Assembly: GCA_001799565.1 (NCBI GenBank)
Contig: MGTS01000039.1
Coordinates: 1-50,744 of the forward strand
DNA: 50,744 nt
Direction of reading: 5' to 3'
Source: Elusimicrobia bacterium GWA2_51_34
GTDB taxonomy: Bacteria > Elusimicrobiota > Elusimicrobia > Elusimicrobiales > UBA9959
Positions within the stretch are counted from its first letter, which is position 1. The number at the start of each line of letters is the position of its first letter. The notes beneath the pieces were generated by a model that worked only from the letters and a program-made list of their open reading frames with translations, had not been told where the DNA came from and did not search any database. The position numbers and the translations under genes were made by a program. Shown here one piece after another: positions 1-50,744 of this stretch.

Positions 1-1756
1 CCGCTATTGACGACACTTTCAGTAAAAGGCTCGCGTCTAACGCAGGCAGCTGTGTGCTCCCATTAAGTTTAACCAGCTTATTTGCCGCGTTGAATGTGTT
101 ACCCTGCAATGTAACGCTTGAATCCAGCGCGCTGAATACTGAACCGCTCAGGTGCAGGCTGACTTCATCTGCTGTGTAGGTGGACCCGGTTCCCGTCAGC
201 GCGGAACCGTCACCAATAAATTTAGTTGCGAATATCTCGCCCCCGCCGGTCATACGGATTACGTTTGTACCGCCGGTGGATATTACCACCATATCGCCGG
301 TAGTTCCCGCGGCGCTGGAAACATGCAGGCGGGCTGAGGGGGTGTCGGGACCGATGCCCACTTTCCGGTCCATGGTAACGCGCGCGGCTTCAACGTCGCC
401 AGGGCTAAGAATCACCGGGCCGGCGGAAGTGAATAATGTAAGGTCTGAAATACCGGTATCTTTTATACCCTGGGAGGTGCCAAGGTTAAGAACGCGCGAC
501 GCGCCGGAAAGAAGCACATCACCGGCCACATCCAACATGGAACCGGGAAGAGAAGTTCCTATGCCTACATATCCCCCTGTCTGGGTAAAAACAGTTGAAG
601 GCAGAAAATTACGCGCGCTGGAAGCGACATAATTGCTGGTCTCGGTAAAAACGTCATCGGAATGGCCGAGCTGTTCCATACTTACAACGGCCGTTCCCGC
701 GGCTGCACCGTTAACCCTGCGCAGGCGCAGATAAGCGATTGAATTGGTAACTTTCACTTCCAGAGCGAAGTCATTTCCGTTGGTGGCGCCGGTATTTGAA
801 ATGGGCAACACGTCATACCATGTGGCGCCGCTCATGTTATAGCGAAGCGGCAACGCATATTGTTTTGAAACATAGAAATTGGTATCGGAAACCGTGACAG
901 CGATATAGAGGTTATGCCCTTTACCCGAAAGGGTGAAATACCCTATTTCGGCAGCCTCATTAAGAGTTAAGGAAAGAACTACGCTTGAATAAGTCTTGGC
1001 GCTTACTCCGGTTAGACCGGCGCCGTTGCCGTAAAGATTTAGCGCGTGAAGGTCACCGTTCAAATACACATGGGTTGAAGCGTATACGCCGCCATAATAG
1101 TCCGCCGTGGTGGAAGAAACAATAACATTATTGGCCAAACGCACCTGCGCCGCAGACAGACCTAAAGGACCATTTGCCGTAAATGAAGACGCCGTAACGG
1201 CGCCAGCGCCTATTATTCCGAAAGTGTCCATGTTCAGCGTCTGGGTGGCTGTATGGGAACCCAGACTGTCGCCTAATCCCATGGCGGAAACGTCCGCCCA
1301 CTGCATGGCGCCGGTTGTAGTATTTTTGGTTATTACCTGATTGCTGCTGCCACCGGAAATATACAGCGAAGTAGGCGCCGGCAGGTTAACAGTAGATGAG
1401 AACGTAGAACTACCCACAAACCAGGCTCCGCTTGAAACATTCAGGTAACCGTTTATAACCACATTGCCGTCACCAATTACCGCGTTGGTATATGCGGCCT
1501 GGGTAGCGCCGAATACGGTAAAACCTTTTATTTTGGTATTTGGGTCAGTAGCGGTACCGGACAAGCCTAGAACAATAAGGTCGCCCTCAGAGCCTAGTTC
1601 TGTCAGGGAAGCAGCGGTAATCGGCAAGGGACAGAAAGTAACCAACAGCCAATATCCGGCAACCAGCAATATACTCGAGGCTGCCGGCAAGCGGAAACGG
1701 GGGATGCGGAAAAATCCCTTCAGGCCACGGATTACACTTGTTTTTCCTGAACTCAT
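1..1756 (-). CDS. Secreted repeat-rich fibre-like protein, C-terminus cut by window edge
   Basis: The frame is open from an ATG at 1756 to the window edge, so at least 585 residues are present and the C-terminus is missing. The start follows AGAGG by 5 nt; a second in-frame ATG at 1798 lies inside a terminator hairpin and was not chosen. The N-terminus has a hydrophobic segment (about residues 26-45) before 'ITAASLTELG'. The body resembles tail-fibre or adhesin repeats, with motifs such as 'LYGNGAGLTG', 'FIGDGSALTG' and 'GDSLGSHTATQTL'. The first 160 residues are clearly paralogous to the protein at 3351-4577 ('VSSGAWFVG', 'GAMQWADV', 'DSLGSH'). It is probably exported and displayed outside the cell; ligand and function are unknown. 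Oddly, part of the hydrophobic segment is encoded by the intergenic repeat word found elsewhere in the window. Confidence 0.75.
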   Translation of the reverse strand, partial: MSSGKTSVIRGLKGFFRIPRFRLPAASSILLVAGYWLLVTFCPLPITAASLTELGSEGDLIVLGLSGTATDPNTKIKGFTVFGATQAAYTNAVIGDGNVVINGYLNVSSGAWFVGSSTFSSTVNLPAPTSLYISGGSSNQVITKNTTTGAMQWADVSAMGLGDSLGSHTATQTLNMDTFGIIGAGAVTASSFTANGPLGLSAAQVRLANNVIVSSTTADYYGGVYASTHVYLNGDLHALNLYGNGAGLTGVSAKTYSSVVLSLTLNEAAEIGYFTLSGKGHNLYIAVTVSDTNFYVSKQYALPLRYNMSGATWYDVLPISNTGATNGNDFALEVKVTNSIAYLRLRRVNGAAAGTAVVSMEQLGHSDDVFTETSNYVASSARNFLPSTVFTQTGGYVGIGTSLPGSMLDVAGDVLLSGASRVLNLGTSQGIKDTGISDLTLFTSAGPVILSPGDVEAARVTMDRKVGIGPDTPSARLHVSSAAGTTGDMVVISTGGTNVIRMTGGGEIFATKFIGDGSALTGTGSTYTADEVSLHLSGSVFSALDSSVTLQGNTFNAANKLVKLNGSTQLPALDASLLLKVSSIA

Positions 1757-1774
1757 ATTTGCCTCTACATTATA

Positions 1775-1797
1775 CAAAAGGCGACAGTCGCCTTTCA
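1775..1797 (-). terminator. Rho-independent terminator after the 1803-3083 gene
   Basis: A 9-bp inverted repeat (AAAGGCGAC / GTCGCCTTT) lies just past the stop codon of the upstream fibre gene. On the minus strand it is followed by TTTTGTAT. It separates that gene from the one starting at 1756. Confidence 0.7.
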
Positions 1798-1802
1798 TAC
1801 TC

Positions 1803-3083
1803 CTACTTATTCCGCAGCCAAGCGGCTAGTTTTGTACCGGAGTTGAAAACCGCGATATATTGACCGGAGCTTTCCGAGCCGTTAACCGCCAGTTTAGCCG
1901 CCGGGGTTGCAGGGCCTATTCCCACCGTAAGTGAATTATTAACATTCAAATTATTAGCCGTGCCGGATGACACATAAAAAGTTGTGCCTGCCTGTAACAC
2001 ATCCTGGTTGTGAATTGAAATCGGGTCGTATTCAGTGCCGGCAGGTATATTAGTCAGCCCGGAACCATCACCGTAATATTTTGTGGCAGAACTGAAACCC
2101 ACTATGTAAACATTGGTTGAAATAGTTACGCCGCCGCCCCGTGCCGCGCTGGCCTCCGATGAGATAAGCACATTATCAGCCAGACGCAGCTGCACCGCGC
2201 CAAGGCCTGTACCGGTTGCCGTAAACGATGAAGCCGTTACACCCTGCGTGAATGTGCCGGAGGCGGCGTTTACTATGCTGTTGCCGCCCATGTTCAAAGT
2301 GGTGGTAGCTATATGACTGCCCAGGTTATCTCCGACGGAAACAACACCGGTAAGCCCTGAACCGTCGCCATAAAATTTGTTCGCGTATATTTCACCCGCG
2401 CTGTTCATCCAGATAACATTGGACGGACCGGTGGAAATAACCAGCATATTGCCGATAAATCCGGCCACACCAGTTACATTATGAGCGCCAAGGCTTGTTA
2501 TTGGATCGGAGCCCGAAGCGGCATGAGAGGGAGCATGTGGCGCGCCTGAACCGGCAGTTGATGTCCATGCGCCATTCCAGAACTTAAGCGTGTTTGACGC
2601 GGTATCCATCCATAAATCGCCCGTATTAGGCGATAACGGCTCCGTGTCGCTATTTGTGTATTTTTTACCTGAATGGAGCAACGCGTTTATCGCGTACGGG
2701 GAAGAGGTAATCTCTTCTCTGGGAGACATAACGTTGCCCTCCACTTCCAGTTCCAGCCAAAGGCTGCCGCTCTGCCAGTTTAACGTCGGTTCAAGCGTTA
2801 CCCGGAAAACACCGGTGGAAATACTTACATTCTGGTACGCCTGGCTGGATAAGAATACCGCGGAGGTGGAAGAATTGTAGATGCGGAAAACCATGTTGCG
2901 ACTTCCGTTTGCCAGGAAACCGGACTGGCGCAAATTTCCCTGATAGGTAAATTTAACGGGAACTTCCGCGGAAAGGGTGGATTGCAGCGGGTTTAAGGCA
3001 GAGAAAGATAAGGAGAAAAGGATAACACGGGCGAGCCTGAAGGCTGCCCCCTTTATCATTTTCTCCGCTTCAATCTTTTTCAT
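1803..3083 (-). CDS. Secreted fibre-like protein with N-terminal beta module
   Basis: A 426-residue protein with a positively charged N-terminus and a hydrophobic export segment (about residues 17-38) ending near 'TLSAE'. The mature part opens with 'VKFTYQGNLRQSGFLANGS', a beta-rich module that I recall in front of tail-fibre-like repeats in uncultured bacteria. Later come 'SPNTGDLWMDTASNTLKFWNGAW' (a glycine/tryptophan fibre motif, here quoted in part), 'KYYGDGSGLTNIPAG' and a C-terminal 'KLAAWLRNK'. The C-terminal tail matches that of the 3351-4577 protein ('SLAAWIRKK'). Start: the ATG at 3083 has no clear Shine-Dalgarno; an ATG at 3059 preceded by GGAG is an alternative. Surface structural protein or adhesin is an inference; no catalytic motif is visible. 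Confidence 0.75.
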   Translation of the reverse strand: MKKIEAEKMIKGAAFRLARVILFSLSFSALNPLQSTLSAEVPVKFTYQGNLRQSGFLANGSRNMVFRIYNSSTSAVFLSSQAYQNVSISTGVFRVTLEPTLNWQSGSLWLELEVEGNVMSPREEITSSPYAINALLHSGKKYTNSDTEPLSPNTGDLWMDTASNTLKFWNGAWTSTAGSGAPHAPSHAASGSDPITSLGAHNVTGVAGFIGNMLVISTGPSNVIWMNSAGEIYANKFYGDGSGLTGVVSVGDNLGSHIATTTLNMGGNSIVNAASGTFTQGVTASSFTATGTGLGAVQLRLADNVLISSEASAARGGGVTISTNVYIVGFSSATKYYGDGSGLTNIPAGTEYDPISIHNQDVLQAGTTFYVSSGTANNLNVNNSLTVGIGPATPAAKLAVNGSESSGQYIAVFNSGTKLAAWLRNK

Positions 3084-3129
3084 AACTGTTTACCGTAAAC
3101 CGAACTTCTCTAGCAAACCTTCCGGTATT

Positions 3130-3345
3130 ACCGCTGTATTCTACACTCGGCTACCGGTTACTGGTTACCGATTACCATTTGTCCCTCTTCCGTTCTTTCC
3201 CCCCCTTTCCGCCGGGCCTATTCCCGGCGGGCCTATTGAGGAGGAAGTATCAACTAACTGCGGTATGCGGCCACCGGTTAATAATTCCCGCTATATCCGG
3301 TTACTGTTACCGCCATTACGCCGCTAACTAATCACTAACTACTAA
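3130..3345. repeat. Degenerate GGTTACTGGTTACC word array between fibre genes
   Basis: Between the two fibre genes lies a run of imperfect ~7-nt words (CGGTTACTGGTTACCGATTACC near 3150, read in part; TCCGGTTACTGTTACCG near 3297). No coding potential is convincing here. The same vocabulary occurs at 4583-4664, 10733-10795, 11140-11250, 12001-12150 and 15448-15600. Confidence 0.6.
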
Positions 3346-3350
3346 TACTG

Positions 3351-4577
3351 TTATTTCTTCCTTATCCATGCGGCCAACGAAGCGCCTGAATAGAACTTGG
3401 CCGCGTAATCGCCGGTCTTAGTATCACCGGCAACAGATAATGCCACGCCCGACTCAAGAGCGCGGTTGATAGCGGTCCTGTTACCATAGTTGGCGCCAAG
3501 CAGGGTGTTGCTGCTGACCGTGAGGTTATCGCTCATCGTAGCAGCTCCGGTTACGCCCAGCGTGCCGCCTATTCCCGCATTGTTGACAATGGTCATCGAG
3601 CCCGCCGTTATTCCGTTCGTGATCGAGGCGGACGCAATACGTACGATACCGAAGTTGGCCATGTCCAGCGTCTGGGTGGCTATATGGGAACCCAGACTAT
3701 CCCCTACGACCCCAGCGCCGTTAGCCGCCCACTGCATGGCGCCGGTTGCACTGTTGTATGCCAGTACCTGGCCGTTGGCGCCGCCTTGTACGTATAACTT
3801 TGAAGGCCCGGCGGTGAAGCTGCTTACGTCGTTGAAGAAAGCGACACCAGCGAATGTTGACCCCACTACAGAATGGAAGCCGCCCTTTGCAGTAATGCTT
3901 GACCCGAAGGTTGAGGCGTCGGTCACATTCAGCTTAGCGCCCATAAGAACATCGCTCGACAGCGTGGAAACACCGGTTACACCCAGTGTATTGCTCAGCG
4001 TGGCAGCGCCGGTTACGCCCAGCGTGCCGCCTATTCCCGCATTGTTGACAATGGTCATCGAGCCCGCCGTTATTCCGTTCGTGATTGAGGCGGACGCAAT
4101 ACGTATGATACCGAACTCGGCCATGTCCAGCGTCTTGGTGGCTATATGGCTGCCCAGGCTATCCCCTCCCGCAACCATGGATTCCACATCCGCCCACTGC
4201 ATGGCTCCGTTGGCCGCATTGTAGGACATTACCTGGTTATCGAGACCGCCGGCAATACGCAACGAAACCGGCGCGGGCAGGGTGACAGTGCCTGTGAACG
4301 TAGAATTACCCACAAACCAGGCCCCGCTTGACACCTGCATCTGGCCGTTGACAATAATATTGCCCGGCGCGACTGGGATGTTCGCGGTAACCCCTGTGGA
4401 ACCGAATATGGAGAAGCCTCTTATCTCCACATCCGGGTCCGCCACAGTACCGGCGGTTCCCATTATGGTGAGGTCGTCCTCAACACCGAACTCGGTGGCG
4501 TTGTCGGCGTATGCCGTCTGGGCCCAGGTCAGCGCCATCGCCGCCAACAGGCCGATTACTATCTTTTTTGTGTTCAT
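3351..4577 (-). CDS. Secreted fibre-like protein with internal duplication
   Basis: A 408-residue protein starting at an ATG with a strong AAGGAGG site 5 nt upstream. Residues 1-24 form a clean signal peptide (hydrophobic 'IVIGLLAAMALTWA', then 'QTAYADN'). The mature protein has no catalytic motif and is rich in G, T, S, A and V. Two near-identical modules ('GDSLGSHIAT.TLDMA.FGI', 'NNAGIGGTLGVTGAAT') match a DNA duplication about 160 bp long, and several shorter 'LGVTG'-type repeats follow. The C-terminus 'YAAKFYSGASLAAWIRKK' resembles that of the neighbouring 1803-3083 protein. It is paralogous in its N-terminal half to the protein cut by the window edge. The likely role is an extracellular fibre or surface-layer component; this is inferred from composition and export signal only. 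Confidence 0.75.
   Translation of the reverse strand: MNTKKIVIGLLAAMALTWAQTAYADNATEFGVEDDLTIMGTAGTVADPDVEIRGFSIFGSTGVTANIPVAPGNIIVNGQMQVSSGAWFVGNSTFTGTVTLPAPVSLRIAGGLDNQVMSYNAANGAMQWADVESMVAGGDSLGSHIATKTLDMAEFGIIRIASASITNGITAGSMTIVNNAGIGGTLGVTGAATLSNTLGVTGVSTLSSDVLMGAKLNVTDASTFGSSITAKGGFHSVVGSTFAGVAFFNDVSSFTAGPSKLYVQGGANGQVLAYNSATGAMQWAANGAGVVGDSLGSHIATQTLDMANFGIVRIASASITNGITAGSMTIVNNAGIGGTLGVTGAATMSDNLTVSSNTLLGANYGNRTAINRALESGVALSVAGDTKTGDYAAKFYSGASLAAWIRKK
3549..3709 (-). repeat. Intragenic direct repeat, copy 1
   Basis: This stretch is about 90 percent or more identical by eye to 4011-4171 at an offset of 462 bp and encodes the 'DSLGSHIATQTLDM...GIGGTLGVTG' module. The near identity at DNA level suggests recent duplication or gene conversion inside the fibre gene. 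Confidence 0.7.
4011..4171 (-). repeat. Intragenic direct repeat, copy 2
   Basis: Second copy of the 3549-3709 module. Differences are mostly single substitutions (for example GATCGAGG versus GATTGAGG). Confidence 0.7.
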
Positions 4578-4582
4578 ACTTC

Positions 4583-4664
4583 CTCCTTATCTAGTTACGG
4601 TTACCAGTACTTAGCGCCCAATTAGCGGTAACTGGCCGCTACTACTGGTTACCGTCTACAACTA
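4583..4664. repeat. Intergenic GTAACC-type word array
   Basis: Imperfect words such as TAGTTACGGTTACCAGTA, GCGGTAACTGGCCGC and ACTGGTTACCGTC fill the gap between two minus-strand genes. Sense and antisense words alternate, so the transcript could fold. No ORF is credible here. Confidence 0.6.
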
Positions 4665-5744
4665 CTACCATATTACCATTAATTTCCCAGTTTTGGCATT
4701 AGAACCTGAAACCACCCGCCAGATGTAAACACCGCTGGCCGCCCTGCCGCCGGCGGCGGTTTTAACGTCCCAGTTAACCCTGTAGGGCCAGGTAATATTG
4801 TCGGGAATGCCGAGCTTTCTTACCAATCTGCCATCCAGCGTGTAAATCTCTATATTCCCCGCCTGGGGCGCGTTTTCAAAAGTTATGCCTTCGGCTTCGG
4901 TACCCGTCTGGCCCAGTCCTGAACCGGCCTGCGGACCGTTGGGCCGGAAGGGCACGGGATACGCCTTAAAGTTCCGGCTGATGTTCAGATCCTGCGCGCC
5001 GATCATGGCATAAACGCCCGGCATATCAAAGTAACCCGTAAACATTTTTGAGGACGGGTCGGAGTTCACCCAGGGCAGTTCCACCCAGGTATTATGGGTT
5101 TGGTCCAGACCCCAGGCGCTTAAGGTGTTAACGCGTACCGGCGGACTTGAACCGTCAAGTATACCGTCATTGTTCTCGTCTTTGTAGGCCATAGTCAGCG
5201 TGCCCTTTTTAGCCAGGGGCCTGGTGTAGAAATCCTGCTCGTCAAAAATAGCCATCTCGGCGAGATTACTGGAGTATACCTGGGACCAGGAACCATCGTT
5301 ATGGACTATCTTCTCGTTGGCTTCGTTTATTTTTGCCGGGTCAATACTCATCGGCTGGTTCAGCGGGTTCCGGTTCATAGTGATGTCAAAACGCAATTTA
5401 TCCACCGAAAACGGCGGCAGGCTCAAAGATGCTTCTCCGCCCGGCATGCTCACGCTCGCAAGAAGACCTTCCTGGAAAACGAAATGAGGCGGACTGTAAA
5501 AGCCCGTCCGGTTCGCGAAAACCCCCCCTCTTGTCACGGCGGCGTTATCCGGCAGGGAAGCCTGGGCAATGGCGCCGCGGGACGAATACGCGCCGCCCGA
5601 AAGCTGCTGCCCGCCGCCGTTGTCAACCACCGAGCTTTCAAGCTCATAGTCGCCGCCGCTTAAAACAAAAGCGCCAGCGCCGCCGGCCGACAATAATACC
5701 GCGGCGATTGTTATATAGAAAATATGGCGGCTCTTTTTTTTCAT
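4665..5744 (-). CDS. Secreted protein with FlgD/T9SS-like C-terminal domain
   Basis: A 359-residue protein from the ATG at 5744. The frame runs upstream to a TTG at 5771, but 'MKKKSRHIF' followed by a hydrophobic run and 'GAGAF' is a proper signal peptide, so 5744 is preferred. The middle part has no recognised motif. The last ~90 residues contain 'YPVPFRPNGPQ', 'GNIEIYTLDGRLVRKLG' and 'ASGVYIWRVVSG', the pattern of the FlgD-type Ig-like domain also seen in C-terminal domains of type IX secretion cargo. Whether a type IX system exists in this organism cannot be told from the window. Position at the promoter-proximal end of the fibre genes suggests joint envelope or export function. No enzyme motif is visible. 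Confidence 0.75.
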   Translation of the reverse strand: MKKKSRHIFYITIAAVLLSAGGAGAFVLSGGDYELESSVVDNGGGQQLSGGAYSSRGAIAQASLPDNAAVTRGGVFANRTGFYSPPHFVFQEGLLASVSMPGGEASLSLPPFSVDKLRFDITMNRNPLNQPMSIDPAKINEANEKIVHNDGSWSQVYSSNLAEMAIFDEQDFYTRPLAKKGTLTMAYKDENNDGILDGSSPPVRVNTLSAWGLDQTHNTWVELPWVNSDPSSKMFTGYFDMPGVYAMIGAQDLNISRNFKAYPVPFRPNGPQAGSGLGQTGTEAEGITFENAPQAGNIEIYTLDGRLVRKLGIPDNITWPYRVNWDVKTAAGGRAASGVYIWRVVSGSNAKTGKLMVIW

Positions 5745-5819
5745 AAACCACACCCGCTCCGAGAGTATCAATAGTATATCCCCCCCCTGCCCCCGAATCC
5801 CGAAGAAATAACGAAGACA

Positions 5820-5849
5820 TTGAAAAGCGGGGTTTTACTATTGTAGAAT
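5820..5849 (+). promoter_or_regulatory. Candidate sigma70 promoter for the 5893 regulator
   Basis: TTGAAA at 5820-5825 and TAGAAT at 5844-5849 are separated by 18 nt in the divergent gap. A small hairpin (AGGG...CCCT, 5855-5872) lies between it and the start codon at 5893. Confidence 0.4.
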
Positions 5850-5892
5850 CTACTAGGGGTTTTTTCAACCCTAATTTTGCTTTACCCCGACT

Positions 5893-6627
5893 ATGATCGA
5901 TTTCGTGCTTTGGATAGTCATTTCCGACAAAAAACTGGCCGATGGCTGGTACCGCGCATTTTCCAGGGAGTATCTGAAAGTACAGTGCCTTGGCACGATC
6001 GCCGACCTCGCCCGAACGGCCGTAGAGATGAAAGGCCTGGCCCTGGTTGAAATCGGCCTGCCTGACCTGCCGGACGCGGACGCCCTGAAAACTTTTGTCG
6101 CGGGCCACTCCAACCTGTCGGTTATAGCCATGGCCGGCACAACCAAGGTCAACAACGCCATGATAACGGCGGCGCTGGAGGCCGGAGCCGATGATTTCGT
6201 TTTAGGCAATATTGATGAGCGGGTTCTGCTCTCAAAAATAAAGGCCCATTTGAGACGCATACTGCCGAACCTGGCCTGCGCGAGAACTCTTGTTACTTCC
6301 AGAAACGGCGACATAGAGATAGACAGAACGCGGCGCGTAATAAGAACAGGGCTTAAGAATAAAAAACCGAATTCCATAGAAAGCCTGACGCCGAAAGAAT
6401 TTGACATTTTCTCCATTTTACTGTCCAATGAAGAGCAGGTGGTTTCACGTAATTTTCTGATGGAAGAGATCTGGAAAGAGAAGTCGGGGCAATTCAACTG
6501 TGAAACGATAGATAAGCATGTGGAAACGCTCCGCCGCAAACTGGGACCCTATGGAAAACACATAAGAACAGTTTACGGGACGGGGTACATATTCAATTTT
6601 AACGGCGGTGGCAGCTCAAAAGCATAG
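5893..6627 (+). CDS. OmpR-type regulator with degenerate receiver domain
   Basis: A 244-residue two-domain protein. The C-terminal part (about 145-240) is a winged-helix Trans_reg_C domain: 'LTPKEFDIFSILLSNEEQVVSR', in pieces, then 'ETIDKHVETLRRKLG' and 'IRTVYGTGYIF'. The N-terminal ~120 residues have receiver topology ('LVEIGLPDLPDADAL', 'EAGADDF') but lack key residues: the phospho-acceptor Asp is Glu53, the acidic pair near residue 10 is reduced to one Asp, and the conserved 'TKPF' Lys is replaced by 'GNID'. It should bind DNA but is unlikely to be switched by a histidine kinase; Glu may mimic the phosphorylated state. No Shine-Dalgarno is obvious. It is followed 6 nt later by a coiled-coil gene, probably in the same operon. 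Confidence 0.8.
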   Translation: MIDFVLWIVISDKKLADGWYRAFSREYLKVQCLGTIADLARTAVEMKGLALVEIGLPDLPDADALKTFVAGHSNLSVIAMAGTTKVNNAMITAALEAGADDFVLGNIDERVLLSKIKAHLRRILPNLACARTLVTSRNGDIEIDRTRRVIRTGLKNKKPNSIESLTPKEFDIFSILLSNEEQVVSRNFLMEEIWKEKSGQFNCETIDKHVETLRRKLGPYGKHIRTVYGTGYIFNFNGGGSSKA

Positions 6628-6633
6628 ACACGT

Positions 6634-7353
6634 ATGGAAAAAAAGAAATCTATATTCGCCAACATCTCCTCCACCGAGCCGGCGGCATGGGCCGGAGGCG
6701 GCGCTTTCAAAGGGAATCAGCCTCCCCCCCAAAAGACAGACTTCACGGCTGAACTTGCGCCCATAAAAAATGAGATGAAAAAGATCCGGGAGGAGAACCT
6801 GAACCTCGCGGCAGAGTTAAAAAAAACCAGGGAAGAGCTGCTCGCTAAACTTACGCCGGCGGAACATAACAAACCGCCGCCTCCGGTAAAAATAAAACCC
6901 GAAACGCTTTTACAGCAAAACCCCGATTTTGTAAAAGCAGAGGCGAAAGCCGGCTTTTACCTGAGCGAGCTTGATTCGGCGAGAAAAAAAACCCACGCCG
7001 ACCTTGAAAAATTCAAGGCGGAACTGGCCCTTCGCCTAAAAAAATGCGAAGAAAAAACAGTCTCAATGGAAACGCAGCTTCAGACCTCCGTTGAAGACAT
7101 GGAAATTAAAACTGAAGAATTAACGGCTGCGTGGGATAAAAAATTTGAGGCTTTTAAAGACGGCACAGCGGCCGGCGCGGCAGCCGAATACAAGCGCGTA
7201 GTTACCCTGACCAAATCCCTGAAAGGGCGGATGGAAGAGCTTGAACATGACTACCAGATAGTACTTAAGAACAAACTGCTGCTGTTGGAAACCAAAGCGC
7301 AGCTGGTGGAAACACTGTCAAAGAAGTTGGAAGCTTTTGATGGCAAATCATAA
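6634..7353 (+). CDS. Unknown coiled-coil protein
   Basis: A 239-residue hydrophilic protein rich in Lys, Glu and Ala with no signal peptide or membrane segment. Residues about 48-72 and 100-239 have heptad-like patterns ('KNEMKKIREENLNLAAEL', 'KGRMEELEHDYQIVLK') typical of coiled coils, broken by a proline stretch ('NKPPPPVKIKP', about 78-88). No family is recognised. It sits 6 nt after the degenerate response regulator and 34 nt before a stand-alone receiver gene, so a scaffold or partner role in that signalling cluster is possible but unproven. Confidence 0.65.
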   Translation: MEKKKSIFANISSTEPAAWAGGGAFKGNQPPPQKTDFTAELAPIKNEMKKIREENLNLAAELKKTREELLAKLTPAEHNKPPPPVKIKPETLLQQNPDFVKAEAKAGFYLSELDSARKKTHADLEKFKAELALRLKKCEEKTVSMETQLQTSVEDMEIKTEELTAAWDKKFEAFKDGTAAGAAAEYKRVVTLTKSLKGRMEELEHDYQIVLKNKLLLLETKAQLVETLSKKLEAFDGKS

Positions 7354-7387
7354 CGGCTCAATAGGCTAAACACACGGAGACTGCTTT

Positions 7388-7762
7388 ATGAAAATACTTG
7401 TTGCAGACGACGACAACACATTCCGGTCGCTAGTGAACGAAATTTTAACGGACGCCGGCTACAAGGTGTCGGCCCACGAAAACGGGCGCCTGGCATGGGA
7501 ACACCTGCAGGCCGAAGGGGCGGACATGGCGGTGCTTGACATAAATATGCCTGAAATGGACGGCATTGAATTACTGAGCCATATCCGCGCCGATGACCGC
7601 TTTAAAAATATGCCGGCAATCCTGCTCACAATACGGGCCTTTACCGAGGACCAGGTGCAGGGCTACGAATGCGGCGCGGATGATTACCTGACGAAGCCCT
7701 TCTCAAACGATGTTTTGATCGCCAGAGTAAAAGTGCTTGAACGCCGGATACTGGGTAAGTAG
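7388..7762 (+). CDS. Stand-alone CheY-like receiver protein
   Basis: A 124-residue single receiver domain with all the expected residues: acidic cluster 'ADDDN' (7-9), phospho-acceptor Asp51 in 'AVLDINMPEMDG', the Thr in 'ILLTIRA' and the Lys of 'YLTKPF'. There is no output domain, so it must act through a protein partner or phosphorelay. A GGAG site lies 8 nt before the ATG. Its neighbours are a coiled-coil protein upstream and, after a repeat array, a membrane protein and a cNMP-binding protein downstream. No kinase is adjacent. Confidence 0.88.
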   Translation: MKILVADDDNTFRSLVNEILTDAGYKVSAHENGRLAWEHLQAEGADMAVLDINMPEMDGIELLSHIRADDRFKNMPAILLTIRAFTEDQVQGYECGADDYLTKPFSNDVLIARVKVLERRILGK

Positions 7763-7763
7763 A

Positions 7764-7845
7764 GAACAGGGGTGAGGGGTCAGGGTTTATGGAGAAAACA
7801 ATATTCTCCGTCTCCTGTCACCTGATCTCTGCCTTCTGCTTTTAT
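7764..7845. repeat. Intergenic inverted word array
   Basis: Words of the GGGGTGAGGGGTCAGGG type (7771-7787) are answered after about 25 nt by CTCCTGTCACCTGATCTCTG (7811-7830), giving an imperfect hairpin after the receiver gene. The rest of the gap to 7988 shows nothing codable. Confidence 0.5.
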
Positions 7846-7988
7846 GTAGTTATTGATGCCGGATAATTGGGATAAAAAGGGGAAATTACATAACCCCGGC
7901 CGCGCCTATTCGGTTTTGAAAAAGCCGTAATCTCCTCTATAATTTCATATACTAGTATACGATCAAACTCGTTTCACGGAGGACACAT

Positions 7989-8240
7989 ATGCCGACTATT
8001 TTAATTGTTTGCGCCGTCATAATAACGGTTGTATTTGTGGCGCTGGCCGCCCAGGCTATACTTACACTGGCGCAGATAAGAAATACCGCAAAGGCCGTGG
8101 AATATCTGGCCCTGAACGCCGACGGAAAACTGACAGCCCTTGACCCCATTGTTGAAGCCGTAAAAACAGTTTCAAACGGCGTTTCTTCCGGCTGGTTCAG
8201 AATGGCGCAGGCAGTTTACAGATTATTCACTAAAAAATGA
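7989..8240 (+). CDS. Small membrane-anchored protein
   Basis: An 83-residue protein with one N-terminal membrane helix (about 4-26, 'ILIVCAVIITVVFVALAAQA') followed by a short amphipathic domain ('IRNTAKAVEYLAL', 'PIVEAVKTVSNGVSSGW'). The layout recalls the DUF948 group of small membrane proteins, but similarity is weak. A strong GGAGG lies 7 nt before the ATG. Its stop overlaps the start of the next gene (ATGA at 8237-8240), so the two are translationally coupled. It may anchor or recruit the cyclic-nucleotide-binding protein; that is inference from the coupling. Confidence 0.7.
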   Translation: MPTILIVCAVIITVVFVALAAQAILTLAQIRNTAKAVEYLALNADGKLTALDPIVEAVKTVSNGVSSGWFRMAQAVYRLFTKK

Positions 8241-8719
8241 AAATACTTAACTTTTTTAACAGCATCTACGACGAAGATATTCTTCTAAAACTGGGGTTTT
8301 TAAAGCGCATACGCCTTTTTGAAGGCATAAAAAAACGCAGCCTCATCCATGTGCTTGAAAACCTGCAGGAACGGACCTACCTTAAAGGCGAAACCATATT
8401 CACCCAGGGCGATATAGGCAGAGCGCTCTTCCTGGTTTTTTCAGGGAAGATAGCCCTGTCGCGCCTGGATCCAGCAACCCAGAAAAGCGCTACGATAGCG
8501 GAAGTTAACCCCGGGGAATTCTTCGGAGAAATGGCCCTTCTGGAGGAGATGCCCCGCACCGCGACCGCCTGCGCGCTTGAGGAAACCAGGGTATTCATGC
8601 TTTTTAAAATAAAACTGGAATCTTTACTTTTTACCAGGCCAAAAATCGGCGTAATTATCGCTTCGCAGCTGGCAAGCATACTGTCCGCGAGGCTTCGCGC
8701 TATTATTGATAAGCCGTAA
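8237..8719 (+). CDS. Cyclic-nucleotide-binding domain protein without DNA-binding domain
   Basis: A 160-residue protein consisting of a helical lead (1-35) and one cNMP-binding beta-roll. The phosphate-binding cassette is clear: 'GEFFGEMALLEEMPRTATA', with Gly, Glu and Arg in the expected places. Earlier signatures are 'YLKGETIFTQGDIG' and 'LFLVFSGKIAL'. There is no C-terminal winged helix of the CRP/FNR type, so it is not itself a transcription factor; it may act by protein contact. Start overlaps the stop of the small membrane protein by 4 nt. Ligand (cAMP, cGMP or none) cannot be decided. Confidence 0.82.
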   Translation: MKILNFFNSIYDEDILLKLGFLKRIRLFEGIKKRSLIHVLENLQERTYLKGETIFTQGDIGRALFLVFSGKIALSRLDPATQKSATIAEVNPGEFFGEMALLEEMPRTATACALEETRVFMLFKIKLESLLFTRPKIGVIIASQLASILSARLRAIIDKP

Positions 8720-8721
8720 CG

Positions 8722-8800
8722 GGAACGCGAGTAGACGGGTAAGCTGGTAGGCTTTTAACATACCCGCCTACTCGCATACCAGCCTACCAGCAACCAGTAT
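8722..8800. repeat. Intergenic inverted word array (GTAGGC type)
   Basis: GCGAGTAGACGGGTAAGCTGG (8728-8748, quoted in part) and its approximate reverse complement ACCCGCCTACTCGCATACCAGC (8762-8783) form a long imperfect hairpin, followed by ACCAGCAACCAG. It fills the whole gap and could act as terminator-like structure, though no T-tract is present. Confidence 0.6.
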
Positions 8801-9880
8801 ATGCCCAACGAAACCGCAGCTCATAAAAAAAATTACTCGGAATACTTACTGCCGGTAGTTTTAGTGCTGGCCGGTTTGGCCTTTATTGTGATGGCAAGAG
8901 GCGCGGTATTTCCCTTCATCCTATCCGCGGCACTCGCCTATATCTTAAATCCGGTGGTAAAATATTTTGAGGTACGCGGCATAAAACGGAGCTACGCAGT
9001 TACCGGGCTGTACCTGACGGCCGGCGCGCTTATTTCCTTCATAATTTACCTGCTCTTCTATTTTCTTTCCTTTGAAATTGAGGCGTTACAACAGTCGTGG
9101 CCGGATTACGCGGAACGCATACAGAAATTCCTGGTTAATTTAAACACCACGCTTATAAACAAATACCCTTTTGCGGCCTCGCTGAAAATAGACGAAAAAC
9201 TTGTGCGCTACCTTGAAGCGGTGCCGCCTTTCCTGATCGGTCTTTTACCCGCTCTTACGCTTTTGTTCGTGGTGCCGTTCATAACGTTCTTCGTGCTGCT
9301 TGGCGGCTCGGGCCTGATAGATTATCTGCTTGACCATATTCCCGCCAAGCATGCTGAATTGATGCTGCACATCGCCTCGCGCATTGATTCGTCGCTGGGC
9401 AATTATCTGCGCGGAATACTCACCGAGGCCTTTATAATATTCCTTATAGCGTTCGCCGGCCTTATGCTGCTGGGTCTTAATTACGCGGCTTTTATAGCCA
9501 TTCTTATCGGAGTGTCAAGCCTGGTGCCTTACCTGGGAGCCATAGTGGGAGCGGTGGTTTCGTCTATTGTGGCGTATTTCCAGTTTGAGGCTTTCATGCC
9601 TATACTGAAAATTCTTATCTTTTTCGCGGGGATACGCTTCGCTGACGACTGGGTTATACAGCCCTACATAATGAAAAAAGCGGTAAAACTCAACCCCGCG
9701 GTGATACTTTTCGCCCTGCTTGCGGGCGGTGAGCTGGGCGGCATATGGGGACTTGTTTTTTCAATACCTGTAACCTGCGTTATAAAAGAAATAGTGCAGA
9801 TAGCCGTGGAACTGCAGGAAACTGAATTTCGCTGGAAACCCAAACCCGAACCCACACGGATAAGCATACCATACACATAG
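8801..9880 (+). CDS. AI-2E family (PerM/YdiK-type) membrane transporter
   Basis: A 359-residue polytopic membrane protein with about eight predicted helices, beginning with paired helices at 15-60 and a long extracytoplasmic segment (about 85-145). Family marks include 'SAALAYILNPVVKYFE' near the N-terminus, 'LVPYLGAIVGAVVS' and the 'ADDWVIQPYIMKKAVKLNPAV' region (quoted in part), ending with 'GELGGIWGLVFSIPV'. Members were proposed as AI-2 exporters, and others are cation/proton antiporters; the substrate is not predictable here. No Shine-Dalgarno is visible because the repeat array runs up to the ATG. No clear operon partner. Confidence 0.85.
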   Translation: MPNETAAHKKNYSEYLLPVVLVLAGLAFIVMARGAVFPFILSAALAYILNPVVKYFEVRGIKRSYAVTGLYLTAGALISFIIYLLFYFLSFEIEALQQSWPDYAERIQKFLVNLNTTLINKYPFAASLKIDEKLVRYLEAVPPFLIGLLPALTLLFVVPFITFFVLLGGSGLIDYLLDHIPAKHAELMLHIASRIDSSLGNYLRGILTEAFIIFLIAFAGLMLLGLNYAAFIAILIGVSSLVPYLGAIVGAVVSSIVAYFQFEAFMPILKILIFFAGIRFADDWVIQPYIMKKAVKLNPAVILFALLAGGELGGIWGLVFSIPVTCVIKEIVQIAVELQETEFRWKPKPEPTRISIPYT

Positions 9881-9908
9881 TAGGTAGTAGGTGGTAGGTA
9901 GCAGGCAG
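9881..9908. repeat. GTAGGTAGTAGG array, left flank of four-helix gene
   Basis: Tandem GTAGGTA-like words end directly at the start codon of the 9914 gene and supply its only ribosome-binding-like sequence (AGGGAG). The complementary words at 10298-10332 follow that gene. Confidence 0.65.
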
Positions 9909-9913
9909 GGAGA

Positions 9914-10288
9914 ATGCGACGTGGCATGCCAATAGAAACTTTTCAGGATTTAATAGTATGGCAAAAAGCGCATGTTTTAACTATTTCGGTATACAAACTC
10001 ACCGCCACTTTTCCACAAGATGAAAGGTTTGGGTTGATTTCTCAAATGCGGCGCGCGGCAGTTTCGGTGCCTGCGAATATTGCGGAAGGCTTTAAAAAAA
10101 GAGGCAAGGCGGATAAAGCTAACTTTTATAATATTTCGCAGGGTTCTTTGGCAGAATTACAGTATTATTTCATTCTATCCAAGGATCTTGGATATCTAGC
10201 CGATAATTTGGGGGTTATTGCCGCTACCGATGAGATAGGAAAAATGCTGAATTCCCTAATCTCCACTATTAAAGCAAGTCTCCAATAG
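9914..10288 (+). CDS. Four-helix-bundle protein (23S rRNA intervening-sequence protein family)
   Basis: A 124-residue protein with the family hallmarks 'FQDLIVWQKAHVLTISVYK', 'ERFGLISQMRRAAVSVPANI', 'AEGFKKRG' and a following helical pair. This family (S23/TIGR02436-type) forms small pentameric helical bundles; biological role is unknown, although some members are found inside rRNA intervening sequences or next to mobile elements. The first ATG (9914) is nearly adjacent to AGGGAG; an ATG at 9926 is an equally possible start. The gene is bracketed by oppositely oriented GTAGGTA arrays, which may mean it moved as a small cassette. Codon use is AT-richer than the neighbouring transporter gene. 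Confidence 0.88.
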   Translation: MRRGMPIETFQDLIVWQKAHVLTISVYKLTATFPQDERFGLISQMRRAAVSVPANIAEGFKKRGKADKANFYNISQGSLAELQYYFILSKDLGYLADNLGVIAATDEIGKMLNSLISTIKASLQ

Positions 10289-10297
10289 TTTTTGTCC

Positions 10298-10332
10298 CCC
10301 CCCTGCATACTACCTACTATATACCACCTACT
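10298..10332. repeat. TACCTACTATATACC array, right flank of four-helix gene
   Basis: Reverse-complement words (CATACTACCTACTATATACC, 10308-10327) of the array at 9881-9908. It overlaps the 3' end of the minus-strand receiver gene. Confidence 0.6.
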
Positions 10333-10714
10333 TTTTTAACACCTGCGCGATAGTTTCTTTCATCAGGTCTACTGAGCATGGCTTTTGCAGAAAACCTTTC
10401 ACATTATTTTCCTGCTTGAAAACCATTTCGGTGGAGGGGTCAAAGTGGCTGGCTGTCATTATTATCACGGGGATACTTTTAGTTTCTTCTTCCGAAAGCA
10501 GCATACGTATAAATTCAAGGCCGGACACTTTCGGCATCATGACATCAGCAAATATTACATCCGGCTTCTGCTTGACAGCGCAGTCAAAACCTTCCTGGCC
10601 GTCTACAGCTATAAACAGAGCGTAATCCTCCGAATCAAAAGCCACCCTGATAAGCTGCAGAAAATTTAAATTGTCGTCTACCGCCAGCACCTTAATTTTA
10701 CGCTTTTCATCCAT
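10328..10714 (-). CDS. Stand-alone receiver (response regulator) protein
   Basis: A 128-residue receiver domain with 'AVDDNL' (acidic pair 12-14), phospho-acceptor Asp57 in 'VIFADVMMPKVSG', the switch Thr in 'VIIMTAS' and the Lys in 'GFLQKPCS'. There is no effector domain. It is not clearly closer to the 7388 receiver than to other family members. No kinase gene is adjacent. Its upstream side carries a GTAACC-type repeat array and tRNA-Leu, so it is probably transcribed alone or with the tRNA. Confidence 0.87.
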   Translation of the reverse strand: MDEKRKIKVLAVDDNLNFLQLIRVAFDSEDYALFIAVDGQEGFDCAVKQKPDVIFADVMMPKVSGLEFIRMLLSEEETKSIPVIIMTASHFDPSTEMVFKQENNVKGFLQKPCSVDLMKETIAQVLKK

Positions 10715-10732
10715 AGCAGGCCCCCTTAAAAA

Positions 10733-10795
10733 CAGTAACCAGTATCCGGCAACCAGTAATCAGTAACCGGTTACCGCTGTTTACGCTGTTACAAA
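10733..10795. repeat. GTAACCAGTATCCGG word array
   Basis: Words AGTAACCAGTATCCGGCAAC, then CAGTAATCAGTAACCGG and a partial complement (TTACCGCTGTTTACGCTG) occupy the gap between receiver gene and tRNA. The sequence TATCCGGCAACCAG is shared with the coding repeat near 1655-1670. Confidence 0.6.
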
Positions 10796-10796
10796 A

Positions 10797-10881
10797 TGGG
10801 CAAGGAGGGAGTCGAACCCTCACTCGCCAGAGGCAAACAGGTTTTTGAGACCTGCGCGTCTACCAGTTCCGCCACTTGCCC
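10797..10881 (-). tRNA. tRNA-Leu (anticodon CAA)
   Basis: A complete cloverleaf on the minus strand: acceptor GGGCAAG / CTTGCCC, D-arm with GGAACTGGTAGACGC, anticodon stem CAGGT/ACCTG with loop CTCAAAA (anticodon CAA), long variable arm, and T-loop GGTTCGACTCC. The discriminator base is A at 10797; CCA is not encoded. Confidence 0.95.
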
Positions 10882-11135
10882 ATTTGTCGCACCCCGCGCC
10901 GCACTGCACAGCGCACGGGGCGATTAACGCCGGCCTTCAAACGGTAGCGGCCGGTGCTCCACGAGGGGAGCTAAGCTCCCCTTCGTCGTTCGCTTTGCCG
11001 CCTTTGGCGGCCCGCTCACTGAACCCCTTCTATATGGTGCCCGTGCTAACTAACGAAGGTAATCGCACGGGCTTATTTTTCCCTCCGCCACCGGCGGATT
11101 AAAGAAACATACTTCAGGATTATTCTACAACATTT
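10882..11135. other. GC-rich hairpin region upstream of tRNA-Leu, no gene seen
   Basis: No credible ORF is present. The stretch contains several strong inverted repeats: GGGGAGCTAAGCTCCCC (10975-10991), CCGCCTTTGGCGG (10999-11011), and GCCCGTGC / GCACGGGC (11038-11073) followed by TTATTTTT, which could serve as a plus-strand terminator. It may be a degenerate mobile or structured repeat; I do not recognise it. Confidence 0.45.
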
Positions 11136-11139
11136 ACCG

Positions 11140-11228
11140 GCTAAACTGCGGTATCCGGTATTCAGTATCCGGTTACTGGTTACTGGTTACTGGTTACTGG
11201 TTACTGGTTATCGGTTACCGGTTACCGG
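11140..11228. repeat. Tandem GGTTACT repeat array
   Basis: At least five near-perfect copies of the 7-nt word GGTTACT (11173-11205), continuing as GGTTATCGGTTACCGG, lead into the 3' end of the deacetylase gene. The last codons of that gene ('RQVTSGR') are encoded by the same array. Confidence 0.75.
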
Positions 11229-12230
11229 TTACCGGCCACTGGTTACTTGCCGTATACCCGGTAACTCATCCAGCCTTACGGCTTTCAGCCCTTTGTTACG
11301 CGCCTCAATCAAAAGTTTTTCCACAATACGCAGATTTTTTTCTTTTACTTTCCCCCCGCCGTCGTGCAGCAAAAGAATAGCTCCCGGTTTAAGGTTTCCA
11401 AGATATTCCGCAGTCATTTTTTCTTCGGTAACCCCACCACCCGAACGCCCGCCTGCGGTCCCACCACCTGCTCCAAATTCTTGATTTGAAGCAGGTGGTG
11501 GGGCGGCGGGCTTTGTAGATGAAGCGGCTTCAGCCGCCTGTCCGGGTGGCGGGGTAATTTTATTCCAGTCGCTGCCGTATGTCCAATTTACCAGGGCGTA
11601 TCCGTTTTTGGCCGCCACCGCGGACACCCAACCCCCGTTATAACCATTCGGCATTCTCAGAAAAACAGGCCTTACTCCGCAGGCTTTTTCTATTTCAGTC
11701 TGCGCTTTTACAATCTCGGAGTCCAGTATCTTTTCCTTATCGGGGAATTTATCCAGCTTGAAATAGTTTTTGTGGGAGTAGGTGTGATTACACACAAGAT
11801 GCCCCGCCTTCGCCACGGCGAGAGCCCTCTCCGGATAAGTTTTGACTGAGGAACCCAGCATAAAAAAAGAGGCTTTCACACCGTATTTATCAAGAAGTTT
11901 TAAAAGATCCATGGTTATACGCCCCGGCCCGTCGTCAAAGGTAAGCGCGAAAAAAGGTTTTTTTGCGTCACCCCGCGCGTAAAATTTCCCGGCGGAGGGG
12001 TTTGCCTCAAGACAGTAACCGGCAACCGGTAACCAGTAACCAGTAACCAGTATCCAGTATCCAGTCAACAGTAGCCGGTAAACAGCGGTAACCAGTGGTC
12101 GGTAACCGGTTACCGAATACCGAATACCGAATACCGGATACCGCCGTTCGCACGCCGCCGCATCAAGGCTGAGGTTACCCACGCCCTTGCACGCGCCGAA
12201 AGTTGCGGTAATATTTTGGATTTTAATCAT
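11229..12230 (-). CDS. Polysaccharide deacetylase (NodB domain) with repeat-derived N-terminus
   Basis: A 333-residue protein. The catalytic NodB domain starts at about residue 91: 'FALTFDDGPG' (metal and base Asp pair), 'GVKASFFMLG', 'HLVCNHTYSH' (H-x3-H metal site), 'RMPNGYNG', and 'GAILLLHDGGG'. Such enzymes remove acetyl or formyl groups from cell-wall or other glycans, usually outside the cytoplasm. Residues about 32-72 are encoded by the GTAACC-type repeat array and read 'GIRYSVTGYRPLVT', 'LLLTGYWILVTGYWLPVAGY', a hydrophobic stretch that may serve as signal or anchor. A low-complexity insert of about 50 residues ('PPPGQAAEAAS', 'GGGTAGGRSGGG') within the domain is encoded around a DNA palindrome. 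The true start is uncertain; the domain itself looks intact. Confidence 0.78.
   Translation of the reverse strand: MIKIQNITATFGACKGVGNLSLDAAACERRYPVFGIRYSVTGYRPLVTAVYRLLLTGYWILVTGYWLPVAGYCLEANPSAGKFYARGDAKKPFFALTFDDGPGRITMDLLKLLDKYGVKASFFMLGSSVKTYPERALAVAKAGHLVCNHTYSHKNYFKLDKFPDKEKILDSEIVKAQTEIEKACGVRPVFLRMPNGYNGGWVSAVAAKNGYALVNWTYGSDWNKITPPPGQAAEAASSTKPAAPPPASNQEFGAGGGTAGGRSGGGVTEEKMTAEYLGNLKPGAILLLHDGGGKVKEKNLRIVEKLLIEARNKGLKAVRLDELPGIRQVTSGR
11460..11502. repeat. Palindrome inserted in the deacetylase coding sequence
   Basis: 19-bp arms CCCACCACCTGCTCCAAAT (11460-11478) and ATTTGAAGCAGGTGGTGGG (11484-11502), one mismatch, five-base loop. A related but shorter CCACCACCCGCTTGCAAAA...GGCGGTGG hairpin lies at 44242-44278. 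The insertion keeps the reading frame open. Confidence 0.7.
12001..12150. repeat. GTAACC word array inside the deacetylase ORF
   Basis: About 20 words of the GTAACCAGTAACCAGTATCC type, including ACCGAATACCGAATACCG (12114-12131), run through the N-terminal coding part of the deacetylase without a stop codon in the used frame. Confidence 0.75.
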
Positions 12231-12232
12231 CG

Positions 12233-12325
12233 GAGAAGTAGGCAGTAGGAAGTAGGTAGTAGATAGGGGTAGCAGTATGCCTTAAAACCCTACCTACCAC
12301 ATACCACCTACTATCTACTTTCTCC
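12233..12325. repeat. Inverted GTAGGTAGTAG array
   Basis: GTAGGCAGTAGGAAGTAGG (12239-12257) and its complement TACCACCTACTATCTACTTTC (12302-12322, in part) form a long imperfect hairpin that fills the gap between chaperone and deacetylase genes. Confidence 0.7.
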
Positions 12326-13018
12326 CTACTGGCCTTGTTCGCGCTTTTCCAGGTAGCTCTTTATTTCCATCCGCGCCTGCAGCTGGCGCAGCATATAATT
12401 GGCAAGGTTCGCGAACTTGTCTTTTGAAAGTTCTTCGGCGTATTTAGCTTTGTCTTTCTCAAAATCTTTCAGGCCCTTGTTCTTCGCCAGGTAATAAGCC
12501 TTTACCTCGTCCGGGGTGACTTTCACGCTGCTATATATAAACTGCTTGAATTTGGAGGCGAGCCTGGCCTTTTTTCTCCAGGCTTCATATTCCGAGGGAG
12601 ACATCTGGAACTCGTTAAAAACCGTCTGGTAATAGAGCCTGGGACTGAAAGCCTGGCCTTCCCTGAACTGGGGCGTGTTTTGTATTTCAACCGCCACCTC
12701 AAAGTCAGGCACACGCATGCCCATTTTTTCCGCCTGCAAAGAAAACATCTCTTCAATAACCATGTCCCGAAAAATTTCCTGCTTGACGCTTTTGGCTATA
12801 ACGTCATTGGCATCGGAGCCGGATTCCCTTAGACTAGCCAGCACTCTGTTAACCTGCCGGCTGAATTGCCGGTAGGAAATTTTTTTTCCGCCCACTTCGG
12901 CCACGGCATCCGATGAAGAAGTAAATACCGTGCCGCTGACAAAGAAAACGGTTATTAAAAAAACCAGCGCCACGGCGATAAAAACCACCCGCTTATGTTT
13001 TGAAAAGAAAGATATCAT
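12326..13018 (-). CDS. SurA/PpiD-like membrane-anchored chaperone without PPIase domain
   Basis: A 230-residue protein from the ATG at 13018, preceded by GGAG (9 nt); the frame extends upstream into bactofilin sequence and was trimmed. 'MISFFSKHKRVVF' followed by a membrane helix (about 11-32) and 'AVAEVGGKKISYRQFSRQVN' is the PpiD/SurA N-terminal pattern ('V..V.G..I....F'). The helical chaperone part continues with 'EEMFSLQAEKMG', 'QNTPQFREG' and 'YYQTVFNEFQMSPSEYE'. No parvulin PPIase domain follows, so the protein is short for PpiD (>600 residues). It probably handles outer-membrane or periplasmic proteins from the inner membrane. It follows the bactofilin gene by 17 nt and is probably co-transcribed with it. 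Confidence 0.78.
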   Translation of the reverse strand: MISFFSKHKRVVFIAVALVFLITVFFVSGTVFTSSSDAVAEVGGKKISYRQFSRQVNRVLASLRESGSDANDVIAKSVKQEIFRDMVIEEMFSLQAEKMGMRVPDFEVAVEIQNTPQFREGQAFSPRLYYQTVFNEFQMSPSEYEAWRKKARLASKFKQFIYSSVKVTPDEVKAYYLAKNKGLKDFEKDKAKYAEELSKDKFANLANYMLRQLQARMEIKSYLEKREQGQ

Positions 13019-13035
13019 TTTAGCAGCTCCGAGAA

Positions 13036-13440
13036 TTAAGCTTTGGCCTCGATTTTTTCGTTTTTTGCCCGCCTGACATCGCTGCTGTTTTCCATGCGGC
13101 AATTGCCGTTGAAAACCGCGCCGTCCTCAATTATTATTTTGGGCGCGCGAAGGTCGCCTTCTACGCGGGAACCGGACATGGCTTCAATATGGTCAAGGGC
13201 CGTTATATTCCCCTTAACTTCACCGCAGACACAACAGACTTCACAGGAGATATCACCCTTTATTTTACCGGTCTTGCCGATGGTAACTATTTTGGCGTCA
13301 ACCAGGGACCCGTCAATACGCCCGTCAATTTTAAGAGAACCCTTGGCGGTAAGCGTCCCCTGAAAATAGGCTTCGTTACCTACAACGGTATCACCATTCT
13401 TTGATTCAAACGAAATACCCGTGTTCTTAAAAAGGCCCAT
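13036..13440 (-). CDS. Bactofilin (polymer-forming cytoskeletal protein)
   Basis: A 134-residue protein starting at the ATG 13440 with AAGGTGG 7 nt upstream; the longer frame to 13467 is not needed. The central beta-helix repeats are typical: 'GTLTAKGSLKIDGRIDGSL', 'VTIGKTGKIKGDISCE', 'CGEVKGNITALDHIEA', 'SGSRVEGDLRAPKI', 'IEDGAVFNGNC'. Bactofilins self-assemble into filaments at the membrane and position cell-wall enzymes. The gene directly upstream encodes an M23 peptidase, the same pairing seen in Helicobacter (CcmA with Csd1), which supports a cell-shape role. It has an unusual number of Cys residues ('CEVCCVCG'). Confidence 0.92.
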   Translation of the reverse strand: MGLFKNTGISFESKNGDTVVGNEAYFQGTLTAKGSLKIDGRIDGSLVDAKIVTIGKTGKIKGDISCEVCCVCGEVKGNITALDHIEAMSGSRVEGDLRAPKIIIEDGAVFNGNCRMENSSDVRRAKNEKIEAKA

Positions 13441-13467
13441 AGTTTTCCACCTTAATCCCGATGACAC

Positions 13468-13543
13468 CTTGTTTTAATGTTAAAGTGCAAAATTAAAATC
13501 AGGACTCCACCATTTGCATTTTAAAATTTTCATTTTACATTTT
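13468..13543. repeat. Inverted A/T-rich word array (TTTTAAAATGCAAA type)
   Basis: TTAAAGTGCAAAATTAAAAT (13480-13499) is answered by ATTTGCATTTTAAAATTTTC (13512-13531) and ATTTTACATTTT. It is a separate vocabulary of the same kind of intergenic array. Confidence 0.6.
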
Positions 13544-14521
13544 CTACAGACTTCCGAAAATACCATCAAAAAAACCGCCTAAATTTTCGTCTTTTGCCCC
13601 CACTTCAAAAAACCGGATAGGGTTCTTAGGAACGCCGGTAACCCAAACCTCATAATGCAGGTGATTGCCGGTTGAAGTGCCGGTTGAGCCCATACGGCCC
13701 ACCAGCTGGCCGCGCTTTAAGACCGTGCCTTCTTTAACCAAAAGCTCATTCATGTGGCCATAAAGCGTGGAATAGCCAAAACCATGGTCCACTACCACGC
13801 ACATACCATACCCCTGCGCCCAGCCTGAATGGCGCACCACTCCGTCAGCCGTAACATGTATGGGCGAACCGGCGTCGCTGGCAATGTCTATGCCGGAGTG
13901 ATATTCACTGGCCATTCTTAATGGCGGCAGGCGGTATCCGAAAGAAGAAGTAATGCGGCCTTGCGCCGGCCGCATAGAAGGCGTGGCCCGCACGGAATTA
14001 TGACGGTTTGCCAGATACCAGGTAATTTCTGAATAGCTTGAGAGCCGTTTGCGGGATTCTTCCTGCATTTTAGAGATAGAACCGCTGAGCGCTTTCTCTT
14101 TTATCTCTTCAGCCTTCTGAGAAAGCATTTTCCGGAAATCCGTCAAATCGGAAGCGTCGGCTCCGCCAAGGGAATTGACCTCGCCCTGCAGCTCGGGGCG
14201 CATACCAAGCACTTTGCGCAGTTGAGTGTCGGTCTTTTTAGTCATTTCCAGGTATGCCAGGCCCTGCTCCACCTGCTCGGAGACCGAGGCCATTTTGGAC
14301 CTTAATATTTTGTTATCCATCTTGGTGGCATAGTAATCAAAGTGTCTGCCGGCAGTGTATCCGGCCCAAATAGTAAGAAGCGACCAGGCGCCGCCGAATA
14401 GAATGAAAAAAAACACGGACAGGTTAAAACGAAGCGACGGCATGCCGTTATGCGGAACAACGAAAATGCTGATCGGCTTGCCTATACCTCTGAAAAGACG
14501 AAAAAATCGGTGAACCCACAT
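13544..14521 (-). CDS. M23 family metallopeptidase (LytM/murein endopeptidase-like)
   Basis: A 325-residue inner-membrane-anchored peptidase. A membrane helix at about 32-56 ('LSVFFFILFGGAWSLLTIW') is followed by a coiled-coil stalk (about 65-165) and the LytM domain (about 188-300). Zn-site residues are visible in 'SGIDIASDAG' with the preceding His ('EYHSGID'), and in 'NHLHYEVWV'; 'GRITSSFGYR' opens the domain and 'YGHMNEL' supplies the other His. The fold cleaves peptidoglycan cross-bridges in the periplasm. It lies just upstream of the bactofilin gene, in the same direction, which suggests a shape-determining pair. The start at 14521 gives a basic cytoplasmic lead. Confidence 0.9.
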   Translation of the reverse strand: MWVHRFFRLFRGIGKPISIFVVPHNGMPSLRFNLSVFFFILFGGAWSLLTIWAGYTAGRHFDYYATKMDNKILRSKMASVSEQVEQGLAYLEMTKKTDTQLRKVLGMRPELQGEVNSLGGADASDLTDFRKMLSQKAEEIKEKALSGSISKMQEESRKRLSSYSEITWYLANRHNSVRATPSMRPAQGRITSSFGYRLPPLRMASEYHSGIDIASDAGSPIHVTADGVVRHSGWAQGYGMCVVVDHGFGYSTLYGHMNELLVKEGTVLKRGQLVGRMGSTGTSTGNHLHYEVWVTGVPKNPIRFFEVGAKDENLGGFFDGIFGSL

Positions 14522-14595
14522 AATGTAATTATATCAAACTAGTGTGACAAAAAGGTTACTAAAAAAGCGGCATTACGGCTTTACGGCGTGTGGTA

Positions 14596-15429
14596 TCAGA
14601 TAGGCGGCGGAGCTTTGCGCTTTACAGATGCTGGCTGGAAGACCCCGTCACTTGCCGCAGATGTGGGGGCGCTTTGAGGGCCTCCATTAATGGCCGACGG
14701 ATCAAACCTCATCACGGCCCCGGACTCATCCGGCTCCGCGGGCGAAGACGACTCTCCGGCAGGGATATGCGGCATAGCCGTCATGCCGGATTGGGACAAA
14801 CCCTGCATCATAGGTTTAAGTTCCGGATCGGACATGACCTCCGTCATAAGTTTCATAAAATCCGGCCTATAGGCGAATTTTGCCACAATTTTATCCATCC
14901 CTTTTATGTTGCGCATCCCGGCTAAGACTTTCAAGGGGTTGTTGCCGCGCGAATCCGCAAGCGCCTTTCTGAAAGAAGGATTTTTTTTAAGTTCCACAAT
15001 AAATTCTTTCACTATCGGACGGTCTGCATATTTTAAAAACGCCTTGAAAGTTTTTTTTCTGTCTACGGACACCAAAGCTTTTCCCCCTCCAGAAATAGAG
15101 CTGTTCGCGTTGATAAAAACCGTAAGCGAAGAAGGGGCAGGGCCGCCTGGGGAAAGAAAACCCTGAGACGGCGCGCCGGAATTATTTTCCGGACCTGTTT
15201 CAACAAGGCCGGAGGCGGGCAAAACCTGCTGAATGGTTTCAAAAGCCTGTTTCGCGGCTGAAATCTTCCTGTAAAGAAGCACGGCTAAAACCGCGGCCAC
15301 AAGGAACACCAGCGAAAAAATAACAGCAACTATTTTTAGCAGCCTGTGACGGCCCCTTATTGCATCCAGCTCCTTTAGAAGCTCGGAATTTTCCGCTGGA
15401 ATATCTTTTGAAGGTTCTTCCACGGCCAC
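14596..15429 (-). CDS. Unknown single-pass membrane protein
   Basis: A 277-residue protein, apparently starting with GTG at 15429. One membrane helix at about 31-53 ('LLKIVAVIFSLVFLVAAVLA') follows a charged cytoplasmic lead. The remaining part has a Ser/Pro/Gly-rich linker, a helical central domain ('KKTFKAFLKYADRPIVKEFI', 'KNPSFRKALADSRG') and a Pro/Ser-rich low-complexity tail. I recognise no family. It lies 74 nt upstream of the M23 peptidase gene and in the same direction, so a link with envelope biogenesis is possible. Start and function are uncertain. Confidence 0.6.
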   Translation of the reverse strand: MAVEEPSKDIPAENSELLKELDAIRGRHRLLKIVAVIFSLVFLVAAVLAVLLYRKISAAKQAFETIQQVLPASGLVETGPENNSGAPSQGFLSPGGPAPSSLTVFINANSSISGGGKALVSVDRKKTFKAFLKYADRPIVKEFIVELKKNPSFRKALADSRGNNPLKVLAGMRNIKGMDKIVAKFAYRPDFMKLMTEVMSDPELKPMMQGLSQSGMTAMPHIPAGESSSPAEPDESGAVMRFDPSAINGGPQSAPTSAASDGVFQPASVKRKAPPPI

Positions 15430-15439
15430 ACCCCCGTTT

Positions 15440-15600
15440 TACCACGATGATAGAGAGTAATCAGTAACCAGTAACTCGGTAAATCAGTAATTAAGCTTTG
15501 TTTACTGCTCGCCACACTGTTTACCAATTACTATTTACTGGTTATTCAGCTTCCATAATTGACAATCGTCAGCCGTAACTGGTAGACTCATATTCTACAA
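15440..15600. repeat. Inverted GTAACCAGTAACTCGG word array
   Basis: AGTAATCAGTAACCAGTAAC (15456-15475) and later ACCAATTACTATTTACTGG (15523-15541) are roughly complementary. No ORF is seen between 15430 and 15645. Same vocabulary as 10733-10795. Confidence 0.55.
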
Positions 15601-15645
15601 AATAAACCGCGTTTTCCAGTCGGTTCCACCCGGTTTGTTTTTTGC

Positions 15646-15721
15646 GCCCCCATCGTCTAGCGGTTAGGACGCTGCCCTTTCAAGGCAGAGATCAGGGGTT
15701 CGAATCCCCTTGGGGGCGCCA
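15646..15721 (+). tRNA. tRNA-Glu (anticodon TTC), island integration site
   Basis: Complete cloverleaf: acceptor GCCCCCA/TGGGGGC, anticodon stem CTGCC/GGCAG with loop CTTTCAA (TTC), T-loop GGTTCGAATCC, and an encoded CCA (15719-15721). Bases 15672-15721 are repeated exactly at 27058-27107, so this copy marks the left end of an inserted segment. Confidence 0.95.
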
Positions 15722-15805
15722 CATTTTCAAAAGACAACCGCCGGACCTCCGGCGGTGTTTTTTTGTCTAAAGTTCGTTTTTGGCCCCCTTTGTTCTGGCG
15801 ACACA
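15672..15805 (+). repeat. Left direct repeat (att-like) of the tRNA-Glu island
   Basis: The first 50 bp, from the anticodon stem to the CCA, are identical to 27058-27107. Similarity continues through the terminator hairpin and the GTTCGTTTTTGGCCCCC block to about 15800, with scattered differences. A 50-bp core with a longer similar flank is what integration into a tRNA 3' end would leave if the element carried the tRNA end plus terminator. Confidence 0.8.
15733..15767 (+). terminator. Terminator of tRNA-Glu
   Basis: Stem ACCGCCGG / CCGGCGGT (15737-15756) is followed by GTTTTTTTG. The same hairpin follows the tRNA copy at 27121-27148. Confidence 0.85.
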
Positions 15806-16029
15806 CGCCCCCAAAAAGCCAACTTTTTAGAGCAAGTTGATTTTACATTTCTCCGACGAGAAGTGCTAAATATTTAATAGTTAACAGGTGGCATAATAAC
15901 AATGAACTAGACTCGGTTTTATATTCGGTTTCCTGACCAGAAAGGCATCAAAGCCCACCGATTTTCCCAACGCTATACACTTACAGGAGTAGTATAATGG
16001 TTTATTGGATTTGGATGGAGGTCTTACCC

Positions 16030-17568
16030 ATGTTTTCCGCCAGAGTGCTTCTCGGAGGCTTTTTGCTGGCCATAATGCCTTGTCTATGTTCCGTCGCAAT
16101 TGGTGCAGATGTTCCGAAAAAAAAGCAAGCCGCGAAATCAGTCCGGCAGCCTGTGCCCTTGGCCATATCGATCGGTGTTTTCGAGCAAAGCGTATCAGAA
16201 TACTGCGACTTTGAGTCCACGGTTCCGATCCGCACGGAATTCGATATCTACCCTACGAAAGAAGAACGCCGCTATGAATGCACGAATGAGCCACAGTTCG
16301 TTGTCAGCTCGGAAGACAAAGTGTATCAGTTTGACGTTCGCTTTAATTGGAGAACGGGTTCGCAACAGGGATATAACCTGGAAGAACTGGTCAAAACTGG
16401 GCTTTCCGATGGCTATGCGACCGCAAAAAGATCCCCCACCAAAGCTTTCAACAACTATGTTTCCAATACGAGCAAGTCTGTTAGTAGCACCCTTGAAAAA
16501 GACCCGACAGAACATATCGACACGACATTTATGGATGTGTCATTTATTTTCTGGCTTGAGGGCGATTTCATCCATATCCTCACTTTGCCCGCACAGAACC
16601 TGAAGTTGATCAAGGAAAGGAGATCGCATGTGATCTCAAGCAGAGGAGGCGCAGATCTTGCTTTAGGCAGGATGGAGGACCGCACAAAAGAACTATACGA
16701 TGCGGCATATGCCAATAACCTGGCCGCTGTCAGACTTATACTGGATGAAAGCGACCAGAACGTTAATGTGGCTTATGACGAGAACGACACTACCCCCCTC
16801 ATGCTGGCCTGCCGGCACGGCAATGAAGAGATGGCGCAGCTGCTCATCGCGAAAGGGGCCGAGATTTCAGCGGTGGATTCCGGCGGCAGACCGGTAATGG
16901 AATACATCACCATGTCCACCCCAAAATCCTATAGAAAATTACGGGCTCTTATCTTTAAAACAGCAGCCGAAAAAAAGATAGCCCTGCCTCTATCCTGGCA
17001 GGACATCTGGCTGCCAGACAACCTGCCTTATACGGCTGCCGCCACCTACCCTTCGATTCTGCCCGCTACGAACATGACGGACGGGAACCTACGGACGGCC
17101 TGGGCGGGTAAGATAGACGACGAACTCTGGCTATTTATTAACGCTGGGGCCTCGTCAATGTCAATCGTTAACGGCTATAACAAGACCCCTGCGCTTTTTA
17201 AGGCGAATAATCGGGTGACACGGCTGGCGGTATCCGTATGGGCCGCCGCGCATTTCGACGGGGACGTCTCTGAAATCGCCCGGATCTACCACGCGGCGCG
17301 GCTGACCCCCGATTATGTGATAGCCCTGAAAGACAGCGGCACCGAACAGGTCTTCGCCCTTCCGTTCAAATGGGAGGATATCGGTAAGGCAAACTCTGAA
17401 GCGCTCTCGATTCTGGTTAAAAGGGGAGACTTTAAGGGGAGGACGCTTAAATATTCTTATTTCGTGCTTCGCGCGGAGCCGGTGGAAGTTTACCGCGGCT
17501 CTAAATATGACGACACATGCATCTCCGAACTGCGGATGGGCGAGCCTTGGCAGCCAACCGAAAAATAA
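16030..17568 (+). CDS. Secreted ankyrin-repeat protein with glycan-binding-like C-terminal domain
   Basis: A 512-residue protein from the ATG at 16030, which follows GGAGG by 8 nt; an upstream ATG at 15997 has no such site. Residues 1-26 are a signal peptide ('LLGGFLLAIMPCLCSVAIGA'). A domain of unknown type fills 30-210. Ankyrin repeats cover about 215-295 ('LYDAAYANNLAAVRLIL', 'DTTPLMLACRHGNEEMAQLL', 'AKGAEISAVDSGG'). The C-terminal 170 residues ('TNMTDGNLRTAWAG', 'MSIVNGYNKTPALFKANNR', 'YDDTCISELRMG') match the pattern of discoidin-like glycan-binding domains attached to NADase-type translocation proteins. It probably acts in periplasm or outside the cell. First gene of the island; it converges with the TPR gene, 4 nt away. 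Confidence 0.75.
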   Translation: MFSARVLLGGFLLAIMPCLCSVAIGADVPKKKQAAKSVRQPVPLAISIGVFEQSVSEYCDFESTVPIRTEFDIYPTKEERRYECTNEPQFVVSSEDKVYQFDVRFNWRTGSQQGYNLEELVKTGLSDGYATAKRSPTKAFNNYVSNTSKSVSSTLEKDPTEHIDTTFMDVSFIFWLEGDFIHILTLPAQNLKLIKERRSHVISSRGGADLALGRMEDRTKELYDAAYANNLAAVRLILDESDQNVNVAYDENDTTPLMLACRHGNEEMAQLLIAKGAEISAVDSGGRPVMEYITMSTPKSYRKLRALIFKTAAEKKIALPLSWQDIWLPDNLPYTAAATYPSILPATNMTDGNLRTAWAGKIDDELWLFINAGASSMSIVNGYNKTPALFKANNRVTRLAVSVWAAAHFDGDVSEIARIYHAARLTPDYVIALKDSGTEQVFALPFKWEDIGKANSEALSILVKRGDFKGRTLKYSYFVLRAEPVEVYRGSKYDDTCISELRMGEPWQPTEK

Positions 17569-17572
17569 CCGT

Positions 17573-18592
17573 TTACTTGCAGGGCTTGTTGCTCTTTGTC
17601 GAGTTCTTCGTAGAGGAATAAAGGAATTCCCGCTTAATCTTGGGGTCCAGCGCCAGGGCCTTGTCCAGGTCGGCGGACGCGGCGGAGAAATCCCCGGCGG
17701 CGCAAGCCGCGGCTCCGCGCAGCAGGTAGGCCCGCGCCTGGTCCGGGTCCGCCTTGAAAGCTTTATTAAAATCAGCCCCAGCTTTTTCATTCTCTCCTGA
17801 CATAGCAAAAGCGTATGCCCTCTCGGCGTAGGCCGGGTAGTAGCCTGGCTCAAGCTCCAGCAGTTCCCCCCACGCCTGGGCGGCTTCATCGTATTTTTTT
17901 AGGTTTGCGCGGACACCGGCTTTTATGGCCAACCCTTTAGACTTGGCCCCGGTAAGCTCCGGCTTGTTTTTAGGCCCCGCCGCCGCAGGAACGGCTGCTG
18001 AAGCAGCGGGTTTGTTTTCAGCGGCGGACTCCTGAGCGGGTTCAGGCTTTGTCCCAACGCTGATGAACGGTTTCTTTGATGAGATAAGCCCCCTTATCTG
18101 GCGCGCGGCTGAATCGTTTTTAAGCTTCGGGTCCAGCTGAATAGCCTTGTCCAGGTCCGGTTCCGCCTTGTCCAATTGTTTGAGATTTATATATGAAACC
18201 GCCCGCAGGTAATAAGCCCGTGCATTGCCCGGCTCCAGCTCTATCACCTTTGTAAAATCGGCTATTGCCTCTTCATTGCGTTTGAGCCGGTGTAGGGCCA
18301 GGCCCCGGTCCTGGTAATAAGCCGGCGCCGAGGAATCCAGCGCGATAGCTTTGTCAAAATCCTTGAAAGCCTTGTCATGGTATTCCATGATGCCGTAGGC
18401 AATGCCGCGCTTGTGATAAAACCGGGAATCCGCGGGATACTTATTCAGCGCTTCACCGTAAATTATCACGCGCCTGTTGGAATCCGGAGCGTCCTGCGCT
18501 CGCTTAACAAATTCTTCAGGAGTCTGTGAAAATCCTGAAACCGTTTGCCCCAGCAGAATAAATGCGAACGCCGTTTTATAGATACAGCCCAT
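17573..18592 (-). CDS. Secreted tetratricopeptide-repeat protein
   Basis: A 339-residue protein from the ATG at 18592 (GGGGGA 6 nt upstream). A signal peptide covers 1-22 ('TAFAFILLGQTVSGFSQ'). TPR units occupy about 25-165 ('RFYHKRGIAYGIMEYHDKAF', 'AYYQDRGLALHRLKRNEEAI', 'NARAYYLRAVSYINLKQLDK') and again about 240-325 ('EPGYYPAYAERAYAFAM', 'ARAYLLRGAAACAAGDF'), separated by a Pro/Ala/Lys-rich linker. Each unit shows the family pattern A-x-(Y/F)-x-x-x-G...A. TPR domains bind proteins; partners are unknown. It is the last gene of a five-gene minus-strand operon, starting 2 nt past the previous stop. Confidence 0.85.
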   Translation of the reverse strand: MGCIYKTAFAFILLGQTVSGFSQTPEEFVKRAQDAPDSNRRVIIYGEALNKYPADSRFYHKRGIAYGIMEYHDKAFKDFDKAIALDSSAPAYYQDRGLALHRLKRNEEAIADFTKVIELEPGNARAYYLRAVSYINLKQLDKAEPDLDKAIQLDPKLKNDSAARQIRGLISSKKPFISVGTKPEPAQESAAENKPAASAAVPAAAGPKNKPELTGAKSKGLAIKAGVRANLKKYDEAAQAWGELLELEPGYYPAYAERAYAFAMSGENEKAGADFNKAFKADPDQARAYLLRGAAACAAGDFSAASADLDKALALDPKIKREFLYSSTKNSTKSNKPCK

Positions 18593-18593
18593 A

Positions 18594-19442
18594 CTATTCC
18601 CCCTTCTTTTTACCCGGTACTGCCAGGATTTGCTCAAGCAGGGCCTTTTCTTCGGTCCAGAAAGATATTTTACGGGCGGCTGCTATTTTATCCAGACCGG
18701 CTATTGCCGGGCGCAGCAGGCCCTCGTTTCCCGACGCCATAAGCCTGCGCGCCGCGGCCAGCCTTAACCGCCGCTCGCCCAAACCTTTTGAAATAATATC
18801 AGCCAAACCGTCAGGCTCCCCTGCGCCGGGGATATAATCCAGCGGGTTGGGCAGCCCTGCCGCGTCAAAATCAGAGAAATCACGAAAGAGCTTGCCCGTT
18901 TTAATGAGAGACAGCGTTTCCTTTGGCCACTCTCCGCCGGGATCTTTAACAACAGCGATCTTTGCTGTGGCCGGATCATAAAGGTAATACTCATCTTTTC
19001 TGGCAGAGACGTTTTTATCCGGATTGAGTTTTTTTGAATAGAACTTCCTATCCATCCAGGGAATTTTTATAAGCACCCCGTTGGACGCGGAGCGTATTTG
19101 TGAGGATTTAAAATATGTACTGGAAAGATCGGCCGCTATGCCAAGCTCCGCTATTTTTTGTGGGCCGCTCTTATCCAGTTTGAACAGGTAAACGCTCTCG
19201 AACGAGACTTTGGGCTGTCCCCCGTCGGGGAAAGCGGCTATTCCTTTTGCCGGATGATATATCCGCAATTTTAGCAGGAAATAATCCATTCCGCCGGCGT
19301 TGAAACCGGCGGAAGCGTCCAGGCTAGTGCTTGGCTCGTTTTGATAAAGAAAAGATGCCACTGCCGCCGAACAGGCCAACAGCGACATTGCCGTCACAAA
19401 TATTAACTTAAACACGGCGCGCTCCAAGAGGGGCCTACTCAA
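18594..19442 (-). CDS. Unknown secreted protein of the island envelope operon
   Basis: A 282-residue protein. The N-terminus has a signal peptide ('LIFVTAMSLLACSAAVAS', about 13-30). The next part ('NAGGMDYFLLKLRIYHPAKG', 'FESVYLFKLDKSG') looks like a beta-rich domain and the last 70 residues are helical ('GERRLRLAAARRLMASG', 'WTEEKALLEQIL'). No family is recognised. The start overlaps the end of the gene at 19435 by 8 nt and its stop abuts the start of the TPR gene, so it is translated in an operon with both. Confidence 0.65.
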   Translation of the reverse strand: MSRPLLERAVFKLIFVTAMSLLACSAAVASFLYQNEPSTSLDASAGFNAGGMDYFLLKLRIYHPAKGIAAFPDGGQPKVSFESVYLFKLDKSGPQKIAELGIAADLSSTYFKSSQIRSASNGVLIKIPWMDRKFYSKKLNPDKNVSARKDEYYLYDPATAKIAVVKDPGGEWPKETLSLIKTGKLFRDFSDFDAAGLPNPLDYIPGAGEPDGLADIISKGLGERRLRLAAARRLMASGNEGLLRPAIAGLDKIAAARKISFWTEEKALLEQILAVPGKKKGE

Positions 19443-20289
19443 AAGGCTTCCATTTGCACTGCGCCTGCCAACCGTCTTCCCTGGAAAGATAGGCCTTAAA
19501 CATGGCGGCGGCGGTCTCAGCCGCTACGGGGGCGACGCTGGTGAAATGCCCGGAAGCCTCTTTATACTGCATATCAAGTCCTTTGGCCGTGTACCCGGCC
19601 TGCATGAATCCGGCGGGACTGGTGAGAGTAATGAAGAAGTTATCGCTGCTGAGCGTACCCAGCATTTTCTTAAGTTGGTCGGCGTCTGGGGCTTCAGCCT
19701 TGCTGCCGTCGGCCATTTCAATGGAGTAACCGCTGGCGGCGGAGGCCGGCGCTTCCTTCTGCGCGGCCTTGGGCTTCTTTTTGCCGAAACCGAAGCCCAG
19801 GCCGCCGAGCTTTTCCTTCAGCATATCGCCTGGAAGCGCTCCACCGGAGGCTTTTGGCCCGGCTTTCGCTTCGGCCCCGGGTTTCACTTTGGGCTCCTCC
19901 GTTTCATATGACAGAAATTTCTTCTTCGACACGGCAGAAACGCCCATCTGCTTCCAGCCGCTCCCGGAATTAATAAGGGCCAGGGACCGGAGAGTCTTCT
20001 TATCCTTATCATCGTAATAGGCGGAAGCCTGCAAACCCATTTCGTTAGTGAAATAGCGGACCTCTTTCACCTTGCCGTCCCAGGATTGGAGAGCCTTCAC
20101 ATCCTTCTCATCAAAGACCGTTTCGTCCATGACCGACGCCACGAACGGGGCGCTGTATTTCTTCACGCCTTCAAGGTCTTTATTCTTATAGGCGGTCAGG
20201 ACTTCCTTCGCCGTTTCGGCCGCTGTTTGCGAAAACACCGGCGGCGCATAAAGAATCGATGTCAGCAGTAATGCGGTAATCAGTCTCAT
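19435..20289 (-). CDS. Unknown secreted protein of the island envelope operon
   Basis: A 284-residue protein starting at the ATG 20289, which has GGAGG 4 nt upstream; the ATG at 20307 is less likely. Signal peptide 1-20 ('LITALLLTSILYAPPVFSQ'). The first domain (about 22-130, 'AKEVLTAYKNKDLEGVKKYS', 'EVRYFTNEMGLQASAYYDDK') has the length and pattern of a small NTF2-like or DUF4878-like fold, a weak guess. A Lys/Ala/Gly-rich linker follows, then a second domain ('SDNFFITLTSPAGFMQAGY'). No catalytic motif is visible. Confidence 0.65.
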   Translation of the reverse strand: MRLITALLLTSILYAPPVFSQTAAETAKEVLTAYKNKDLEGVKKYSAPFVASVMDETVFDEKDVKALQSWDGKVKEVRYFTNEMGLQASAYYDDKDKKTLRSLALINSGSGWKQMGVSAVSKKKFLSYETEEPKVKPGAEAKAGPKASGGALPGDMLKEKLGGLGFGFGKKKPKAAQKEAPASAASGYSIEMADGSKAEAPDADQLKKMLGTLSSDNFFITLTSPAGFMQAGYTAKGLDMQYKEASGHFTSVAPVAAETAAAMFKAYLSREDGWQAQCKWKPFE

Positions 20290-20324
20290 TTTTCCTCCAG
20301 GACTCATGACGAGTCGGTTTATTT

Positions 20325-20771
20325 TTAGTAACCCACGGCAAAAGCGATCATCTGATACTCCGGGGCGCCCTTCTTGCCCGGCATGCTGACAACTATCTGC
20401 AGCGGGTCATTGCCCAGGGCCACTCCCTGAACGAATTTAACGCTGACATCCTTGCCGTTCACCTTGCGGGGCAAGGCGGGAGAGGTCATAACAGCGGACA
20501 GTTTAAGTTCCGTCATTTTGTTATTGTAAAATTCAAGAACCTTATCGGCGCTATCGCTGGTCTTGTAAATGGCCGCGTCCAGATTATCAACTTTGCCCAT
20601 TTCCACGAATTCGCTGCCAGAGTACAAAGGAACCTCATACCGGGCTATCAGTTTTTCAAAGCCCTCGCGGGATTTTTTCAGGTCTTCCGTGCTTTCCGAT
20701 TTTCCCCCGCCGCAGGAAGACAGCGAAACCGCCAACAAAAAGATGGCTGACAGGAAACTGATTTTCTTCAT
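20325..20771 (-). CDS. Lipoprotein of unknown function
   Basis: A 148-residue protein with a lipoprotein signal: 'LSAIFLLAVSLSSC', Cys20 as the lipidated residue. The mature part begins 'GGGKSESTEDLKKSREGFEK' and contains 'YEVPLYSGSEFVEMGKV' and 'SADKVLEFYNNKMTEL', a pattern shared with small periplasmic proteins that have an alpha-beta fold. It is also faintly like the DUF4892-like part of the neighbouring OmpA protein ('SVFEIFSVYKKYLKDNGFEI'). It sits 48 nt after the OmpA-PASTA gene and 35 nt before the next, so it is probably the second gene of the operon. Confidence 0.72.
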   Translation of the reverse strand: MKKISFLSAIFLLAVSLSSCGGGKSESTEDLKKSREGFEKLIARYEVPLYSGSEFVEMGKVDNLDAAIYKTSDSADKVLEFYNNKMTELKLSAVMTSPALPRKVNGKDVSVKFVQGVALGNDPLQIVVSMPGKKGAPEYQMIAFAVGY

Positions 20772-20819
20772 AGTGATCTCCTTATATTACTTTGGCGGGA
20801 ACACGCGCCCCCGCCGTTT

Positions 20820-22298
20820 TTACTTACCCACGGTAATTGACACCGTTGAGCCTTTTTTCACTCTTGTATTGGCCGCGGGCGACTGTCCCCTGATGATCCC
20901 AACCGGATTCCCGGTCTCCTGTATCTTGTAACCCTGTCCAACCAGTATTTTTATTCCATCCGCCCGCCATTGCCCGATAACATTCGGCACGGGGATGAGG
21001 GAGGCTGCCTCAGCTGCCCGCGCGTCTGCCGCCGCCTTTGCCAGCGCCGCCGCCTGGGCCTTGGCCGCCGCAAGCGCCTGTGCCTTGGCCGCCTGTGCCG
21101 CCGCAAATGCCGCCTCGGCCGCTGCTTGAGCCTCTACCGCCGCCTTAGCCCTCGCTGCCGCCTGGGCTTGCGCCGCCGCCTTCGCTGCCGCCTGAGCCTG
21201 TGCCGCCGCCTGGGTCTGCGCTGCCGAGGGCTGTCCCTGCGCCGCAACAACGGCCTCCTGCTTTATATTGAAATCCGGCACCCCGCCGGGGCCCCGGGAA
21301 CTTACAGGGGCCGGTACGGCAGCGGCCGCCGCTGCGGGGGCTGCTTCTTTCTGAGCTTTTACTATTTCCACCCGGCGGTTAAGCGCCCGGCCTGCTTCGG
21401 TAGAATTGGTGGCCAGGGGTGAAAGCGGCCCCCCCCCGTGCGCCGACAGCATACCGGCAGGAACGCCGTATTTACCGATGAGCGTCTCTTTCACGGCGCC
21501 GGCCCGGTCCTGGGCGAGCTTCATATTGTCGGCCAGGGAGCCCTCGCCGTCGGTATGGCCGACCACGTAGAACACTTCCCCGGACGCCTTAAGAAAAGCC
21601 GAAAGCTCCGCCAGGGTGGCGTCGGATTCCGGTTTTATCCCGGACTTGCCCGTGTCAAAGGTTATGCCATACATGGCAATGCGCCCTTCGGCGAGAATGG
21701 CTGCGCCTATCTTGGAGGCCGGGACCACCTGAGTATCAAGGCCAGCTGCCTGCGCCACATCCACGCGGTAACTGGGATAGCTCCACCAGCCGGAGCTGAC
21801 GTAAACTGAAACATAGAGATCCCCGGACGCGCTTTTTTTGCGGGCGGCAATATAACTGCCGCCTCTAGAGATTGGAGCGGAATTCCCCCAGCCGGGGTCG
21901 TTCTCAAAAGGATTCTGTTTGTACCAAAGGCTGCTAAAGTCTGGGCCGCAGGCCTCCTTCTCACAGGCAAATACGATTTCAAAACCATTATCCTTAAGAT
22001 ATTTCTTATAAACCGAGAATATCTCAAAAACGCTGTTTTTCTCGGTGGCTTTGTAGAGGATCGCGGATGTTTTCCCCTCCAGCGTTGTTACAGAGCTTAT
22101 CAAGCCTTTTTCAGACGGCCCGGCGGCGAAGTTATAGCGGCCGTAGTTGACAGTTTCATTGTGATGGACGCTGGTGTTTTCAATCGGCCGGACCAGTTCC
22201 TGCGCCCAGTTAAGCTCATCAGCCCCCAATGCCGGTATGGCAAGAACCGCCGCCATAAATAAACCCGCCATAATATTGATCATTTTTTTGAAACACAT
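20820..22298 (-). CDS. OmpA-family protein with DUF4892-like, Ala-rich and PASTA regions
   Basis: A 492-residue envelope protein starting at an ATG with GGAGG 6 nt upstream. Order: signal peptide (1-25); a DUF4892-like domain (about 30-190); an OmpA peptidoglycan-binding domain (about 205-315, 'MYGITFDTGKSGIKPES', 'FYVVGHTDGEGS', 'NMKLAQDRAGAVKETLI', 'ALNRRVEIV'); a ~110-residue Ala/Gln/Lys-rich segment (about 320-430) that is probably a long helix; and one PASTA domain (about 430-492, 'VPNVIGQWRADGIKILV', 'VKKGSTVSITVGK'). OmpA and PASTA parts both bind cell wall, so it probably links outer membrane and peptidoglycan. It heads the five-gene operon. The combination with PASTA is uncommon. Confidence 0.85.
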   Translation of the reverse strand: MCFKKMINIMAGLFMAAVLAIPALGADELNWAQELVRPIENTSVHHNETVNYGRYNFAAGPSEKGLISSVTTLEGKTSAILYKATEKNSVFEIFSVYKKYLKDNGFEIVFACEKEACGPDFSSLWYKQNPFENDPGWGNSAPISRGGSYIAARKKSASGDLYVSVYVSSGWWSYPSYRVDVAQAAGLDTQVVPASKIGAAILAEGRIAMYGITFDTGKSGIKPESDATLAELSAFLKASGEVFYVVGHTDGEGSLADNMKLAQDRAGAVKETLIGKYGVPAGMLSAHGGGPLSPLATNSTEAGRALNRRVEIVKAQKEAAPAAAAAAVPAPVSSRGPGGVPDFNIKQEAVVAAQGQPSAAQTQAAAQAQAAAKAAAQAQAAARAKAAVEAQAAAEAAFAAAQAAKAQALAAAKAQAAALAKAAADARAAEAASLIPVPNVIGQWRADGIKILVGQGYKIQETGNPVGIIRGQSPAANTRVKKGSTVSITVGK

Positions 22299-22722
22299 AA
22301 TGTCCCTCCTTGATAATCACATCGATACCCACGGTACCAACGAGCCTGTTAAGTCATCACTAATTCGGAGTCACTGAGGTTGCGGTTTTCCTAGAATAAA
22401 TAATAATGAAACAACCCCGCGCAAAACCCTGCTTAATATTACTATTTTTAAGGCTTTGAACGAAAAATAAATGCAATTTCGAATCCCGCTGGCCCCTAAG
22501 TAGACGGGATTCGAAATTTTGAGGTTTACAGGGCTCCAGGGGCCGCTGAGAGGAGTTTTTCACCCGCTTGGCCGATGATTCTGAAGAGGTCTAAAGTGAG
22601 TTCAAAGGCAGGTATAAAACGGGTTTCCCCTATGAAGGGCGAATCTAAAAAGTTAGTTTTTGGCCCCCGTTGACCGCGCCAACTTCTTCAAAAAAACAGC
22701 CCGTTTCGGGGCTAGTTTTTTT
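22299..22722. other. Intergenic region, no gene seen
   Basis: The gap holds the 22475-22518 palindrome, a copy of the GTTAGTTTTTGGCCCCC block (22658-22674) seen at both island ends, and a terminator-like hairpin AGCCC/GGGCT followed by AGTTTTTTT (22698-22721, plus strand). No ORF is convincing. Confidence 0.5.
22475..22518. repeat. Palindromic repeat (AATTTCGAATCCCG arms)
   Basis: Perfect 14-bp arms AATTTCGAATCCCG and CGGGATTCGAAATT flank CTGGCCCCTAAGTAGA. Related copies lie at 31781-31822 and, eroded, at 40089-40113. Confidence 0.75.
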
Positions 22723-22877
22723 GGCGCCACAAAGCGGAACATAATTATGTTCCGCGCGGGGATTCGAAAGCCGGACCTGCGGAGCGAGCACGCGGAGCAG
22801 GGAGGCGGGGTCGCGACCCTTGCACGGCGACGGCCGGGCAAGGAGTTGTGACCTAATCCCTCCCCCACCAAGGCGCC
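22723..22877 (+). other. tRNA-tail structured element, copy 1
   Basis: A 155-bp element with GGCGCC at both ends. It has a perfect 22-bp hairpin (22734-22755, arms GCGGAACATAA/TTATGTTCCGC), then a GGGGATTCGAAAGCCGGACC block, a GCGGAGCGAGCACGCGGAGC block, GCGGGGTCGCGACC, and near the end TGTGACCTAATCCCTCCCCC followed by ACCA. GGGATT and AATCCC can pair. The order of blocks matches the elements at 48607-48753 and 48987-49111. The last ~18 bases look like a tRNA T-arm plus acceptor end with CCA, but no such tRNA is in the window. Confidence 0.6.
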
Positions 22878-22885
22878 AATTTCAG

Positions 22886-22914
22886 CTGATTTCTCGTCGA
22901 GAAATCAGTTTTTT
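22886..22914 (+). terminator. Strong terminator after tRNA-tail element 1
   Basis: Perfect stem CTGATTTCTCG / CGAGAAATCAG with TTTTTT on the plus strand. No plus-strand gene precedes it, so the structured element at 22723-22877 may itself be transcribed. Confidence 0.75.
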
Positions 22915-22967
22915 GTCTATCAGACCCAAATCACAAGAATTCCCCAAAAAAGCCCGTTTTTACCCCA

Positions 22968-22993
22968 AAGTGCACACTCAAGTGCACACTTTC
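22968..22993. repeat. AAGTGCACAC direct-repeat motif, left of the primase cassette
   Basis: AAAGTGCACACTCAAGTGCA followed by CACTTT: two AAGTGCACACT units 13 nt apart. A near copy lies at 26933-26958 on the other side of the primase-helicase and AAA genes. Confidence 0.6.
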
Positions 22994-23164
22994 CGTTCGC
23001 AAAAAAGTGATTTTCCCAATGGGAGGTCTGTGCCAAACCGAGGCAGAGATCTATTTCTTCTGTTCGAATAACTACCAATATTCTGGTAATCAGCGGTATT
23101 GTGTTCAGCTGTCTGTTCCGGGTGACAACATTTGCCCTCAGGAATGGACATTCCCTTCGGGGCA

Positions 23165-24703
23165 CTATATCCCCGGCAAAAGCTGTTCATCTTCGCTGAC
23201 AACGGCATAGCCAAGCATCTTATAAGTTTTCAAACGCTTCCTATGCATGTTAGCCAGAACAGATACCCCGGAGTCCACATAATCGTAGATTACTACATTT
23301 GTTTTATCCACGTGCTGCCTGTGCAATCGGCCGGCATATTGGACTATTTTTCCTTTGAACGAGGCTGGCATTGTCAAAAACAATGTATCCAACCGGGGTT
23401 CATCAAATCCCTCGCCAATATAAGAACCGGTAGCGAGGATGGCTTTGCGGCAATTATCAGGATAATGCTTCAACTCTTCAAATATTTCACGCCGTCTCTT
23501 CTGGCGCAAGCCGCCGTAAAGCACAGCCAGAAAATCGGTCTTATCTTTCAACAGAGTCTCAAGAGCGAGCAAATGCTCACGCCGCTCGGTTAGAATAAGC
23601 GGAAAACGTCCGGCGCTCAAAACTGCGTCGATGTCCTTTAAAATCTGCATGTTGCGCCGCTCATCAGCGGTCAGCTTCGGCCAAAGCTCCTGAATTTTCG
23701 AGTTATCATTCCATTCGGCGGCGAAATCGGTACGCCTCACCATAACTTTAGAATTTGGCGCGCAGGCAAGCGAGTCCGTATCTTTTATCCGGTGGATTAC
23801 CGGACCGCATTGCATATGTATTATGGACTGATGTCCGTCCCGTCTGTATGGAGTCGCAGTTAAACCAAGAACGAATTCAGCTTTAACCTGGCTTAACACT
23901 TTTTCAAAAGAAGCCGCCGCGACATGATGGCACTCGTCCATGATTACAAAACCATATTCCGCCACACGATCATCAACGCCTTCGACTAAATCCAGGCTTT
24001 GTACCATTGCGACATCAATTACGCCTGTGGATTTGTTTTTACCGCCGCCTATCAGGCCGACATCTTTTTTATCTATACCGAGCAAGGCGGAAATCTGGAG
24101 CCGCCATTGTTCCATAAGCGGTCTTCTATGCACAAGAATAAGCGTATTAACCTTACGGCGCGCCATTGCCGCGATGGCAATCACGGTTTTACCAGAACCG
24201 GGAGGCGCGGAAAGGACGCCGAAATCAACGGGAAGAATATCGTCAAGTGCCGCTTGTTGCAACGGATTTAATGTTCCAAGGAAATTGTGGTCTATCTTTT
24301 TACCGGGGAACCGCTTGTTTTCAAGATTCAGTTTTACGCCGTACTCGGACAACACTACTTTCATATCTTCCAGGCAGCCGCGCGGCATTGAAAGCCAGCC
24401 TGCATCCAATTCGGCGCAGCAGATTATCCGCGGAGTGGCATGAGTCGAAAATCGCATCTTCTGTTTTTTATAAAACTCCGGATTGTGAAAAACCGCCAGA
24501 TGTTTGAGCTGGTTTATAAGCGCGGAAGGAATATTCTCTGTTTTAACATAAACTCTGTTCGACAGCACAACCTCGATAATGGCAGGCAGATCATTAATAT
24601 TCACATTAAACCGCTTTTTGCCGGACGGAGGCCTAGTCCAAGGCTCGTCTTCCTCATCTATCGGACTCCAGCGGGCCGGTATCCTGCCTCCGGTCTTTTC
24701 CAA
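23165..24703 (-). CDS. TOTE-type primase-helicase, helicase fragment (frameshifted gene)
   Basis: A 512-residue ORF that begins in the middle of a larger protein: 'EDEPWTRPPSG' (about 18-28) is the usual linker between primase and helicase in this family. Superfamily 2 helicase motifs are intact: Walker A 'APPGSGKT' (166-173), 'VIMDECHH' (DECH box), 'GLTATPYRRDG', 'ILATGSYIGEGFDEP' and 'QYAGRLHRQ'. It would couple ATP hydrolysis to nucleic-acid remodelling. Reading 24703-24800 in the same frame gives 'INEAGVPYP' and 'SQWAYLASVKKLSRAETESL', the expected continuation of the primase ORF that ends at 24796. Restoring one base near 24800 would fuse both into a protein of about 800 residues. The family belongs to biological-conflict (defence) systems. 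Confidence 0.82.
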   Translation of the reverse strand: MEKTGGRIPARWSPIDEEDEPWTRPPSGKKRFNVNINDLPAIIEVVLSNRVYVKTENIPSALINQLKHLAVFHNPEFYKKQKMRFSTHATPRIICCAELDAGWLSMPRGCLEDMKVVLSEYGVKLNLENKRFPGKKIDHNFLGTLNPLQQAALDDILPVDFGVLSAPPGSGKTVIAIAAMARRKVNTLILVHRRPLMEQWRLQISALLGIDKKDVGLIGGGKNKSTGVIDVAMVQSLDLVEGVDDRVAEYGFVIMDECHHVAAASFEKVLSQVKAEFVLGLTATPYRRDGHQSIIHMQCGPVIHRIKDTDSLACAPNSKVMVRRTDFAAEWNDNSKIQELWPKLTADERRNMQILKDIDAVLSAGRFPLILTERREHLLALETLLKDKTDFLAVLYGGLRQKRRREIFEELKHYPDNCRKAILATGSYIGEGFDEPRLDTLFLTMPASFKGKIVQYAGRLHRQHVDKTNVVIYDYVDSGVSVLANMHRKRLKTYKMLGYAVVSEDEQLLPGI

Positions 24704-24795
24704 TTCGGCAACCAGCGATTCCGTTTCAGCACGCGAAAGCTTTTTAACAGAGGCCAGATATGCCCATTGACTAGGGTAGGGAACGCCGGCTTCGT

Positions 24796-25563
24796 TTATA
24801 AGACACTATTACCGGCAAGCACAGCCTCTTTTTGCAGCGGCAAAGCTATAAGATTTCCGAATCCGCCCTGAGGCATTATATCCTGATTAGGAAAAAGCCT
24901 GTCATAGCTTTTCATGGCGAGTTGGCAGCGTTTCACCATAGTTTTGGATATAAGACAGGTTCCAAGCCGCCTGGCCAGGGAAGCGGGAACTTCTTCGCTA
25001 AAAAATACCCAGACATGCCCGCCGTTACCGGAACGGGAACGCTCCACGGCGACGAGAACTTTCTCAAAAACGCACGCTTCCCTGATAGCGGCTATATCCT
25101 CAAGCCAACTGTCCCCATCAAAATCCATTGCGAGAAAAAAGCAAGTGTCATTGCTTAACAAAGGATAAACGCCAGCCACGAGTTCACCTTCTAAATGTTT
25201 ATAAACTGTGTTTTCATTAAAAGGCAGGAATTCCCTGTTTTGACAATCGGCGCAGCGCAAGGCCGGCTTGCGGCACAATACTCTATCCCATTCATGCTTG
25301 CAGGCCGGGCTGTAGCCGCTTTTTCCAGCACGGCTTTCCCAACGTCTGGCATAAACATCCTCACGGCCACGGAGACGACTTCTGAATAATGAGATTTTTT
25401 CTTCAGGGGAAAACTGTTTTGTTATTTTTGGCGGCAAATCCGGATATTCAGCCGCAGAAAGTGTGGTAAGATACTGCCGCTTAAGTTCGGCCAAAACGGC
25501 GATTTGAGAATCTATTTTTGAAACTTCTTCAGCAAGTTTGTTCCTGTCGAAGGATTCGCTCAT
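24796..25563 (-). CDS. TOTE-type archaeo-eukaryotic primase fragment (frameshifted gene)
   Basis: A 255-residue ORF. Residues 30-75 hold 'EEKISLFRSRLRGREDVYAR', the family N-terminus; Cys88/97/104/107 form a probable Zn site; the primase catalytic core has 'FLAMDFDGDSW' (D147, D149) and 'SRSGNGGHVWVFF' (H183), ending 'RLFPNQDIMPQGGFGNLIAL'. This is the AEP domain of the TOTE conflict group. The ORF ends abruptly after 'GNSVL' because GTCTTATAA lacks one T relative to the expected GTCTTTATAAAC. The helicase half continues in the next frame. This is a recent inactivation, a sequencing or assembly error, or less likely programmed frameshifting. The next gene upstream is the AAA/DUF4143 ATPase, 36 nt away. 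Confidence 0.82.
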   Translation of the reverse strand: MSESFDRNKLAEEVSKIDSQIAVLAELKRQYLTTLSAAEYPDLPPKITKQFSPEEKISLFRSRLRGREDVYARRWESRAGKSGYSPACKHEWDRVLCRKPALRCADCQNREFLPFNENTVYKHLEGELVAGVYPLLSNDTCFFLAMDFDGDSWLEDIAAIREACVFEKVLVAVERSRSGNGGHVWVFFSEEVPASLARRLGTCLISKTMVKRCQLAMKSYDRLFPNQDIMPQGGFGNLIALPLQKEAVLAGNSVL

Positions 25564-25599
25564 AAGTCCCGGGTATTTATAGTGACGACATAATCTCTT

Positions 25600-26811
25600 T
25601 TATTGCAGGATTCTTTCAGGACTTTTGAAAAAGTCTTCGAGTTTTAGTGTTAATATACCGTTGCGCCCGTGGGAATCGCCGATAATAAGCCCTGTTGCGT
25701 CTTTATTGTGCGACAGAAAAGCACATAGGGCTCCGGTTTTAGCAATATTCCCGGACTTAACCTCTATCGCAAGTATCTTTTTTCCTATTTTAAAAATATA
25801 GTCCACTTCCTCGTCCCGCTCGCGCCAGTAGAACAGCTCACCGCCGCTTTGCTCAGCCAACGTGACAAGCGCCGCCCCCACAGCATTTTCGACAAGCCGT
25901 CCGCGCCAAACGGAGTTCTGCAAATCTTCGCCGCCGGACGGCAGTGTCATGGCATTAGCCAGGCTGTTGTCCCGCAGGATTATTTTAGGGATAGAACCGC
26001 GCTGCCTGATCTTGTTTCCGCTCCACCGCTGAAGCGTGGACAACAAATACGCAGCCGACAAAAGATGTAAGTAATGCGCTATGGTTGTAGTATTGCCGGC
26101 ATCTGAAAGCTGCCCCATCATTTTTTGAAAACTCAGAATTTGGGCCGGATGCGCGCATGCCACTCCAAGCACCTGCCGTAAAAGAGCCGGCTTTTGCACC
26201 GGAGACATCAACAGGACATCTTTTCCCACTACCGTTTCCACAATCGAATCGCGTATATACCTGCCCCACCGGGCGTAATCCCCATTTAAAGGAATCGCAC
26301 CGGGATAGCCGCCGAAAATAAGGTAATCCTCTAACGTCAGACCGAAACATTCATGACATTCGGAGTATGTCCAATGTGGAAACCGATGTAATTCAAAACG
26401 ACCTGTAAGACTTTCGCTAAGCCCGCGCTGAACAAGCAAAGCTGATGAACCGAGTAAAAGAATTTTTATCCTGATTTTGTTCCGCTTATCCTCATCCACC
26501 AGTTTTTTTATCGTTTCGCTCCAGCCGGTTATCTTTTGTACCTCGTCCAGAATCAAAAGTACAGATTTATCTTTCACCACCATGACTCTGGCGGCATTCC
26601 AATGCGCTTCAATCCATGCTGTTGATGGAATGGCTGGTTTATCGGCAGCTTCATACAAAGACAGCCCGTGCCACGCGTCTTTCAAGTGCAGAGCGAGAGT
26701 CGTTTTGCCTACCTGTCTTGGCCCAGAAATGACCTGTATCGGGATATGCCCATCCTGAAGAGCTTTCAAAACGGGGCCATAGTAATTTTTACGCACAAAT
26801 TCTTTAGCCAT
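25600..26811 (-). CDS. AAA ATPase with DUF4143 C-terminal domain
   Basis: A 403-residue protein. Walker A 'SGPRQVGKTTLALHL' (about 29-43), Walker B 'VLLILDEVQK' (about 84-93) and sensor 'LLLGSSALL' mark an AAA_14-type ATPase. A small winged-helix part follows ('ILSFQKMMGQLSDAGNTTTI', about 225-245), then the DUF4143 nuclease-like fold with 'ENAVGAAL', 'LFYWRERDEEVDYIF' and 'ILAIEVKSG', i.e. D, E and K of a PD-(D/E)XK-type site. Family members are common and mostly uncharacterised. It heads a two- or three-cistron unit with the primase-helicase, and a near-perfect palindrome lies just upstream. It is probably part of the same conflict or mobile cassette. Confidence 0.88.
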   Translation of the reverse strand: MAKEFVRKNYYGPVLKALQDGHIPIQVISGPRQVGKTTLALHLKDAWHGLSLYEAADKPAIPSTAWIEAHWNAARVMVVKDKSVLLILDEVQKITGWSETIKKLVDEDKRNKIRIKILLLGSSALLVQRGLSESLTGRFELHRFPHWTYSECHECFGLTLEDYLIFGGYPGAIPLNGDYARWGRYIRDSIVETVVGKDVLLMSPVQKPALLRQVLGVACAHPAQILSFQKMMGQLSDAGNTTTIAHYLHLLSAAYLLSTLQRWSGNKIRQRGSIPKIILRDNSLANAMTLPSGGEDLQNSVWRGRLVENAVGAALVTLAEQSGGELFYWRERDEEVDYIFKIGKKILAIEVKSGNIAKTGALCAFLSHNKDATGLIIGDSHGRNGILTLKLEDFFKSPERILQ

Positions 26812-26845
26812 GCTAAAATTCTACCAATGCAAACAGGGCTTGTCA

Positions 26846-26875
26846 ACAAATTACTCAATCCATTGAGTAATTTGT
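26846..26875. promoter_or_regulatory. Palindromic operator-like site upstream of AAA/DUF4143 gene
   Basis: Perfect 14-bp arms ACAAATTACTCAAT and ATTGAGTAATTTGT around a CC centre, 35-64 bp upstream of the ATG at 26811. With no T-tract toward the gene and a position in the promoter zone, it is more likely an operator than a terminator. Confidence 0.65.
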
Positions 26876-26932
26876 ATTGAACAATCTTTATACGACAATT
26901 TTATTTATACGCACATGGCCAATACCGATAAA

Positions 26933-26958
26933 AAGTGCACATCGAAGTGCACACTTTT
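26933..26958. repeat. AAGTGCACA direct-repeat motif, right of the primase cassette
   Basis: AAAAGTGCACATCGAAGTGC followed by ACACTTT: two AAGTGCACA units, same orientation as at 22968-22993. The two copies bracket the conflict genes. Confidence 0.6.
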
Positions 26959-27057
26959 ATGTATACCATTTTTCTATTCCACCGCTACCAGCATAAATAA
27001 AGTGTTATGTATTAAGGACTTTTCAGGGTTTATGGGGAGGTATAATTCCGAATATCA

Positions 27058-27107
27058 CTGCCCTTTCAAGGCAGAGATCAGGGGTTCGAATCCCCTTGGG
27101 GGCGCCA
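27058..27107 (+). pseudogene. 3' fragment of tRNA-Glu, right end of island
   Basis: Fifty bases identical to 15672-15721 (3' anticodon stem, variable loop, T-arm, acceptor strand and CCA), without the 5' half of the tRNA. Similarity continues into the terminator and the GTTCGTTTTTGGCCCC block. It is the attR-like partner of the intact tRNA. Confidence 0.85.
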
Positions 27108-27120
27108 ATTTCAAAAGACA

Positions 27121-27148
27121 ACCGCCGGACATGCGGCGGTGTTTTTTT
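27121..27148 (+). terminator. Copy of the tRNA-Glu terminator
   Basis: ACCGCCG / CGGCGGT stem followed by GTTTTTTTG, as at 15737-15764 with changes only in the loop. Confidence 0.75.
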
Positions 27149-27154
27149 GTCAAA

Positions 27155-27209
27155 AGTTCGTTTTTGGCCCCCCTTGTCAGGCTGCCACAACACTCCCCAA
27201 AAACGAACT
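27155..27209. repeat. AGTTCGTTTTTGG palindromic element at island right end
   Basis: Perfect 13-bp arms AGTTCGTTTTTGG (27155-27167) and CCAAAAACGAACT (27197-27209). A decayed copy lies at 15771-15826 and a half copy at 22656-22674. Confidence 0.7.
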
Positions 27210-27338
27210 ATTTATTTCCGGCCTTTAGCTATCTTTTCATTGAGAGCTTTGGCTTTTATGGGAGTGCGGAAGCGGCAAGATTCCATATTTATCCGGCTTA
27301 TCGACCAAGGGTAATGGCCCATTTTGCCTGTAATAAAT

Positions 27339-27362
27339 TACCCCGGGGGTTTTCCCGGGGCA
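27339..27362 (-). terminator. Hairpin downstream of the barrel gene
   Basis: CCCCGGG (27341-27347) and CCCGGGG (27354-27360) pair; on the minus strand the stem is followed by TAATTTATT, a weak U-tract. Confidence 0.5.
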
Positions 27363-27391
27363 ATTTCATATCCAGCATTGCCGCGATTGTT

Positions 27392-28132
27392 TTACCAGAG
27401 ATTAATATCTAACTGGACCGTGAAAGTATCAGCCCCGGCCATTTTGTGGTTATTGTATACGTCGTAGCCGAATATCACGCTCGTGTTGGAGGCAAAGGCC
27501 CAGGAGACGCCGAAACTAAAGGCGCCCATGGCCGAGTCACTTCCCTGATAATCGACAGCCGCCCAAAGCTTGTCGGAAACTTCGCTGATGGTCCTGTCCC
27601 ATGAGAGAAGAACCCCGGTGTTGGCTTTGTCACCGTTGTCATCCAAAAGAACATTATCGTTGCCCGAGTAGTAACCTGCGGATAGCCTTCCGAGCTTGGC
27701 CAGGTTCTTAGCGGCCAGACCGTAAACGATATTTTGGTTGGTAACACCCTGTTTCATGCCGAAATTATAACCTCCGATGGCCAGTGCCGGTGAGCCGGCA
27801 AAAGCAGTTCCTTCCGGAGTGCCGACCTTGACATGCACATAGAAAGGATAGTTGTCAGAAGCCAGACCCGCTTTCATAATATCGAATCCGACCTCCGCCT
27901 GAACTTTTTCATAAGGCAGTATCCCGACAGTGGGGCCGGCCATAAAAACAGGCGCTTTCCATAAGCCGCCGGGCTCTCTTTTGGCCGCTAGATAGTTGTC
28001 CACGTTAAGATGTAGACTTTTATACTTCTGTATATCGGTCGAAGGTATCCATATTTGTGTGGACGGTGTGGCATTGGCGGCCAGCGGGGCCAGGCTGAGA
28101 GCGAGTATGGCTATAAGTTTAACGGTTTTCAT
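27392..28132 (-). CDS. Outer-membrane beta-barrel protein
   Basis: A 246-residue protein with AAGGAG 5 nt before the ATG, a signal peptide (1-21, 'LIAILALSLAPLAANA') and a mature part of alternating hydrophobic and polar strands ('VQAEVGFDIMKAG', 'FYVHVKVGTPEG', 'KLWAAVDYQGSDSAMGAFSF', 'TSVIFGYDVYNNH') that ends in an aromatic residue ('VQLDINLW'), the signal used by BAM. It could be a small porin or transport-linked barrel. It lies directly downstream of the ammonium transporter gene, separated by a strong terminator, so co-regulation is possible through read-through only. Confidence 0.78.
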   Translation of the reverse strand: MKTVKLIAILALSLAPLAANATPSTQIWIPSTDIQKYKSLHLNVDNYLAAKREPGGLWKAPVFMAGPTVGILPYEKVQAEVGFDIMKAGLASDNYPFYVHVKVGTPEGTAFAGSPALAIGGYNFGMKQGVTNQNIVYGLAAKNLAKLGRLSAGYYSGNDNVLLDDNGDKANTGVLLSWDRTISEVSDKLWAAVDYQGSDSAMGAFSFGVSWAFASNTSVIFGYDVYNNHKMAGADTFTVQLDINLW

Positions 28133-28151
28133 GGCATCTCCTTAAGTTAGA

Positions 28152-28182
28152 GAAAAACCCGCCCGGGTTTTTGCCCGGGCGG
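28152..28182 (-). terminator. Strong terminator of the ammonium transporter gene
   Basis: Arms CCGCCCGGG / CCCGGGCGG (28159-28182) with a six-base loop, followed on the minus strand by GTTTTTCTC. Confidence 0.88.
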
Positions 28183-28197
28183 TAGTTGGAACAAGGC

Positions 28198-29406
28198 TTA
28201 ATGCAGATAGGCGGTTTCGCCGTGCTGCGCTTCGTCCATGCCGGACTCTTCTTCTTTCTCTGTGGTCTTCACCGGCGTCACCAGGTTGATGATGTACAGT
28301 GCGACATAAGAGAACAGGAAGGCGTAAATCGCGGTGCAGACCACCGCCGCTACCTGCTTGCCGAAGAACGCCGGGTTGCCGTGCCAGAGGCCGTTGGCGC
28401 CGGCAGCGTTGACCGCCGTGGTGCCGAATATGCCTAGCATTATCACACCCAGCACGCCGCCCACCCCGTGCACGCCCCAAACATCCAGCGCGTCATCCCA
28501 GCCCATCTTGTTCTTCATATTGACAGCCATATAGCAGACCACACTGGCCAGGATGCCGATGAAGACCGCCGCCTTGGTAGTGACGTAACCTGCGCCGGGT
28601 GTAATAGTGGCCAGGCCCGCTATGGAGCCGGTCAACAGGCCAAGGAACTTGGGTTTCTTCTCGAAGTGCCAGGCCAGGAACAGCCAGGTAACAGCCGCGA
28701 AAGAAGCCGCCAGGTCGGTGTTGACGAACGCCAGCGCCGTGACGGCGTCAACCTTCAGTTCGCTGCCGGCATTGAAGCCGTACCATCCGAACCATAGCAG
28801 GCCAGTACCCAGCGCCACCAGCGGGATACTATGCGCGGCGTCGGTCACTTTGCGTTTACCGACAAAGAACACCGAGGCCAGCGCAGCGAAGCCTGCCGTG
28901 GCATGCACCACTATGCCGCCGGCGAAGTCGAGCACTCCCCACTTGGCCAGAAGCCCGCCGCCCCAGACCATGTGTACGAGAGGGAAGTACACGAAGATCA
29001 GCCAAGCGACCAGGAACACAAGGTAGGCCTTGAAGTTGATACGGTTGGTGAACGCACCGGTGATGAGCGCCGGAGTTATCTGGGCGAACATCATCTGGTA
29101 GGCGAAGAACACCAGCAACGGGATGCTGTTGGAACCCGAGAAGGGCGTATTCAGATCAACGCCTCTCAGGAAAGCCATATCCAGGTTCCCTATTATTGCG
29201 CCCTCACCGCCGGAGAAACACAGCGAGTAGCCGAAAGCGTACCACAGCACCGTGGTAACGCCGAGAGAAACAAAACTCTGCATCATTATGCCCAGCACGC
29301 TCTTGCGTCCCACAAGCCCGCCATAGAAAAAAGCAAGGCCGGGGGTCATGAGCATGACGAGACTTGTCGACACGAGCATGAACCCGGTATTTCCGGTATC
29401 GAACAT
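28198..29406 (-). CDS. amt: Ammonium transporter (Amt family)
   Basis: A 402-residue protein with about 11 membrane helices. Conserved features include 'MLMTPGLAFFYGGLVGRKS' near the N-terminus, the twin pore histidines in 'PLVHMVWGGG' and 'WGVHGVGGVLG', 'GGIVVHATAGFAAL' and 'LLWFGWYGFNAGS'. Amt proteins move ammonium or ammonia across the inner membrane. No signal peptide precedes the first helix. The short acidic C-terminal tail ('EEEESGMDEAQHGETAYLH' region) is where GlnK usually docks, but no glnK gene is adjacent. GGAGG lies about 10 nt before the ATG. Confidence 0.95.
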   Translation of the reverse strand: MFDTGNTGFMLVSTSLVMLMTPGLAFFYGGLVGRKSVLGIMMQSFVSLGVTTVLWYAFGYSLCFSGGEGAIIGNLDMAFLRGVDLNTPFSGSNSIPLLVFFAYQMMFAQITPALITGAFTNRINFKAYLVFLVAWLIFVYFPLVHMVWGGGLLAKWGVLDFAGGIVVHATAGFAALASVFFVGKRKVTDAAHSIPLVALGTGLLWFGWYGFNAGSELKVDAVTALAFVNTDLAASFAAVTWLFLAWHFEKKPKFLGLLTGSIAGLATITPGAGYVTTKAAVFIGILASVVCYMAVNMKNKMGWDDALDVWGVHGVGGVLGVIMLGIFGTTAVNAAGANGLWHGNPAFFGKQVAAVVCTAIYAFLFSYVALYIINLVTPVKTTEKEEESGMDEAQHGETAYLH

Positions 29407-29761
29407 ATAAGGTTTTCCTCCGTATTGGTATTTGCGGCGATTATTACGCGCAAAGTAAATTGTACGGATTGCGAATGTGGTGTGGTATCAGGGATTCCCT
29501 GAGAGGTATGGTTGAAAAACCTTACAAACTTAGCCCAAAAGTTTCAGTTGAAACTTTCCCGTTCCCAGCGCTCACGGACCGCTTCGCGGTGGATACACCG
29601 TGGATTTGGCGGCAATGCCGCCTCAAATCCACGACCCGCTGCTGCGGGGAATCCTGCATAGTTCTGTTCTCCTGATTCCTCAATGAAAATCATCTTGAAC
29701 TGTAGGATTCGGGTTAGCTGAGTGCCCGGCACTAATCCCGGGCGAACAAGGGCGGATATGG
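29407..29761. other. Intergenic region with hairpins, no gene seen
   Basis: The gap contains ACCGCTTCGCGGT (29579-29591), the nested hairpin 29600-29632 and a 23-bp sequence (29634-29656) repeated in inverse orientation at 47776-47798. No ORF has family features. Confidence 0.5.
29600..29658. repeat. Nested hairpin plus dispersed 23-bp repeat
   Basis: GTGGATTT...AAATCCAC encloses GGCGGC...GCCGCC. It is followed by ACCCGCTGCTGCGGGGAATC (29634-29653) plus CTG, whose exact reverse complement is at 47776-47798. Confidence 0.6.
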
Positions 29762-30415
29762 TTACAGGCTTACCAAACCCTCTTTCACCGCATAACGGGT
29801 CAGGCCGGCGATGCTGGTAATCCCTATTTTTTCCATTATCTTTTTGCGGTGGGTTTCAACGGTTTTAACACTCAAACTCAGCTTATGTGATATTTCCTTT
29901 GTTCGCAGCCCTTCAGCCAAAAGTTGCAGCACTTCCCTTTCACGGGAAGAAAGTATATTGAATGGGCTGCGGGGATCTCCGGCGGGACCTTTGATGTAGT
30001 CACTCAACACCAGGCTGGTAATGCCGGCACTCAGGAAAAAACGCCCACAGTTCACGGCTTTAATAGCATCCAGCAATTCTTCAAAGGCCGAATCCTTAAG
30101 CAGGTAGGCGCGTGCGCCCGCCTTGAAGATCTCGGTCACATACTTTCTGTCATTATGCATTGAAAGCGCTATAACGCGCGCGGTTTTGTGGGCCTTGGCG
30201 AGTTTGCGCGAGGCTTCTATCCCGTTCAAGCCCGGCATGGAAATATCCATGATAACGATATCAGGAGAAAGCTCCTTGGTGAGCCGTACTGCCTCTATTC
30301 CATCCCGTGCTTCGCCCACAACCTTTATGTCGGCTTGTTTTTCAAGCAATGCGCGCAAACCTTCACGAAATATTTTGTGGTCGTCACAGATCAGTATCTT
30401 TTTTACCATATTCAT
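29762..30415 (-). CDS. NarL/DegU-type response regulator
   Basis: A 217-residue two-domain regulator. The receiver (about 5-122) has 'ILICDDHKIF' (acidic pair D11, D12), phospho-acceptor Asp57 in 'IVIMDISMPGLNG', and 'YLLKDSAFEEL' with the conserved Lys. The C-terminal LuxR-type HTH (about 150-210) has 'LSSREREVLQLLAEGLRTKE', 'ISHKLSLSVKTVETHRKKIM'. It is the output partner of the kinase directly upstream: start and kinase stop overlap in ATGA (30412-30415), so the pair is translationally coupled. Target genes are unknown; the nearest are the ammonium transporter and barrel genes downstream. Confidence 0.93.
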   Translation of the reverse strand: MNMVKKILICDDHKIFREGLRALLEKQADIKVVGEARDGIEAVRLTKELSPDIVIMDISMPGLNGIEASRKLAKAHKTARVIALSMHNDRKYVTEIFKAGARAYLLKDSAFEELLDAIKAVNCGRFFLSAGITSLVLSDYIKGPAGDPRSPFNILSSREREVLQLLAEGLRTKEISHKLSLSVKTVETHRKKIMEKIGITSIAGLTRYAVKEGLVSL

Positions 30416-31683
30416 TTATCCTTACCGAGAGGCGCGGTTATTACGGCCAGTGTGCCGGAACCGGGACGCGAGCTCAACCGAAAAACACCGCCCAAGCGTG
30501 AAACTTTCTCTCTGATGGAAAAAAGCCCGAATCCGCCCTTGGCCCCGTCATAAACTGAGGCGGCCACAGGATTAAAGCCGCGACCATTATCCCTTACCGT
30601 AACGGTTATCTTGCCGCCTGCGCGGCTCACACGCACCTTTACTTCCGAAGCGTTAGAATGCTTCACGGCATTTATAAGCAACTCTCGCGCAGACTTGAAG
30701 ATTAACACGCTGGTCTCAGTAGGCAGGGACATGCGCCCGCCCTCCCCACGAAAACCCACAATCAGGCCGTGGCGTTTTTGCGTATCCTCGGCTAACCGTT
30801 CAAGGGCGCTCTCAAGCCCCAGTTCATAAAGTATTGGTGAAGCCAACTGAAAGGTAAGGTTCCGGGTGGCAAGTATCGCTTCGTCTATAAAACCCGAAAG
30901 GTTCTTTAGTTCACTGGAGGCTTCGGAAGCGGAACAGTGTCCGCGCAAGGCCCCCGCTTTCATTTTTGCCATAGCCAGCGTCTGGCCGATTATATCATGT
31001 AGATCCGTGGCAATTTCCCTGCGTTCGCGTTCTTCGGTCAATATAAGCTCGGAAGAAAGGCCTCGCAGTTTTTCCTGGTAAGAAAGTATTTCCTTTTGCC
31101 GCAGTTCCCGCTCTTTAACTTCACGCTTCAACGCAAAATTGAGTTTTTCCAACTCCGCCGTACGTTCCTTCACACGCCGCTCCAGGTCTTTGTGGGCATC
31201 CAGCAGCGCCTTTGATGCCAGCTTGCGCTCGAAATAAACCCTGAGCATGTCGGCCAGGGAATTGATCAGGTTACGCTCCTCAGCCAGGAACGGGCCTTCC
31301 GCCTCTTTAGGCATTTTTTTACGGTAATAAACCTCAATGCGCCCGGTCAGCTCCGGGCTTACACGGAAATCGCAGGCTTGTAGCCAGCGTGTGCACTTAA
31401 AGCCGTGATTCCGGCTTTCGCAGTCTCCGATAACTATGCGTCCTGATGTGATTTCCGGGTACTGCCATGCCGGAGCAATAAGCTTAACGACGCGATCAAG
31501 CACCTCTCTTGTGGAAAGAGTGTCATCCTGCAACACGCAAACCGTTGAATGTAGTGCCGTCAACTCCTTAACACGCTCCCTCAATGCATGTATAACTTCG
31601 TTCTTCGGCACCTCCGGATGCAGCGCATGGATAGCCTGGGAAGGTTTCAGTAGTTTATTGCGTGTCTTAAGAGTAGGAGACAT
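30412..31683 (-). CDS. Cytoplasmic NarX/DegS-type histidine kinase
   Basis: A 423-residue kinase from the ATG at 31683 (a TTG at 31719 would add 12 residues). There is no membrane segment. Order: a GAF-like input domain (about 35-160, with Cys at 'VIGDCESRNHGFKCTRWLQAC'-type positions), a coiled coil (about 160-215), the HisKA_3 dimerisation domain with 'ERERREIATDLHDIIGQTL' (phospho-His229), and a HATPase domain ('NAVKHSNASEVKV', 'DNGRGF', 'GGFGLFSIREKV'). The Cys-rich input segment could bind a metal or a thiol-reactive ligand; that is a guess. It forms a pair with the downstream NarL-type regulator. Confidence 0.9.
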   Translation of the reverse strand: MSPTLKTRNKLLKPSQAIHALHPEVPKNEVIHALRERVKELTALHSTVCVLQDDTLSTREVLDRVVKLIAPAWQYPEITSGRIVIGDCESRNHGFKCTRWLQACDFRVSPELTGRIEVYYRKKMPKEAEGPFLAEERNLINSLADMLRVYFERKLASKALLDAHKDLERRVKERTAELEKLNFALKREVKERELRQKEILSYQEKLRGLSSELILTEERERREIATDLHDIIGQTLAMAKMKAGALRGHCSASEASSELKNLSGFIDEAILATRNLTFQLASPILYELGLESALERLAEDTQKRHGLIVGFRGEGGRMSLPTETSVLIFKSARELLINAVKHSNASEVKVRVSRAGGKITVTVRDNGRGFNPVAASVYDGAKGGFGLFSIREKVSRLGGVFRLSSRPGSGTLAVITAPLGKDK

Positions 31684-31780
31684 TAGCGTCAGTTTACAAA
31701 ATAACTCCCGAAGGGCCAAATTTTCTCTATAAACACGTAAAGAAACATAAATTTATCGTTGTTTTCGTGGTTGAACAGGA

Positions 31781-31822
31781 AATTTAGAATCCCACTGGCC
31801 CCTGAGCTGACGGGATTCGAAA
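31781..31822. repeat. Palindromic repeat (AATTTCGAATCCCG family), copy 2
   Basis: AATTTAGAATCCCACTGGCC followed by CCTGAGCTGACGGGATTCGA; same layout as 22475-22518 with mutations in the left arm. Confidence 0.6.
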
Positions 31823-31840
31823 GAGGTTTTTTTATTTGGA

Positions 31841-31893
31841 TTAGGGTGACACACAACTTAACCAAACAGGAATTAAGTTCTGTTTCACCTCAA
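31841..31893. repeat. REP-like palindrome of the RAYT, copy 1
   Basis: Arms GGTGACACACAACTTAA and TTAAGTTCTGTTTCACC around a short loop; two mismatches between arms. Same unit as 34061-34114, about 2.2 kb away and next to the RAYT gene. Confidence 0.75.
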
Positions 31894-32066
31894 CCAGTGT
31901 TGGTATTAAGCATGTTTCGCACAGCCAGCGATATTTCGATCGTAAAAAACCCGAAAACAAACAGTCCCACATAGGAGATCAGGATTTGGCTCGGAAGCAC
32001 GAATATGAGCAGGGATGCGACCGCGAACAGGTGGATGGAAACAAACACCATCACTCGAGCAAGCAT
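31890..32066 (-). CDS. Small two-helix membrane protein or gene remnant
   Basis: A 58-residue ORF with two hydrophobic stretches: 'RVMVFVSIHLFAVASLLIF' and 'ILISYVGLFVFGFFTIEISL'. The composition is that of a genuine membrane protein, and its last codons lie in the REP palindrome. The sequence upstream (32067-32175, minus) in an adjacent frame also reads like membrane protein ('TLFLPGVLEQATGAAALL'), ending in TGA 5 nt before this ATG. It is either two overlapping small genes or a longer gene broken by a frameshift and truncated by the REP insertion. No family is recognised. Confidence 0.35.
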   Translation of the reverse strand: MLARVMVFVSIHLFAVASLLIFVLPSQILISYVGLFVFGFFTIEISLAVRNMLNTNTG

Positions 32067-32177
32067 TTCGTTCAGATATTTACATAATATATAATGGGCA
32101 TATACTTGGATAACAGTGCAGCCGCTCCGGTCGCCTGTTCCAAAACACCGGGCAGGAACAGCGTAATTGTATATTTG

Positions 32178-33545
32178 ATGAACTTAGGAAATAAAAGCTG
32201 GGGGAATAAAACGAAACAAGCGTTCTGCCTGTTGATGCTGTTGTTGCTGTTGCGCGCTTCATGCCATTCCGAAGCTGTCCCTTACCTGGAAAGCATAAAT
32301 TCAGAATCCGATTTCACTTCCCTTGCCGCCCCCTCTTTCCTTGCAACCTCCCAGGATCTACCCATGGTAATGCTGGTTCTGGACAGGGCGGATGGCGCCG
32401 TTTACTATATCAACACCGCTGTATATCCGCTGCACTCGGATTTTATAAACGCCCAATATCTCTCATTCGACAAAGGAACGGACTTTGACAGGGAAAACAA
32501 CCGCGGCCGCGAAACCGGCCGGTTTTTAATGGGATTCCTTGTCAAAAGAAAAAATTGCTACACACTTGAGTTCTGGAGCGACAACTCCGTAACCTCTGAG
32601 CTGATTAGAGAGCTTTACAGTGCAGTAAAGGCAGCTTTCTTTGGAGCCTGCCTGGAATTCAACCCCCTCAGCCAGGGGCAACTGCTCCCCATAGCCGAGG
32701 TCCCTTTCTTTAAGCTGTATATAGACGAGATCCTGCCCAGGTACCAGCTGATAAGCGAAGGTGTTTCATACGGCAAGGTCGTGATATCGGAAAGGCTTAG
32801 GGGACACAGCAAGGGAGTCATTCACATTAGGAAAGACTCACCCAAATCACTGAAGCCGGACCTGGCCGGTTTTGTAACCAGCCAGCCCGGGGACCTTTCC
32901 CATGCGTGCATATTGGCCAGATCTCTTAACCTGCCGGCTTTCCATATGCCTGACGCGGAAAATTATTTCCGGCGGTTTGAGGGCCGGCATATTAGATTTG
33001 AAGTCAGGCACGGAACTTTTTCCGTTACACCGGGTAGTCCGATGAAAACCTATCAGTTCGTTACGGAACGCTCCTCCCGCCGCAAACGTACTCTTTATGC
33101 CGACTTCGAGTGGAAAAAACTGACCGAGCTTAAAGATCAACTCGCCTCTGACATCCCGCGCTTCGGGGCAAAATCCGCCAATCTGGGACAAGTTGTCAAC
33201 TTTGGGATTCCGGGAATAGAAATCCCCCTTGGTTTTACTATTCCTTTCTATTATTACGGCCAATTTATAAGGGAAAACGGGCTTGGAACCTATATCTCAG
33301 CCCTCCTGGAAGACCGTGACCTATACCGTGACCGGATTTTAAGAAAAGAACGCCTTGCCGGCTTGCGCAAACGCATCCAAGCCGGAAAGATCAATCCCGT
33401 GCTTGCGGAAGCTGTTCGCGCCAAATTAGCAGGCGATTTCGCGGGAAAAGGCGTCTTTGTAAGAAGCTCCACAAATTCCGAGGATATGCCGAACTTTACG
33501 GGCGCCGGACTTTACACCACCGTCCCGAATATGCGGGACGCCTGA
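32178..33545 (+). CDS. Exported PEP-synthase/PPDK-like protein, N-terminal part (interrupted by TGA)
   Basis: A 455-residue ORF from the ATG at 32178 (an ATG at 32094 is possible but would put 28 more residues before the hydrophobic segment). 'AFCLLMLLLLLRASC' looks like an export or lipoprotein signal. After an unknown domain comes a swivelling phosphohistidine-like domain with 'GFVTSQPGDLSHACILARSL', and then the start of a PPDK ATP-grasp domain: 'RFGAKSANLGQVVNFGIPG', 'GKGVFVRSSTNSEDMPNFTG', 'AGLYTTVPN'. It stops at TGA 33543-33545 in the middle of the domain. Sequence after the stop continues the domain in the same frame. An extracytoplasmic PPDK-like domain is unusual because ATP is absent there; some lipoproteins with this layout are known to me only as uncharacterised. 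Confidence 0.7.
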   Translation: MNLGNKSWGNKTKQAFCLLMLLLLLRASCHSEAVPYLESINSESDFTSLAAPSFLATSQDLPMVMLVLDRADGAVYYINTAVYPLHSDFINAQYLSFDKGTDFDRENNRGRETGRFLMGFLVKRKNCYTLEFWSDNSVTSELIRELYSAVKAAFFGACLEFNPLSQGQLLPIAEVPFFKLYIDEILPRYQLISEGVSYGKVVISERLRGHSKGVIHIRKDSPKSLKPDLAGFVTSQPGDLSHACILARSLNLPAFHMPDAENYFRRFEGRHIRFEVRHGTFSVTPGSPMKTYQFVTERSSRRKRTLYADFEWKKLTELKDQLASDIPRFGAKSANLGQVVNFGIPGIEIPLGFTIPFYYYGQFIRENGLGTYISALLEDRDLYRDRILRKERLAGLRKRIQAGKINPVLAEAVRAKLAGDFAGKGVFVRSSTNSEDMPNFTGAGLYTTVPNMRDA

Positions 33546-34064
33546 CAGGCGCTTGAAGCCGTCAAGACAGTCTGGGGCTCCATTTGGAACGACAGGGCAT
33601 TTGATGCGCGCGAGATCGCCGGCCTGGACCACAATACCGCTGTACCAGCCGTCCTTATCCAGGAAGGCAAAGATGCCGATATGGCCGGGGTAATGTTCAC
33701 CAAGACCGGACATAGCGGCGCTTACTCCGGCTGCGTGGAAATAGGGACCAAGAAAGGTTTGGGGATAAGGGTCGTGGAAGGCCACGCCGAACCAGAGCTG
33801 ACATTTTATTGCGGAGAGGGCCGGATTTCATCGGTAAACCCGTCCAAGGACGACAAGATGCTCCACTTTGGTGAAAACGGCGGGGTTATTGAAACCGGGA
33901 CCGCTCCAGGGGGCTTTCTGCTTAGCAAGGACATGATACGCCGGCTGGCAGAAGCGGGGCTTGAAATAGAAAAAAAATTCAACGGGATTCCGCAGGATAT
34001 AGAATGGCTGGTGATCGGGAACACCATTTACATAGTGCAGGCGCGGCCTTACACCCAAGATTAA
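33546..34064 (+). pseudogene. PEP-synthase/PPDK-like protein, C-terminal part after in-frame stop
   Basis: Downstream of the TGA the same frame reads 'QALEAVKTVWGSIWNDRAFD', 'GLDHNTAVPAVLIQEGKDAD', 'AGVMFTKTGHSGAYSG', 'SKDMIRRLAEAGLEIEKKF' and 'EWLVIGNTIYIVQARPYTQD', all normal for a PPDK/PEP-synthase ATP-grasp domain to its C-terminus. An internal ATG at 33681 could start a 127-residue fragment, but no Shine-Dalgarno is near it. The stop codon of the frame (34062-34064) lies inside the REP palindrome. The simplest reading is a nonsense mutation. Selenocysteine is unlikely because the residue position is not conserved, although a small hairpin (GACAGGC...GCCGTC) follows the TGA. Confidence 0.68.
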
Positions 34065-34114
34065 GGTGACACACAACTTAACTAAACGGTAATTAAGTTC
34101 TGTGTCACCTTAAC
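34061..34114. repeat. REP-like palindrome between pseudogene and RAYT
   Basis: Arms GGTGACACACAACTTAA (34065-34081) and TTAAGTTCTGTGTCACC (34093-34109) pair with a single mismatch around CTAAACGGTAA. It supplies the stop codon of the pseudogene. Confidence 0.85.
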
Positions 34115-34210
34115 TATCACATTAACTCTAAAAAAAGTTTATGGCAACACGACATACCGTTGTCGCGGTCGTCTGCTATGCTATTTAGGCCTGCAGCGAA
34201 AGGAGGTCTT

Positions 34211-34876
34211 ATGTCACGCATAGCCAGGGTAGTAGCGCCGGGATATCCGCATCATATTACACAACGCGGGAACAGGCGGCAGAAAACTTTCTTTAACGAC
34301 GGAGATTTTAAGCTTTATCTTCAGTTAATGAAAGAGTGGTGTGAAAAATGCGGGGTTGAAATCTGGAGCTATTGCCTTATGCAGAATCATTCCCACCTGG
34401 TGGCCGTGCCGCGGGATGAGGCTGGCTTAGGACGCGCAATAGGGATGGCTCACTGGCACTATACCCGCCTTATCAACACCCGGGAGGGATGGAAAGGCTG
34501 TTTGTGGCAAGGGCGGTTCGCGTCCTATATCATGGATGAGGCCTATCTTTGCGCCGCAGTCCGATATATTGAATATAACCCGGTGCGCGCGGGTCTTGTT
34601 GCGCATCCTTGCGAGTACCCCTGGAGCAGCGTCAACAGCCGCCTTTCAGGGCAGACGGATCTGCTGGCTCACCCGGTGCGATTGAACGAAATTCTTGCCT
34701 TGCGGGGGCCTCTTGCGGATTGGGATTTAAAAAAAGAGGAAATAAATATAATAAAAAAGCATTCCTCAACAGGGCGTCCGCTTGGAGGGAAAGAATTTAT
34801 TGCCGCTTTGGAAGGCAGCCTGGGGCGAAGTCTGGCTAAACAGCGTCCAGGCCCTAAAACCAGAAAACGGAATTAA
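34211..34876 (+). CDS. REP-associated tyrosine transposase (RAYT, Y1_Tnp/HUH family)
   Basis: A 221-residue protein starting at the ATG with AAAGGAGG 5 nt upstream; the frame extends further 5' but without a better signal. Family marks: 'PHHITQRGNRRQKTFFND', 'YCLMQNHSHLVAVP' (the HxH metal motif of the HUH fold), 'WQGRFASYIMD', and 'YIEYNPVRAGLV' near the C-terminus of the domain. RAYTs are single-copy transposases that act on REP palindromes. The gene is flanked on the left by a full REP-like palindrome (34061-34114) and on the right by a half site that provides its stop codon. A further full copy is at 31841-31893. Confidence 0.93.
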   Translation: MSRIARVVAPGYPHHITQRGNRRQKTFFNDGDFKLYLQLMKEWCEKCGVEIWSYCLMQNHSHLVAVPRDEAGLGRAIGMAHWHYTRLINTREGWKGCLWQGRFASYIMDEAYLCAAVRYIEYNPVRAGLVAHPCEYPWSSVNSRLSGQTDLLAHPVRLNEILALRGPLADWDLKKEEINIIKKHSSTGRPLGGKEFIAALEGSLGRSLAKQRPGPKTRKRN

Positions 34877-34894
34877 GTTCTGTGTCACCTTAAC
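34869..34894. repeat. REP-like half site at the 3' end of the RAYT gene
   Basis: GGAATTAAGTTCTGTGTCAC (34869-34888) then CTTAAC equals the right arm of 34061-34114. The RAYT stop codon TAA is in it. Confidence 0.75.
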
Positions 34895-34900
34895 TTAAAC

Positions 34901-36121
34901 TTACAAGTGGATAAAGTCCTGTCTGCCGCTTTCCAGATACAGCGCCAATAACAGATAGTCGCGCAGGTGCCGTGTCAGCAGGAAGTTCTCGCGGACATGC
35001 TCCCGGCCATTTTCGCCCAATTTCTTCGCGTAGGCGGGCTCGTGAAGCAGGCGTTTCATCCAGTAAGCAGAACCTTCTATCGTGCGTGTCAATATTCCGG
35101 AGTATTTATGGGTTATCTGTAACGGTATGCCGCCCACCGCCCCAGCTATTACAGGTTTGCCTTTCCACAAGGCTTCAGAAACCGTTAACCCGAAACCTTC
35201 TTTAAGCGACTTCTGTAATATTATCGTGGAGGCCCGCTGTATAGCGTTTATTTCGATATTACTGGTAGGAGGGAGACAGATAACTATTATATCCGAAGCG
35301 CCTTCCGCCGCGGCACGAACCTCCGCCAATACCTGGGAGCCTTCGGGATCATCATCCGCGCTGCCACCTACCAATAGCAGTCGCGCCGTAACATAAGGCT
35401 GTATCTTTTTAAAGGCTTCTATCACGCCCAGCGGGTCTTTAAGCCGGTCAAAGCGAGAGACCTGCGTTATCAGCGGCTTGTCCGTCGGAATATTCAACCG
35501 GGCCATAATAGCCTTAATCTCAGCATCAGTCAGTTCTTTGTTCTTATCGGCCAGCGGGTCTATGGAAGGCGGAACCTGGAACTGCTTTATGGGCAGCTCC
35601 TGGGAGAAAGACGGAGCCGAGATCACCGCCGCGTCATAACGTGAAACATAGCCGTGCAGGAAATTCCAGACATCCGCCTGCCGGTTGGAAAGGTCTATAT
35701 GGCAGCGCCACACCCATTTGGCCCCCGCCGGCTTTTTGTCTATAAGACCGGCAGGTTGCGGGTCGTGTATCAGGGCCACATCGGCGTCCAGGTTTAAGGA
35801 CTCCATATTGGCCTTGAGAATATCACGGTAAAGCTGAAAATCAGCGTCAGTCAGTTTCTGGTATGTGCCATGCAAGGCATTATGGAATTTCTTGGTTACC
35901 GCGTAGAAATCTTCACCGCCCTTGATAAGTTCCCAGCGCGGTTTTATCCCCAATTCCGTCATCATCGGCAGCATCCGGCTGAGTATCTCGGCCACACCGC
36001 CGCCCACCGCAGTAGAATTCACATTGAGAATCGTTTTACCTTTGAGCCTGGAGGCGATTATTTTCAATTCTTCTATAGCGCTGGGACCAGCAGAAGTAAT
36101 ATATTCATCTATTTTAGGCAC
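34901..36121 (-). CDS. treT: Trehalose synthase TreT-like GT4 glycosyltransferase
   Basis: A 406-residue GT-B enzyme. The N-terminal domain has 'LNVNSTAVGGGVAEILSRML' and 'HDPQPAGLI', 'RCHIDLS', and the C-terminal domain has 'QVSRFDRLKDPLGVIEAF' and 'LQKSLKEGFGLTVSEALWKG' with the E-x7-E motif, then 'GGIPLQI'. TreT makes trehalose from an NDP-glucose and glucose. The motifs are very typical, but assignment to trehalose rather than another sucrose-synthase-like product rests on them and on context. The start overlaps the DUF5752 gene by 8 nt; the operon otsA-otsB-DUF5752-treT thus encodes two different trehalose routes. Confidence 0.85.
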   Translation of the reverse strand: MPKIDEYITSAGPSAIEELKIIASRLKGKTILNVNSTAVGGGVAEILSRMLPMMTELGIKPRWELIKGGEDFYAVTKKFHNALHGTYQKLTDADFQLYRDILKANMESLNLDADVALIHDPQPAGLIDKKPAGAKWVWRCHIDLSNRQADVWNFLHGYVSRYDAAVISAPSFSQELPIKQFQVPPSIDPLADKNKELTDAEIKAIMARLNIPTDKPLITQVSRFDRLKDPLGVIEAFKKIQPYVTARLLLVGGSADDDPEGSQVLAEVRAAAEGASDIIVICLPPTSNIEINAIQRASTIILQKSLKEGFGLTVSEALWKGKPVIAGAVGGIPLQITHKYSGILTRTIEGSAYWMKRLLHEPAYAKKLGENGREHVRENFLLTRHLRDYLLLALYLESGRQDFIHL

Positions 36122-36788
36122 GGGACACCTCCGCCAGGCGATGCTCTATTATTCGGATTATCCTTTGCCTTAAACTTTCAAGCGTATAGGAATAGGGGTC
36201 AAGACGGGAGATTTCTTTGCCTATAATCTCGTCGTTAAAGTTTATTTTGAACCAATGAGAGAAGTCGTCGACGCCGTATGGAGGGCGCAGACGCGCCTCA
36301 AAAACGTGCAGGTAAAGGCTGGAGACGCTGACATTGCGCAGGCATTCAATAAAACCCGCATAATCGCCGGCGGCGCCTTCCGTAGGCAGCGAAAACCTTA
36401 TAGCGCGCATGAAATGAAATTCACGCCCCGGAGCCACAATACGCATAGGATCGGAATTCTCCGAGATATGGCGCTCCAACATTTTCACGAAAGCTTCCCG
36501 TATATCCGCCAGAGAATGATATTGCACGATGTCTATCGAAGTCAGTTCCTCTCCCAACCGGTCAGCCTGTACCGTATTGGTTACCCAGTAAGCAAAGTCG
36601 TTGGCGCCTTCCGGCACCAGGTGGTGTGATTGCTTTATGAACCGGTGCGTATGATGATAAATAACGGCATCGTCCGCCGCCTTAATACCCTCCAGCAGCT
36701 CCGCTATGTTAAAGGCTTTACGCCCTGTGACTTCGGTAAGCGTCAGCCTTGTGCGAAATCTGAACGGCTCAACGATCTTTATTTTCAT
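36114..36788 (-). CDS. DUF5752 family protein in trehalose operon
   Basis: A 224-residue soluble protein with 'FRFRTRLTLTEVTGRKAFNI', 'AVIYHHTHRFIKQSHHLVPE', 'GANDFAYWVTN', and later 'EFHFMRAIRFSLP' and 'DDFSHWFKINFNDEIIG'. This matches what I recall of DUF5752, a family usually found next to trehalose or glycogen genes and without known activity. The several His residues ('HHTHRF...SHH') could be a ligand site. It overlaps otsB by 4 nt and treT by 8 nt, so it is co-translated with both. Confidence 0.78.
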   Translation of the reverse strand: MKIKIVEPFRFRTRLTLTEVTGRKAFNIAELLEGIKAADDAVIYHHTHRFIKQSHHLVPEGANDFAYWVTNTVQADRLGEELTSIDIVQYHSLADIREAFVKMLERHISENSDPMRIVAPGREFHFMRAIRFSLPTEGAAGDYAGFIECLRNVSVSSLYLHVFEARLRPPYGVDDFSHWFKINFNDEIIGKEISRLDPYSYTLESLRQRIIRIIEHRLAEVSRA

Positions 36789-37570
36789 TTTATACCCCGC
36801 CGCCTCGCGGAAACAATGAACCGCAGCAGGCGCAAAACTTCGGTTTGTCCCGCCAGGAAATATCCGGCCCGTGACAATGTTTTGCGGCCCACACGTATTG
36901 TTATTCCCTTTTTAGCAAGAGCGTTAAACATATCTTCGTCCGTAAGGTCATCACCCACAGCGACATTCAGCGTACATCCAAGCTGCTTTGACAGCTTGTC
37001 TACCGCGCTGCCTTTGTGGGCCGCGCCTTTTGGCAGCAGCTCGAACACCAGGTGACCGCTTCGCCAGCAAAGCGCCTTGCTTTGCGCGGCCATTAAAGCT
37101 TTCATCCGGCTGAAGAAACCGCGTCTATAAGCCGCTTTCAGGTTGCGATAATGCACGCTGGCAGAAAACACTTTATTCTCAACCAATATACCGGTTCCCG
37201 GAGGGAATCGTTCCTGCATATCAGCGGCAATACTGGCCACCAGATCCCGCGCTTTCGCCGCGCCCGCGTCCCGCCAAACAAACCCCAGGCCTTTTATTTC
37301 TATACCATGGTTACCGCCATAATACAAATTCCGCAAACCAACCAGCTTACGCACGCTTTCCAAAGCACGCCCGCTGAGGATGAAAACAGAAACTCCAGAC
37401 AATGCCGCCAACGCCCGCAAGGCCGTCTTAAACTCCGGTTTAAGCCTTGCTTGCCCAGGGGTTTCAGCCAGCGCGGCCAATGTGCCGTCAAAATCCAGCG
37501 TCACCAGCAATCCCGGCGCTGATACAATGCGATTGCATACCTCATCCGAGTTTTTCCAAAAAAGCTTCAT
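36785..37570 (-). CDS. otsB: Trehalose-6-phosphate phosphatase
   Basis: A 261-residue HAD-superfamily phosphatase. Motif I 'LVTLDFDGTLAAL' (nucleophile Asp), motif II 'VFILSGRAL', the family-specific 'YGGNHGIEIKGLG', and motif IV 'NVAVGDDLTDEDMFNAL' are all present. It removes phosphate from trehalose-6-phosphate, the product of OtsA. Length is normal. It starts 1 nt after the otsA stop codon and overlaps the DUF5752 gene by 4 nt. Confidence 0.92.
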   Translation of the reverse strand: MKLFWKNSDEVCNRIVSAPGLLVTLDFDGTLAALAETPGQARLKPEFKTALRALAALSGVSVFILSGRALESVRKLVGLRNLYYGGNHGIEIKGLGFVWRDAGAAKARDLVASIAADMQERFPPGTGILVENKVFSASVHYRNLKAAYRRGFFSRMKALMAAQSKALCWRSGHLVFELLPKGAAHKGSAVDKLSKQLGCTLNVAVGDDLTDEDMFNALAKKGITIRVGRKTLSRAGYFLAGQTEVLRLLRFIVSARRRGIK

Positions 37571-37571
37571 T

Positions 37572-39827
37572 TTATACGCTCGTAAGCTTAAAATCGTCCA
37601 TTCTCAACTTCATCAACTCTTCAGTCAGGTTCGCCGCCCATTTATAAATGTTGTTCTCGTGCAGATCCTGACGCATGCGGGTCATCCGTTCCTCCACCTC
37701 CGCTTTTGGCATGGTAAGCGAGTAGTAGATAGCGTCAGCCATCTGCTCAATATCATAGGGGTTTACTATCAGCGCGTCTTTAAGCTCCCGCGAAGCCCCG
37801 GCGAATCGGCTGAGTATCAGTACCCCGCGATGGTCGTCGCTGGCGGCGACAAACTCTTTGGCCACCAGATTCATGCCGTCGTGCAGAGAAGTCACCATGC
37901 AGACATCAGCTATCTTGTAGAATTTTGTTATCTCCTTGTGGTCATAGTGTTTTTCCAGAAAGGCTATCGCTTTCCAGTCCTTGGCCTTAAACTTCCAATT
38001 CACCCTGTCCACTTCAGCATGCAGCTCCGCCAGGAACCTGTGATACTGAGGGATATGGGTTCGGCTTGGCGCGCCCAACTGCACAAACGTGAATCTTTTC
38101 ACATACTCCGGATATTTTTCAAGAAACCGATCCACCGCCTTCACCCTTTCAAGCATACCCTTGGTGTAATCTATGCGGTCCACCCCGACACCCAGAAACT
38201 CGGCTTTCAGGCCCATCTCCTTGAGCACTGTTTTTAGCTCAGGCTTTTCACCTAAGGCTTTAGCGTCTCTATCCGGCCGCTGGAAATCAACGCTTATGGG
38301 GAAAGGCTTAATTATCGTTGTGTGGCCTTCTTTTTGTACCGAGAAATGTTCCCAGTCTATACGGGATTCCAATGTCCGGTCCACAGTGTCCAGAAAATTA
38401 TTGCAGTAGAACTGCGTCTGAAATCCTATCAGGTCCGCCCCCAAAAGGCCCATCACAAGTTCACGCTGCCAGGGGCAGATACCGAAGGTTTCCGGGTTCG
38501 GCCAGGGGATATGCCAGAAAACCGCCACTCTTGCGTCGGGCCTTACTGCTTTTATCATGCCGGGCAGCAGCGTGAAATGATAATCCTGTATCAGCACACA
38601 AGGTTCCTTCACATCGGCTATTTCCTCAAGCACGGTCTTGGCGAACTTCTTATTCACTTCATAGTAATACTTCCAGTCTTCTTTCCTGAAAATAGGCCGG
38701 ATGTGGGCTATATGGCAAAGCGGCCAGATCCCTTCGTTGGAAAAACCATAATAATAGCCGTCTTCTTCCTCCTTGCTGAGCGGCACCCGCCGCAAAGTAT
38801 AGGCAGGTTCTTCCGGCGGCACTTTTATGCGGTTATTATCGTCAGTGACCTCGAAATCAGCCTCCCCGCTGCCATGCGCCACCCACGTGCCGCCTGCGGC
38901 TTTCAATATGGGGTCCAGCGCGGTTACAAGGCCACCGGCTGGAATTATTGTTTTAATATCCTTACCCTCTTTTATATTCATGTAGGGCTCGCGGTTGGAC
39001 ACCACAAAAAGCGGCCGCCCGTCCATTTTCATTTTTATCAGTTCTTTCAGCCGTTCAGGAGTCCATAGCGATTCCCCCTCCTGACGCAAACGAGCCTCGT
39101 TCTGCGCCGCACGCCTTGCCGCCTGCAGATTCGTCGCAAGAGTTGTGGCTTCCCGGGCTATCGGCGCGAAAATATCCCCTTTGATAGGTGGGACGTGCCC
39201 GTGAGCGTTGCCCATGCGGAGGTTTTTCATCCATTCGGCCATCTGGATAACCGGATCAACAAGGTTCCACCTTATCGTCAGCAGGGTAACCAGCGATATA
39301 AGAACCATCTGCACCAGCAGCCTTATCAGCGTGCGCTTCCAGATTTTGTAAAGATTGTAGTCTATGTAGGAAACATTGGTGAATATGATTATACGCGCCG
39401 TATCCCCGCCATCCAGAGCTACGAAAAGCGGATACAGAAACATCTTTTTCTCCGCCATAGCGTAAGTAACGGGGTTATCCCGTCCTTCTTTCAACAGCGC
39501 GTCTATAGCTTCCTTGTGCACGGCCAGCACAGGGGTTAACGCGGATGAACTTACAATGCGGGTACCGCCGGAGTCATATACGGCTACGCCCTCCAATTGT
39601 TTCTGGGATTGGAACTTATCGGCAAGCCGTTGGACGCTGGCATAATTTTTAGCGGCAAGGTTGTTCCGGACACTTTCCTTAAAGCTTTCAGCCAGCAGGG
39701 CGGAGCGTGACAGCACTTCCTCATAGAGTTTAACCTTCTCGTGCCGGACATTGAGCCAGGCGGAAACAACAGCCACAAATACCACTACTACTATGAGCGA
39801 AATGATCAGTTTGAATGTTATACGCAT
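37572..39827 (-). CDS. otsA: Trehalose-6-phosphate synthase (GT20) fused to membrane HAMP sensor module
   Basis: A 751-residue protein from the ATG at 39827 (AAGGAGA 5 nt upstream; a frame extension to 39893 was rejected). Order: membrane helix 7-26, extracytoplasmic domain 27-164 ('[20 protein letters not shown]', '[16 protein letters not shown]'), helix 166-186, HAMP-like linker 187-240, and a GT20 domain from about 272 to the end. GT20 motifs are intact: 'VVSNREPY', '[12 protein letters not shown]', '[10 protein letters not shown]', '[10 protein letters not shown]', '[11 protein letters not shown]' and '[12 protein letters not shown]'. The usual OtsA is a soluble protein of about 460-500 residues. 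Here the architecture of a chemoreceptor or histidine kinase is attached to a synthase, suggesting trehalose synthesis controlled directly by an external signal. First gene of the operon. Confidence 0.93.
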
Positions 39828-40035
39828 AAAGTCTCCTTGTGCGCCTCGGCAAATAACCGCCAAGGCCAGAAAGTAGCTGACTAAGAGAACCACACCCGCA
39901 GGAATGGCTGTAATTAGCGGCAGGCAGCAGCACGATCAGCGTATAAAAGAAAAAGCCGCCGTCCGGTAACTTAACCGTAGATGGCGGCCCGACCATCCCA
40001 ACCTCCGAAGCGATAACTACCTGCTCCGGACCCTT
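39828..40035 (-). promoter_or_regulatory. Long structured leader of the trehalose operon, possible attenuator or riboswitch
   Basis: About 200 nt separate the promoter from the otsA start. In the transcript, TCCGGAGC pairs with GCTTCGGA (40029-40003; one G-U) over an 11-base loop, and then comes GCCGCC...GGCGGC plus TTTTTC (39989-39950), an intrinsic-terminator shape with an inner CGGT/ACCG hairpin. The rest, up to AAGGAGA, has no ORF. I do not recognise a known riboswitch class. Confidence 0.5.
39950..39989 (-). terminator. Terminator-like hairpin inside the trehalose leader
   Basis: Stem GCCGCC / GGCGGC with a 22-nt loop carrying CGGT...ACCG, followed on the minus strand by TTTTTCTTTT. It lies about 125 nt upstream of the otsA start codon. 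Confidence 0.65.
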
Positions 40036-40041
40036 TGTATT

Positions 40042-40071
40042 ATTATACCGGTATACGGCTACAGGTGTCCA
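40042..40071 (-). promoter_or_regulatory. Promoter of the trehalose operon
   Basis: On the minus strand, TGGACA (-35 like, 40071-40066) and TATAAT (consensus -10, 40047-40042) are separated by 18 nt. Confidence 0.65.
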
Positions 40072-40313
40072 CTAAAAGTTTGCGGGCAAGTTCTAATCCT
40101 GCTGACCCCTGAGTCACAAGTAACACTGTTGAGCCCAAAGGGATTCCCGTCCGGCATTGGTTCCCAAAACAAACGGGCGTATTCCCGAAAGTCCTAATTT
40201 AAGCTGGGCACAATGACTGCAAAATATCGGGTCTTTCATACCATTACACGGCGGCTTAAATCAGCTATCCTTAATGATGTAGCGTTGTGAAAACCATCGC
40301 AAGGAGATACTGG
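40072..40313. other. Intergenic region, eroded palindrome, no gene seen
   Basis: The segment between the trehalose promoter and the protease gene holds a decayed copy (40089-40113) of the AATTTCGAATCCCG palindrome family and otherwise nothing I can name. Confidence 0.4.
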
Positions 40314-41756
40314 ATGAAAAAAATCAAGATAATTCAGTTGTTTGCAGCCGCGGCCTTATGCTCAGGGCAGGCCGGCGCGCAAAACATAGACTTTGACAAT
40401 CTTCCTTCTATAATGGACATAACAGCCCAGGCAAGCCAGATTGCGGCACCGGCTCCGCAGGCTGTACGGGTTGCGCAGGAACCGGCGCCAGCACAAACAT
40501 CGGCGCCAAAAGAGTGGACCATTATGGTATTTATGAACGGCAAGAACAATCTTGCGGACTATATCCTCAAAGATATGAACGAAATGGAGCAGGTAGGCTC
40601 ATCGGACAAGATCAATATAGTAACTGAAGCGGGGAAAATGGCCTACACCGCCCCTTCAAACCCGTATAACGACGGCTGGGGTGATTTTCCGGATATAAAC
40701 CCATGGAACAACTACTACATGCACCCAGGCTGGCCGCCTGCTCCCTCTTTCAACACGCCCAGCACCGAAACTGCCGAAACACCGTCGGTTGACTCGTGGG
40801 TCGGAGTCAGAAGATATTACGTACAGAAAGATAATGACACATCCAAACTGGGTTCCCTGCTGGTTGAAGAGCTGCCTAAAACGGATATGGGCGACTGGAA
40901 CGAACTGGTGGAGTTCACGCGGTGGGCCAAAGCTAAATACCCCGCAAAAAAATACATGCTTATAGTATGGAACCACGGCGACGGATGGATAACCAAAAGC
41001 TTGAAGATCTCGCTTCCCAAAGGCATTTCCTATGACGACGAAACCGGCAACGGCATAACCACCGTGCAGCTGGGCCAGGCCCTGGCCAAAATTGGAGGCG
41101 TGGACATTTACGCCTCCGACGCCTGCCTGATGCAGATGGCTGAAGTGGTTTACGAATTAAAAGATTACGCGCCGGTTATAGTGGGTTCCGAGGAAACCGA
41201 ACCCGGAGACGGGTGGGATTACGCCGCCTTTTTTTCAAGGCTGACCTCTTCCCTGACCCCTACCGCCTTGGCCAAAGCCGCGGTTGAAGGCTACGCTGCC
41301 TCTTATTCCGCCAAGGGGCAGGCCGCCACCCTTTCGGCCATACGCACACGTAACGCCGACAACCTGCGCGGCCTTCTTGACCAGTGGGTAACACTCGCCA
41401 TGGCCCAGGACAAGGCTAAGCTTAACGAAGCTCTCCGCGAATCCACCGGTTTCAAGGGCGCTGATTCGCGCGACCTGCTGCACTTCCTGAGCATCACGGG
41501 CGTCAAACTGCCGGAGTTGCAGGCCAAAGGCGCGGAAATCGCCTCGCTGGTCTCCAGCATGATGATTAAGAACGCCCCGGTAGGCAGCACCTATAAAAAC
41601 GCAGGCGGACTTGGCATCTATCTGCCTTACTACAGTTTTGACGACAACTATTCCAAGCTGGCTATGTCAAAAACAGGCAAATGGGACAGCTTCATAAAGT
41701 GGATGACCGACAAGGAACCTGCAGCACCTACAGCACCGGCGGCTCCTACCCGGTAA
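40314..41756 (+). CDS. Secreted C11 (clostripain-like) cysteine peptidase
   Basis: A 480-residue protein from the ATG at 40314 with AAGGAG 9 nt upstream; an upstream ATG at 40287 lacks this. Signal peptide 1-22 ('IIQLFAAAALCSGQAGAQ'), then a Pro/Ala-rich linker and the caspase-like fold: 'EWTIMVFMNGKNNLADYILK', 'KKYMLIVWNHGDGW' (catalytic His221) and 'DIYASDACLMQMAEVVYEL' (catalytic Cys271). The family cleaves after Arg or Lys. It is probably exported to the periplasm or outside; substrates are unknown. It is followed by a strong bidirectional terminator. Confidence 0.9.
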   Translation: MKKIKIIQLFAAAALCSGQAGAQNIDFDNLPSIMDITAQASQIAAPAPQAVRVAQEPAPAQTSAPKEWTIMVFMNGKNNLADYILKDMNEMEQVGSSDKINIVTEAGKMAYTAPSNPYNDGWGDFPDINPWNNYYMHPGWPPAPSFNTPSTETAETPSVDSWVGVRRYYVQKDNDTSKLGSLLVEELPKTDMGDWNELVEFTRWAKAKYPAKKYMLIVWNHGDGWITKSLKISLPKGISYDDETGNGITTVQLGQALAKIGGVDIYASDACLMQMAEVVYELKDYAPVIVGSEETEPGDGWDYAAFFSRLTSSLTPTALAKAAVEGYAASYSAKGQAATLSAIRTRNADNLRGLLDQWVTLAMAQDKAKLNEALRESTGFKGADSRDLLHFLSITGVKLPELQAKGAEIASLVSSMMIKNAPVGSTYKNAGGLGIYLPYYSFDDNYSKLAMSKTGKWDSFIKWMTDKEPAAPTAPAAPTR

Positions 41757-41777
41757 TAAAACAGTCGGTTAACATAA

Positions 41778-41812
41778 AAAAAACCGTCCGCCTAAGGCGG
41801 ACGGTTTTTAAT
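41778..41812. terminator. Bidirectional terminator between protease gene and hypF
   Basis: Perfect 12-bp stem AAACCGTCCGCC / GGCGGACGGTTT with loop TAA and A/T tracts on both sides; serves the convergent genes. Confidence 0.9.
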
Positions 41813-41826
41813 TTATCAGCTGACCG

Positions 41827-44175
41827 CTAATCACTACCAATTTTCTCTCTGTATTTCTTAAGGGCGCACCAGGCCTGGCCCAATGAAATACCGCCATCGT
41901 TTGCGGGCACCAGACTATTTGAGAAAGCCCTGAGGCCTTCCCGAAGAAGGCCGTCTATTACAAGTTCAAGCAGGATACGGTTCTGAAATACTCCTCCAGA
42001 CAGACATACAGTTTTTATGCCGGTTTCGGAACTGATAATTTTAAGCGCCTTAACTGCGGCAGCAGCCAGCCCGCAATGAAACCGCTCTGAAACCAGCCTT
42101 GCCTTGCCGATGTCGGCCAAAGCGCCAAGCACGGCTTGTGAAGGGTCAATTATAAGCATGCCCCGCCCTTTTGCCCGATTCTTTTCAACGCCGTTGGAAA
42201 AAGAGCGGGGCATGCCGTTTTCCCTGACGAGCGAAAACGGGTAAAAATCCTTACGCGGATGTCTAAAAAGGCTTTCAAGTTCCATTGCCGCCTGCCCCTC
42301 GTAAGTAACCGAGTCCCTTAAGCCCGCAATACAGCTGACGGCGTCAAAAAGCCGGCCCATGCTTGAGGTATCGGGAGAATTAAATTCCATTGTCAGCATA
42401 CGCGCCAGAAGCGCCATATTTTTCACCGGAACGCTTTTGAAGATATCCGGCGCCGACCGCGCGAAACCGGGGCCAAGCGCCGAACTGAGCAGAGAAAAAG
42501 CCCCGCGCCATATTTCGCGAACAGCCGCTTCCCCTCCGGGAAGGCGGAAGTATTTCAGGTGCCCCGCGCGCCGCCAGGTTTTACTTTCAAAGACCAGAAA
42601 TTCCCCCCCCCATATCTTTCCGTCCGACCCATATCCGGTGCCGTCAAAAGCCGCGCCTATAAAAGGCGTTTCAAGGCCGCGCTCCGCCGCCACGCTTAAT
42701 ATATGCGCCGCATGGTGCTGAACCGGCGCTTTTACTCCTTGAAAAGAAACCGCCATGGCGCTGGAAACATAAGCGGGGTGAGGGTCGTACGCTATAATCC
42801 CGGGCTTGAGTTTAAGCAGAGACTTCATTTTGGCCAGCGTCTCCGCGTAAAAATCCTGATTAAGTTTTTCGCTTAAATCTCCAATATGCTGGGAGAGGAA
42901 CGCCTCCCCCCCGCGGGTGAGGCAAAAAGTGTTTTTAAGGTCCGCTCCGCAGCCAAGGACTGAAACCCCGAAATTTCCTTTCAGCTTTACGGCTTCCGGC
43001 ACAAAACCGCGCGCGCGCCGGACAAGGCGGGTCTCGCCTTTTGAAACAAAAACTACGCTGTCGTCTACGCGGTTATGTATGGCGCGGTTGTGGAATATTA
43101 CGGCGTCGGCAAGCTCTTTCAATTTTGTTCCGGCCTCAACTGGAGATTTAGCTATGGGCTCATCCCTGCGGTTGCCGGAGGTCATTATGAGCGGGCAGGT
43201 ATTACCGCGGCGGCGGAGCAGTTCAAAAAGCGCCGCGTGAAGCGGGGTGTAAGCAAGCATCACGCCCGCGCGGGCAAGCCCCGGCGCGGCGCCGCTAAGC
43301 AGCGCCATATTTTTTTTAACGATCATTACCACCGGGGCACGGTGCGAAGAAAGTTCCCTTTCCTCCCGCTTTGAAACATGACATATAGCGCGGGCGGCCT
43401 GCACGCAGCTTACCATTACGGCGAAAGGCTTATGCGGCCTGTTTTTCAATTTCCGCAACCGCGTCACCGCCGCCACGCTTGAGGCCAGGCAGGCCAGATG
43501 AAAACCGCCAAGGCTTTGTATGGCGGCTATGCCTCCTTTCAGTATAACGCCGGCGGCAAACTCCAAGGCGGCGGGGCCGGAAATAATATTGCCCCGCGCA
43601 CGGACTTCAAGTGAAGGGCCGCAAACCGGGCAGGCATTCGGCTGGGCGTGAAAACGGCGGTCAAGGGGATTTTTATACTCCGCTTTACAGACAGGACACA
43701 TTTTAAAAGCGGCCATAGTGGTAAAAGGCCGGTCATAGGGCAGTTTTTTTACTATGGTAAAACGCGGTCCGCAGTTGGTGCAGTTGGTAAAAGGATAAAG
43801 GTACCGCCTGTCTTCGGGGTTAAGCATTTCCCGCCGGCAGTCCGCGCAAAGGGCCAGATCTACGGGTATTATAGCTGAGGACGCGGCCCCGCCGCCGCTT
43901 TTTACGATGACGAATTTTTTTTCGTTAAGCGGCAATAAAGTGGAAATGGAAAGCGAATCAAGGCGGGAAAGCGGCGGACTTTTAAGTTTCAAGCCGGAAA
44001 TAAAATTTTCAAGTCCGGCCCCTGTCCCTTCAGCTTCTATGGTAACGCCGGCGGAGTCGTTTTTTACCCAACCGCGAATACCATTGGCCGCGGCCAGCTT
44101 ATAGACATTGGGGCGGAACCCGACCCCCTGTACCACGCCTTTTACAAGTATCCTTTTCCTTAGAAGTTTAGACAT
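41827..44175 (-). CDS. hypF: [NiFe]-hydrogenase maturation carbamoyltransferase HypF
   Basis: A 782-residue protein from the ATG at 44175; the frame extends 28 codons upstream into repeat sequence. Order: acylphosphatase domain (1-90, 'VKGVVQGVGFRPNVYKLA'), two Zn-finger pairs (about 105-180, 'CADCRREM', 'CTNCGPRF', 'CPVCKAEY', 'CPVCGP'), YrdC-like domain (about 195-380), and a Kae1-like domain ('VQHHAAHILSVAAERGL', 'GAAFDGTGYGSDGKIWGGEF', 'VCLSGGVFQNRILLEL'). It makes the carbamoyl group from carbamoyl phosphate and ATP and transfers it to HypE for cyanide-ligand synthesis. It is the last gene of the hyp cluster in transcription order, after a repeat-filled gap. Confidence 0.96.
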   Translation of the reverse strand: MSKLLRKRILVKGVVQGVGFRPNVYKLAAANGIRGWVKNDSAGVTIEAEGTGAGLENFISGLKLKSPPLSRLDSLSISTLLPLNEKKFVIVKSGGGAASSAIIPVDLALCADCRREMLNPEDRRYLYPFTNCTNCGPRFTIVKKLPYDRPFTTMAAFKMCPVCKAEYKNPLDRRFHAQPNACPVCGPSLEVRARGNIISGPAALEFAAGVILKGGIAAIQSLGGFHLACLASSVAAVTRLRKLKNRPHKPFAVMVSCVQAARAICHVSKREERELSSHRAPVVMIVKKNMALLSGAAPGLARAGVMLAYTPLHAALFELLRRRGNTCPLIMTSGNRRDEPIAKSPVEAGTKLKELADAVIFHNRAIHNRVDDSVVFVSKGETRLVRRARGFVPEAVKLKGNFGVSVLGCGADLKNTFCLTRGGEAFLSQHIGDLSEKLNQDFYAETLAKMKSLLKLKPGIIAYDPHPAYVSSAMAVSFQGVKAPVQHHAAHILSVAAERGLETPFIGAAFDGTGYGSDGKIWGGEFLVFESKTWRRAGHLKYFRLPGGEAAVREIWRGAFSLLSSALGPGFARSAPDIFKSVPVKNMALLARMLTMEFNSPDTSSMGRLFDAVSCIAGLRDSVTYEGQAAMELESLFRHPRKDFYPFSLVRENGMPRSFSNGVEKNRAKGRGMLIIDPSQAVLGALADIGKARLVSERFHCGLAAAAVKALKIISSETGIKTVCLSGGVFQNRILLELVIDGLLREGLRAFSNSLVPANDGGISLGQAWCALKKYREKIGSD

Positions 44176-44239
44176 GAAAGTAGCGTTGAAGTCTGAAGCT
44201 CTGAAGCGCTGAAGTTCCGGAAGGCCGTTTGTTGATACC

Positions 44240-44400
44240 ATCCCACCACCCGCTTGCAAAAACGGCAGGCGGTGGAGCCATAGGCCTTTGAGACACCCTT
44301 TCCCAACGACTGTGACACTGGCCTGTCGCGGGCCTATGGCGCTGTCCGCGACTGTGACACTGGCCTGTCGCGGGCCTATGGCGCTGTCCGCGACTGAGGA
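44240..44400. repeat. 42-bp tandem repeat in the hypE-hypF gap
   Basis: Two exact tandem units (44307-44348 and 44349-44390; unit starts CGACTGTGACACTGGCCTGT) plus the start of a third. A CCACCACCCGCTTGC hairpin related to the deacetylase palindrome lies just left, at 44242-44278. Confidence 0.75.
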
Positions 44401-44401
44401 T

Positions 44402-44484
44402 TGTCATTCCCGCATGCTACTGGCGGGAATCCAATTAATTCTTTTTTTTCAATGGATCCCCGCCTACAGATTGCGGGGATGACA
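44402..44484. repeat. MITE-like inverted repeat element (TGTCATTCCCGC ends)
   Basis: Ends TGTCATTCCCGC and GCGGGGATGACA are inverted repeats; inside is a second pair (GGCGGGAATCC and GGATCCCCGCC). This is a widely dispersed repeat type in bacterial genomes as I recall; no gene inside. Confidence 0.6.
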
Positions 44485-44531
44485 GCAATTATGTCCAGCC
44501 TGTTTACCCGCCGACATTTGGCGGGCCGGAA

Positions 44532-45554
44532 TCAGCAGATCCTCGGCAGCTGCTCGCCTTCAAGCGGAAGGATCATCCGCGAGCCGCCTATAGCGGTATT
44601 TAGTCTTACCTGAGGTTTTGCGTCCTTTATAACCCGGCCCGCAACTGCGGCTTTACGGCCGTATTTACTTTTCTTTAAATTGGAAAGTATTTTGGCAACG
44701 CCCGCCGCGGCCGCGAAAATAACAACCTTGCCCTCATTGGCCACGTAAAGCGGGTCAAGGCCAAGCATCCTGCAGGCATTGTCGGTGGCCCGCGCCACGG
44801 GAATGGCCGTTTCCTCCAACTCAACGCTAAGGCCGCAGGCCTGCGAGATTTCACACAAGGCCGTGGCAAGCCCGCCGCGCGTCAGGTCGCGCATAAGCTT
44901 CACGCTCCCGGGCGCAGCCTTTAAAATTCCGGCGATCATTAAGTTAAGCGGAGCGCCGTCGCTTTTGACGGAGTCTGAAAGTCCCAGCGCGTTCCTGGCG
45001 TTCATCACCGCCACGCCATGGTCGCCAAGATTGCCGCTTACTATTACGGCGTCGCCGGGTTTTATTTTTTCACAGGTTAAATTCACGCCTTCAGGTATCC
45101 GGCCTATGCCGGAGGTGTTTATAAACAGACCGTCGGCATGGCCCTTTTCAACCACCTTGGTATCGCCGGTCACTATAGGCACGCCTGCTTCGGCGGCGGC
45201 GGACTTCATTGAACGGACGATCTTTGCCAGCCTTCCGGTACTGAAACCTTCCTCTATTATAAACCCGGCCGAAATAGCAAGCGGAACCGCCCCTTTTACG
45301 GCAAGATCGTTAATGGTGCCGCAAACCGCTATGCGGCCGATGTCGGCGCCCGGGAATTCAAGGGGACTCACCACATAGGAGTCGGTGGTAAAAGCGGCCC
45401 TCTCGCGCCCGAGCGGCACTTCCGCCGAGTCCTCAAGCCTTGCGAGCGCCGGATTTGAAAAATTTTTAAGAAAAAGAAGTTCTATCAGCTCGCGGGTAAG
45501 GCGGCCCCCGCCGCCGTGGGCTAAAGTTATTTTCTCAGGCAGTTTTGTTTTCAT
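44532..45554 (-). CDS. hypE: [NiFe]-hydrogenase maturation protein HypE
   Basis: A 340-residue AIR-synthase-like protein from the ATG at 45554; the longer frame to 45734 overlaps LysR and was trimmed. Features: 'LAHGGGGRLTRELIELLF' at the N-terminus, 'DSYVVSPLEFPGADIG', 'VTGDTKVVEKGHADGLFINT', 'LMRDLTRGGLATALCEI', and the C-terminal 'PRIC' whose Cys carries the carbamoyl group before dehydration to thiocyanate. All functional parts are present. Its start overlaps the end of the LysR gene by 20 nt, so the two are coupled. Confidence 0.96.
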   Translation of the reverse strand: MKTKLPEKITLAHGGGGRLTRELIELLFLKNFSNPALARLEDSAEVPLGRERAAFTTDSYVVSPLEFPGADIGRIAVCGTINDLAVKGAVPLAISAGFIIEEGFSTGRLAKIVRSMKSAAAEAGVPIVTGDTKVVEKGHADGLFINTSGIGRIPEGVNLTCEKIKPGDAVIVSGNLGDHGVAVMNARNALGLSDSVKSDGAPLNLMIAGILKAAPGSVKLMRDLTRGGLATALCEISQACGLSVELEETAIPVARATDNACRMLGLDPLYVANEGKVVIFAAAAGVAKILSNLKKSKYGRKAAVAGRVIKDAKPQVRLNTAIGGSRMILPLEGEQLPRIC

Positions 45555-46446
45555 TGTGCCGCCATTGTCTGGTAAGCATTTCCATAAAAAGTTTCGCGGA
45601 AAGGCTGAGCTTCCTGTTTTTGCTATGAAGCAGGTATAAAGGCCTTGAGACCTTTGCGTCGGAAAATCTGAACACATGAAGTTTCCCGTCTTTTTCCATA
45701 TTTCTGACGGTAGACTGGGGCAGGATAGAAACACCTACCCCTGAAGACACCATGGTTTTTATGGTGTCCACATTATCCAGCTCCATGCGGACGTTCCCCT
45801 TTATGCCGTGCTTCCTGAAAAAACCGTCAATATAGCGGCGGGAAGGAAAAGCTTTGTCAAAAAAAACAAAATCCAGCCCGTCCAAATCCCTGATAGCCAC
45901 GTTTTTTTTAGCGCAAAGAGGGCTGCCGGAGCCGGCAATAACAACCATTTCGTCCTGAGCTACCGGCGCCATGACAAGCCCGCTTATTTTTTTATAGGGA
46001 CAGGCCAAAAAACCGAAATCCGAGCGGCCGCAGGAAACATCTCCGTAAACCTGCGAGAACCGGCGGTATTCCAGGCTTATTTTGATGTCAGGCCTTACGG
46101 TCATGAATTTTTTAATATAATCCTGAACAAGGTACGGGCCGGCGCTGTAAATGGTGGAAATTTTTATTTCGTCGGCGGTTTTAACAGCGGCCAGTTTTTT
46201 CATTTCAGCCATGGAAGCGTCATAGAGCGCGACTATTTTCTTTGAGCCTTCATACAATTTCCCCCCGCATACGGTTAAAACAAGCTTATTCGCCGCGCGG
46301 TTAAACAGCCGGCATTTAAGCACCAGTTCAAGTTTTTTCAGCTGCTGGCTGACAGCCGACTGGGAGATATAATTAAGCCCGGCGGTTTTTGAAAAGCTGC
46401 CGCTTTCAACCAGGTCCCTGAAAACCTTAAGAGTTTCAATGTTCAT
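45535..46446 (-). CDS. LysR-family transcriptional regulator in the hyp cluster
   Basis: A 303-residue regulator. The N-terminal winged HTH is clear: 'LKVFRDLVESGSFSKTAGL', 'ISQSAVSQQLKKLE', followed by 'KCRLFNRAANKLVLTVCGG' and the effector-binding domain ('ISTIYSAGPYLVQDYIKKFM', 'SGVGVSILPQSTVRNM'). The family binds a small-molecule co-inducer and usually regulates neighbouring genes. Lying between hypD and hypE on the same strand and overlapping hypE, it is probably co-transcribed with them; a hydrogenase-linked role is inferred from this alone. Confidence 0.9.
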   Translation of the reverse strand: MNIETLKVFRDLVESGSFSKTAGLNYISQSAVSQQLKKLELVLKCRLFNRAANKLVLTVCGGKLYEGSKKIVALYDASMAEMKKLAAVKTADEIKISTIYSAGPYLVQDYIKKFMTVRPDIKISLEYRRFSQVYGDVSCGRSDFGFLACPYKKISGLVMAPVAQDEMVVIAGSGSPLCAKKNVAIRDLDGLDFVFFDKAFPSRRYIDGFFRKHGIKGNVRMELDNVDTIKTMVSSGVGVSILPQSTVRNMEKDGKLHVFRFSDAKVSRPLYLLHSKNRKLSLSAKLFMEMLTRQWRHNENKTA

Positions 46447-46537
46447 AAATGGGTAAGTTTAGAGTTAAGAGTTTTGAGTTAGGAGTTGGTTGTTTGAAGA
46501 TTCCAAACTCATAACTCAAAACTCTTAACTCCCAACT
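46447..46537. repeat. Inverted AGAGTTAAGAG word array
   Basis: AGAGTTAAGAGTTTTGAGTT (46460-46479) and AACTCAAAACTCTTAACTCC (46513-46532) form a long hairpin between hypD and lysR. Same kind of word array as elsewhere, different word. Confidence 0.75.
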
Positions 46538-46542
46538 GTTTT

Positions 46543-47748
46543 TTATCCTCCATACTTATACCAGGCCGCGCAGGCCCCTTCGGACGACACCATGCAGGGG
46601 CCGACCGCCGAAGAAGGCGTGCAGGACTTCGCGAAAAGACGGCAAGCCGGGGGCTGAGCCTTACCCATAAGAATTGCGCCGCAAAGGCAGCCGCTCGGTT
46701 CGGGAGCTTCCTTATAAACTATTTTAAAGCGGCGTATAGCGTCAAAGCTTAAATAATCAGCGTTCAGGCAAAGGCCTGATTTTTTAACCTTTCCTATGGC
46801 GCGCCACGAAGCGTCAGCCGGATTGAAAACCTTTGCCATCAGCCTGAGCGCGGTTGGATTGCCGTTTTTTTTCACAACGCGGGAATATTCATCTTCCACC
46901 TCAGCGCGGCCGCGGACCATCTGGCGCAGCAGCATGTTTATGCCTGCAAGTATATCAAGCGGTTCAAAGCCGGTCACCACGCAAGGAACATTATATTCAC
47001 GCGCCACAAATTGATAGGGACGAACGCCTATTATAGCGCTGACGTGGCCCGGCAGAAGAAAACCGGAAATATCATTTTTGGGGTCTGATAAAAGCAGTTT
47101 CAGGGCGGGCGGAACCAGCTTAAAAAGCGGGATAACTGAAAAATTCGCAATTTTACCTTCACGGGCGCGCAGGACCGAAGCGGCTATCAACGGGGCGGTG
47201 GTCTCAAAACCCACTCCCACAAACACAACCTGCCGCAGAGGATTTGAACGCGCGTAAGCCAGAGCGTCAAGCGGAGAATAAACCACACGGATATCGGAAC
47301 CGTTCTCCCGCATCCTGTTCAGGTCAAAACCGGACGAGCCCTTAACCTTTAACATATCGCCGAAAGTGGCGAGCGTAACTTCGGGCCTGGCGGCAAGCGC
47401 CAGAACGCGGTCTATATCGCCCTGAGACGTAACGCAGACCGGGCAGCCGGGCCCGGAAAGCATTTTAAGCCCGGCGGGAAAAAGCCTGCGCATTCCGCTT
47501 GAAGCGATGGCCATGGTATGCGTGCCGCATACTTCCATTATGTTTATAGTTTTGCCCAAGCGTCCCGCAATCCTCTGGAGGTGCCGTCCCAGAGGCCTCT
47601 GGCCCACAAGACGGCCAAGCTGTACGGTAAGGGCCTGCATATCTTCAAGCGCGCGCGCGGCAAGGCCCTTGTCGCGCCAAAGCGGAGAGCTGAAACGGTT
47701 TTTTTTAGCCGGGCTAACCCGAATCCTATAATTCAAAGTTTTTTTCAT
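46543..47748 (-). CDS. hypD: [NiFe]-hydrogenase maturation protein HypD
   Basis: A 401-residue protein. Family motifs: 'IMEVCGTHTMAIASSGM' (CGTHT), 'LSGPGCPVCVTSQGDIDR' (GPGCPVC), 'VGVGFETTAPL', 'FLLPGHVSAIIG', and the [4Fe-4S] site at the C-terminus ('CLCGAILMGKAQPPACRLFA', 'CTPSSAVGPCMVSSEGACAA'). HypD works with HypC to assemble Fe(CN)2CO. The first 40 residues are longer than usual and the start is not certain. A repeat-rich gap of 180 nt separates it from hypC. Confidence 0.95.
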   Translation of the reverse strand: MKKTLNYRIRVSPAKKNRFSSPLWRDKGLAARALEDMQALTVQLGRLVGQRPLGRHLQRIAGRLGKTINIMEVCGTHTMAIASSGMRRLFPAGLKMLSGPGCPVCVTSQGDIDRVLALAARPEVTLATFGDMLKVKGSSGFDLNRMRENGSDIRVVYSPLDALAYARSNPLRQVVFVGVGFETTAPLIAASVLRAREGKIANFSVIPLFKLVPPALKLLLSDPKNDISGFLLPGHVSAIIGVRPYQFVAREYNVPCVVTGFEPLDILAGINMLLRQMVRGRAEVEDEYSRVVKKNGNPTALRLMAKVFNPADASWRAIGKVKKSGLCLNADYLSFDAIRRFKIVYKEAPEPSGCLCGAILMGKAQPPACRLFAKSCTPSSAVGPCMVSSEGACAAWYKYGG

Positions 47749-47775
47749 TGAGAAATCAGAAAGATAAAAATATTA

Positions 47776-47930
47776 CAGGATTCCCCGCAGCAGCGGGTTG
47801 CGTCCGCCTTAGGCGGACGCAAGCGTGGCCGTCAAAAGGCCATTGGCCCTGATACGGCACGCGCATAGCGCAGTATGCCGCGCGAAGCGCACCGGAGCTC
47901 CGCGAAGGGAAAAATTCAACTGAATTTTTC
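47776..47930. repeat. Hairpin cluster between hypC and hypD
   Basis: Begins with a 23-bp sequence (47776-47798) whose reverse complement lies at 29634-29656, followed by the hairpin TGCGTCCGCC/GGCGGACGCA, GC-rich pairs and a perfect palindrome GAAAAATTCA...TGAATTTTTC (47909-47930). No ORF. Confidence 0.6.
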
Positions 47931-47933
47931 AGG

Positions 47934-48155
47934 CTAACCCGAATGGTCATATATCTCTTTAAAAAGCTTGAGCGTTTCAAGAGCATCCTGACTGTCTAAA
48001 AGCTGGATAGCAAAACCGGCGTGGACCAACACATAATCGTCTTTTTTGGCGGCCGGAACAAGGTCAAGGGAAACACTTCTCTTAACGCCGCTGAAATCAA
48101 CTTCGGCATTGCCATTTTTAACAGCTGTTATTCTACCCGGAACGGCAAGACACAT
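47934..48155 (-). CDS. hypC: [NiFe]-hydrogenase maturation chaperone HypC
   Basis: A 73-residue protein with the family N-terminus 'MCLAVPGRITAVKNGNAEVD' (Cys2 binds the Fe(CN)2CO group) and 'VHAGFAIQLLDSQDALETLK' near the C-terminus. Normal length. A Shine-Dalgarno CTGGAGGAAA lies just upstream. First gene of the cluster in transcription order (hypC, hypD, lysR, hypE, hypF). Confidence 0.95.
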   Translation of the reverse strand: MCLAVPGRITAVKNGNAEVDFSGVKRSVSLDLVPAAKKDDYVLVHAGFAIQLLDSQDALETLKLFKEIYDHSG

Positions 48156-48508
48156 ATTTCCTCCAGGAAAGGCCGATTGACAGAAACAACGGTGATCGAT
48201 AACCGGTAAATAGCCTAAGATTTAAGTATTAGTTTTTTTAATACCTTTTAATTGTACTACTTTTAGAGAGGGACACGAGCGCGGGCGGCAGTATTTTTTT
48301 GGGTTTGTTTCCGCCACAAAGCGTTGGGGTTCTTCATCACGTCTTCGGCGAGCCCGCCGTAAAGTAGTGGCGGGGACCCGCCGAAGAAGTGTGGCGGGAA
48401 TTTTTGCTATACTGTAAACGGCAGTAATCGGTATCCGGCAGTCCGCTAATTGGCAAAAGAAGTTCCTGAAACTGATTACTGACCACTGTTCACTGATTAC
48501 TGACTAAT
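48156..48508. other. Intergenic region upstream of hypC, no gene seen
   Basis: It contains a 92-bp hairpin element (48309-48400) and a GTAATCGGTATCCGG-type array (48423-48508) leading up to tRNA-Tyr. No convincing ORF. Confidence 0.5.
48309..48400. repeat. MITE-like hairpin element
   Basis: Outer inverted repeats TTCCGCCACA and TGTGGCGGGAA, inner pair TCTTCGGCG/CGCCGAAGA, followed by TTTTT. The left end resembles the start of the tRNA-tail element at 22723 (GGCGCCACAAAGCG). Confidence 0.55.
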
Positions 48509-48592
48509 GGTTGGGTGGCTGAGCGGTCAAAAGCAACGGTCTGTAAAACCGTCGGGCTATGCCCTACGCAGGTTCGAACCCTGCCCCAACCA
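48509..48592 (+). tRNA. tRNA-Tyr (anticodon GTA)
   Basis: Acceptor GGTTGGG/CCCAACC, anticodon stem ACGGT/ACCGT with loop CTGTAAA (GTA), long variable arm as expected for bacterial tRNA-Tyr, T-loop GGTTCGAACC, discriminator A. CCA not encoded. Confidence 0.95.
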
Positions 48593-48606
48593 TACGCTCT
48601 TTATAA

Positions 48607-48753
48607 GGTTGGGAGCGAGACAACTGCTTGTCTCGCGGCAGGGTTAGAAAGGCGGAGCGTTGCTGAGCGAGTACGCGAGGCCGCGAGCCGGGGTCGCGAG
48701 TTCAGCCGAACGACGGTGAGGCTGAAACTTGTGACCGAACCCTGCCCCAACCA
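48607..48753 (+). other. tRNA-tail structured element, copy 2 (mimics tRNA-Tyr)
   Basis: Begins with GGTTGGGA, the first bases of tRNA-Tyr, and ends with CGAACCCTGCCCCAACCA, the last 18 bases of that tRNA. Between: hairpin with arms GCGAGACAA/TTGTCTCGC, then GGCAGGGTT (pairs with AACCCTGCC at the end), AGAAAGGCGGAGCG, GCTGAGCGAGTACGCG, GAGCCGGGGTCGCGAG and TTGTGACC. The acceptor-like ends (GGTTGG/CCAACC) also pair, so the whole folds into a multi-branched form. There is no anticodon arm. Confidence 0.65.
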
Positions 48754-48756
48754 TTT

Positions 48757-48845
48757 CAAGCTAGTCACAAGACACAAGTGGCAAGTCACAAGCAAGAGAT
48801 GACTCCAAAAAAACTTGTGACTTGTGACCTGAGACTTGTGACTTC
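48757..48845. repeat. Inverted GTCACAAG word array
   Basis: AGTCACAAGACACAAGTGGC (48763-48782) is complementary to ACTTGTGACTTGTGACCTGA (48813-48832). A 23-nt stretch starting CAAGCAAGAGATGACTCC recurs at 49144. Confidence 0.65.
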
Positions 48846-48850
48846 TTATT

Positions 48851-48934
48851 GGGCGGGTGGCGGAACTGGCAGACGCGCACGGCTCAGGACCGTGTGGCCG
48901 TAAGGCCTTATGGGTTCAACTCCCTTCCCGCCCA
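48851..48934 (+). tRNA. tRNA-Leu (anticodon CAG)
   Basis: Acceptor GGGCGGG/CCCGCCC, D-arm GCGGAACTGGCAGACGC, anticodon stem CACGG/CCGTG with loop CTCAGGA (CAG), long variable arm, T-loop GGTTCAACTCC, discriminator A; CCA not encoded. Confidence 0.95.
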
Positions 48935-48942
48935 TTAAATTT

Positions 48943-48980
48943 AAAAAGGCTGTTCGCTTTCATTGCGGACAGCCTTTTTA
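48943..48980 (+). terminator. Terminator of tRNA-Leu(CAG)
   Basis: 15-bp stem AAAAAGGCTGTTCGC / GCGGACAGCCTTTTT with one G-T pair; T-tract on both strands. Confidence 0.85.
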
Positions 48981-48986
48981 ATTACA

Positions 48987-49111
48987 GGCGGGAAGCAAGA
49001 CAATAGTTTGTCTCGCGCAGGGAGTTGAAAGGCGGACCGAAGGAGCCAGCAGGCGGATTCGGGAGCCGGGGTCGTCCGCCTAAGGCGGATGACCAACTCC
49101 CTTCCCGCCCA
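48987..49111 (+). other. tRNA-tail structured element, copy 3 (mimics tRNA-Leu)
   Basis: Starts GGCGGGAAG and ends CAACTCCCTTCCCGCCCA, identical to the last 18 bases of tRNA-Leu(CAG) just upstream. It has the same inner blocks as copy 2: hairpin GCAAGACAA/TTGTCTCGC, GGGAGTT (pairs with AACTCCC), GAAAGGCGGACCGAAGGAGC, CAGCAGGCGGA, GGGAGCCGGGGTCG, then a GTCCGCC/GGCGGAT hairpin and GACC. Confidence 0.65.
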
Positions 49112-49114
49112 GTA

Positions 49115-49200
49115 AAAGCCACAAGTCACAGGTTTCTAGTCACAAGCAAGAGATGACTCCAAAAATCGCTGTAATCGTTGTTTTATCGCTGTAATCTCTT
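49115..49200. repeat. Word arrays (GTCACAAG and TCGCTGTAATC)
   Basis: CCACAAGTCACAGG and the repeated CAAGCAAGAGATGACTCC, then ATCGCTGTAATCG...ATCGCTGTAATC. The second word is shared with 49985-50078 on the other side of the prepilin peptidase gene. Confidence 0.6.
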
Positions 49201-49974
49201 TTAAAGGAAAAGAAAATATTCCGGCTTCACCAGCGAATAAAGATTTATTACCGCCCCCATGGCCAAAAAAGGGCCGAAAGGGATGCTGGACAAACGCTCC
49301 GCCTTTTTAAGCGCAAGCAGTGTAAGGCCGTAAGCCGAACCGAAAAATGACGCCATCATAAGAGTTGTAAGCACTCCCTGCCAGCCGGTAAGCGCCCCAA
49401 TGGCGGCCATAAGAAATATATCCCCCTCCCCGACAGCATCTTTTTTGTAAATTTTCTTTCCAAGAGCGGCAAGAAACCATATAATGGCGGCGCCAAACAC
49501 GCCGCCTGTTAAAAAATATTTAAATCTGTCAAAGGCCGTACCTGAAAAATACGGGTTCACAAAACTTCCCGCCAGGCCGAGCGCCGCAAGCGAGAATGAA
49601 AAAATGTCTCCTATCATCATAGTCTCAAGATCAATAAGAGCAACCACCGTCAACACATAAACAGCCGCCAAAGCGACCGCAAGCCACAGCGGACTGGCAT
49701 GCCATTTAGAGACAAAAAAAGCCGTAAGCAGCGCCGTAAGAAGCTCCACCACGGGGTATTTAAAAGATATGGGCGCGGAACAGTTTCTACAGCGGCCTTT
49801 CAATAAAATAAAACTGATCACCGGGATATTGTCATAAAATTTAATAGGCGCCAGGCATTTCGGACAACGCGACGCGGGCCTGACTATTGAGAGATTTTGC
49901 GGCAGCCGGGAAACGCAGACATTAAGGAAGCTGCCGATTATAAGCCCAAAAATAAAAGATACCGCAAAGATCAT
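49201..49974 (-). CDS. pilD: Prepilin peptidase (A24 family)
   Basis: A 257-residue membrane protein from the ATG at 49974, with AAGGAG 5 nt upstream (a GTG 6 nt further is possible). N-terminal Zn-like site 'CPKCLAPI' and '[19 protein letters not shown]', with 'RLPQNLS' and 'NIPVISF' as in type IV prepilin leader peptidase/methylase. Catalytic Asp pair: '[14 protein letters not shown]' and '[17 protein letters not shown]' (GxGD). It cleaves the leader of prepilins and methylates the new N-terminus. A prepilin gene is directly upstream in the same direction. Confidence 0.94.
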
Positions 49975-49984
49975 TTGCACTCCT

Positions 49985-50078
49985 TGAAGAGATTACAACG
50001 ATTAAAGCGAGATTACAGCGATGGAGAATATCCTCGTAATCGTTTTGTTTTATCGCTGTGATCGCTTTATTGTAACCT
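49985..50078. repeat. Inverted ATTACAGCGATTAAAGCGA word array
   Basis: GATTACAACGATTAAAGCGA (49991-50010) pairs approximately with ATCGCTGTGATCGCTTTATT (50052-50071). No ORF. Confidence 0.65.
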
Positions 50079-50086
50079 CTAGAAAT

Positions 50087-50124
50087 AAAAAGCCCCGCGT
50101 TTTTAAGGCGCGGGGCCTTTTTTG
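50087..50124 (-). terminator. Terminator of the prepilin gene
   Basis: GCCCCGCG / CGCGGGGC stem; the minus strand continues TTTTTATTTC. Confidence 0.85.
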
Positions 50125-50140
50125 AGTCCTTGTCCTTAGT

Positions 50141-50566
50141 TTAGAAAGTGGACCAGCTAGTTGTATCTTTTATGTCATTATGGGTGCAACTGACGTAAAA
50201 GTTACCCCATATAGAGGGACTGCTGCTGTTGGCTTCATACATCCAGCCGCCGCCATCAGCAAAGGTGTTGATTACGGCTGCCGAGTCCGCATGACGGGTC
50301 GGAATCTTGGCCAGAGGTATGTTGTTGATGTACTTGGCGCTGGCGGTAAGAACCGAAAGATCATCAGTGGGGAACCAGCCTTCGTTGTCGCCGTAATACA
50401 CCTGTAACGCGCCTCTTACTGAAGAGAGCGCTCCCTTGGTGGCTCCTTCCTTGGACTTATTGATGAGGTCGGCGAACTTCGGTATGGCAATGGCTGCCAG
50501 AATACCGATGATGGCCACCACGATCATAAGCTCTATCAGGGTGAAGCCCTTTTTATTATTCTTCAT
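50141..50566 (-). CDS. Type IV pilin-like protein (prepilin)
   Basis: A 141-residue prepilin: leader 'MKNNKKG' with cleavage before Phe8, then '[20 protein letters not shown]', the classic N-terminal methylation segment with Glu5. The globular part contains '[20 protein letters not shown]', which resembles the major pseudopilin pattern, and only one Cys, near the C-terminus ('YVSCTHND'). It could be a type IV major pilin or a type II secretion pseudopilin; the short length favours the latter or a small pilin. AAGGAGG lies 11 nt upstream. Followed by a strong terminator. Confidence 0.9.
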
Positions 50567-50744
50567 TGTTATACTGCCTCCTTGGTTGCCCCTCTGGATA
50601 ATAGATGAATGATACCTAAGGGGTATTAACTAAAATGTACTTAATAACTCATTTGCTTGTCAACAAGGAGAATTATCCAATGCAAGATGATGGTGAAAAT
50701 ATCCCCATTTCCAACGCAACATGATGGTGAAATTGGCGCAATCT
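50567..50744. other. Intergenic edge region with a 33-nt-spaced direct repeat
   Basis: CCAATGCAAGATGATGGTGA (50678) recurs as CCAACGCAACATGATGGTGA (50711), 33 nt on. No frame is long enough to call a gene before the window ends. Confidence 0.4.

Follow-up and report, generated by a model that had tools for sequence, protein, structure and literature searches.

A candidate family of small non-coding mobile elements in the T-loops of tRNA and tmRNA genes of Elusimicrobiota and Patescibacteria, with guide arms fitted to the host tRNA

Short structured repeats behind tRNA genes of Elusimicrobia bacterium GWA2_51_34 appear to belong to a family of non-coding, non-autonomous mobile elements of ~160-200 bp that insert into the T-loops of tRNA and tmRNA genes and copy the target into their own guide, a reading to which we give a probability of roughly 0.6. 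Three members, at 48607-48753, 48987-49111 and ~22723-22877, lie in the window, by which we mean the whole stretch of 50,744 nucleotides that was analysed (contig MGTS01000039.1). An initial annotation of this DNA had picked out the shared blocks, their order and their coordinates, all of which were borne out by a check of the sequence; it missed the key feature, complementarity to the tRNA. The 'acceptor-like 5' bases' that it described are the complement of the acceptor 3' strand and not a copy of the 5' strand, and its 'half T-stem' is the reverse complement of tRNA nt 57-64, T-loop bases included, rather than a copy of the 5' T strand. A derivation of the arms from a copied tRNA 5' half or a duplicated tRNA gene is ruled out: the arms complement the 3' strand, include T-loop bases and run past the tRNA end.

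Read 5' to 3', an element comprises tRNA nt 57-73, a spacer, a complement of the acceptor strand, a hairpin (P2), an 8-nt guide against nt 57-64, a three-way-junction core with the consensus GAAAGSCGGA...GAGSCGGGGTCG...TGACC, and a second tRNA 3' end (Table 1). The spacer is variable in content and often resembles the hairpin of an intrinsic terminator, and the acceptor arm, complementary to the acceptor 3' strand, sometimes extends beyond the tRNA end into the flank in Patescibacteria (L105, L115). Behind the 8-nt arm follow GAAA, stem P4 (GSC/GSC closure with a GGA/GA internal loop), GG, and stem P5 (GGTCG...TGACC), which leads into the second copy of nt 57-73; the helix between guide and downstream copy forms the three-way junction together with P4 and P5. 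Some elements are without the hairpin or without the acceptor guide. A palindrome running through the flank to the terminator is clear at L099, L115, L119 and L176 but weak on average (5.6 vs 4.5), and we do not claim it as a general trait. The tRNA copy at the downstream end had been given as 18 exact bases; the copy is indeed exact, but the unit is 17 nt (nt 57-73), the eighteenth base being C56, which is common to both. In the same way the extents first assigned to the elements hold for the part that they cover, but the inserted unit also takes in the upstream tRNA 3' end and the spacer. No integrase gene was found in the unit, whose ~160-200 bp leave no room for a gene, and no conserved ORF was seen next to it.

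Table 1. Positions of host tRNAs and element parts in the window, and of the second and third element kinds at other loci (L, locus; G103, a Yonathbacteria genome)
Feature	Position	Strand	Basis or remark
tRNA-Glu(TTC)	15646-15721	+	ARAGORN; matched by the guide of the third element; attachment site of its island
Third element	22723-22877	+	P2 22734-22755; guide 22758-22765; core 22766-22853
tRNA-Tyr(GTA), host gene	48508-48593	+	ARAGORN, sequence; nt 57-73 = 48576-48592 = upstream 3'-end copy
Tyr unit, spacer TACGCTCTTTATAA	48593-48606	+	Non-native flank; native flank reappears 3' of the downstream copy
Tyr element, acceptor guide GGTTGGG	48607-48613	+	Complement of tRNA-Tyr acceptor 3' strand; sequence, fold
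Tyr element, hairpin P2 between guide arms	48615-48636	+	Fold
Tyr element, 8-nt T-arm guide	48639-48646	+	Complements tRNA-Tyr nt 57-64 at 7/8
Tyr element, conserved core GAAAGGCGGA...GAGCCGGGGTCG...TGACC (P4 and P5 of the three-way junction)	48647-48736	+	Core pattern, covariation
tRNA-Tyr nt 57-73, downstream copy	48737-48753	+	Read from congener comparison as the chromosome's own earlier 3' end, shifted by the insertion
tRNA-Leu(CAG), host gene	48850-48935	+	ARAGORN; nt 57-73 = 48918-48934
Leu unit, spacer with intrinsic-terminator-like hairpin AAAAAGGCTGTTCGC...GCGGACAGCCTTTTT	48935-48986	+	Kept in G002 beside a truncated element remnant
Leu element, acceptor guide GGCGGGA	48987-48993	+	Complement of tRNA-Leu acceptor 3' strand; sequence, fold
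Leu element, hairpin P2	48995-49016	+	Fold
Leu element, 8-nt T-arm guide	49019-49026	+	Exact complement of tRNA-Leu nt 57-64
Leu element, conserved core with short P5	49027-49094	+	Core pattern, fold
tRNA-Leu nt 57-73, downstream copy	49095-49111	+	Sequence
Second element kind	L039:4337-4480; L076 ~1310-1440; L091; L095		L076: tRNA strand
Third element kind, nested, G103	L245:2183-2359; L250:10582; L260:16308; L268:19322
Third element kind, standing alone, G103	L246:16427; L260:9970

The position of the insertion emerges from the tRNA-Tyr locus, at which two congeners (G001 and G002) are without the element. In G002 the tRNA runs directly into TTTCACTCTAGTCACAAGACACAAGTG, the flank that in GWA2_51_34 is found 3' of the downstream copy; because the element-free locus joins the tRNA to the flank that follows that copy, the alignment shows, on sequence grounds, that the chromosome's original 3' end is now the downstream copy and that the upstream 3' end and spacer arrived with the unit, joined exactly at the C56/G57 junction. 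The unit shown to sit at this junction runs from tRNA nt 57-73 through spacer, acceptor guide, hairpin and T-arm guide to the core, and after its insertion the tRNA upstream is intact while the original 3' end lies displaced downstream, giving the direct repeat that marks tRNA-site integrative elements. At tRNA-Arg(TCT) both congeners are empty and GWA2_51_34 holds two elements and an inserted element of a second kind, and the tRNA-Leu of G002 is followed by a remnant consisting of the terminator and a truncated acceptor arm. Runs of a CACTTGTGACTTGTGAC-type repeat at 48766-48842, beside the Tyr site, occur in the same place in G001 and G002.

The third element of the window had been thought to fit a tRNA outside it. 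Its guide is instead the exact complement of nt 57-64 (GAATCCCC) of the tRNA-Glu at 15646, its GGCGCC flanks fit the end of that tRNA, and its downstream end is degenerate and tRNA-Glu-like (..AATCCC..GGCGCCAATTTC). The element lies inside an 11.4-kb island (15646-27214) at tRNA-Glu(TTC), bounded on the 3' side by a tRNA-Glu 3'-half copy at 27058-27214; the resulting 160-bp repeat (tRNA 3' half plus flank) is 89% identical. Genes of the island encode an AEP-TOTE primase (24796-25563), a ResIII/DEAD helicase (23165-24703), an AAA_14/DUF4143 ATPase, an OmpA-PASTA protein and an ankyrin protein, and Pfam identified no integrase among ten proteins, nine of which the island encodes. Elsewhere in the window, an nhaA-I riboswitch candidate occupies 39979-40033 on the minus strand.

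Further copies were sought in the 2.63-Mb GWA2_51_34 genome with the core pattern GAAAGSCGGA...GGGGTCG, which gave eight exact matches against 0 for the reversed-pattern control, and with a covariance model, as the initial annotation had suggested, which gave twelve. The host tRNAs are Ser(GCT), Arg(TCT), Met, Val(TAC) (two in tandem), Tyr, Leu(CAG) and Glu(CTC); among the other matches, one follows a 3'-half copy of tRNA-Met, another lies within the tRNA-Glu island, a third is interrupted and a fourth is inverted beside the Arg copy. All twelve are found behind tRNA genes or tRNA fragments or inside another element, and not at random positions with fixed ends. Tandem arrays (L041, L048, L099, L151, L176, L301) and insertions of one copy inside another speak for movement and, together with the empty sites of the congeners, support the initial suggestion of a non-autonomous element that targets tRNA 3' ends.

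Several variant arrangements accompany these copies. Elements of the second kind share the core, carry a self-contained 5' hairpin (GGACCGGCTTTAGAGC...CCGGTCC) and sit inverted within tRNA-type elements; at two sites such an element takes the place of a CG dinucleotide. In the Yonathbacteria genome G103, a third kind (AGCGAATACNTGGAGCTTCGCAAG...) occurs both on its own and nested in other elements, between their stems P4 and P5. Additionally, two Met-type elements at L040 (G000:C30, ~1900-4060), separated by 2 kb, enclose a 3'-half copy of tRNA-Met in an arrangement that resembles a second small tRNA island, and at L263:6830-7632 a tmRNA gene is followed by two tandem elements matched to the tmRNA 3' end.

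The strongest indication of target copying comes from the guide itself. In the 129 elements that are preceded by a tRNA, the 10-nt guide (nt 57-66) matches its own tRNA at 8.3 of 10 positions and the tRNAs of other amino acids at 5.7 of 10, the corresponding values for the downstream copy are 8.2 and 5.4, and the acceptor arm scores at least 6 in 45% of own comparisons versus 6% of others. We then compared 117 pairs of elements with near-identical cores (at least 85% identity) behind tRNAs with different 3' ends, counting those positions from 57 to 64 at which the tRNAs differ: at 198 such positions, in pairs that are not independent of one another, both guides fit their own tRNA 186 times, one guide 12 times and neither guide 0 times. 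Because 186 of 198 differing positions fit the own tRNA between near-identical cores, rewriting of the guide for each target tRNA is strongly supported by these alignments, and simple inheritance of a fixed guide does not give this result. The earlier suggestion that the ends are taken from the target tRNA or adapted to it gains strong support from the same rewriting and from the matched ends. Guides are not always perfect: of 1032 positions at which the two copies of the tRNA 3' end are in accord, the guide disagrees at 171, most of them within nt 63-66; greater conservation of the guide than of the downstream copy is unsupported, the guide decaying more at these nucleotides. At positions where the downstream copy no longer matches the tRNA, the guide agrees with the tRNA in 28 cases and with the copy in 6, and since there is little mutual compensation between copy and guide, their pairing may matter only at insertion.

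The same data bear on the possibility that the elements are satellites of an ordinary tRNA-site integrase, in which case a tyrosine or serine recombinase encoded elsewhere would cross over in the T-loop and duplicate the 3' end, and the inverted arm would be an attachment-site arm or a hairpin selected later. A T-loop insertion that directly repeats the 3' end is just what integrase islands produce, as in Dehalococcoides, whose islands enter ssrA in mid-T-loop with a 20-bp repeat (PMC3146451), and the GWA2_51_34 genome contains two larger islands, one at tRNA-Glu and one at tRNA-Met. Islands such as that at ssrA also share with the elements an intact gene rebuilt upstream and tandem accretion (PMC3146451). 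However, an integrase rewrites no internal inverted arm for each tRNA, yet near-identical cores have differently fitted guides; all isotypes and tmRNA are used in one genome; and the core is conserved as RNA, its G.U pair included. The elements further differ from such islands in their size of ~160-200 bp, the lack of integrase and cargo, the use of nearly every isotype in one genome, the structured RNA core and the rewritten inverted arm. We therefore consider the satellite reading unlikely, although it is the most probable of the rivals to a target-copying element.

The core is conserved in structure. The three window elements fold much better than their dinucleotide shuffles, with z-scores of -7.1, -6.7 and -6.3. 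Across 50 diverse members, 92% of cells pair and 14 of 23 pairs are changed on both sides, with a covariation score that 0 of 500 shuffles attain; 49 distinct matches outside the model set gave 91% pairing and 17 pairs changed on both sides, again with 0 of 500 shuffles, in a set drawn from other genomes and loci save for a few G103 copies and in an alignment fitted to the model, which favours the result. The G.U pair after GGTC is kept in 50/50 members of the model set and in 48/49 of the outside set, and a second core position is G.U in about half of the members. Within the three-way junction a bulged A is conserved and a G.U pair adjoins the joint, and the unit, if circular, is predicted to be rod-like. 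Because the covariation is strong and the G.U pair is kept, and G.T gives DNA hairpins no gain, we infer that the core strand acts as RNA at some stage.

Such covariation would also suit a regulatory or tRNA-like RNA of the host—a decoy, a processing guide or a sensor of tRNA dosage—that pairs with its own tRNA through the complementary arm and is kept for its function. The tRNA-like 3' end, in which acceptor and T stems frame a hairpin, and the tendency of the guide to follow the tRNA where the downstream copy differs (28 vs 6) are consistent with this reading, and the 'tRNA-mimicking RNA' or 'decoy' of the initial annotation is possible. A host function accords poorly with the patchy occurrence of the elements, seen even among congeners, with empty sites and remnants, as well as across the phylum, with their tandem and nested copies, and with the decay of the guide itself at nt 63-66. 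It seems to us quite improbable, and more so than an integrase satellite.

Turning to distribution, matches were found in 78 of 248 sampled Elusimicrobiota genomes, in five families, and in 20 of 192 sampled Patescibacteria. A control phylum gave 0 of 149 sampled genomes, a run with stricter filters whose empty result alone proves little. When named genomes were scanned, the informative names among the matches listed were Elusimicrobia and Patescibacteria, besides chance matches and one Hydrogenedentota contig. The chance matches include one labelled 'Oscillospiraceae' (L138), from the phylum that supplied the control sample, and a phage or virus origin was likewise rejected, the sole IMG/VR hit being a chance match. 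The Hydrogenedentota MAG contig (L212) carries one Val-type element very like the Elusimicrobia copies, the only one in 4.5 Mb and likely a case of mis-binning.

The densest occupation is that of G103, a member of the ultra-small Patescibacteria, with ~37 elements in a genome of ~0.74 Mb. Here 22 of the 38 t(m)RNA genes in ~667 kb, tmRNA included, carry an element directly downstream; seen from the elements, 22 of 37 lie directly behind a t(m)RNA gene (~0.4% expected by chance), nine are chained behind another element and six are unlinked, some of the latter adjoining apparent decayed tRNAs. Members from small Elusimicrobiota genomes of a second family obey the same rule of placement behind tRNAs. 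Chance similarity of the elements is ruled out by the core-pattern scan with its reversed control, the fold z-scores, the match to own versus other tRNAs and the placement in G103.

For the manner of insertion we propose a scheme in which the core RNA, or its single strand, would bind a recombinase or nuclease supplied in trans, the unit having no gene of its own. The guide would anneal to the strand carrying tRNA nt 57 onward, beside the universal TTC of the T-loop; GAA, the first bases of GAAAG, is complementary to this TTC, and their pairing would extend the guide-target duplex to 11 nt at any tRNA. Once the strands are joined, the new tRNA 3' end could be copied into the terminal copy and the guide arms by synthesis or heteroduplex repair on the target strand, with P2 looped out meanwhile. 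Since the tRNA is restored, insertion would do the host no harm, and the new copy would be fitted to its own tRNA. A more far-reaching version, which we regard as tentative and on balance doubtful, is that of a guide-only genetic parasite: structured RNA or single strand would find the T-loop of a tRNA gene by base pairing and, at each insertion, overwrite its guide arms with sequence complementary to the new tRNA, so that one core spreads over nearly all tRNA and tmRNA genes with the host unharmed.

No mobilising enzyme was found among the reverse transcriptases and Y1 transposases searched for in ten element-bearing genomes. Reverse transcriptase (RVT_1, PF00078) is absent from nine of them and Y1_Tnp from four (G032, G264, G199 and G256, with 6-12 model matches each), absences that rule out either enzyme as a common mover. 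The window holds a Y1_Tnp (REP/IS200-type transposase) gene at 34253-34576, one of six in the GWA2_51_34 genome. The scarcity of RVT_1 also weighs against a ribozyme-like or retro-element, which would enter pre-tRNA by reverse splicing at the C56/G57 junction and be integrated as cDNA, in the manner of group I and II introns or retrozymes. The conserved three-way junction with its bulged A, the G.U next to the joint, the predicted rod-like circle and an insertion that is silent for the host tRNA would all be in keeping with such a route, but Rfam recognised no group I, group II or self-cleaving family in the elements, and reverse splicing alone leaves the new inverted guide unexplained. Of the readings weighed here we hold this the least probable.

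Against this background, the proposed target-copying element shares single traits with several known systems. Bacterial repeats of the MITE and REP types are small, non-autonomous hairpin repeats with nested and tandem copies; the elements resemble them in all these respects but use a single target class, the T-loop of tRNA and tmRNA genes, and have target-matched arms and RNA covariation that includes G.U pairs. In the omega RNAs of TnpB and IscB, the guide directly adjoins a structured scaffold, lying 5' of it in IscB, and its content varies with the insertion site. The elements likewise place a guide that changes with the site directly beside, and as in IscB 5' of, the scaffold, but no nuclease gene adjoins them, and instead of plain flank their guide repeats the tRNA 3' end in inverted form, with a hairpin interrupting it. 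CRISPR-associated transposons were reportedly found by Saito and colleagues in 2021 to home to tRNA genes by means of a delocalized crRNA. A review describes such homing with guides that complement sites beside the tRNA genes (PMC11656645). Here, too, an element lies beside a tRNA gene with a short guide complementary to a site there, but it consists of guide and scaffold alone and the guide changes with the target; no Cas genes, Tn7 genes or CRISPR repeats were seen beside the elements within the window. Finally, IStrons and mobile group I and II introns (PMC4227781) combine insertion that is silent for the host gene with a catalytic or structured RNA and an internal guide that pairs with the target, whereas the elements show no intron core by the Rfam models, rebuild the host gene instead of interrupting it, and have a rewritten guide.

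No Rfam family matched the elements in cmscan runs at gathering thresholds or at permissive E-values, group I and II introns, self-cleaving ribozymes and HEARO included, which rules out identity with a known Rfam RNA; the tRNA model RF00005 matched true tRNAs only and left the elements unmatched. The open-access papers searched yielded no described family with this layout, so that the same statement in the initial annotation holds for Rfam and for the literature searched. Because neither source gave a match, we regard the family as probably undescribed, with a small but real chance that an earlier description exists outside the literature searched.

Known guided elements have one fixed guide or take their guide from the flank; the rewriting of an internal inverted guide from the target would, if true, be a new principle. 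It would mean that a few hundred non-coding bases colonise essential tRNA genes in two phyla, with the guide re-tailored for each target, which would bear on the evolution of tRNA genes in genome-reduced bacteria. If true, the family would also offer a clear test system for the origin of guides, and it could open the way to a recombinase or RNA-guided enzyme of a new kind.
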